Assembly: GCA_008534395.1 (NCBI GenBank)
Contig: SHMQ01000024.1
Coordinates: 1 to 32,502, forward strand
Direction: 5' to 3'
DNA from: Candidatus Acidulodesulfobacterium acidiphilum
Lineage (GTDB): Bacteria > SZUA-79 > Acidulodesulfobacterales > Acidulodesulfobacteraceae
Length of the DNA: 32,502 nucleotides
Below are positions 1-32,502 of the stretch, piece after piece; the first letter of the stretch is position 1, and every line of letters begins with the position of its first letter. The translations under genes were made by a program, and so were the position numbers. The notes below the pieces were generated by a model. It was not told the DNA's origin and searched no databases. It saw nothing but the letters and a program-made list of their open reading frames with translations.

Positions 1-1
1 T

Positions 2-733
2 GAGGCGGCTGAGAAAAACAAGTTAAAGGGGCAGGAATTGAACAGGGCAAAGGGGTCAGAATTTAATTCTGACCCCTTTGCCTTTAATCTTATCGACCTT
101 TTCGACGAAGTTATAAGTAGGAACATAAAAAACTCCGAACTCCGCATGCCGTATCTGGAAATCGAAGAAAGGACAAAGGTTTACATCGACAAGATGAAGG
201 CCGAAGGCGACACGGTCGGGGGACTTATAACCGCACAGATAAAAGGCGTGCCGGTGGGTCTCGGCAGCTTTACCCAGTGGGACGAGAAATTGGACGCCCA
301 CATAGCGATGTCCGTAATGAGTATTCAGGCAATTAAAAGCGTAGAAATCGGCGCCGGAGTAAAATCAGCCTATCTTAAAGGTTCGGAATGTCATGATTCG
401 ATTTATTGCAGCGGCAGTGGCGGCTTTTATAGAAAAACCGACAATGCCGGCGGCATCGAAGGGGGAATGTCCAACGGAGAAATAATAAGCGTAACATGCG
501 CGATGAAACCGATACCCACTTTAATGAAGCCCTATCTCGACACCGTAGATTTAAATACTTGCAAAGCAAAAAAAGCATTTCTTGAAAGGTCCGACGTATG
601 CGCCGTTCCTGCCGCGTCGATCGTCGTCGAATCCACCCTCGCTTTTTCTATATGCTATTTTTTTCTTAAAAAATTCGGCGGCGACTGTTTTGCCGAGATT
701 AAAAGAAACTATGACGGGTATTGCAAAAAATGA
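2..733 (+). CDS. aroC: Chorismate synthase, 3' part (5' end beyond window)
   Basis: Last enzyme of the shikimate pathway: converts EPSP to chorismate with reduced FMN in the cytoplasm. The frame is open from base 2, so this is the C-terminal two thirds or less of a gene that begins outside the window; a TTG at 38 is only an internal codon. Family landmarks are the GDTVGG segment, GVPVGLGS, the KLDAHIA..SIQAIKSVEIGAG stretch, the signature TDNAGGIEGGMSNGE, MKPIPTL, and near the end RSDVCAVPA and KFGGDCF. The region before SELRMP, which is variable in the family, contains an in-frame palindromic repeat (46-82) encoding roughly AKGSEFNSDPFAF. The stop overlaps the aroK start as ATGA, so the two are translationally coupled. 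Identity is seen directly from motifs; effect of the insertion on activity is unknown. Confidence 0.95.
   Translation, partial: EAAEKNKLKGQELNRAKGSEFNSDPFAFNLIDLFDEVISRNIKNSELRMPYLEIEERTKVYIDKMKAEGDTVGGLITAQIKGVPVGLGSFTQWDEKLDAHIAMSVMSIQAIKSVEIGAGVKSAYLKGSECHDSIYCSGSGGFYRKTDNAGGIEGGMSNGEIISVTCAMKPIPTLMKPYLDTVDLNTCKAKKAFLERSDVCAVPAASIVVESTLAFSICYFFLKKFGGDCFAEIKRNYDGYCKK
46..82. repeat. 37-bp palindrome inserted in frame in aroC
   Basis: Perfect inverted repeat: 18-nt arms 46-63 and 65-82 around a single T at 64. The arm reads GGCAAAGGGGTCAGAATT. It lies in the aroC reading frame without a stop and extends a variable loop. The sequence AAAGGGGTCAGAATT resembles the core of the dispersed repeats in the right half of the window, here joined head to head. 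A similar AAAGGGGCAGGAATTGAAC stretch lies just before it (25-43). Confidence 0.85.
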
Positions 734-1311
734 AAATAAGAACTAATATCGTGTTAATAGGTTTTATGGGAGCGGGAAAAACCGAAGTCGGTAAGATTCT
801 AGCAAAAAATAAAGGGTTTAATTTCATAGATTTGGACTGTTTAATAGAAGCGCAAGAAGGTATGAATATAACGGAAATATTTAAACAAAAAGGCGAAAGT
901 TATTTTAGAAACCTCGAAACCGAAATTTTAAAAAAAATAGATAAATATAAATCCGATATATATAAAATAATTGGAAAGTATAAAACAATAAACAACAAAG
1001 AAATTAAAAATGAAGTTAAAAACTGGGTAATATCAACCGGCGGCGGAATGCCTGCCTTTAACGGAAATCTTATACTTATCAAAAATATCGGAACGACGCT
1101 CTATCTGAAAGCCGATGCAAAGACTATTTACGAAAGGATAAAATCCGAAACGCACAGGCCGGTTTTAGGCGAAAAAGGTTTTACCGAAAGGTCTGTTTCC
1201 GATAAACTTAAAGAAAGAGAGAAATTTTACGGGCAGGCCGATATAACAATATATACCGAAGGGTTGACTGCACCGGCAGTAGCGGAAGAAATAGGTATTT
1301 TTATTAATTGA
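730..1311 (+). CDS. aroK: Shikimate kinase
   Basis: Phosphorylates shikimate at the 3-hydroxyl using ATP, in the same pathway as the preceding aroC. The start chosen is ATG at 730, which overlaps the aroC stop (ATGA); a TTG at 721 is three codons upstream but less likely. Visible motifs: Walker A GFMGAGKT near residues 12-19, the DLD shikimate-binding motif near 35, the STGGGMP motif near 103, and the lid segment THRPVLG followed by LKEREKFYGQAD. Length (193 aa) is a little above the usual 165-175 because of a lysine/isoleucine-rich insertion of about 20 residues between the first helices and the GGG motif. aroC-aroK is a sensible two-gene unit; a flagellar operon follows but has its own promoter. 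Confident call. Confidence 0.95.
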   Translation: MKIRTNIVLIGFMGAGKTEVGKILAKNKGFNFIDLDCLIEAQEGMNITEIFKQKGESYFRNLETEILKKIDKYKSDIYKIIGKYKTINNKEIKNEVKNWVISTGGGMPAFNGNLILIKNIGTTLYLKADAKTIYERIKSETHRPVLGEKGFTERSVSDKLKEREKFYGQADITIYTEGLTAPAVAEEIGIFIN

Positions 1312-1345
1312 TGAACCACTCCTGCAGAAGAAGTAAAATAAAAAT

Positions 1346-1373
1346 TAAAGTTTTTAAATAGTCGTGACGATTA
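1346..1373 (+). promoter_or_regulatory. Sigma-28 (FliA)-type promoter for the flagellin gene
   Basis: TAAAGTTT at 1346-1353 matches the FliA -35 consensus in all eight positions. GACGATTA at 1366-1373 matches GCCGATAA in six of eight, with a 12-nt spacer (usual 11). Transcription from here would give a leader of roughly 215 nt before the fliC ATG. The leader holds a strong but apparently unused Shine-Dalgarno-like AAGGAGGTGA (1434-1443) and, just before the gene, a real one (GGAGG, 1586-1590). Consensus matching is by eye; no transcription data. Confidence 0.65.
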
Positions 1374-1598
1374 ATTTACAAAGGGATAGGTTAAGCATCT
1401 AAAAGTTTAGAAGATACAAGATAAACAATTTTTAAGGAGGTGAATATTTAAGGTTTTTAATTATTTAGTCGATGTTTTTCTAAAAGCGAGGGTTATTAAT
1501 CTATTCAATAAAATATGTTTTAAAAAATAAAGCAAAAGCAACTTAATTTAACAATTTCGGCATGGATGCCGGAATAATTTATCACGGAGGATAAAAAA

Positions 1599-2492
1599 AT
1601 GTATAACGGTCTATTTATCAATTCAAACCAATCAGCCATCATTGCAACGGACAATCTTCAAAACACCAACAATTCTTTAGGACAGGCGTTAAACGAACTT
1701 TCCAGCGGCTTGCAGATAACCGGCGCTTGGGTCAATCCGGCAGGCTACGAAATAGCTCAGAGCTTAAACGCAACTACTTTAGGCATCAATCAGGCAACGT
1801 CAAACGCCAACAACGGAAACTCCTTAATTAACATCGCTTCCGGCGCTCTTTCTACCATACAGGGAATGCTTGGCACGATGCAGACGCTTGCGACCAACGC
1901 CGCAAACGGAACGAACAGTAGCGCAAACTTACAGGCGCTAAACAGCGAGTTTCAACAGCTTCAATCGGAAATTACGCAGATTGCGGGTTCTACGTCGTTT
2001 AATGGACTGCATCTTTTGAACGGTGGCGGAACCCTAACCACATTGGGTTCTACTTCTATTTCTGCATTTTCTTTCCAAATAGGTCCAAATGCCGGTACAA
2101 CTAACAACCAGATTTCAGTTTCGATACAGGGTGTTGCATCTAATCTATTAGGGTTAAATAATGGAACAAGTGTTCAATCTTCTCTGTCGCAGGTAAATTT
2201 GACCAGTTCTACTAACGCATTAACGGCTCTTTCTGCGGTTCAAGCGGCGGTTAATCAGGTAGCCGGCATAAGCGGTCAGCTCGGTTCTTACCAGAACAGG
2301 GTTACTCAGATACTTGGAAACCTTCAGACTGAAGGAACGAACACTCAGGCTGCATATAACAACATTATGGACGTAAATTTTGCTCAGGAAATGTCCCAGT
2401 TTACGTTGCTTTCTACTCTGGCTCAGTCCGGCGAAGCTATGCTTTCTCAGGCTTCAATGGTTCCGCAGGGACTTTTGACCCTGTTGAAATAA
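1599..2492 (+). CDS. fliC: Flagellin
   Basis: Structural subunit of the flagellar filament, secreted by the flagellar type III system. The N-terminal D0/D1 region has INSNQSAIIATDNL, LNELSSGLQI and the long coiled segment to about residue 140. The C-terminal D1/D0 region has IMDVNFAQEMSQFTLL, LAQSGEAMLSQA and the terminal LLTLLK. At 297 aa the variable central part is short, so D2/D3 are minimal, and it is rich in Ser, Thr and Asn, which are typical O-glycosylation sites. Odd point: the usual DDAAGLAIS after LSSGL.I is replaced by AWVNPAGYEIAQ, so this is a divergent flagellin. A good ribosome site (GGAGG at 1586) and a sigma-28 promoter precede it. flaG, fliD and fliS follow in the same direction, then glycosyltransferases, a common setting for glycosylated flagellins. 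Confidence 0.95.
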   Translation: MYNGLFINSNQSAIIATDNLQNTNNSLGQALNELSSGLQITGAWVNPAGYEIAQSLNATTLGINQATSNANNGNSLINIASGALSTIQGMLGTMQTLATNAANGTNSSANLQALNSEFQQLQSEITQIAGSTSFNGLHLLNGGGTLTTLGSTSISAFSFQIGPNAGTTNNQISVSIQGVASNLLGLNNGTSVQSSLSQVNLTSSTNALTALSAVQAAVNQVAGISGQLGSYQNRVTQILGNLQTEGTNTQAAYNNIMDVNFAQEMSQFTLLSTLAQSGEAMLSQASMVPQGLLTLLK

Positions 2493-2515
2493 AATTATAT
2501 AAACTAATGGGGACA

Positions 2516-2554
2516 GGCTTAATGGGACGGATTTGAAATCCGTCCCATTAAGCC
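2516..2554. terminator. 39-bp palindrome after flagellin, repeat-derived and possible terminator
   Basis: Perfect inverted repeat: 19-nt arms 2516-2534 and 2536-2554 about a single G. The arm reads GGCTTAATGGGACGGATTT. The hairpin sits 24 nt after the fliC stop and could attenuate read-through into flaG or protect the abundant flagellin mRNA 3' end, but it has no U-run after it. AATGGGACGGATTT matches the dispersed repeat family, so the hairpin is probably a repeat joined head to head. Confidence 0.6.
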
Positions 2555-2578
2555 CCCTAATAAAAGAAGTGATATATT

Positions 2579-2986
2579 ATGGACCAGTTATCGTTAAACG
2601 TAAATGCCGTAAATATTGCTAACGGCAATAATGCATCGGATGCGAATAATATAAATGGGTCTGCGGTAAATTCCAAAAATAATACAGCTAATAAAAATAA
2701 CGACAATGTCGCAAATAATACAAATATTTCCGCAAATAAAGCCAACCCGGCAAATAACAACGCCGGGAAAGAAAAAGAATTATCAAAACAGATAGAGTCG
2801 AATCTTAACCCGTCTCCTATGCTGTCTCAGGCAATGCTTTTTAAATGGGATGCAAGCGCCGGCGGCGCCGTCATTAACGTAGTAGATTTTAAAACCGGAA
2901 AAGTTCTGGCGCAGATTCCGCCTAATTCGGTTTTAAAAATGATGGCAAATTATCAAAAAGGTTCGATTTATAATAGTAAACTGTAA
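2579..2986 (+). CDS. flaG: FlaG-family flagellar protein
   Basis: FlaG proteins are small accessory proteins encoded between flagellin and fliD in many polar flagellates and influence filament length; the mechanism is not well established. The conserved part is the C-terminal third: LFKWDASAGGAVINVVDF, TGKVLAQIPP, then a short helix (about residues 85-130), matching the FlaG pattern of V.D..TgeviRQIPp. The N-terminal 65 residues are low complexity, almost entirely Asn, Ala, Lys and Ser, probably disordered. The ribosome site is weak (AAAAGAAGTG before ATG 2579). Position between fliC and fliD supports the call. Confidence 0.85.
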   Translation: MDQLSLNVNAVNIANGNNASDANNINGSAVNSKNNTANKNNDNVANNTNISANKANPANNNAGKEKELSKQIESNLNPSPMLSQAMLFKWDASAGGAVINVVDFKTGKVLAQIPPNSVLKMMANYQKGSIYNSKL

Positions 2987-3048
2987 CATTAATTTTGTTA
3001 ATTAATTTTGTAAAATATATGTAAACCAATTATCAGAGGTAATATAAA

Positions 3049-4509
3049 ATGTCGATAACTTCAACAGGCAGTAGTCTGACGCCGAGCTCATATCCTAATC
3101 AGGGTCTTATAGTTATGGGAACCGGTCCTGAGTCGGGTATAAATTATTCCGCAATTCTAAAAGCGCTTGACCAAGCGTTGTCTGCCCCTATTACATTGAT
3201 GCATGCCCAGGAAACGCCGCTTAATAATCAGCTTTCGGCTTGGCAGTCTATAGGTTCCGATATTTCCGCTTTAAGTTCGTCGGCTTCGGCTCTCGGTCAG
3301 CCGTCTTTGTTTCAATCTTTTACTGCAACTTCAAGCGATACTTCAGTTGCAACTGCTCAGGCTTCATCTTCGGCAATTCCCGGAACATACAATGTAACCG
3401 TTTCAAGCCTCGCAACTACGGGAGTAATTGCTTCGCAAGGTGTGGCGGCTACTTCTACGGCTGTAGCAAGCTCAGGTTCCACTGGGACGTTTAATATAAC
3501 TGTTAACGGAAATACGACAGACGTTGCATTAAACTCTACCACAGGTTATACTTTGGCAGATTTGGCGCAGACTATAAATAATTCCAACGCGGGCGTTACT
3601 GCTTCCATTATCAACAACGGCGCAACATCCGACCCTTATCAACTTGTTCTTACAAGTAATAATACCGGAACCAATTATGCGCCTTCCGTTACGGATAATC
3701 TTACCGGTGGAACGTCCCTTACTTTTACGACTACTCAATCTGCCGCAAATGCAAAATTAAGTTATGAAGGTATAAGCATAACAAGCCAATCTAATACGGT
3801 AAAAAACGTTATTCCAGGCGTTACTCTAAGTCTTGCTTCTACAGGTTCGACCACTATAACGGTGGGTTTAGATACGCAAACCATAGACAATGCCGTGAGC
3901 AGTTTTATTTCGGCATACAATAAAGTAATAGGCGACGTGTCCGCACAGAATACCGTAACTTCGAGCGGTTCCGGAAACACGAAATCGGAAACTTTAGGTC
4001 CTCTCGGCGGCAATGTTTCGCTGACTAATTTGGTGAATAATCTTTATAGCTTTATAGGTAGCGAAGCGCCCGGTCTTTCCGGAAATGCCGGTCTTGCTTC
4101 TACTTACGGAATTACGCAAAGTTCAAGCGGTTCGGGAAAACTTCAGCTTAACGCTTCCGCGTTAAATAATATGCTGACGTCGGACCCTCAACAGGTTCAG
4201 CAGTTTTTCAGCGCATTAGTAAACGGTTCGCCCACTGCTGGCGGTGCTTCTCAACCCGGCGGTATGACGAATTTTTTAAATACATATACCAATTCTGCAA
4301 ACGGCGTGGTGCAATTCAGCGAGGCGCAAATTAACACGCAGCTTACGAATATGAATAACCAGATTGCGCAGATGCAGGCTAATGTTCAGACTCAGATGGG
4401 CATGTACACCAAGGAGTTTTCTAATTTGGAGTCTTACATAGGGCAGATGCAAACTACAAATTCGGCTATGACCAGCAGCATAAAGCAGATGATTGCCCAA
4501 GGCGCTTAA
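3049..4509 (+). CDS. fliD: Flagellar hook-associated protein 2, filament cap
   Basis: Forms the cap at the filament tip that folds and inserts flagellin. The N-terminal FliD domain is visible at about residues 20-115 (GINYSAILKALDQAL, LNNQLSAWQSIGSDI, IPGTYNVTVSSLA). The C-terminal FliD domain covers about 235-485 (LSYEGISITSQSNTV, VIPGVTLSL, TIDNAVSSFISAYNKVI, DPQQVQQFF) and ends in a coiled coil rich in Gln, Met and Asn with the usual terminal ...QQIA-like helix (SSIKQMIAQ). The middle is Ser/Thr/Asn rich, like the flagellin here, and could also be glycosylated (inference). Length 486 aa is normal. An AGAGG ribosome site precedes ATG 3049. fliS follows after 43 nt. Confidence 0.93.
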   Translation: MSITSTGSSLTPSSYPNQGLIVMGTGPESGINYSAILKALDQALSAPITLMHAQETPLNNQLSAWQSIGSDISALSSSASALGQPSLFQSFTATSSDTSVATAQASSSAIPGTYNVTVSSLATTGVIASQGVAATSTAVASSGSTGTFNITVNGNTTDVALNSTTGYTLADLAQTINNSNAGVTASIINNGATSDPYQLVLTSNNTGTNYAPSVTDNLTGGTSLTFTTTQSAANAKLSYEGISITSQSNTVKNVIPGVTLSLASTGSTTITVGLDTQTIDNAVSSFISAYNKVIGDVSAQNTVTSSGSGNTKSETLGPLGGNVSLTNLVNNLYSFIGSEAPGLSGNAGLASTYGITQSSSGSGKLQLNASALNNMLTSDPQQVQQFFSALVNGSPTAGGASQPGGMTNFLNTYTNSANGVVQFSEAQINTQLTNMNNQIAQMQANVQTQMGMYTKEFSNLESYIGQMQTTNSAMTSSIKQMIAQGA

Positions 4510-4552
4510 CTATAAAGGTATATAAATAAACTTTAAGGAGGATAAATTTTAT

Positions 4553-5005
4553 ATGGATGCAATTTCAAAATACGAAAACATAAACGTCAATACAGTTGAC
4601 CAGGGAACGCTTATAATAATGGCTTATGAAGGCGCTATAAATTTTATAAAAGAAGCAAAAGAAAGACTTGCGCAAAACGATTATGCAGGCAAGTCGATAA
4701 ATATATCCAATGCCGTTTCCATTATTAATGAACTCAATGCACGTCTCAATATGGAAAAAGGCGGGGAAACGGCAAAAAATTTGAACAAACTTTATACTTT
4801 TTTGTCAATCCATCTGACGACGGCAAATCTTAAGAAAGATGCGCATAAACTTGACGAGTCGCTTAATATATTACAAAACCTTTTAAACGGTTGGAAGATT
4901 ATAATAGAAAAAGACAGGAAACAGAAACAAAATAGCGCGCTTTCAAACGTTAATGCAAGTATTTCTAATAAACCGGTTTCAGGCGGTATTGCAGTATCCG
5001 CTTAA
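4553..5005 (+). CDS. fliS: Flagellin export chaperone FliS
   Basis: Binds the C-terminal helices of unpolymerised flagellin in the cytoplasm and delivers it to the export gate. Typical FliS features: a short N-terminal YENINVNTVDQGTLI segment, MAYEGAINFI, the helix with SIINELNARLNMEKGGE, LNKLYTFLSIHLTTAN, and the last helix ending NGWKIIIEK. About 25 residues beyond the domain are Ser/Asn rich and unstructured. A good ribosome site (AAGGAGG at 4535-4541) precedes the ATG. It is the last canonical filament gene; the glycosyltransferase row begins 37 nt downstream, suggesting co-transcription with the filament genes (inference). Confidence 0.92.
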   Translation: MDAISKYENINVNTVDQGTLIIMAYEGAINFIKEAKERLAQNDYAGKSINISNAVSIINELNARLNMEKGGETAKNLNKLYTFLSIHLTTANLKKDAHKLDESLNILQNLLNGWKIIIEKDRKQKQNSALSNVNASISNKPVSGGIAVSA

Positions 5006-5042
5006 CGCGATATATCCTCTTGATGAATGAATAATATACTTA

Positions 5043-6656
5043 ATGAATATTTTTATATTCCAAACGAGACGAATAGGCGATTTTTTTCAATCGGTTCCGC
5101 TTATCGAGTCTTTAGCCTCTGCAGACGGAGACGAAGCAAAAAAAATTGATATACTGATAGACGAAAGTATATACGACATAAAAAATATTTTTAATACAGA
5201 AATAAATTTTATTACTTACGAAAGCATCTTGAATCCCCTCGGTATTTCCGTAAAATGCTTAAATAAATTTGATAAATTTTTATTAGATTTAACTTCTGAA
5301 TATGAACTTGCCGTAAACTTAAACTATGATTTTGCTAATTCCCTTTTTTTAAATTTTTTTAAAAATCAAAAGAAAGGTTTTATTGTTTTAAATAAATCAA
5401 AAAAAACCGCAGAATCAATTTCAAGAAGCGGTCCCGCAAACTATCTTTTTAATATCGTAAAAAACCGAAGCCTAAACAGGATAAATATTACCGATATATA
5501 TTCTCTTATAGGCAGCGAAAAGACGGCCGAAATAAAAACTTCGTATGGCATTATAAAATTAAAAAAGAAAATCGAAAGCAAAAAAAAACGATTAAGCGGC
5601 GAACCCGTTAGGATTTGCATTTCTATAGGAGCAACGCATCAGAAAAGAATCTGGCAATCCGAAAATTACGCAAAGCTGATAAGCCTGCTTTCTCTAAATT
5701 TAAACTGCGAAATAATAATTGTAGGAACTCCAGAAGAATCGTCCGCCGCCGAAGAAATAAAACAAAAACTGCCTGACGGCGTAAATATTATCGATTTGAC
5801 CGGAAAGACCAACCTAAACGAACTTATTTATCTTATAAAAGACTTCGATTTAATTATTGCGTCGGATACCGGAACTTTACATATAGCGCAGATTTTTAAC
5901 GTTCCGTCTGTTTCTTTATATACCGGCAACGCCAATTTTTACGAAACCGGTCCTCACGTAGAAAATTCTTACGTGATACACTCCGTTATACAATGTTATC
6001 CGTGTATGCAGCATGAACCATGCCGCTTTAATTACGCATGCAAAAACGATATAAACCCCGAAGACGTTTTTAACCTTGCCCTTATGCAGATAATCAAAAA
6101 TAAACTGCATTATTCTTTTAAAGAACAAGAAATTAAATTTTCCGACGTTAAAAAAAGAGTTATCGCAAACGTAAAAAAAGGGAATTTTTCGGTCGCCGTT
6201 TGTAAGCATTTAAGCTCTGTCCACTTTTATCCGTTATATAAAAGAAAAATATCTAAAAACGATTTTGCTTCTGAAATATTAAAATTCTGCTGGATTAACG
6301 TACTTTCAAAAAATAGCTTAAAAATTGATAAAAATAATGTTTTGAGATATACGAACAAATATTATAAAATAGACGAAAGTCTTCTAAATTCTTTAATAAA
6401 AGAAATTAATTTCATAAAAGGCGTTTTTGAAAATGCTTCTAAATCATTTAATAAAGAAGATAAAAATGATAAATACGCCGCTTTATATTTTGAAAAATTC
6501 AAAAACTCCGTGAAATCTCTCGGTTTAAACTATAGTTATTTTAAACTTGCATGCGATTATTTTATAGACGAATTAAACTTATCAGGTGCGCAGAAAAGTT
6601 TTAACGATATAATTTTGCTTTTAGATAATGCTATAGATATTTTAAAAATGTTTTAA
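5043..6656 (+). CDS. GT9-family glycosyltransferase with C-terminal extension
   Basis: Belongs to the heptosyltransferase-type GT9 family (GT-B fold), which moves heptose or a related sugar from a nucleotide donor. N-terminal Rossmann half: FQTRRIGDFFQSVPLIESL. Donor-binding half: ICISIGATHQKRIWQ, then DLTGKTNLNELIYLI, the family motif SDTGTLHIAQIFNVPSVSLYTGN, and a four-cysteine stretch CYPCMQHEPCRFNYAC common in this family. The last 180 or so residues are an extra Lys/Asn-rich helical region without a recognised domain, so the protein is much longer than the usual 350 aa. No clear Shine-Dalgarno before ATG 5043. The place right after fliS, rather than in an LPS core cluster, argues for flagellin glycosylation (inference). 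A second GT9 follows at 8498. Confidence 0.85.
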   Translation: MNIFIFQTRRIGDFFQSVPLIESLASADGDEAKKIDILIDESIYDIKNIFNTEINFITYESILNPLGISVKCLNKFDKFLLDLTSEYELAVNLNYDFANSLFLNFFKNQKKGFIVLNKSKKTAESISRSGPANYLFNIVKNRSLNRINITDIYSLIGSEKTAEIKTSYGIIKLKKKIESKKKRLSGEPVRICISIGATHQKRIWQSENYAKLISLLSLNLNCEIIIVGTPEESSAAEEIKQKLPDGVNIIDLTGKTNLNELIYLIKDFDLIIASDTGTLHIAQIFNVPSVSLYTGNANFYETGPHVENSYVIHSVIQCYPCMQHEPCRFNYACKNDINPEDVFNLALMQIIKNKLHYSFKEQEIKFSDVKKRVIANVKKGNFSVAVCKHLSSVHFYPLYKRKISKNDFASEILKFCWINVLSKNSLKIDKNNVLRYTNKYYKIDESLLNSLIKEINFIKGVFENASKSFNKEDKNDKYAALYFEKFKNSVKSLGLNYSYFKLACDYFIDELNLSGAQKSFNDIILLLDNAIDILKMF

Positions 6657-6670
6657 GAAAATATAAATAT

Positions 6671-8491
6671 ATGAATAATTCAAATATGAGCCGTAACGAT
6701 TTAAATTTCGAGATAGTTCAAACCAAAACTATATCCGCTCCGTCTTTTAAGATTAACGGAATAACCGTTCATTCCGTTTACGACCCAGTTTCCGAAGCGC
6801 AGAAATGGGCGGCTCAGGTTATGGATAGGATTAATTTGGAAGGAATACCTGATAAAATTATAATTTTTGGTATGGGAGCGGGTTATCATATAAAAACTTT
6901 AATTGATTTTTTAAAAAAAGATGAAAAAGAAATAAGAATAGAAGTCGTCGAACCTGCTCAAGAATCTATTGAATTTATAAAAAGCAATTTCGATATTTTA
7001 GAATTAATTTCTAAAATAAACGTTACAGTTTTAGACCGCATAAGCGAAAACCTTTATCTAGACGCTTCCGCCGTTTCCCAAAAACTTGAACTCGACAAAA
7101 GCAACATATTATTCTGTGAACTGCCTCCGTATAAAAAAATATTTTCCGAAGAATATGCGCTTATACATAAACTTCACGGAATTAACCAGTTCTTTACACC
7201 GTCTTCTTTCAGGGTTTTAGTAGTTCAGCCGATGTACGGCGGTTCTTCCACAATAGGAAACTATTTATATTCGGCTCTTTTAAGCCTCGGCTACGATGCA
7301 AAAATACTTGATTTTTCAAAATTTTACGATGCATATAAATATATGGGCGAATTTACCACCAACGAAGACCATGTAAATTCATTAAAGCAGAGCCTTTTTA
7401 ACCTCATGTCCGAAGCTCTTCTTTCTTCGGTTTTTAACGAACCGCCGGACTTGGTTATTTTTATGGCGCAGTCGCCATCCAGCGAAAGAACTTTGCTTAA
7501 ACTAAGAAGCATGGGAATTAAAACTGCATACTGGTTCGTAGAAGATTTTAGGACGCTTACATACTGGAATACTATAGCAAAGAACGTCGATTATTTCTTT
7601 ACTATACAAAAAGACGATTTTTTTGCGGAACTTAAAAATATCGGCGCAGACAACTATCATTATCTTCCATTAGCATGTCTTCCAAATTTTCATAAAAAAA
7701 TTAACGAAATAAATGAAGATGACAGGATAAAATACGGTTCCGACATAAGTTTTGCCGGAGCGGGTTATTATAACAGGAAAAACGTCTTTGCCCAGCTTGT
7801 CGATTTTAATTTCAAAATATGGGGAAGCGACTGGCATGTCGGATTGCCATTAAGCCTGTTCATTCAGGAAGGCGGCAAGAGATTTACGGAAGAAGAAGCA
7901 GTAAGAATATATAACTATTCAAAAATAAACATAAATCTTCATTCTTCCATGTGGCATTGGGACATAAATCCAAACGGCGATTTTTTAAATCCGAGAGTTT
8001 ACGAAATTTTAGCCTGCGGAGGTTTTCAGCTTGTGGACAGGCGCAAGTATATGTATGGAGTTTTTGAAGACGGAAAAGATTTGGTTGTTTTTGATACGGT
8101 GGACGACTTAAGAAAAAAAATAAAGTACTATCTTGCCAACGAAGAGGAAAGATTGTCTATAGCCGCTCACGGCAGGGAAACGGTAGTTAAAAATCACACT
8201 TACGAACGTCGCGTCCGCGAGATGATGAGTATAATACTTTTAGATTCATACGAACAGATAAAATCTAAACTTGAAACCAGAAAGCAAAATATTTCCGAGC
8301 TTTTAAGAGAAACTGAAGGAAATAAAGAGCTTCACGACCTTATTATGCAGTTTTCTGACAAGAAATCGCTTTCCATAAGAGATATGGCAGAGAGCATAAA
8401 AAGCGGTAAGGGCAGGTTGTCGAAATCGGAAGCTATGATTTTAATGTTATGGGCGATAAAAACAAAATTAGTAAAACTCGAAGGGCTGTAA
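6671..8491 (+). CDS. CgeB-type glycosyltransferase with Maf-like N-terminal domain
   Basis: Two parts are visible. Residues about 1-170 have a Rossmann-like segment (PDKIIIFGMGAGYHIKTLI and RIEVVEPAQESIEFI), resembling the N-terminal domain of Maf/FlaG-associated motility accessory factors that modify flagellins. Residues about 175-540 resemble the CgeB / DUF3880 plus Glyco_trans_1_2 transferases: FRVLVVQPMYGGSSTIGNYL, PDLVIFMAQSP, YWFVEDFRT, SDISFAGAGYYNRK, NININLHSS-like and the family hallmark NPRVYEILACGGFQLVD. The rest is a helical tail. Predicted role: transfer of a sugar onto a protein or glycan in the cytoplasm. It is packed between two GT9 genes (14 nt and 6 nt gaps) on one transcript. 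Transferase family is fairly sure; the Maf relation and the flagellin target are inference. Confidence 0.8.
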   Translation: MNNSNMSRNDLNFEIVQTKTISAPSFKINGITVHSVYDPVSEAQKWAAQVMDRINLEGIPDKIIIFGMGAGYHIKTLIDFLKKDEKEIRIEVVEPAQESIEFIKSNFDILELISKINVTVLDRISENLYLDASAVSQKLELDKSNILFCELPPYKKIFSEEYALIHKLHGINQFFTPSSFRVLVVQPMYGGSSTIGNYLYSALLSLGYDAKILDFSKFYDAYKYMGEFTTNEDHVNSLKQSLFNLMSEALLSSVFNEPPDLVIFMAQSPSSERTLLKLRSMGIKTAYWFVEDFRTLTYWNTIAKNVDYFFTIQKDDFFAELKNIGADNYHYLPLACLPNFHKKINEINEDDRIKYGSDISFAGAGYYNRKNVFAQLVDFNFKIWGSDWHVGLPLSLFIQEGGKRFTEEEAVRIYNYSKININLHSSMWHWDINPNGDFLNPRVYEILACGGFQLVDRRKYMYGVFEDGKDLVVFDTVDDLRKKIKYYLANEEERLSIAAHGRETVVKNHTYERRVREMMSIILLDSYEQIKSKLETRKQNISELLRETEGNKELHDLIMQFSDKKSLSIRDMAESIKSGKGRLSKSEAMILMLWAIKTKLVKLEGL

Positions 8492-8497
8492 TAAGCG

Positions 8498-10210
8498 ATG
8501 AAAAATGTAATCATACTGAATCTTACCCGCATGGGCGACCTTATACAGTCCACCGCTCTTTTTAAAAAAATTAAACTAACCTATCCGGAAAGCCGAGTTA
8601 AACTTATAATTTCTAAAGAATTTGCGGAAATTGCCCCTTTTCTTCCGTATGTCGATGAGATTAAACTTATAGACGTTACCGGACTATCCGAACTTTTAAA
8701 AGCAAACAATTTCGACTTAACTATAGATGTTCTAAAAGCTTTAGGCGCCATGTTCGACGGTATCTTGCAGGTAAATTACGACCTTGCGGTAAACCTTTCT
8801 CACGATGAATTCAGTGTTTATTTCCTTTATATTTTAAATTCGTTAAAAAATATAGGCATTTCTGTAAACCGCGAAGGAATTATAATATCTAACGACGAAA
8901 TGATAGCTTATATATTTTCTGCAGTTAAAAACAGAAAAGTAAGCGTTTTAAATCTCGTCGATCTATACGAAAGAACTATCAGGACGAATAAAACCCAATA
9001 TAAACAACACGTGAATAAAATTTTTTTAGACGCAAAAAAAAATAATGAAGAACATGATGGAAATAAGGAGTTTGAAGTTTTAAAAAAATACGGTATAGAA
9101 GAAAGCGATAATATCGTTTCTTTTGCCATAGGAGCATCGACTGAGCTAAAAAAATGGCGTTACGACTATTTTGCGGAACTGGCCAAAATGTTTTTAAACG
9201 GCGACATTAAAACTAAAGTAGTTTTACTCGGAGCAAAATATGACGTTAAAGCAGGCGGTTTTATAGAAAGCATAGTCGCAAACGAAAGACTTATTAATCT
9301 TACCGGAAAAACCTCGGTTGCCGACCTTGTTTATATAGTACGGCGCTCAAATCTTCTTATAACACACGATACAGGAACAATGCATATAGGAGTTGCCGTA
9401 GGAACTAAATTAATCGTTATTTATACCGGAAACGTTGGTTTTTTAGAAACGGGACCATATGCCGAAAACCGTTTGCTCGTAATTCCCGATATTGGATGTT
9501 TTCCATGCGATTTTAATTTAAAATGTTTAAATCCGGTTTGCCAGGGATTAATTAAACCTGAATATATTTATGATATGTCTTTGATGGTTCTCGAAAAAGA
9601 AAACGACTATGCCCAAAAACTGTCCGATTATAAGAATAGCGGCATTATTCCTTATCTGTCCCGTTTTGATTCTAAAAAATTTATCGATTATCTGCCGGCG
9701 GTAAAAATTAAGTTAAATTTTAAAGATTTAAAACTTAAAATACTAAAATTATCTCTAGAACATTATTACGAAGGAGATTTTTGGAAGATAGACGAAAACG
9801 AAATAGAACTTTTTCTTGACTGTTTTGAGGGCATAGAATATAATCTTAGCTTAGATATCAAGGAAGAATTAAAGTCCGTTGAAAAGCTTATCGCTCTATG
9901 CAAAAGAGGTATGTCGGAGACAAAAAAAATGATAAATTTGGCTCTTAAAGACCCGTTTAATTCAAAAAAAATAGAAGAATATACCTGTAAAATAAAATCT
10001 ATAGATTTTGAATTAAAATATTTATCTTCGGTTTATGACGACTTATCTCTGTTTAACCAGATTCACGTCATAAACCAGAACAGTTCGGTCAGCTACGATT
10101 TGTTCGGTTTTGCCTTAGATTCTCTTAAAAATTATTCCATGTATAAGCTCCAATTAAATATATTTAAAAAGGTTTCGTTAATTTTTTTAGATAAAATCAA
10201 AAATTTATAA
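8498..10210 (+). CDS. Second GT9-family glycosyltransferase with C-terminal extension
   Basis: Paralogous in layout to the gene at 5043: N-terminal NLTRMGDLIQSTALFKKIK, donor half with VSFAIGASTELKKWRYDYFAELA, LTGKTSVADLVYIV, HDTGTMHIGVAVGTKLIVIYTGN, and the cysteine cluster CFPCDFNLKCLNPVC. It too carries a long helical C-terminal region (about residues 380-570) rich in Lys and Leu. Starts 6 nt after the previous stop. The two extended GT9 proteins around one CgeB-type protein suggest an old duplication and sequential addition of sugars on the same acceptor (inference). Exact donor cannot be read from the sequence. Confidence 0.85.
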   Translation: MKNVIILNLTRMGDLIQSTALFKKIKLTYPESRVKLIISKEFAEIAPFLPYVDEIKLIDVTGLSELLKANNFDLTIDVLKALGAMFDGILQVNYDLAVNLSHDEFSVYFLYILNSLKNIGISVNREGIIISNDEMIAYIFSAVKNRKVSVLNLVDLYERTIRTNKTQYKQHVNKIFLDAKKNNEEHDGNKEFEVLKKYGIEESDNIVSFAIGASTELKKWRYDYFAELAKMFLNGDIKTKVVLLGAKYDVKAGGFIESIVANERLINLTGKTSVADLVYIVRRSNLLITHDTGTMHIGVAVGTKLIVIYTGNVGFLETGPYAENRLLVIPDIGCFPCDFNLKCLNPVCQGLIKPEYIYDMSLMVLEKENDYAQKLSDYKNSGIIPYLSRFDSKKFIDYLPAVKIKLNFKDLKLKILKLSLEHYYEGDFWKIDENEIELFLDCFEGIEYNLSLDIKEELKSVEKLIALCKRGMSETKKMINLALKDPFNSKKIEEYTCKIKSIDFELKYLSSVYDDLSLFNQIHVINQNSSVSYDLFGFALDSLKNYSMYKLQLNIFKKVSLIFLDKIKNL

Positions 10211-10248
10211 ATATAATTTAACCATATTACGATAACGGAGGATTTATC

Positions 10249-10890
10249 ATGAAACTATATATCGACGGGCATTTAAACGATTCCGTTTTTAGCGCCGGCA
10301 GTATGTACGACATTTTATACGGCGGCAGCATAAAAAGTTATATTCCGGAAGGCAAAGTAATAAAAAGCATAGCGATAAACGGAACTCAATACGACGATTT
10401 AATGCTGGACGCCGACAAATCAAAGGCTTTTAAACTTGGAGACGCCGACGAAATTAAAATAACTACGATGAATCAGCTTGAACTTTTAAACGGTTCGTTA
10501 AACGCCGCTATAAAGTTTTTAAACGAATTTAAAGCAGGAGTAGTAAAAACTACCGATGAAATAAGATGGGGAAACAGTAATGCAGGATTTAAAAATTTTT
10601 CGGCATACCTAAGCGGACTTACTATGTTTATTCAAATCATGGAAAAAATATCCCAGTTTTTAAAAATTGATTATAACAACCTTGTCTATGACGGCAAAAG
10701 CGTCCAGTCTTATTTTAACGACCTTGAAAAAATTCTTGCTTCGGTTCTTTCGACACAGGTGAAACAGGATTACGTTCTTCTTGCCGATATAGTCGAGTTC
10801 GAACTTAAGCCTAATATAGATATCTGGAGCAATATTTTGAAAGATATGAAAACTAAAATAAACGGCGTTTCCAATGCAGAAGGCAAATGA
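10249..10890 (+). CDS. Unrecognised 213-aa protein in the glycosylation operon
   Basis: I do not recognise this family. The first 75 residues alternate short strands and turns (MKLYIDGHLND, GKVIKSIAINGTQYDDLM, LGDADEIKITTMN), compatible with a small beta-rich domain; the remaining 135 residues look like four or five amphipathic helices (LLNGSLNAAIKFLNEFK, FSAYLSGLTMFIQIMEKISQFL, VQSYFNDLEKILASVL). No signal peptide, membrane segment or cysteine. Strong ribosome site (CGGAGG) before ATG 10249. Its 3' end overlaps the sulfotransferase by 17 nt, so it is translated with the glycan-modifying genes. It could be a scaffold, adaptor or chaperone for flagellin and its modifying enzymes, but that is only a guess from position. 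Confidence 0.75.
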   Translation: MKLYIDGHLNDSVFSAGSMYDILYGGSIKSYIPEGKVIKSIAINGTQYDDLMLDADKSKAFKLGDADEIKITTMNQLELLNGSLNAAIKFLNEFKAGVVKTTDEIRWGNSNAGFKNFSAYLSGLTMFIQIMEKISQFLKIDYNNLVYDGKSVQSYFNDLEKILASVLSTQVKQDYVLLADIVEFELKPNIDIWSNILKDMKTKINGVSNAEGK

Positions 10891-11881
10891 CCTAAAAAAG
10901 AAGAGGATTATTGCTGTAATAGGCGTTCAGAGGAGCGGCACAAGTGCAATTACAAGAGGGCTTCAAGTTTTAGGAGTCAATCTTGGAAATTTTTATGAAC
11001 ATGACATAGTTAGCCCCGATAACGAAAAAGGGTTCTTTGAGGATTTAGAAATAAGCCATTTAGATGTGAACATGCTTAATTCTATTGGCTATACTTGGGA
11101 TAATCCAGCTTTGCCGATATTTGACGATAACACTAATCTGGTCTTATCGGCTTTTTATCCTATTGCCGCAAATATTGTTAATAGGCGATTTGAAAATACC
11201 GATTTGTTTGGCTTTAAGGACCCCCACGCAGTCAAATTATTGCCGTTTTGGAATGAAGTGTTTAAGGATGCAGGGATAGAAGTATCATATATCATTGCCT
11301 GCCGTAATCCTTTAAGCGTAATAAAGTCATCGATGCATAATAGAGAAGGTTTTGACTCAGTCAAAGGATTTTATATATGGTTAGGAGCAACATTGGCTTC
11401 TTTGATTTATTCGGCAGGTTATAACCGCATAGTCGTCGATTACGACGAGTTGATGAAAGATCCTGGAAAACAGCTCGGAAGAACGGCAGAACGTTTAAAT
11501 TTGAAGTTCGACGCAGATAGTCCCGAATTTATAGAGTATAAAGAATCATTTTTGAGCGAATCCCTCAGGCATTCAAGTTTCGGGATAGACGATCTTGCCG
11601 CAAATGCGGAAGTTCCGTCTAAAGTTGCCGAACTTTATATCTTACTTAAACGCATCGCAATGGATGAAATTTCTATAGATAGTGTCGAAGCGGCGGCAAA
11701 GATTAATAAAATTTATTCATGGATTGAGGAACTCCGCTCCACGCTTTTATATATGCAGGCGCAATTCGACGCATTGCTTTATTTAAAAAAAGAACTTGAC
11801 AAAAAAGACGCAAAAATTGCGGAATTAACGGAATCTTTAACATCTTGTAATTCGCGCCAAAGCGGAAACTTGGAAACATGA
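10874..11881 (+). CDS. PAPS-dependent sulfotransferase family protein
   Basis: Sulfotransferases move sulfate from PAPS to a hydroxyl or amine. The 5'-phosphosulfate-binding loop is IAVIGVQRSGTSAI (about residues 14-27) and the 3'-phosphate-binding region is SYIIACRNPLSVIKSSMHNR (about 138-157), with FGFKDPHAV between them, as in bacterial carbohydrate sulfotransferases. A helical tail with LKKELDKKDAKIAELTESL forms a short coiled coil. The start at 10874 overlaps the preceding gene by 17 nt; the stop overlaps cysC as ATGA. Pairing with an APS kinase means the operon makes its own sulfate donor. Likely substrate: the glycan built by neighbouring transferases (inference). Confidence 0.85.
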   Translation: MQKANDLKKKRIIAVIGVQRSGTSAITRGLQVLGVNLGNFYEHDIVSPDNEKGFFEDLEISHLDVNMLNSIGYTWDNPALPIFDDNTNLVLSAFYPIAANIVNRRFENTDLFGFKDPHAVKLLPFWNEVFKDAGIEVSYIIACRNPLSVIKSSMHNREGFDSVKGFYIWLGATLASLIYSAGYNRIVVDYDELMKDPGKQLGRTAERLNLKFDADSPEFIEYKESFLSESLRHSSFGIDDLAANAEVPSKVAELYILLKRIAMDEISIDSVEAAAKINKIYSWIEELRSTLLYMQAQFDALLYLKKELDKKDAKIAELTESLTSCNSRQSGNLET

Positions 11882-12489
11882 AAGCAGAAAATCATTCAAG
11901 CCCGTGTATCGTTTGGCACGAACATAAAATAAAAAGGAGCGACAGGGAAAAACTTAAAAACCAGAAAGGGTGTGTTTTGTGGCTTACCGGGCTCAGCGGA
12001 TGCGGGAAGAGCACCATTGCTAATTTACTTGAAGAGCGTTTAAACGAAAAAGGCTATCATACATATCTTTTAGACGGGGACAATATAAGGCACGGGCTCA
12101 GCAGGGGGCTGGGGTTTTCCGAGGAGGACAGGTTGGAAAACATAAAAAGAGTAGCCGAAGCCGCCAAACTTTTCGTAGATGCAGGGATTATCGTTATAGC
12201 ATCTTTTATTTCGCCTTTAAAGAAGCACAGGCAGACGGCAAAGGAGATAATAGGGTCCGGCGACTTTGTCGAAATATTTATAGACACTCCTTTTCACGAA
12301 TGCGTTAATAGGGATGCAAAAGGTTGGTACAAAATGGCGTTAAACGGAGAAATAGAAAGCTATACCGGCGTCGATTCTCCTTACGAAAAGCCGGAAAAGC
12401 CGGATGTACATATAAAGACGGACGGTATCAACGCCGAAGAGGGCGTTGGCAGAATTATAGAAATATTATCCGCTACAAACAAACTTTAA
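11878..12489 (+). CDS. cysC: Adenylylsulfate (APS) kinase
   Basis: Phosphorylates APS to PAPS, the donor for sulfotransferases. Canonical motifs: P-loop LTGLSGCGKSTIA (about residues 36-48), DGDNIRHGL, the lid/helix LGFSEEDRLENIKRVAE, IASFISPLKKHR, FIDTPFHECVNRDAKG and the substrate-loop GVDSPYEKPEKPD. At 203 aa it is a complete stand-alone enzyme, not fused to CysN. The start overlaps the sulfotransferase stop (ATGA). No cysDN or assimilatory sulfate genes are nearby, so its role here is most likely dedicated PAPS supply for the adjacent sulfotransferase rather than cysteine synthesis (inference from context). Confidence 0.95.
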   Translation: MKAENHSSPCIVWHEHKIKRSDREKLKNQKGCVLWLTGLSGCGKSTIANLLEERLNEKGYHTYLLDGDNIRHGLSRGLGFSEEDRLENIKRVAEAAKLFVDAGIIVIASFISPLKKHRQTAKEIIGSGDFVEIFIDTPFHECVNRDAKGWYKMALNGEIESYTGVDSPYEKPEKPDVHIKTDGINAEEGVGRIIEILSATNKL

Positions 12490-12496
12490 TTTAAAT

Positions 12497-15400
12497 ATGG
12501 AAACTATAAAACCTAAAATATTTAATATTTTCGGCGAAAAATCAATAAACGAATCCCTGTCTTTAATTATTAAAGAGCTCGAATCGGCGGATTTTTTTAA
12601 ATTTGCCGTTCCTAAGGATTATATATTTCTGCCTTTATTTGAAGAAAAAATAAATCAAAGCGGTTTGTTAATTTATACAATAAAAGAAAATTCGGATTAT
12701 ATAGAAATCACCGTAAAAAAATTTCATGATTTTAATATTTCTACTGTTATAAATTTTAAAGATAAAAAAAATTTTAACGAGTTGATAGGTATTATAAAAA
12801 ATATACCGGATTCTTCCTTTAGGAATTTATCGTTGATAAATATAACCGACGATTATACCTATGAAGAATTGGAGAAATTATTTTCAGAGGCTTTCAGAGT
12901 TTTATCGCACGGTTCATCGTTTTATATTGAATATATAGGAACTGCGGTTTCTGAATACTTGCTAAAAGGATATATAGAATATGCCGGTTTTATAAACGTT
13001 TTTCCGATAGCTTCCGCAGGCGAATACGAACAGGGGAAAATCAAAATTAATTCTAAAAAAACCGGTTTAACGGACATATCTAAACAGCCTAAAAAAGTTT
13101 TAATCAATATCGACTTAAAACGACCCGAAAAATTACTTGAAAGCACCGTTTTCATAAGAGATCTGCATAATAAATTTAACAATTGGGATTTATATCTCGT
13201 TTCGGAAGAATGGAAATTTTTCGACGAAAATATTTATTTAAAATATTGTTCAGCCGAATCTCCTTCCGAAAATATGAATTATGTTGTTTATCTTGACGAT
13301 TATAATCCTTTTCCTGTTATAGATTATAAATTTAAGAGCCTTAACAGCCGTAAACCGGATTTATTTTATTCGCAGGAAAATTTGGCCAATATCCGTGCTT
13401 TTTTAGATAAGAACGGTATAGCGGGGGACGATTTTTTTCTTATTATAGATGCCGATTTCATAGATATAAAAACTAGGGAAAATATTTTAGAAAAATTTAA
13501 AACCGACTTTCCTTATATCGTTAAAATCGGCTTTAAAACGCTTGTTGCCGGAGAAGATTTTAACGATTTGACGCTAAAAGACAAAACTTTGCTTTTACAG
13601 CTTTCGTCTTTTTATACGGGCGGAGGATTTAATTATTTTCTTTCCGACGCCTTGTATATTCCTTCTTATAATATAAGTTCAGCCACGGTTAATTATAAAA
13701 GGCGGCATAAAGCCGAAAGTTTTGACGTATCAATCGTCATACCGGCATATAATAATTTTAGCTATACTAAGCAATGCGTTTTTTCGATATTTAAAAACCA
13801 TCCCCTGTTAGATTTTGAAATAATTATAATAGACAACGGTTCAACCGACGAAACGAAAGAATATTTTACTAAGTTTAACGGTTTAAAGAATTTTCGCTTT
13901 ATTTCAAACGATGAGAATTTAGGGTTTGCAAAAGCTTCTAATATGGGAGCGAAAGTTTCAAATTCCGAAAATATTTTATTTTTAAATAACGATACGGTGG
14001 TCTCAAAGGGAGCCATAGACGAACTTTATTGCTCCGTGAACTCCGGCGAGGCCAAATCTTTAAAAATAGGCGCCGCAGGTCCTCTACTGTTATATCCAGA
14101 CAAAAAAATTCAGGAAGCCGGCATAATGTTCGAAGAACGGTTAGTTCCTTATAATGCCTATTCAAGAATGGATATATCAGGTTGCGGGCAATCGGATATC
14201 AAGAATGCAATTTACATAAGGAGCTATAATGCGCTTACTGCGGCATGCCTTATGCTCAAAAAAGAAATATTCGAGGCGGTTGGCGGTTTTGACGAGGGCT
14301 ATATTAACGGTTTCGAAGACGTGGATTTATGCCTTAAATTGCGCGAAGCGGGTTACATGCTTATATTTAATCCGAAGAGCATAATATTTCATTTTGAAGA
14401 AAAAACGGTGGGCAGAAGAAAGCACGATATTGAAAATATTAACCTCTTTATGGAAAAGTGGAGGCTCAAATATAAAAGAGATAATTATATATTTGCCGAA
14501 ATGGATAATTTGTTTATCTCGAATAAATTTAAAAATGACATTTCTAAATATATTATTTCGTTAAACAGTTTTAAATCCATCGAGAATGAAATAGATTTTC
14601 TGACCTTAAATAAGAAATATAAAGAAGCATTAAAACTTTGCGGCGATATTTTAAAATTAAACGAATATAATATAAGAATTTATAAAAAAAGAACAGATAT
14701 AAAACGAAGTTTTGACATATTAGAATCCCAAAAGGATATAAAATCGTTACTTAACGAAGAAGAAAAATTACTTTTTGCTTACAGAACATTAATTAATAAT
14801 ATAATTAAACATAATAAAGGCATAAAAGTATCGTTTGAGCAGAATGAAATTTATAAAGTATGGATTAAATATAAAGAGCCTTCCATAACGGAACTTGAAG
14901 TACAAAGAGCCTTTATATTCGAATTTAAACCGAAAATAAGCATTATTATGCCTACCTATAATACTCCAAGAGAATATTTAACCAAGGCGATAGAATCCGT
15001 AATCAGCCAGACTTATCCAAACTGGGAGCTTTGCATAGCAGACGACGCATCTTCAGAAATTCACGTAAAAGAAATTTTAAAATATTACAAGGAAAAAGAC
15101 GAAAGAATTAAAGTTATTTACAGAACCGAAAACGGCCATATTTCCAAAGCGTCTAACAGCGCGCTTTCTATTGCGACTGGAGATTATATAGCCCTGTTAG
15201 ACCACGACGACGAACTGCCCGAATCCGCTTTATTTTTTGTGGTAAAGGAAATTAACGAGCATTCTGACGTAAAGTTAATTTACAGCGACGAAGACAAATT
15301 GTATTTCGACGGAAGCAGAGTCCTGCCTTATTTTAAATCGGACTGGAATCCCGATCTTTTTTTATCCCAGAATATGATAAACCATTTAGCAGTTTATAAA

Positions 15401-16558
15401 AAGTCTATAGTCGATGAAATCGGAGGTTTCAGGGAAGGATACGAAGGTTCGCAGGATTACGACCTTGCTTTAAGATTTATAGAAAAAATAAAATATTCCG
15501 AAATCAGGCATATTCCAAGGATTTTATACCACTGGAGAATGGCGGAAGGCTCAACAGCCGTTAATGTCGAAAATAAATCATATTCTGCAACAGCCGCAAG
15601 AAAAGCAATTCAGGAGCATCTTGACAGAATGCATATAAAAGCTAAAGTAGTTGAAGCTCCATTAATGCCTATGTGGAACCGGGTTATTTACTATATAGAT
15701 AAAAATCCGCTTGCAAGTATAATTATACCTACGTATAACGGTTACGGCATCTTAAAAAATTGCATTGACGGCATAATTGAAAAAACCTCTTATAAAAATT
15801 ATGAAATTATAGTAGTTAACAACAACTGCGACGATGAACAAACCGTTAAATATTTAGAATCTATTAATACTTTAAGCAATATAAAAGTCATAGATTACAA
15901 CAAGCCTTTTAATTATTCTGCCATTAATAATTTTGCCGTTAAATCCGCTAAAGGGGACGTCCTGGTTTTATTAAACAACGATACAGAAGTGATTAACGAC
16001 GACTGGTTAAGAGAGCTTGTTTCCCATGTATTGCGTCCAGAAATAGGAGCGGTAGGCGCTAAGCTTTTATATCCGGATAATACTATTCAGCATGCAGGGG
16101 TTCTAATTGTAAAATATATGCCGGTGCATACATATAATTATTTAAATAAAGATGAAGCCGGTTATTTCGGAAGAGCAAATTTAATTCAAAATTATTCAGC
16201 CGTTACGGGAGCATGTATGGTTTTAAAAAAAGAATTGTATATGAAAGCAGGCGGTATGGACGAGAATTTGCCGATAGCTTATAATGATATAGATTTTTGT
16301 ATTAAAATTATGCAACTTGGATATTTTAACTTATTTACTCCTTATTCGGTTTTGTATCATTACGAATCTAAAACCAGAGGATATGAAGATACGGAAGAAA
16401 AGAAATTGAGACTTAAAAAAGACTTGGATTACTTAACGAATAAATGGGAAAAAACGCTTGAGGCTGATTTTGCTTACAACATTAATCTATGCAGCGTCCC
16501 AGGCAGTTTGTTTTCGATAAAATTGCCCGAAGAATTCGTTAGCGTTATTAAGCTGTAA
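12497..16558 (+). CDS. Large multidomain glycosyltransferase with three GT2 domains
   Basis: A 1353-aa cytoplasmic protein. Residues 1-400 are a divergent region with a methyltransferase-like stretch (ELEKLFSEAFRVLSHGSSFYIEY) but no clear SAM motif. Then three GT-A (GT2) domains: about 410-640 (VSIVIPAYNN, IIDNGSTDETKEY, NLGFAKASNMG, FLNNDTVVS, GGFDEGYINGFEDVDLC); about 810-1040 (ISIIMPTYNTPREYL, ADDASSE, LLDHDDELP, GFREGYEGSQDYDLA); about 1070-1330 (ASIIIPTYNGYGIL, VVNNNCDDE, LLNNDTEVI, GGMDENLPIAYNDIDFC). Each has its own acidic metal-binding motif, so three linkages could be made by one polypeptide, as in chain-polymerising or repeat-unit enzymes. It begins 8 nt after cysC. Substrate unknown. 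Confidence 0.9.
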   Translation: METIKPKIFNIFGEKSINESLSLIIKELESADFFKFAVPKDYIFLPLFEEKINQSGLLIYTIKENSDYIEITVKKFHDFNISTVINFKDKKNFNELIGIIKNIPDSSFRNLSLINITDDYTYEELEKLFSEAFRVLSHGSSFYIEYIGTAVSEYLLKGYIEYAGFINVFPIASAGEYEQGKIKINSKKTGLTDISKQPKKVLINIDLKRPEKLLESTVFIRDLHNKFNNWDLYLVSEEWKFFDENIYLKYCSAESPSENMNYVVYLDDYNPFPVIDYKFKSLNSRKPDLFYSQENLANIRAFLDKNGIAGDDFFLIIDADFIDIKTRENILEKFKTDFPYIVKIGFKTLVAGEDFNDLTLKDKTLLLQLSSFYTGGGFNYFLSDALYIPSYNISSATVNYKRRHKAESFDVSIVIPAYNNFSYTKQCVFSIFKNHPLLDFEIIIIDNGSTDETKEYFTKFNGLKNFRFISNDENLGFAKASNMGAKVSNSENILFLNNDTVVSKGAIDELYCSVNSGEAKSLKIGAAGPLLLYPDKKIQEAGIMFEERLVPYNAYSRMDISGCGQSDIKNAIYIRSYNALTAACLMLKKEIFEAVGGFDEGYINGFEDVDLCLKLREAGYMLIFNPKSIIFHFEEKTVGRRKHDIENINLFMEKWRLKYKRDNYIFAEMDNLFISNKFKNDISKYIISLNSFKSIENEIDFLTLNKKYKEALKLCGDILKLNEYNIRIYKKRTDIKRSFDILESQKDIKSLLNEEEKLLFAYRTLINNIIKHNKGIKVSFEQNEIYKVWIKYKEPSITELEVQRAFIFEFKPKISIIMPTYNTPREYLTKAIESVISQTYPNWELCIADDASSEIHVKEILKYYKEKDERIKVIYRTENGHISKASNSALSIATGDYIALLDHDDELPESALFFVVKEINEHSDVKLIYSDEDKLYFDGSRVLPYFKSDWNPDLFLSQNMINHLAVYKKSIVDEIGGFREGYEGSQDYDLALRFIEKIKYSEIRHIPRILYHWRMAEGSTAVNVENKSYSATAARKAIQEHLDRMHIKAKVVEAPLMPMWNRVIYYIDKNPLASIIIPTYNGYGILKNCIDGIIEKTSYKNYEIIVVNNNCDDEQTVKYLESINTLSNIKVIDYNKPFNYSAINNFAVKSAKGDVLVLLNNDTEVINDDWLRELVSHVLRPEIGAVGAKLLYPDNTIQHAGVLIVKYMPVHTYNYLNKDEAGYFGRANLIQNYSAVTGACMVLKKELYMKAGGMDENLPIAYNDIDFCIKIMQLGYFNLFTPYSVLYHYESKTRGYEDTEEKKLRLKKDLDYLTNKWEKTLEADFAYNINLCSVPGSLFSIKLPEEFVSVIKL

Positions 16559-16651
16559 ATTTTTAATATGATAAAATAGAAAAACATGATAAATTTGAAC
16601 TTAAAATAGCCGATTCTTGATTAAGATATAAAGAAATATAAAATATTTTAT

Positions 16652-17863
16652 ATGAAAAAAAATTTATGCATAGGCGCAATTTTTAAAAATGAATATCCTT
16701 ATATTTTAGAATGGATTGCATGGCATAAACTATGCGGTTTTGATAAAATTATTATAGCCGATAACGGTTCGGACGATGGAACCAGAGAGCTTTTGCAGGC
16801 ACTCGACGATTTAGGTGAAATTAATCTTTTATATCAACCAAAAATTTCTGCCGTCAGTACTTCTCAATTTACAGCATATGACAGGATTGTAAATCAATTT
16901 TGCCCTGAATGTTATGCTATTTTATTTATCGATGCAGATGAATTCGTTGAAAACGACGAAGAAGAATTAAGTTCCGTTTCTGAAACTATTCTTCGTTTAT
17001 TCGATATTCCCAATGTCGGCGCTATAGGTTTAAACTGGAGAACTTACGGTTCTTCGGATAAAATGGTTTACGAAGACGATTACGTGGTACGAAGGTTTAC
17101 CTGGCATAAAGACGATGAAGACAAAGGCTGTTCTGTGAATAATCATTTAAAAACTGTTTTTATCAGCAAAAATTACGCGAAGGCTCATTGTCATTCCCCG
17201 CAAATATATAGCGGCAACTATATTTATTCAAACGGTGAAAGATTGACGTTTTGTGACATTAGGTTTGGCTGGTCAAATCCTCCAGAAACATATATTAAAA
17301 CAGGTGTATCTTATAAAATTTGCAAATGCCATCTTAGAGTGAATCATTATGTTATAAAGTCTTTTCAGGAATATACAGAACGCAAATCTTTAAGAGGACG
17401 CGCAGATACAGTCGCCACAGATCCAGAATATAATGATAGAAATATTGTTTTTTTTAAAAATAATGATTTTAAAGATTGCAATCGTTTAATTTCCGAAAAA
17501 AAACTTTTACTTTTAGATGAAAAAGTAAAATTACTTAAAGATAAAATAAATATATACGGATTTTACGATAAATATATAGGTGCTATAGAATCGGTAAGTC
17601 AATTAGGTTTTTCCGGCTGGATAGCAAACGTAAACGGTTCATCTGAAAATATTAAAATTAATGTTTTTGTAAATGGAATACATATTGGTTATACGACCCC
17701 TTGTTTTTATAGAAGAAATCTTATAAATCAAGGCATTTCTATCGATGGCATAGCTGGTTTTAGATTTTCTTTTCAGACCTTGTTAAAATCAGGAGATGAA
17801 GTTTTAATACAAATACACGGAAGATTATTTCAATTTTCAAATGCAAAATATATAATGGTCTAA
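16652..17863 (+). CDS. GT2/GT92-like glycosyltransferase with C-terminal beta domain
   Basis: N-terminal domain (about residues 1-280) matches the Glyco_tranf_2_4 type: IGAIFKNEYPYILEWIAWH, the donor-site IADNGSDDGTRELL, and the metal motif FIDADEF near residue 93, followed by RFTWHKDDED and a His-rich part (HCHSPQIY). The last 80 residues (GFSGWIANVNGSSENI..., VFVNGIHIGYT, IAGFRFSFQTLL) form an all-beta domain found attached to various glycan enzymes, probably for binding. No obvious Shine-Dalgarno before ATG 16652, 93 nt after the previous gene. A long palindrome overlaps the stop codon, so transcription may end here. Likely acts in the same glycan pathway (inference). Confidence 0.82.
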   Translation: MKKNLCIGAIFKNEYPYILEWIAWHKLCGFDKIIIADNGSDDGTRELLQALDDLGEINLLYQPKISAVSTSQFTAYDRIVNQFCPECYAILFIDADEFVENDEEELSSVSETILRLFDIPNVGAIGLNWRTYGSSDKMVYEDDYVVRRFTWHKDDEDKGCSVNNHLKTVFISKNYAKAHCHSPQIYSGNYIYSNGERLTFCDIRFGWSNPPETYIKTGVSYKICKCHLRVNHYVIKSFQEYTERKSLRGRADTVATDPEYNDRNIVFFKNNDFKDCNRLISEKKLLLLDEKVKLLKDKINIYGFYDKYIGAIESVSQLGFSGWIANVNGSSENIKINVFVNGIHIGYTTPCFYRRNLINQGISIDGIAGFRFSFQTLLKSGDEVLIQIHGRLFQFSNAKYIMV

Positions 17864-17904
17864 ATAAAGTTATGATAATTGATATCAATTATCATAACTT
17901 TATT
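17863..17904. terminator. 42-bp perfect palindrome at the operon end
   Basis: Arms 17863-17883 and 17884-17904 are exact reverse complements with no spacer (arm AATAAAGTTATGATAATTGAT), beginning inside the TAA of the preceding gene. In RNA the AT-rich hairpin would have a 3' UUAUUAUUG tail, so it may be a weak bidirectional terminator. It does not resemble the dispersed repeat family of the right half. Nothing else is seen between 17905 and 17978. Confidence 0.55.
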
Positions 17905-17978
17905 ATTGAGGTTTAACGCATCATTATTTTTATTCATTGCATAAATTTATAAAATTTTATTTATATTAATACATCATA

Positions 17979-18941
17979 ATGAGTTTAGCAAATTATAATC
18001 AAAATAATCTTTATTCAAAAATAAATTCAAAATATGAGTTAAAATTAAATGATATTGATGTAAATAATAAAAATTCATCACATTCAATTATTGTTGACTT
18101 AATAGCTGAAAACTCAATAATACTTGACGTAGGATGTTCCAGCGGCTATTTAGGCAGATGGTTAAAAATAAATAAAAACTGCAAAGTATATGGAATCGAC
18201 ATTAATCAAGATGCATTGAATTACGCAAAACAAGAATCGGGTTATGATGATGTATTTTTAATTGATTTAGATGAACTGAAAGGCGAAGGTATAAAAAGAC
18301 TTAAATATATGGATGTAGCTTTTGATTATATCGTTATGGCAGATGTTATAGAACATTTAAAAAATCCCGCTGTTATATTAATGCTATTATCAGAAAAACT
18401 TAAATTGTATTCAAATTTTATAATAAGTATTCCGAATATTGCCAATGCCGATATTATTTTAAATCTTATTGAAGGCAAATTTAATTACGGAGATTTTGGC
18501 TTATTAGATAGAACTCATTTAAGATTTTTTACTAAAAATTCTTTTATAGAATTTATAGAATCTATAAATCAAAGTGAATCATTAGGTGATTGCAAATTTC
18601 AGATAGATTTTATTGCAAACACAATCTATATATCAGATTTTATTAAAAATGTAATTTCAGAAAAACTAATATTATATAATTTGTTAAAGTCAGCTAATCC
18701 AGAGATAGATGTTTTACAAAATATATTTGCATTAACAAAAGTTAAGAAAAATGACAAAGTTTTAAACTTAAAAGAAAAATTTAATATAAAACCACTTGAC
18801 AAAATTTTTAATGTAATTAATGAGTTAATTAAAATATCACAGGATTGTGAAAAAGAACTATATAATAGTAAATTTTTAATCAAAGAATACGAATCAAAAA
18901 TTCAACTATTGCAAAGTATCATCGATCATAATTTAAAGTAA
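17979..18941 (+). CDS. Class I SAM-dependent methyltransferase
   Basis: Methyltransf_23-type enzyme. SAM-binding motif I is ILDVGCSSGYLGRWL (about residues 47-61), motif II YGIDINQDAL, and the post-motif DYIVMADVIEHLKNP about 120-134, then SIPNIANADIILNL and LLDRTHLRFFTKNSF, a combination typical of small-molecule or sugar O-methyltransferases. The C-terminal 120 residues are helical and end in a likely coiled coil (CEKELYNSKFLIKEYESKIQLL). It is visibly more AT-rich than the transferases before it and lies after the palindromic terminator, suggesting separate acquisition. Ribosome site not obvious. Could methylate the sugar chain; target not shown by sequence. Confidence 0.85.
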   Translation: MSLANYNQNNLYSKINSKYELKLNDIDVNNKNSSHSIIVDLIAENSIILDVGCSSGYLGRWLKINKNCKVYGIDINQDALNYAKQESGYDDVFLIDLDELKGEGIKRLKYMDVAFDYIVMADVIEHLKNPAVILMLLSEKLKLYSNFIISIPNIANADIILNLIEGKFNYGDFGLLDRTHLRFFTKNSFIEFIESINQSESLGDCKFQIDFIANTIYISDFIKNVISEKLILYNLLKSANPEIDVLQNIFALTKVKKNDKVLNLKEKFNIKPLDKIFNVINELIKISQDCEKELYNSKFLIKEYESKIQLLQSIIDHNLK

Positions 18942-18948
18942 AAATTAA

Positions 18949-18995
18949 AAATAATGGTGTCAATAATGGAATAATGGTGTCAGATTTATTTATTT
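18949..18995 (+). repeat. Dispersed repeat, tandem double copy
   Basis: Contains AATAATGGTGTCAATAATGG followed by AATAATGGTGTCAGATTTATTTATTT, the core of the dispersed family. The second copy runs directly into the ATG of a broken TPR gene fragment at 18996. Confidence 0.75.
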
Positions 18996-19181
18996 ATGAA
19001 TTTACAGAAAGAACTAAACGAACTTGTAAATGCATTTAACGGCGGAAATTTTAAAGAAGCCGAATGACTTTCGCTTGCAATTACTAAGTCGTATCCGGAT
19101 AATTTTATTGCTTGGAAAGCGCTGGGTTTGTCTTTAAAAAATCTCAAAAGGTTTCCAGAAGCCGTTTTTCCTTTGCAATAA
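18996..19181 (+). pseudogene. TPR-protein N-terminal fragment with internal stop
   Basis: Reads MNLQKELNELVNAFNGGNFKEAE, stop (TGA 19065-19067), then in the same frame LSLAITKSYPDNFIAWKALG, LSLKNLKRFPEAVFPLQ, stop. The pattern (GNFKEAE..L.I....P.N..AWK.LG..L) is the start of TPR-containing glycosyltransferases or sulfotransferases of the Spindly/OGT type. It ends at the next dispersed repeat (TAA at 19179-19181 is within the repeat), so only about 60 codons survive. Flanked on both sides by copies of the same repeat. A relic, probably of a gene related to the glycan island. Confidence 0.65.
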
Positions 19182-19235
19182 TGGTGTCAGATTTATTTAT
19201 TCTCTTACTCCCGCCTGCGTTCGACGGTTTTTATA
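19177..19235 (+). repeat. Dispersed repeat with full tail
   Basis: AATAATGGTGTCAGATTTAT core followed by TTACTCCCGCCTGCGTTCGACGG tail and a T-run. A decayed further copy (AATAATGTTTCTAATTTATT) lies at 19246-19272. This is one of the best-preserved copies; others with the tail are at 21947, 23266-23465, 25554 and 27340. Confidence 0.8.
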
Positions 19236-19276
19236 TTTTACTTCGGAATAATGTTTCTAATTTATTTATTTGCTTA

Positions 19277-19305
19277 TTCAAATTGTAGCGTATTAGATAT
19301 ATAAT
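19277..19305 (+). promoter_or_regulatory. Sigma-70-like promoter before the BrnT-like gene
   Basis: TTCAAA at 19277-19282, 17-nt spacer, perfect TATAAT at 19300-19305; the BrnT-like ATG is at 19347. The -35 box is weak (four of six). Confidence 0.4.
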
Positions 19306-19346
19306 ACATGCATAAACTAAACTAAATTTTAAATTAATCGACGAAG

Positions 19347-19523
19347 ATGAATCTGCCGGAAAAAATAGTAAACTGGAGCAACGATAAAAATGAACGGCTA
19401 AAGTCGGAAAGAAATATATCTTTTGAAGAAATAATCGTTGCAATCGCGGAACAAGATAAATTAATCGATATTTATAATGAACCCATAAATCTGAACAGAA
19501 CTTTTAAATTTCTTATTCCGTAA
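19347..19523 (+). CDS. Short BrnT-like toxin, probably truncated
   Basis: 58 aa: starts MNLPEKIVNWSNDKNERLKS, continues with ERNISFEEIIVAIAEQ and ends DIYNEPINLNRTFKFLIP. The W...KN..L..ER.ISFEE..AI pattern is that of BrnT-like ribonuclease toxins (type II systems paired with CopG/BrnA antitoxins), which are usually about 90 aa; the expected last third (the Y.NQ..fvv...Y..VPF strands) is missing. It ends shortly before the IS3 element, which may have cut it. No antitoxin gene follows, but a BrnA-like CopG gene sits at the right edge of the window. Family call is moderate. Confidence 0.45.
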   Translation: MNLPEKIVNWSNDKNERLKSERNISFEEIIVAIAEQDKLIDIYNEPINLNRTFKFLIP

Positions 19524-19589
19524 CTTAAAAATCTGTTAGAATTAAATTAAGGAATTTAAAAAAAATCAAATTTAAAGGGGTAAACTAAA

Positions 19590-19942
19590 ATGAGCAAAAA
19601 CCGCAGAAATTTTTCGCCGGAATTCAAAACGAAACTAGTCATAGAACTCTTAGAATCCGGCAAGACTCTAAACGAGATAGCTTCCAAATACGAAGGCTTC
19701 CCAAAAGCCTTATAACTTGGAAGAAGCAGTTTATCGAGAACGCATCAATAGTCTTCGAAGAATCCGTTCCGTCCAAGAAATACAAAGACGAGATTAAAGA
19801 AAAAGAACAGAAAATAGAGGAATTAGAGAAAACTTTAGGTAGAACGGTTATGGAAAGTATAAAAGCAAAATGCTTTTATGTGGCTGTCAAAAAAAGTCGA
19901 TATAAAAGCCAACGGCTTGGCTTTTATGTCGGGCTTGATTAA
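19590..19942 (+). pseudogene. IS3-family orfA, frameshifted
   Basis: Starts at ATG 19590 after AAAGGGG with MSKNRRNFSPEFKTKLVIEL, LESGKTLNEIASKYEGFPKA, then hits TAA at 19713. Shifting by one base at the AAAA of 19703-19706 restores LITWKKQFIENASIVFEE and a leucine-zipper-like KEKEQKIEELEKTL, as expected of the helix-turn-helix orfA protein. The A7G run at 19889-19896 is the usual programmed -1 slippery site, but with this run length the orfB frame is +1, not -1. Both defects fit single-base losses in homopolymers, so the element may be dead, unless these are sequencing errors. Confidence 0.7.
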
Positions 19943-20777
19943 ATTAAGCCTCGTGGACCCTGAGCTCCCGATATCCGTAACGAGGCAGTGTGCGTTATTG
20001 GAAATAAAAAACAGGACTTCCCTATATTACAAAAAGGCGGTGAAACTGATGGATCAATCCATATTGAACCGGATAGACGAAATATATACGGAAAGCCCCT
20101 ATTACGGATACCGCCGCATCCATCAAGTCTTAATCCAGGAAGGCAGGACCGTAAATCCCAAGCAGGTGCTTAAGCTAATGCGCATATTGGGCATTCAGGC
20201 ATTATATCCCAAAAAGAAGAGAAATACTTCTATTGCCGACGCCAATCACGCAAAGTATCCGTATCTCTTGAAAGGACTTAAGGTAACGAAACCCAATCAG
20301 GTATGGGCGTCAGATATAACGTATATTCGCCTAAACAACGGCTTTTCATATCTTTGCGCCATAATAGATTTGTATACCCGCAGCATACTGTCATGGAAGC
20401 TATCCTTCGCTATGGACGAAAGCCTTACGGTATCGGTTTTAAACGAAGCGTTGTCCGTTTACGGCAAACCCGAAATATTTAATTCCGACCAGGGTTCTCA
20501 ATATATGGCGCAAGGCTTCATAAATACGTTAACAAAGCATAACATATCCATATCTATGGACTCTAAAGGTCGTGCTATCGATAATATATTTATCGAAAGA
20601 TTCTGGCGCACTATTAAATACGACAACGTCTATCCTTCGGGTTATGAGGCGCTAAAAGACGCAAGAGCAGGGATAGAAAAATATATCCATAAATATAATA
20701 ACCACAGGTTGCGTTCGTCTTTGGGCTATAAACCGCCGCTAAAGGTCTATAACGAATATTTTGAAAAAGCGGCATGA
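19878..20777 (+). CDS. IS3-family transposase orfB (DDE integrase domain)
   Basis: 299 aa. The HTH_21-like start (VTRQCALLEIKNRTSLYYKK, SPYYGYRRIHQVLIQEG) is followed by the rve integrase core: WASDITYIR (first Asp), NSDQGSQY (second Asp), and DNIFIERFWRTIKYD with the catalytic Glu, then YNNHRLRSSLGYKPP. All three catalytic acidic residues are present. Normally made as an OrfAB fusion by frameshifting; see the orfA entry for why that may fail here. The ATG at 19878 lies inside orfA and is a convenient, not proven, start. Confidence 0.9.
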   Translation: MWLSKKVDIKANGLAFMSGLIKLSLVDPELPISVTRQCALLEIKNRTSLYYKKAVKLMDQSILNRIDEIYTESPYYGYRRIHQVLIQEGRTVNPKQVLKLMRILGIQALYPKKKRNTSIADANHAKYPYLLKGLKVTKPNQVWASDITYIRLNNGFSYLCAIIDLYTRSILSWKLSFAMDESLTVSVLNEALSVYGKPEIFNSDQGSQYMAQGFINTLTKHNISISMDSKGRAIDNIFIERFWRTIKYDNVYPSGYEALKDARAGIEKYIHKYNNHRLRSSLGYKPPLKVYNEYFEKAA

Positions 20778-20795
20778 ATAAGAGGAGCTAAATGC

Positions 20796-20810
20796 GGGGG
20801 CACATCCCCC
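20796..20810. other. G5/C5 hairpin downstream of the transposase
   Basis: GGGGG (20796-20800), CACAT loop, CCCCC (20806-20810), followed by TGACCCCTGA. Possibly a terminator-like or repeat-derived hairpin at the end of the IS element; no T-run follows. Confidence 0.35.
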
Positions 20811-20894
20811 TGACCCCTGAAAGACAATATAAATAAGTATGAATAAAAGGAATAAGAAAACTAAAAAAGATGTCTTGACAATGGGTGCAGTATA

Positions 20895-21154
20895 TAAAGG
20901 CATATTACGTAAAAAATATTAATAATGAAATTCCAAGAACCCATGACTTGCTTAAAATAGCAATGCTTGCAAATATCGATTTATCTGAAAACCGCAAAGA
21001 TATTTTGCAAAATATTACCTTATTTAATATAGAAGCAAGATATGAAGAAAGTAAAAGAGATTTTTATAAAAAATGTACGAAAGAATTTGCCGAAAAAAAT
21101 ATTGAAATAATTATGGAGTTGCGGATATGGTTGATGAAAAAAATAAAAGCCTGA
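20895..21154 (+). pseudogene. HEPN-domain gene, 5' end removed by IS3 (copy 1)
   Basis: Encodes KAYYVKNINNEIPRTHDLLK through WLMKKIKA, identical to the HEPN gene at 24126-24385 but without the first helix. A GTG at 20885 within the IS end could start a short chimeric reading frame. The 3' end overlaps the MNT gene by 28 nt as in copy 2. Unlikely to give a functional toxin. Confidence 0.75.
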
Positions 21155-21450
21155 TTTTAGATTCAATAAATAAATATTTAACCGAATTGCAAAAAAACGA
21201 TATAAATATTGTAGGGGCATATCTGTTTGGTTCTTATTCAAAAAATAACACCGACAAATGGAGCGATATAGATTTAGCTATTTTAACCGATAAATTTATC
21301 GGCGATAGTTTTGATTTTACTCTTCTTCTTATGAAAATAGCCAGAAATATAGATTTTAATATAGAGCCTCACCCGTATATTGCCGATGAATTCAACAAAA
21401 ACAATCCATTTGCGGCTGAAATAATAAAAACAGGCATCAGAGTGCTATAG
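21127..21450 (+). CDS. MNT-type nucleotidyltransferase (copy 1)
   Basis: 107-aa minimal nucleotidyltransferase: GAYLFGSYSKNNTDKWSDIDLAIL contains the GSx...DxD active-site motif (about residues 28-50). In MNT/HEPN modules the MNT partner acts as antitoxin, in characterised MntA by AMPylating the HEPN toxin. ATG 21127 overlaps the HEPN 3' end. Identical to 24358-24681. Its own HEPN partner here has lost its start, so this copy may be surplus antitoxin. Confidence 0.85.
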   Translation: MVDEKNKSLILDSINKYLTELQKNDINIVGAYLFGSYSKNNTDKWSDIDLAILTDKFIGDSFDFTLLLMKIARNIDFNIEPHPYIADEFNKNNPFAAEIIKTGIRVL

Positions 21451-21613
21451 ATAATTTTATCTAATCCTAAACTCATTTACATTGTTTACGGGTCATCTCT
21501 TTATTATTATACTACTTATAAAACCAATAAAATATAATGACTTTAATCCTAAAATTGCCGATAGAAATCTTTAAACAGGTTTTAAAGCTATATGAACAGG
21601 CCATTCAAGCAGC

Positions 21614-21642
21614 TTGATTTTGCATAAAAATTATATTAAAAT
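21614..21642 (+). promoter_or_regulatory. Possible vapB promoter (copy 1)
   Basis: TTGATT at 21614-21619, 17-nt spacer, TAAAAT at 21637-21642, followed by ATGCA-TATAATT-TGCAT, a short dyad that could be an autoregulatory operator. Identical in copy 2 at 24845-24873. Match is by eye. Confidence 0.35.
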
Positions 21643-21692
21643 TAATGCATATAATTTGCATAAATTTAATAATATATAGACGGGGTATATAT

Positions 21693-21890
21693 ATGCGCAC
21701 TACAATCACGATAGACAAAGATATAATCGACGTTCTTCTAGAAGAAACACATGTAAAAAGCAAGGCCTCTGCCGTTAAAATAGCAATCGATTCTTACCTA
21801 AAAAGAAAGAAAGCGGAAAAAATAAAATCTATGAAGGGCAAGCTCGATTTCGACATGACGGCCGACGAGATAAGGCATTATGAGAGATAA
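21693..21890 (+). CDS. VapB-type antitoxin (copy 1)
   Basis: 65 aa from ATG 21693, chosen because GGGG lies before it and it starts with the ribbon strand MRTTITIDKDIIDVLLEET; an upstream in-frame ATG (21645) lacks a ribosome site. The strand-helix-helix pattern followed by KASAVKIAIDSYLKRKK is that of VapB/Arc-type antitoxins (often annotated as type II antitoxins with DUF2191). The acidic tail (DFDMTADEIRHYER) would wrap the PIN toxin. It overlaps vapC by 11 nt, but vapC is cut in this copy. Identical to 24924-25121. Confidence 0.8.
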   Translation: MRTTITIDKDIIDVLLEETHVKSKASAVKIAIDSYLKRKKAEKIKSMKGKLDFDMTADEIRHYER

Positions 21891-21936
21891 TAAAATACTG
21901 GTCGATACATCGGTCTGGATAGACTATTTATTATAA
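21880..21936 (+). pseudogene. vapC fragment, first 17 codons (copy 1)
   Basis: Reads MRDNKILVDTSVWIDY, then the duplication ends and LL-stop follows. Only the first catalytic Asp of the PIN domain is left. The intact version is at 25111. Confidence 0.85.
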
Positions 21937-21946
21937 GAAAACGAAA

Positions 21947-22012
21947 AATAATGGGGGACAGATTTATTTATTCTCTCATTCCCGCCTGCGTTTGACGGTT
22001 CTTATATTTTTA
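21947..22012 (+). repeat. Dispersed repeat with tail
   Basis: AATAATGGGGGACAGATTTA core then CTCTCATTCCCGCCTGCG and TTTGACGGTTCTTAT. Lies 18 bases after the breakpoint of vapC copy 1 and abuts the stop of the minus-strand gene at 22010. Confidence 0.8.
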
Positions 22013-22231
22013 TAAAAATTTTTTATGTATTTTTTTTACAAATGATTTATCTCTTTTTTTAGTCTTTCCGGCAGGCAATACGGATATGGAAGATGCGATA
22101 TGAAAACCGTTCCATTCCTCGTTGTCTAATGGATTCCAGTTAAATATATCGATTAAATCTTGTTCGGTATAAGCTATTTTATTGCATTTTTTATTTATAG
22201 TTTCTTTGGGAACTTCAATATTATTTTTCAT
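22010..22231 (-). CDS. Unrecognised small protein
   Basis: 73 aa from the ATG at 22231 (minus), preferred over the ATG at 22255 because AAGGGG lies 7 bases before it. Sequence begins MKNNIEVPKETINKKC and has TEQDLIDIFNWNPLDNEEW and a very basic tail (KTKKRDKSFVKKIHKKF). No family recognised. Size, basic tail and place among toxin-antitoxin genes make a small antitoxin-like or toxin-like role possible but unsupported. Its last codons abut a dispersed repeat. Confidence 0.5.
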   Translation of the reverse strand: MKNNIEVPKETINKKCNKIAYTEQDLIDIFNWNPLDNEEWNGFHIASSISVLPAGKTKKRDKSFVKKIHKKFL

Positions 22232-22279
22232 ATTTTGCCCCTTTTTAATTTTCATTTATTTTACAATATTATTATACGA

Positions 22280-22320
22280 AATAATGATGTCACGAAATAA
22301 TAGGAACAGATTTATTTTTT
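22280..22320 (+). repeat. Dispersed repeat, degenerate, overlapping the hepT 3' end
   Basis: ATAATGATGTCACGAAATAATAGGAACAG-like double core followed by ATTTATTTTTT. On the minus strand it encodes the last eleven residues and stop of HepT. Confidence 0.65.
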
Positions 22321-22784
22321 GTACCGCAATATCCGAATTTTTTGGTATAGTTCACTATTTTTTTGTATATTGAGACGATGGACGTTATGTTTTTTAATAT
22401 TTCTTTATATTTATCGATAATATAATCCTCTATATATTCATGGCTTAACTCGTTTCTTAAATCTTTAAGTTCAATAATATAATTATAATCGTCGACAAAA
22501 TTTCTTTTTTCCGCCCTGATAACAATGTCTAAATTTCTGGAAACATCTTCAAGTTCAAGCATGTCTAAACTCTTTAAAACCTTATTGAGTAAAATATCTA
22601 CCGTTCTTGCAAATCTGTTTGAGAGCGCCTCTAAACTTTCTATTTCATTTTCCGCCAATCCGTCAAATCCTTCGTCAAGTTTAATTTTACTACATTTATC
22701 ATAAGAAATTTTAAGCCAGTTTATCGATTTCTTAAAATATTCTAAGTTCTCGCAGAAAATTTTTTCCAGTTCTTTCTCTTTCAT
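22290..22784 (-). CDS. hepT: HepT-like HEPN ribonuclease toxin
   Basis: 164 aa. The key stretch RNELSHEY fits the RX4HXY motif of HepT toxins: the Arg and His form the RNase site and the Tyr is the residue AMPylated by MntA in characterised pairs. Long helices before it (ESLEALSNRFARTVDILLNKVL) match the HEPN bundle. The C-terminus GTKNKSVPIIS is encoded by a dispersed repeat, so the natural end may have been replaced. ATG 22784 overlaps the stop of mntA by 4 nt. Expected activity: mRNA or tRNA cleavage, blocked by MntA. Confidence 0.8.
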   Translation of the reverse strand: MKEKELEKIFCENLEYFKKSINWLKISYDKCSKIKLDEGFDGLAENEIESLEALSNRFARTVDILLNKVLKSLDMLELEDVSRNLDIVIRAEKRNFVDDYNYIIELKDLRNELSHEYIEDYIIDKYKEILKNITSIVSIYKKIVNYTKKFGYCGTKNKSVPIIS

Positions 22785-23071
22785 AATTTAACGCCATGTT
22801 TATAGGCAAATTGTATAAACGCATTTTTATCAGGATTGTCAGCAATAATCAAATCTATTTTTCTATCTCCTAATTTTTTTAACAGTTCCAGTTTTATTTT
22901 TCTTCTTTCATTGTAAAGAATTTTGCCTGATATGATTAATAAATCTATATCTCCGCCTTTTTTTGATTCGTCGGTTCTGGAGCCGAATAAAAAAATAGCG
23001 GCATTTTTATCAAAACCGTAAATCGTGTCGGAAATAGTTTTAGTTTCTTCGGTAGCAAGCCTTATCGCCAT
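22781..23071 (-). CDS. mntA: MntA-like nucleotidyltransferase antitoxin
   Basis: 96 aa. Active site: FLFGSRTDESKKGGDIDLLI, the GSx(~10)DxD motif of minimal nucleotidyltransferases. MntA transfers AMP to the HepT tyrosine and so neutralises it. Gene order mntA-hepT with a 4-nt overlap is the usual one. No strong ribosome site before 23071. The region upstream (23072-23265) is AT-rich with a small dyad (GAGAC...GTCTC, 23194-23211) but no promoter I can defend. Confidence 0.82.
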   Translation of the reverse strand: MAIRLATEETKTISDTIYGFDKNAAIFLFGSRTDESKKGGDIDLLIISGKILYNERRKIKLELLKKLGDRKIDLIIADNPDKNAFIQFAYKHGVKL

Positions 23072-23265
23072 ATTTTATATTTTATTTGTTATTTTTATCA
23101 GTAATTTTTAATATTATACCTTAAGTTACCTTTATAAATTTAATTTTCTATATTCCATCTTTAGCGGAAATATAGATTTTATTATATTATATAATGAGAC
23201 AATTAATAGTCTCTAATAATGATTTATGGTTATATTATATCTTATTTTATATTTTAATATCAATA

Positions 23266-23465
23266 AATAATGGTGTCAAATAACGGTGTCAGATTAAATA
23301 ACGGGGCCAGATTTATTTATTCCCTTACTCTAGACTGCGTTTGACGTGGTAGGGAGTTTTTAATAATGGTGTCAGATTTATTTCACTCCGGCGGGCATAA
23401 AAGCTTCGCTTTCATAAGCGCCCGCCTACGTATCTTACTCCCGCCTGCGTTTGCAGGTTTTTATC
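23266..23465 (+). repeat. Cluster of dispersed repeats with hairpin
   Basis: Three tandem cores (AATAATGGTGTCAAATAACGG, GGTGTCAGATTAAATAACGG, GGCCAGATTTATTTATTCC) with a mutated tail, then a fourth core at 23362 followed by a nested hairpin whose outer arms are GGCGGGC (23390-23396) and GCCCGCC (23420-23426), and a tail CTCCCGCCTGCGTTTGCAGG. The tail here can fold as CCTGC-GTTT-GCAGG. Fills most of the gap 23072-23458. Confidence 0.75.
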
Positions 23466-23545
23466 AAATTAAAAAAATTAAAAATATAATCGAAAAAGAT
23501 TATGATAAATTCAAAGACGCATGGAAAAATCATAAGGAAGACTGA
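23459..23545 (+). pseudogene. 3' remnant of a DUF4160-type gene
   Basis: The frame ending in TGA at 23543 encodes YQIKKIKNIIEKDYDKFK then DAWKNHKED, like the C-terminal helix of DUF4160 proteins, which are usually encoded just before DUF2442 as here. Everything upstream has been replaced by the dispersed repeat cluster. Fragment is short, so the family call rests on context. Confidence 0.45.
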
Positions 23546-23753
23546 GGTTACTCATATTTCTGCTAACGGAATTTGGATCTTAACCGGAGATAAAGAATTG
23601 TTTATGTCTTATAATGATTTTCCATGGTTTAAAGAAGCACCGAAAGGGAAGATACTTAATGTTGAAGAGCCTACCCTCGGGCATTTTTACTGGCCGGATT
23701 TGGATATAGACCTCTCTGTTAATATAATAAAAATCCCGCCTTATTCCCCCTAA
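23502..23753 (+). CDS. DUF2442 family protein
   Basis: 83 aa. Matches the DUF2442 pattern: EVTHISANGIWILTGDKELF, YNDFPWFKEAPKGKILNVE, GHFYWPDLDIDLSVNII. These small proteins are often encoded with DUF4160 as a putative toxin-antitoxin-like pair; biochemical role unproven. It overlaps the DUF4160 remnant by 44 nt. ATG 23502 has no clear ribosome site, and translation may have depended on coupling to the lost upstream gene. Confidence 0.75.
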   Translation: MINSKTHGKIIRKTEVTHISANGIWILTGDKELFMSYNDFPWFKEAPKGKILNVEEPTLGHFYWPDLDIDLSVNIIKIPPYSP

Positions 23754-23837
23754 AAATGCAATAAAGGAATAAAAGTGCATTATAAATTTATAAATAAATT
23801 TTTATTATGATATAATCATATTAAATTAATATTTAAT

Positions 23838-23983
23838 ATGGGGTTGAAATATATTGAAGATAGAATAACAATCGACCCATTTATTTGCAATAGAGAAGCT
23901 TGCTGCATCAAAGGAACTCCGCATAAAAGTATCTGTTATGTTAGATAATATTTAAGAAGGTGTCGGCGAAAAAATCAATAAAT
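23838..23983 (+). pseudogene. DUF433 antitoxin remnant, frameshifted
   Basis: ATG 23838 gives MGLKYIEDRITIDPFICNRE, ACCIKGTPHKS, then stop; the neighbouring frame continues KVSVMLDNI, stop, EGVGEKINK. Together they follow the DUF433 (VapB45-like) pattern RITIDP.IC.GKP.IKGTRI.VSVILDNIAEG. At least one frameshift and one stop, and the last part of the domain is missing. Confidence 0.6.
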
Positions 23984-23992
23984 AGTATGCCT

Positions 23993-24385
23993 ATGACAAA
24001 TCAAGAACTAATAAACTTTTAGATTAACTCATCCGACGATAATTACAATTCTATACTGAATATTTTTAACAGCGGCGAGTATATGTGGTCATTATTTGTG
24101 GGACATCTTGTTATCGAAAAACTTTTAAAGGCATATTACGTAAAAAATATTAATAATGAAATTCCAAGAACCCATGACTTGCTTAAAATAGCAATGCTTG
24201 CAAATATCGATTTATCTGAAAACCGCAAAGATATTTTGCAAAATATTACCTTATTTAATATAGAAGCAAGATATGAAGAAAGTAAAAGAGATTTTTATAA
24301 AAAATGTACGAAAGAATTTGCCGAAAAAAATATTGAAATAATTATGGAGTTGCGGATATGGTTGATGAAAAAAATAAAAGCCTGA
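23993..24385 (+). pseudogene. HEPN-domain gene with early amber codon (copy 2)
   Basis: From ATG 23993 the frame reads MTNQELINF, TAG (24020-24022), INSSDDNYNSILNIFNSGEY, MWSLFVGHLVIEKLLKAYYV and on to the end. Related HEPN proteins have Trp at the stop position, so a TGG to TAG change is the likely event. Translation could restart at ATG 24083, giving 100 aa lacking the first helix. Conserved parts: GHLVIEKLLKAYYV, IPRTHDLLKI and RYEESKRDFYKKC. The 3' end overlaps MNT by 28 nt. Toxin of an MNT/HEPN module that is probably disabled. Confidence 0.75.
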
Positions 24386-24681
24386 TTTTAGATTCAATAA
24401 ATAAATATTTAACCGAATTGCAAAAAAACGATATAAATATTGTAGGGGCATATCTGTTTGGTTCTTATTCAAAAAATAACACCGACAAATGGAGCGATAT
24501 AGATTTAGCTATTTTAACCGATAAATTTATCGGCGATAGTTTTGATTTTACTCTTCTTCTTATGAAAATAGCCAGAAATATAGATTTTAATATAGAGCCT
24601 CACCCGTATATTGCCGATGAATTCAACAAAAACAATCCATTTGCGGCTGAAATAATAAAAACAGGCATCAGAGTGCTATAG
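24358..24681 (+). CDS. MNT-type nucleotidyltransferase (copy 2)
   Basis: Same 107-aa protein as at 21127, with active site LFGSYSKNNTDKWSDIDLAI. Starts inside the HEPN 3' end. In this copy the HEPN partner is nearly complete but carries an amber codon. The gene order HEPN then MNT differs from the mntA-hepT order on the minus strand at 22290-23071, and the proteins are only distantly alike, so these are two separate module types. Confidence 0.85.
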   Translation: MVDEKNKSLILDSINKYLTELQKNDINIVGAYLFGSYSKNNTDKWSDIDLAILTDKFIGDSFDFTLLLMKIARNIDFNIEPHPYIADEFNKNNPFAAEIIKTGIRVL

Positions 24682-24844
24682 ATAATTTTATCTAATCCTA
24701 AACTCATTTACATTGTTTACGGGTCATCTCTTTATTATTATACTACTTATAAAACCAATAAAATATAATGACTTTAATCCTAAAATTGCCGATAGAAATC
24801 TTTAAACAGGTTTTAAAGCTATATGAACAGGCCATTCAAGCAGC

Positions 24845-24873
24845 TTGATTTTGCATAAAAATTATATTAAAAT
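24845..24873 (+). promoter_or_regulatory. Possible vapBC promoter (copy 2)
   Basis: TTGATT (24845-24850), 17-nt spacer, TAAAAT (24868-24873), then the ATGCA...TGCAT dyad. Leader of about 45 nt to the vapB ATG at 24924. Confidence 0.35.
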
Positions 24874-24923
24874 TAATGCATATAATTTGCATAAATTTAA
24901 TAATATATAGACGGGGTATATAT

Positions 24924-25121
24924 ATGCGCACTACAATCACGATAGACAAAGATATAATCGACGTTCTTCTAGAAGAAACACATGTAAAAAGCAAGGCCTC
25001 TGCCGTTAAAATAGCAATCGATTCTTACCTAAAAAGAAAGAAAGCGGAAAAAATAAAATCTATGAAGGGCAAGCTCGATTTCGACATGACGGCCGACGAG
25101 ATAAGGCATTATGAGAGATAA
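24924..25121 (+). CDS. VapB-type antitoxin (copy 2)
   Basis: Same 65-aa protein as at 21693. Here it is followed by an intact vapC with an 11-nt overlap, so this is the functional antitoxin of a VapBC pair. Binds its own operator through the N-terminal RTTITID strand (family knowledge) and the toxin through its tail. Confidence 0.82.
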   Translation: MRTTITIDKDIIDVLLEETHVKSKASAVKIAIDSYLKRKKAEKIKSMKGKLDFDMTADEIRHYER

Positions 25122-25518
25122 TAAAATACTGGTCGATACATCGGTCTGGATAGACTATTTTAAGGGGCAAAGCTCTTATATTGCAAACCTTATGGACGTT
25201 ATTATTACTGAAAATAATATATATGTTCCGAGAGTCGTAATTGCTGAACTTATGCAGGGTTGCAAATCGGAAAAAGAAGTATCGATAATAGAAGAGTTTT
25301 TGGATGCATTTTTTATAATAGACAGTTCCCAAAACACTTGGACAAAAGCGGGCAAATTATCGTTTTTAATGAAAAAGCGCGGTAAAACCGTAAATTTAAT
25401 CGACTGTTATATAGCCGTTATCGCTAATGAGAATGACTGCAAAGTTTTAACGCTCGATAAACATTTCAATGATATAAAAAACTTTTTAAAAATTAAAGTG
25501 GACGGAATAAAGCGGTAA
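25111..25518 (+). CDS. VapC-type PIN-domain ribonuclease toxin
   Basis: 135 aa. PIN acidic residues are visible: Asp in ILVDTSVWIDYF (residue about 9), Glu in VVIAELMQG (about 46), Asp in VNLIDCYIA (about 98) and Asp in LTLDKHF (about 117). VapC toxins cleave tRNA or rRNA with Mg2+. Overlaps vapB by 11 nt. The first 50 bases are duplicated at 21880. A dispersed repeat follows 35 nt after the stop. Confidence 0.9.
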   Translation: MRDNKILVDTSVWIDYFKGQSSYIANLMDVIITENNIYVPRVVIAELMQGCKSEKEVSIIEEFLDAFFIIDSSQNTWTKAGKLSFLMKKRGKTVNLIDCYIAVIANENDCKVLTLDKHFNDIKNFLKIKVDGIKR

Positions 25519-25553
25519 TAAATTTTATAAATTAAACGGAATTATATTAGATA

Positions 25554-25628
25554 ACAATAATGGTGTCCAACAATAATGGTGTCAGATTTATTTATTCTAT
25601 TACTCCCGCCTGCGTTTGACGGTTTTAT
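25554..25628 (+). repeat. Dispersed repeat with tail, double core
   Basis: AATAATGGTGTCCAACAATAATGG then TGTCAGATTTATTTATTC and tail TACTCCCGCCTGCGTTTGAC. Together with the promoter below it accounts for the 310-nt gap 25519-25828. Confidence 0.8.
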
Positions 25629-25657
25629 TAAATTTTATTCCTATTATTAAATTGCAT

Positions 25658-25698
25658 TTGACTTTATATAGACCATACTATATACTGGTCTATATAAA
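25658..25698 (+). promoter_or_regulatory. Promoter with overlapping 13-bp inverted-repeat operator
   Basis: TTGACT at 25658-25663, 17-nt spacer, TATACT at 25681-25686 make a good sigma-70 promoter. Perfect inverted arms TTTATATAGACCA (25663-25675) and TGGTCTATATAAA (25686-25698) lie over it, so a bound dimer would block RNA polymerase. This is the expected design for autoregulation of the Phd/PIN operon that starts at 25829, leaving a leader of about 135 nt. Confidence 0.6.
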
Positions 25699-25828
25699 TA
25701 ATGAATAGTCAAATATACATTAGAAGATAATATCAACAGTCTATTGTCTCTGATATTTTAATTATCGAGAAATAAATTATAAGATAAATAATATAAATAA
25801 GATAATAAAAAACTCAGGAGGGATTATG

Positions 25829-26071
25829 ATGAAAATAAGAATCGGAGCCTATGAAGCTAAAACCAAACTTCCTATGATATTGCGCAATGTTAAAGACGGA
25901 CAGTCATATACTATAACTAACAGGGGAGAAGAGGTGGCTGAGTTAACGCCCAGCCTAAATATGAATAAAAAAAACAAAGACCTTGCCGTTGAAAAAATCA
26001 AGGCTCTTATGCTGGACAATCCCGTCAAAGGAGTTAATATAAAAGATATAATTTCCGAGAGCAGACCATGA
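25829..26071 (+). CDS. Phd/YefM-type antitoxin
   Basis: 80 aa. ATG 25829 is preferred to the ATG at 25826 because AGGAGGG (25816-25822) is then 6 nt away. MKIRIGAYEAKTKLPMILRN and YTITNRGEEVAELTP are the Phd fold (strand-helix-helix-strand with the NRG..VA.L motif); the tail DNPVKGVNIKDIISESRP would bind the toxin. Overlaps the PIN gene as ATGA. Likely represses its own operator upstream. Confidence 0.85.
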   Translation: MKIRIGAYEAKTKLPMILRNVKDGQSYTITNRGEEVAELTPSLNMNKKNKDLAVEKIKALMLDNPVKGVNIKDIISESRP

Positions 26072-26487
26072 GGTTCGTGCTCGATAATTCCGTTACTATG
26101 AGATGGTTTTTCGGAGACGGAAAACCTGATGAACTAAATTATGCAAAAAACGTACTTGAATCTATGAAGAATGCTGCTGCTATAGTGCCTGCTATATGGG
26201 GACTGGAAGTGTCAAACGTTATCGCTAAGGCGGAATCTAAAGGATTAGTGACGGAGGCAAGAAGTACAGTATTTCTTGAAACATTAAAAGAACTGGATAT
26301 CGAAGCAGACTTTCATGCCCACTTACGTTCGCTTGACGATATTCTTAATTTGGCAAGACGCTACGGATTATCTTCTTACGATGCTTCTTATCTTGAATTG
26401 GCTTTGCGGGAGAATCTTCCTTTGGCTACATTAGACGAATATTTAATTAAGTCTGCCGAAAAAGCCGGAATTAAAATTTATTATTGA
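26068..26487 (+). CDS. PIN-domain toxin (VapC-like)
   Basis: 139 aa. Acidic site: Asp in RFVLDNSVTMRWFF, Glu in WGLEVSNVI, Asp in LSSYDASYLELA, Asp in LATLDEYL. This subgroup is typically paired with Phd-type antitoxins. ATG overlaps the antitoxin stop. No damage seen; likely an active endoribonuclease toxin. Confidence 0.88.
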   Translation: MRFVLDNSVTMRWFFGDGKPDELNYAKNVLESMKNAAAIVPAIWGLEVSNVIAKAESKGLVTEARSTVFLETLKELDIEADFHAHLRSLDDILNLARRYGLSSYDASYLELALRENLPLATLDEYLIKSAEKAGIKIYY

Positions 26488-26564
26488 TATTTTTTAAATT
26501 TTATTTTTATAATATAATTTAATATGTTGTTTGTCAGAGATTTGCCCCCCTTATATTTAATCTC

Positions 26565-26593
26565 TTGACATTTAAACTGTTCGGCTATAAAAT
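26565..26593 (+). promoter_or_regulatory. Sigma-70 promoter for the second Phd/PIN pair
   Basis: TTGACA (26565-26570, perfect), 17-nt spacer, TAAAAT (26588-26593). ATG of the antitoxin is at 26644. Confidence 0.6.
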
Positions 26594-26607
26594 AAAAATA
26601 AATAATA

Positions 26608-26619
26608 CTGTCTAGACAG
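26608..26619. promoter_or_regulatory. 12-bp palindromic operator candidate
   Basis: CTGTCTAGACAG, a perfect palindrome 15 nt after the -10 box, in the right place for autorepression by the Phd-type antitoxin. Confidence 0.5.
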
Positions 26620-26643
26620 ACTGGATTACAATGGAGTTTTAAA

Positions 26644-26895
26644 ATGAATAGAAAATGGCAGCTGCAAGAAGCAAAAAATAAATTCAGCAATTTAGTTGAA
26701 ATTGCTAAGAACGAAGGGCCGCAACTTATTACAAAAAACGGTAAAGATGCCGCGGTTATTCTTTCTATAGACGAGTATAAAAAATTAGTAAAACCGAAAA
26801 CTAATCTTATTGAATTTATTCAGCAGTCCCCTCTTAAGGGTATTAAAATAGATACTTCAAGAAATAAATCACATTCAAGAAATTTTGATATTTAA
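26644..26895 (+). CDS. Phd/YefM-type antitoxin
   Basis: 83 aa: MNRKWQLQEAKNKFSNLVE, then GPQLITKNGKDAAVILSIDE and YKKLV, a textbook Phd/YefM fold. C-terminal QSPLKGIKIDTSRNKSHSRN binds toxin in this family. GGAG (26634) precedes the ATG. PIN toxin follows after 17 nt. Confidence 0.9.
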   Translation: MNRKWQLQEAKNKFSNLVEIAKNEGPQLITKNGKDAAVILSIDEYKKLVKPKTNLIEFIQQSPLKGIKIDTSRNKSHSRNFDI

Positions 26896-26912
26896 AAATA
26901 ATATCTAAAAAT

Positions 26913-27338
26913 ATGGGCTATTTATTGGATACTTGCGTAATATCGGAAATCGCAAAGCCTAAACCAAATAAAGACGTAATACTGTGGTTAAAGGAAAATG
27001 ACGAAGATAATTTTTATCTATCAGTTCTTACCTTCGGCGAATTGTATAAAGGTATATCGAAACTCCGTGATTCAAAGAAGAAAGAACTTCTTTGCGATTG
27101 GGTTGAAAATGAATTAAAAAATAGATTTAAAAATAAAATCTTAGATATCAATTTCATTATCGCCGAAATATGGGGTAATATAGAGGGGAAAGCCGAGTCA
27201 AACGGCATAGTATTGCCTTCCATTGACGCTCTCATTGCTTCTACCGGTATTGCTTATGATTTAACGGTCGTTACCAGAAATACTTCAGATATGGAAAGAA
27301 CAGGGGTTAAACTGCTAAATCCCTGGGTTTCAGTTTAA
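26913..27338 (+). CDS. FitB/VapC-like PIN-domain toxin
   Basis: 141 aa: GYLLDTCVISEIAKPKPN (first Asp), LSVLTFGELYKGI (Glu), PSIDALIASTGIAYDL (Asp), VVTRNTSDMERTG. The LLDTNV-SE--KP start and TRN..D end are those of the FitB-like group, whose partner is a Phd/YefM antitoxin as here. Intact. A dispersed repeat begins right after the stop. Confidence 0.9.
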   Translation: MGYLLDTCVISEIAKPKPNKDVILWLKENDEDNFYLSVLTFGELYKGISKLRDSKKKELLCDWVENELKNRFKNKILDINFIIAEIWGNIEGKAESNGIVLPSIDALIASTGIAYDLTVVTRNTSDMERTGVKLLNPWVSV

Positions 27339-27339
27339 A

Positions 27340-27430
27340 AATAATGCTGACGGATTTATTTCACTCTGGCGGGCATAAAAGCTTCGCTTTTATAAACGCC
27401 CGCCTCCGTATCATTACTCCCGCCTGCGTT
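27340..27430 (+). repeat. Dispersed repeat with hairpin and tail
   Basis: AATAATGCTGACGGATTTAT core, then a nested hairpin (outer arms GGCGGGC at 27368-27374 and GCCCGCC at 27398-27404; inner ATAAAAG/CTTTTAT around TTCG) and tail CTCCCGCCTGCGTTTTAT. Same layout as 23362-23465. Sits between convergent genes and may serve as a bidirectional terminator. Confidence 0.75.
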
Positions 27431-28693
27431 TTATATCGGGATATAGACGGAAACAGTAGTGCCGCGGTTTTTTGCCGACGATATATCTATAAAACCGCCG
27501 TGTTCGTGCATTATTTTCTGGCTTACGGCAAGACCGAGACCGGTTCCTTTTTCTTTTGTTGTAAAGAACGGAACAAATATATTATTCATATCGTTTTTGC
27601 TTATTCCGCAGCCGTCGTCGATAAATTCTATTTTTATAAATTTCGGGTTATTTCTGGTATAGTCTATCTTAGTTATAATTTTTATTTTTCCTGCGGTATT
27701 GCCGACATATCCCCATCTTTTTTTTATACTTTTTATACTTTTTATGTTTTTCATACTTTCCGTACTTTTATAATTTGCGGCCTTTGCCGCCTCTGAAGCT
27801 TTTGCCGCATTTACGGCGTCAACGGAATTTTTAAGCAGATTTAAAAATACCTGGATAAGCGCATTTTCGGAAGCGTATATTTCAGGAAGGCTCGGATCGA
27901 ATTCCTTTATAACTTCTATATTTTTCGCGGAAAATTCCGCCTGTTCCATAATTGTTATTTCGTTAATTATTTTATTGATATTCACTGCGGAAATTTTTGT
28001 TTTATGCTTTTTAGACAGTGCAAGTAGTTCTTCTATGAGATTATTGATTCTTTCGGATTCTTTTATGATAATTTCCAGGAAATTATTTAAATCCGAGCCG
28101 TTAAATCCGTTAAACCCGTCAGAGCCGTTAAATCCGTTAAACCCGTCAGAGCCGTTAAGCTCATTGAATCCTTTAACTCCATTGGACTTAGAGGCGCCGA
28201 ATTTTTTCCTCAAATAAGCCGCCGAAGCTTTAATTCCGCCGAGAGGATTTTTGATTTCGTGCGCCATTTCTGCAATGAAACGGGATAAGTCTTCAATCTT
28301 TTCTTCGCTCTTGATATTATTGTCCATTTCTTTAAATCTCGTAATATCTTTTAAAGAAACCAAAATATACGGCTTATCGCCGTCTGTAATTTTAGATATT
28401 TCAAGTATTACGTATTTTGCTATATTGTGTATATTATTTATATTAAGGTATTTATTTTGAAATTTATATTCAAATTCGATAAAACCTTCTCCCGTCTGCA
28501 TAACATTTTTTACTTTTTCTTCTATGTATGCGTTGTTATTGAAAAAACGACCTAGGGTTATGCCGTTTAAGAATCTGTCCGAATATCCGGTAAGTTCCTG
28601 AGCCGGCAAGTTCAAAAATTTTAAAACGAGGTTTTCGTCGAATAAAATAACGGAGTAGTTTAAATTATTAAGTATTAAGCTGTTTATGCCCAT
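27431..28693 (-). CDS. PAS-domain sensor histidine kinase, NtrB-like
   Basis: 420 aa, no membrane segment, so a cytoplasmic sensor. PAS domain about 10-115 (NLNYSVILFDENLVLKFLN, ELTGYSDRFL). HisKA with H-box MAHEIKNPLGGIKASAAYL (phospho-His about 145). ATPase: N-box FLNLLKNSVDAV, G1 DDGCGI, F-box VPFFTTKEKGTGLGLAV, and GTTVSVYIP at the end. This layout is that of NtrB/GlnL and related atoC-type kinases, but no response regulator lies next to it. Two low-complexity insertions interrupt it: a Gly/Asn/Phe repeat between the two DHp helices and a Lys/Ser/Ala stretch after the N-box. Confidence 0.9.
   Translation of the reverse strand: MGINSLILNNLNYSVILFDENLVLKFLNLPAQELTGYSDRFLNGITLGRFFNNNAYIEEKVKNVMQTGEGFIEFEYKFQNKYLNINNIHNIAKYVILEISKITDGDKPYILVSLKDITRFKEMDNNIKSEEKIEDLSRFIAEMAHEIKNPLGGIKASAAYLRKKFGASKSNGVKGFNELNGSDGFNGFNGSDGFNGFNGSDLNNFLEIIIKESERINNLIEELLALSKKHKTKISAVNINKIINEITIMEQAEFSAKNIEVIKEFDPSLPEIYASENALIQVFLNLLKNSVDAVNAAKASEAAKAANYKSTESMKNIKSIKSIKKRWGYVGNTAGKIKIITKIDYTRNNPKFIKIEFIDDGCGISKNDMNNIFVPFFTTKEKGTGLGLAVSQKIMHEHGGFIDISSAKNRGTTVSVYIPI
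28095..28148. repeat. 27-bp tandem repeat inside the kinase gene
   Basis: Two exact 27-bp units (28095-28121, 28122-28148) plus ten bases of a third. On the coding strand each unit encodes DGFNGFNGS, giving an in-frame nine-residue repeat in the loop of the dimerisation domain. Length may vary by slippage. Confidence 0.85.
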
Positions 28694-28890
28694 TTTTAAT
28701 ATTATAAAATTTATACTATAAAAAATAAAAATTCATTTAGATATTTTCTATGTTTCTATTTCTATATTATAATATTATAATTAGATTTATTGTAATATCT
28801 GTTATAATTTCTGTTTATGAAAATTTTATAGAATTCAGATTAATATTTTTATTATAACATTTTTTTATAGCATTAATTCCACGTTTTAAT

Positions 28891-28922
28891 AAAGCAAATA
28901 AATAAATACATCCCCTTTATTG
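28891..28922 (-). repeat. Dispersed repeat, inverted orientation
   Basis: GCAAATAAATAAATACATCC followed by CCTTTATTG; reverse complement of the family core. With the promoter below it is the only thing I can name in the 359-nt gap 28694-29052, which is otherwise plain AT-rich sequence between divergent genes. Confidence 0.65.
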
Positions 28923-28938
28923 AAAGAATTTGGATTGA

Positions 28939-28967
28939 TTGATAGGCGAGAGCTTTGAATCTATACT
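28939..28967 (+). promoter_or_regulatory. Sigma-70 promoter for the YdcF-like gene
   Basis: TTGATA (28939-28944), 17-nt spacer, TATACT (28962-28967), each five of six to consensus. Leader of about 80 nt to ATG 29053. Confidence 0.55.
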
Positions 28968-29052
28968 AATTTTATTCGGAAGCACAGGATTAGAAATAAC
29001 GTATTGTACTCTTAAATAAAAAGTTATAACGGTTATAAAGAAGAGGAAGTAA

Positions 29053-29883
29053 ATGTTTTTCATTAAAAAACTTATAGAATCTATATTATTTCCGCCAGGG
29101 ATTATAATTTTTGCGTTTTTGCTTCTAACCTTGCTTTCTTTTGCGATTTCAAAGAGAAAAAATATTAAACCCGCAGAGTCCGCAGGACGCATATTTTTAT
29201 TGATACCTTTAATTTCTCTAATTTCGGCAACCTGCATTTATCTGCTTTCTATACAGCCTGTTTCTAATATGCTGTTAATTCCTTTAGAAACAAGCTATCC
29301 GGTGCCGTCGTCTAAAATAATCAAAAAGCCGTCGGCTATAGTCGTTCTTTCTTCCGGCGCTTATAACAGGCATACTCTTGGCGGCGATACGTTCAACAGG
29401 CTTTATGAAGGCTTTAAATTATACAAAAAATACCATGTTCCTATAATAGTTTCAGGCGGCCGGGCTACTTCTACATTTTCCTTGGCAAAAGCAATGAAAA
29501 ACGTTCTTGTTTCTATCGGAGTAGGTAAGCGTTACGTTATAACCGAAGATAAAAGCGACGATACATACCAGAACGCCCGGTATGTTTTAAAAATTTGCGA
29601 AAAAAAGGATTTTAAACGGATTATTCTCGTCACTTCGGCTTATCATATGCCTAGGGCTATGCTTTTGTTTAATTGGGTCAAACATATAAAGAAAAATAAA
29701 AATAAAACCAATAGGTTTAAAACTATCAAAATTAAAATCATCCCGTATCCAGCGGATTTTAAAACCGATATGCATTATAATATCTACGGCTATTTCCCGC
29801 AGTTAGGCTATCTTTTGACATCTTCGGAAGCCCTGCACGAATATATCGGATATGTTTATTATTACATTAAAGAAAAGATGTGA
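29053..29883 (+). CDS. YdcF/ElyC-type DUF218 membrane protein
   Basis: 276 aa. Two N-terminal membrane segments (about 13-33 LFPPGIIIFAFLLLTLLSF and 47-68 FLLIPLISLISATCIYLL), then a DUF218 domain facing the periplasm: AIVVLSSGAYN, GGDTFNRLYEGFKLYKK, PIIVSGGRAT, TEDKSDDTYQNARYVLKI, RIILVTSAYHMPRAM, ending EALHEYIGYVYYYIKEK. ElyC-like proteins affect envelope (peptidoglycan or enterobacterial antigen) metabolism; exact reaction unknown. AGAGGAAG before ATG 29053. It looks like a housekeeping gene surrounded by the toxin-antitoxin island. Confidence 0.85.
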   Translation: MFFIKKLIESILFPPGIIIFAFLLLTLLSFAISKRKNIKPAESAGRIFLLIPLISLISATCIYLLSIQPVSNMLLIPLETSYPVPSSKIIKKPSAIVVLSSGAYNRHTLGGDTFNRLYEGFKLYKKYHVPIIVSGGRATSTFSLAKAMKNVLVSIGVGKRYVITEDKSDDTYQNARYVLKICEKKDFKRIILVTSAYHMPRAMLLFNWVKHIKKNKNKTNRFKTIKIKIIPYPADFKTDMHYNIYGYFPQLGYLLTSSEALHEYIGYVYYYIKEKM

Positions 29884-29946
29884 ATAAATTATAAAAAATG
29901 GCGTTTGATTGCGACTAAGACATAGAAGAAGGCTTGGCCATATGAT

Positions 29947-30352
29947 ATGAACGAAGAACTTGTAAACCGTTACATAATGAAAGCCGATAATGATTTAAAA
30001 ACTGCCAAAGATGAATTGGAAACAGATAAACCGGCTACCGATACCGTCTTACCGTCTGTTTTCATGCTCAGCAGTGCGTTGAAAAATATTTAAAAGCATA
30101 TCTGGTTTTTAAAGGGAAAGAAATATTAAAATCGTTAAAAAGTCACAATATAGAATTTTTAATCGTCGCATGTAGAAATATAGATAATTCGTTCAATTAT
30201 TTAATCGAAATCAATTCGCACGAATTGACGATTACGCTATTGAATTAAGATATCCTGACGATTTTTATATGCCGTCCGTGGAAGAGTCCAATCAAGCAAT
30301 TGCTACTGCGGAAAAAGTGAGAGAATTTATTCTAGAAAAATTCAGTCATTAA
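29947..30352 (+). pseudogene. HEPN-domain gene, frameshifted
   Basis: Starts MNEELVNRYIMKADNDLKTA, KDELETDKPATDTV, then an 8-bp tandem duplication (TACCGTCT at 30042-30049 and 30050-30057) shifts the frame. The correct continuation is VCFHAQQCVEKYLKAYLVFK, GKEI..., the hallmark of HEPN (FHAQQ..EK.LKA.L). A second shift near 30225 is followed by YAIELRYPDDFYMPS, VEESNQAIATAEKVREF and ILEKFSH-stop. No MNT partner is left beside it. The last nine codons are shared with the PIN gene at 30890 (see repeat entries). Confidence 0.8.
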
Positions 30353-30372
30353 ATAAATCCATCCCCTTTATT
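30322..30372. repeat. 51-bp repeat across a gene 3' end, copy A
   Basis: Matches 31261-31311 at 49 of 51 bases: it covers the last codons EFILEKFSH, the TAA, and an inverted dispersed-repeat core (AAATAAATCCATCCCCTTTA). Confidence 0.85.
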
Positions 30373-30427
30373 CATTATAATCCAGAATTAAAATTTTCTA
30401 TCGGCAATTTTGAGGGATGAATACGAA

Positions 30428-30456
30428 TTGACTTTTGCATATAAAAAATATACACT
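30428..30456 (+). promoter_or_regulatory. Possible promoter of the third Phd/PIN pair
   Basis: TTGACT (30428-30433), 17-nt spacer, TACACT (30451-30456), followed by a run of TATA-rich imperfect dyads (30458-30540) that may hold operators. Moderate match. Confidence 0.35.
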
Positions 30457-30587
30457 ATAAGGTATATAATATATCCTACTATAATATATATATGTGTGTT
30501 ATATACTTATAATACGCTTTATATTAATATAATAGTGATATACAAAGAAAATACAGGTAATACTGATGAAACGGAGGCATATAAAAT

Positions 30588-30872
30588 ATGAAATTTATAA
30601 CAAGCAAAGAATTAAGGAATAATCCGTCAAAATTATGGGAATCCGGGGCAGGCGGCGAGACCGTAGTAACCGTTAACGGAAAGCCTAAAGCAATAGTAAT
30701 AGAGTTGGACGGCGACGATGTAGAAGAACAGCTTAAATCGATAAGAAGGGCAAAAGCGGAATCTGCATTAGACAAATTAAGGCTCTATTCCATTCAAAAA
30801 GGTTTAAATAAACTTACCGATAAAGAAATTTTAACCGAAATTGAAAAAACAAGGAAAGAAAACCTCAAATAA
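30588..30872 (+). CDS. Phd/YefM-type antitoxin
   Basis: 94 aa: MKFITSKELRNNPSKLWESG, ETVVTVNGKPKAIVIELDGD, followed by a helical tail (SIRRAKAESALDKLRLYSIQ, then TDKEILTEIEKTRKEN). The T.NGKP.A..I motif is that of Phd-type antitoxins. Strong CGGAGG ribosome site before the ATG. PIN toxin follows after 17 nt. Confidence 0.85.
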   Translation: MKFITSKELRNNPSKLWESGAGGETVVTVNGKPKAIVIELDGDDVEEQLKSIRRAKAESALDKLRLYSIQKGLNKLTDKEILTEIEKTRKENLK

Positions 30873-30889
30873 AATAAAGCAAAAAATAA

Positions 30890-31291
30890 ATGGATATAGT
30901 TATCGACACGAACGTCATTGTTTCCGGCGTGATTAATCCCGACGGTTTTCCCGCAAAAATTTTAAATATGGTTATAAACGGAAAATTGACGATTAACGCC
31001 GATTCAAGAATTATTGACGAGTATAATAGAGTATTAAGAAGCCGAAAATTTTCATTTCCAGAAGTATATATTATTCCTTTATTAAATTATATTTCGTCCG
31101 AATTCAAACCGGTATTGCCGGACAACCCATACCAGTTGGCTCTCAAAGACCCTTCAGACCGTCCTTTCGTCGAGGTATCCCTTTATAAAGATATCCCGTT
31201 AATAACCGGCAACGGAAAACATTTTGAAAATATTAAAAACTTACGGCTTTATAACCCCAAAGAATTTATTCTAGAAAAATTTAGTCATTAA
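30890..31291 (+). CDS. PIN-domain toxin (COG1569 type)
   Basis: 133 aa: MDIVIDTNVIVSGVINPDGF (first Asp), SRIIDEYNRVLRSRKF (Glu), KDPSDRPFVEVSLYKDIPLI (Asp cluster), TGNGKHF, and ending NPKEFILEKFSH. These are the features of the PIN_3-like putative toxins. Its last nine codons and stop lie in a 51-bp repeat shared with the HEPN pseudogene upstream. Otherwise intact. Confidence 0.87.
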   Translation: MDIVIDTNVIVSGVINPDGFPAKILNMVINGKLTINADSRIIDEYNRVLRSRKFSFPEVYIIPLLNYISSEFKPVLPDNPYQLALKDPSDRPFVEVSLYKDIPLITGNGKHFENIKNLRLYNPKEFILEKFSH

Positions 31292-31311
31292 ATAAATCCG
31301 TCCCCTTTATT
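31261..31311. repeat. 51-bp repeat across a gene 3' end, copy B
   Basis: Partner of 30322-30372. Downstream the inverted core is partly duplicated (TCCCCTTTATTGGTCCCCTTTA), to about 31325. Confidence 0.85.
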
Positions 31312-31333
31312 GGTCCCCTTTATTGCAGAACAA

Positions 31334-32110
31334 TTAAATTTCTATTTGTTTAATATATTCTAAAAATAATTTTATTTTTTTGGCTTCTGCCGGACTAAAT
31401 AAAAAGGGTTCGACGTCTTTCGCAAGTTCGTTAAAATCTACGGAAGTTAAATCTTTAATAAATCTGTCTTTTAAATCGGCTGAGGTTTTAATGTCTAATT
31501 TTTTATATAAATAATCATAATTAGATTTAGTTTTTTGAAGCAAAAAAATAATATCCCAGAAATATCTGCCCTTAGCTCTCTTGCGGTTTAAAGACGCATA
31601 AATTTTCTGAGACAATAGTATATCTAAAGGAGTTGTTGAAATTTCGGTAAAAACGTCGAATTTATTAATTATTTTTCTTTCAGTTTTATAATTAAAATTT
31701 TGAAGCTCGGTATATACCTGAATTATTATTTTTTCTTTTAGTAGCATAGAAATCTTGTTGTCGAATAATATTTTAGGAACTTTTATATAGCATCTGTAAG
31801 CTCCTTTAAAAACATTTTTTGTTTCAGTCGAATATCCTTCTAATTCCAAGCCTTTTTTAATTTTTTCGCTTAAAAGCGTAAACTCCGCCTGCGTTAAACT
31901 AAAATTGTCGAAGTCTAAATCTTCTGAAAATCTTGAATTATTGTAAATTATTCTTAAAGACGTGACGCCCATAAACGATAATTTATCGCCGGTATTGGAA
32001 TTAAAAATTATATCTAATATTTTATATTGCAGGTATTCGCGCATAATGTTCTTTTTAAAATGTCGCAAATTATGCGGATAATAGCTTTCCAACCGTTCTA
32101 AACTAATCAT
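31334..32110 (-). CDS. abiEii: AbiEii-type nucleotidyltransferase toxin
   Basis: 258 aa. Active-site region GDKLSFMGVTSLRIIYNNSR then FSEDLDFD, the G-T.LR...R.S.DLDF motif of AbiEii/DUF1814 nucleotidyltransferases, toxins of type IV AbiE systems that add nucleotides to tRNA ends and cause phage abortive infection in characterised members. C-terminal part: PLDILLSQKIYASLNRKRAK, GRYFWDIIFLL. Usually preceded by the antitoxin/regulator AbiEi; on this strand the space upstream holds only repeats and a CopG-type gene, so the partner is missing or different. Confidence 0.82.
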   Translation of the reverse strand: MISLERLESYYPHNLRHFKKNIMREYLQYKILDIIFNSNTGDKLSFMGVTSLRIIYNNSRFSEDLDFDNFSLTQAEFTLLSEKIKKGLELEGYSTETKNVFKGAYRCYIKVPKILFDNKISMLLKEKIIIQVYTELQNFNYKTERKIINKFDVFTEISTTPLDILLSQKIYASLNRKRAKGRYFWDIIFLLQKTKSNYDYLYKKLDIKTSADLKDRFIKDLTSVDFNELAKDVEPFLFSPAEAKKIKLFLEYIKQIEI

Positions 32111-32147
32111 TACGAATAAACTATAAACCAGTAAAAATAAAAATTAA

Positions 32148-32262
32148 AAATGGCATCCGATTTATTTATTTTTAAAAAGAAGGCAAAGCATGTTTTGATC
32201 TCGGCGTTTTAATCGCAAGCTCAGTAGGGAATAAGCAAATAAATAAATCTGGCACCTTTAAT
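32148..32262. repeat. Two dispersed repeats facing each other, MITE-like
   Basis: AAAAATGGCATCCGATTTAT at about 32146-32172 in plus orientation and GCAAATAAATAAATCTGGCA at about 32234-32260 in minus orientation flank a unique 55-60 nt core. The ends pair over some 20 bases. Confidence 0.55.
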
Positions 32263-32273
32263 TAATGCAAACA

Positions 32274-32502
32274 CTATCTTGCGCCTTTTTCCTGCTTTAT
32301 TCTTTCGTAAAGCCAGATTTTAACCAACGCACCCCTATCTACTCCTATTTTCATTCTTATGTCGTCTATTTCACTAACTAAAGACTCCGATATGTCTATT
32401 GTAAGGCGGACTTTTTTGCCTCCGCGCTTTATAGCGGCCTTAGAAATATCGATAAGGTCGGTAACGTCTTCTCCTTCGTCGAAACGACGGTCGAATTCTT
32501 CC
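32274..32502 (-). CDS. BrnA-like CopG antitoxin, partial (start beyond window)
   Basis: Minus-strand frame open from the window edge to the TAG at 32274-32276. Readable part: EEFDRRFDEGEDVTDLIDIS, KAAIKRGGKKVRLTIDISES, LVSEIDDIRMKIGVDRGALV, KIWLYERIKQEKGAR. The EFDR.FD.GEDV start and a C-terminal ribbon-helix-helix with IGV.R..LVK.WL.ER are typical of CopG/BrnA antitoxins that pair with BrnT toxins. Such toxins are usually encoded just upstream of the antitoxin, so the partner may lie outside the window. Confidence 0.75.
   Translation of the reverse strand, partial: EEFDRRFDEGEDVTDLIDISKAAIKRGGKKVRLTIDISESLVSEIDDIRMKIGVDRGALVKIWLYERIKQEKGAR

Follow-up and report, generated by a model that had tools for sequence, protein, structure and literature searches.

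Why should a sulfotransferase (ST) gene, together with a gene for an APS kinase (cysC), lie in a row of flagellar and glycosyltransferase genes? The question is raised by a 32,502-nucleotide stretch of the Candidatus Acidulodesulfobacterium acidiphilum genome (hereafter the window), in which genes for a flagellin, a FlaG-like protein, a FliD-like protein, FliS, a GT9-family glycosyltransferase (GT9a), a DUF3880 glycosyltransferase, a second GT9 enzyme (GT9b), the conserved protein ORF213, the ST, CysC, a triple-GT2 protein, a further glycosyltransferase and a methyltransferase all run in the same direction (Table 1). The best explanation, which we consider probable, is that a flagellar glycan undergoes PAPS-dependent sulfation, with the APS supplied by sulfate respiration. 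The respiratory ATP sulfurylase (Sat) would make APS, the island CysC would phosphorylate it to PAPS, and, prior to export, the cytoplasmic glycosyltransferases of the island would build on flagellin, or else on the FliD cap, a sugar to which the neighbouring soluble ST would transfer sulfate from PAPS.

Table 1. Features of the flagellar glycosylation island in the window, with the evidence on which each name is based
Feature	Position	Strand	Evidence
flagellin (predicted acceptor)	1599..2492	+	NCBIfam flagellin models ≤ 160 bits, under their equivalog cut-offs; 22.6% Ser+Thr
flaG-like	2579..2986	+	position and conservation in islands; name by inspection
fliD-like flagellar cap protein (alternative acceptor)	3049..4509	+	position, conservation, composition 29% Ser+Thr; name by inspection
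fliS, flagellin export chaperone	4553..5005	+	PF02561, 117.4 bits
GT9-family glycosyltransferase a (GT9a)	5043..6656	+	PF01075, E 2.2e−23
Glyco_trans_1_2/DUF3880 glycosyltransferase, weak Maf N-terminal similarity	6671..8491	+	PF13524, E 1.5e−35
GT9-family glycosyltransferase b (GT9b)	8498..10210	+	PF01075, E 1.2e−19
ORF213, conserved island protein without assigned function	10249..10890	+	beta N-terminus and helical bundle (model)
sulfotransferase (ST), putatively PAPS-dependent, Sulfotransfer_3-like, soluble, 335 aa	10874..11881	+	PF13469 in family, motifs, Foldseek, hydropathy
cysC, APS kinase (makes PAPS), 203 aa	11878..12489	+	TIGR00455, PF01583, PDB match
large protein with three GT2 domains, 1353 aa	12497..16558	+	PF00535, E 1.5e−74, three stretches
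GT2_4/GT92-like glycosyltransferase	16652..17863	+	PF13704, E 4e−16
SAM methyltransferase	17979..18941	+	PF13847, E 5.2e−12; PF07021, E 5.6e−15

As the initial annotation had it, the row of glycosyltransferases begins 37 nt after fliS (5005 to 5043) and the ST and cysC reading frames overlap by the four bases ATGA; both details were confirmed, and the end of ORF213 additionally overlaps the start of the ST gene by 17 nt. In the family of the DUF3880 enzyme, Maf_flag10_N was matched in 9 of 13 members, a weak similarity (best E 6.9e−5). ORF213 had no Pfam match over the cut-off, but was kept in every island read across that stretch, with or without the ST; its structural model (pLDDT 72) predicts a helical bundle with weak structural matches that include FliS, making it a candidate glycosylation accessory protein or chaperone. 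Further downstream (19878–32110), the window holds a transposase-like ORF (19878–20777), followed by many short ORFs, among them PIN-toxin-like frames (25111, 26068, 26913, 30890).

The ST had been named a PAPS-type sulfotransferase from its GVQRSGTS and CRNPLSVIKSS motifs, and this naming is supported at the level of the family: Sulfotransfer_3 (PF13469) was matched in all 19 members at E ≤ 0.01 (best E 7.4e−7) and PF00685 in 13 of them, with the window protein alone falling just short of the PF13469 cut-off (24.5 bits against 27, residues 13–213). The P-loop-like GVxRSGTS and the CRNP..S motif are invariant across the 19 sequences, and we take them to be the PAPS-binding loops of sulfotransferases (the 5'-phosphosulfate loop R/K-S-G-T and the 3'-phosphate site with R, and S at +8). 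A PDB search with the single ST sequence gave no match, while a profile search reached E 0.026 at best, with a mouse sulfotransferase. AlphaFold, run with ten close sequences, gave a model of low quality (pLDDT 49), so we treat the fold evidence as supportive: the top 25 PDB matches returned by Foldseek for this low-confidence model were all sulfotransferases (best E 8e−3). No hydrophobic segment was seen in the hydropathy profile. Short of proof, the protein is very likely a sulfotransferase, and its motifs suggest that it would depend on PAPS.

For CysC, identification as an APS kinase is secure at the sequence level (Pfam APS_kinase PF01583, 217.9 bits, cut-off 21.1; TIGR00455 apsK, 249.6 bits, cut-off 138.7; closest PDB structure, the plant APS kinase 3uie, E 1.2e−59), and the gene is complete, with the P-loop GLSGCGKS present in its translation. 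The genome encodes no other true APS kinase; a second APS-kinase match (L107:9046–10422) was rejected as a short match within a signal-recognition-particle-like GTPase. Searches of the same genome found no second Sulfotransfer_3 match and no member of the CysQ-type PAP phosphatase family. The sole ATP sulfurylase is a dissimilatory Sat, encoded in one cluster with dsrA, dsrB, dsrK and aprA (all five pass their NCBIfam cut-offs), and because it is the only one, the APS for CysC would most simply come from respiratory Sat and not from cysDN. The initial annotation had noted that cysDN and assimilatory genes were missing nearby, and had taken PAPS to be most simply made for this ST. cysDN was indeed not found within the window, and the second statement is favoured by the sole APS kinase and its conserved pairing with the ST; both need qualifying in that one PAPS_reduct-family gene exists on another contig, and the second also in that the APS source is the respiratory Sat. 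The PAPS_reduct-family gene (L107:6538–8838, G000:C1) encodes a 766-aa protein that combines an N-terminal Sulfatase domain (PF00884) with a C-terminal PAPS_reduct domain carrying CC..CxxC.

The comparison covered 30 genomes from six genera of one family, all those returned by a phylum-wide search; the close relatives of the window's genome are metagenome assemblies. Every resolved copy of the ST family (≥ 38% identity) lay within a flagellar island: in 14 islands the stretch with the ST also included fliS, while shorter ST contigs carried ORF213 or a GT9 gene beside the ST. CysC adjoined the ST in 12 of the 14 fliS-linked islands, and the fliS-GT9-ST-cysC neighbourhood of the initial annotation recurs across relatives; the exceptions were G022, which meets the contig end, and G012:C1, which has kept the ST, lost cysC and carries a 709-aa ORF in the place expected for it. 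Throughout the window's genus the order flagellin-flaG-fliD-fliS-GT9-GT-GT9-ORF213-ST-CysC-GT2 is repeated, with ORF213-ST and ST-CysC overlapping or at most about 50 bases apart. In a second genus (G002, G003, G004, G006, and also G005:C40, a contig that ends just past CysC) the pair stands before ORF213 and not after it, and the ST-CysC gap is 105–136 nt in G002, G003, G005 and G006. The linkage of the glycosyltransferases to flagellin, fliD and fliS is likewise conserved.

Presence and absence mostly go together. A true APS kinase was found in 16 of 17 ST-positive and in 2 of 13 ST-negative genomes (Fisher p 1.5e−5, uncorrected for kinship), the latter two being G001 and G025, whose cysC is of a capsule type described below. 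This count includes the short g1-like island contigs G005:C9, G007:C167 and G009:C69 of g2/g3 assemblies, which may be misbinned; G005 is positive even without its short contig, as its C40 island is native. Where islands without the ST could be read through this stretch (G001, G011, G014), CysC was absent too, and the pair has largely been gained and lost as a unit. In G001, a Fic-like 367-aa ORF (L126:11116–12219) occupies the site between GT9b and ORF213 at which congeneric genomes carry the pair. The island of G008 has no ST of this family and a CysC remnant whose start lies past the Walker A loop; there, an unrelated TPR-sulfotransferase is found together with this truncated cysC (L128:2321–3985 and 9468–9947), the only copy in that genome, so the coupling of ST and CysC is not absolute.

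The ST gene itself has moved between islands. Five ST sequences from g1-like islands form a type B that shares about 44% identity with the window ST. In the ST tree they fall into one clade, with support 100/99. This grouping is rejected by the trees of the flanking DNA (AU p 1e−4 for ORF213 and 7e−4 for CysC), showing that the ST gene, and not cysC, was exchanged in islands that are conserved apart from it. G021 is a case in point: fliS and most of GT9a match the window at 95–98% identity, but its ST is of type B. The number of exchanges is uncertain, since two of the type B rows come from a short contig (L111) and from another genus's assembly (L119), and the three tree rows from possibly misbinned contigs (L035, L119, L036) were not counted in favour of vertical inheritance. 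Between the window and G019:C60 (L109), a block of about 4 kb (9.1–13.1 kb, with ORF213, ST and CysC) is near 100% identical, in surroundings of 89–94% identity upstream and 92–100% downstream, a pattern that points to recent recombination or to a chimeric contig.

Outside the phylum, plasmid-borne relatives of the ST (25–34% identity) lie, where their context could be read, mostly in surface-polysaccharide or glycan clusters; the Methylosinus relative is found among mobile-element genes, and a Desulfolutivibrio plasmid carries a related domain with cysC downstream. On an IMG/VR viral contig (L192:4788–8130), the ORF at 6994–8130 is an APS kinase fused to a sulfotransferase-like C-terminus and adjoins another ST-like ORF and a methyltransferase. 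This fusion and the copies outside the phylum support a functional pairing of the two activities, and the distribution indicates that, within the range of the search, the flagellar setting is particular to this lineage.

The polysaccharide context of these distant relatives speaks for another reading, in which the pair sulfates a different surface glycan (LPS or exopolysaccharide) and its location in a flagellar island is accidental; GT9 glycosyltransferases are of the LPS type as well. The initial annotation had named an occurrence of the pair mainly in LPS or capsule clusters as the finding that would count against a flagellar role. Within the phylum this was not what was seen, all resolved copies of the ST family lying in flagellar islands, although related genomes do have a genuine capsule-type cysC/ST cluster. 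Its cysC forms a separate lineage (51–54% identical). In G025 (L197:2288–7534) it stands with GDP-sugar genes, a Wzx-like protein (by inspection) and an unrelated 347-aa sulfotransferase, and in G001 with CysQ and a Wzx-like protein (by inspection), and five more genomes show the cysC-ST spacing of this type. In the capsule-type cluster CysC and the ST are both separate ones, the ST being unrelated, and a Wzx-like flippase is present, whereas in the flagellar islands examined hydropathy and a family scan of 10 neighbours recognised no flippase, polymerase or exporter. A hydropathy of KD 2 over 19 residues is reached by no protein of the window island; among the related islands tested, a single non-core neighbour (in G004) clearly reaches it. 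The families matched among the scanned neighbours were methyltransferase, nucleotidyltransferase, GDP-mannose-dehydratase-like, TPP enzyme, NeuB, GHMP kinase and glycosyltransferase. Islands with activated-sugar genes and without a recognised membrane flippase fit a cytoplasmic glycosylation of flagellin before export, as it takes place in Aeromonas (PMC4065374), and we consider a different surface glycan unlikely.

Direct sulfation of protein, on tyrosines of flagellin or FliD, would resemble the action of RaxST on its peptide, an enzyme that also uses PAPS genes, raxP/raxQ (PMC4216712). Many tyrosylprotein sulfotransferases appear in the Foldseek list, but this list was obtained with the low-confidence ST model, and glycosyltransferases and sugar-nucleotide genes are the genomic company of the ST, which leaves tyrosine sulfation improbable. 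That CysC serves assimilatory sulfate reduction and adjoins the ST incidentally is judged very unlikely. The PAPS_reduct-family protein on the other contig and the partial assimilatory pathway reported in Ca. Acidulodesulfobacterales (PMC6776010) would suit such a role. Against it, G014, G017 and G026 have the PAPS_reduct family without a true APS kinase, which argues against a dependence of this family on CysC, and cysC accompanies the ST whether the pair stands before or after ORF213. Moreover, the CC..CxxC of the reductase is presumably of the [4Fe-4S] type, able to use APS.

Sulfation of a flagellar glycan is therefore the reading that we retain, with the acceptor probably a glycan, located on flagellin, and sulfate predicted on the filament. 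The ST-CysC pair beside flagellin predicts a mass shift of +79.957 Da on flagellar glycopeptides of sulfate-respiring organisms and, if this is true, dissimilatory sulfur metabolism would be linked to surface decoration. The benefit may lie in surface diversification and in a negative charge that lasts at acid pH, and selection on the surface chemistry of the filament is suggested by the finding that islands have exchanged the ST. The account as a whole, in which the flagellar glycans of these bacteria, probably acidophilic sulfate reducers, are sulfated, APS is diverted from sulfate respiration, the ST gene acts as a diversity module that lineages swap without moving the PAPS-making partner, and the sulfate ester keeps filaments negative where carboxylate sugars are protonated, stands in our view about even. 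In Ca. Acidulodesulfobacterales, which are acid-mine-drainage bacteria, transcripts of fliC and fliD rank with the most abundant ones (PMC6776010).

No sulfated bacterial flagellin was found in the searchable literature, where sulfated motility filaments are archaeal. The archaellin N-glycans of Halobacterium salinarum are sulfated (VNG1056C/VNG1057C; PMC11980604), and the likeness is that of a motility filament bearing sulfated sugars by way of sulfotransferases, predicted here from genes alone; the archaellum and the flagellum, however, are not homologous structures, and glycosylation in archaea is N-linked. Loss of glycan sulfation had only a small effect on motility in Halobacterium (PMC11980604), which cautions against expecting a strong motility phenotype here. 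Like the flagellar glycosylation islands of the Aeromonas, Campylobacter and Clostridium types (PMC4065374, PMC13317340), the present one has soluble glycosyltransferases and sugar-nucleotide genes beside flagellin, fliD and fliS, and cytoplasmic modification is expected. It differs from them in having an ST with its own APS kinase, and in carrying GT9, GT2 and DUF3880 enzymes instead of their typical set of Maf and pseudaminic acid genes. The closest parallels in supply are RaxPQ-RaxST of Xanthomonas (PMC4216712) and NodPQ-NodH of Sinorhizobium, the latter described as a dedicated PAPS supply for a sulfotransferase by Roche et al. 1991 as cited in PMC4216712. In both, going by that citation for NodPQ-NodH, sulfate activation genes serve one sulfotransferase that modifies an exported molecule, as would be the case here; unlike in these systems, only the APS kinase would be dedicated in the island, the ATP sulfurylase being the respiratory Sat, and the predicted target is a flagellar glycan.
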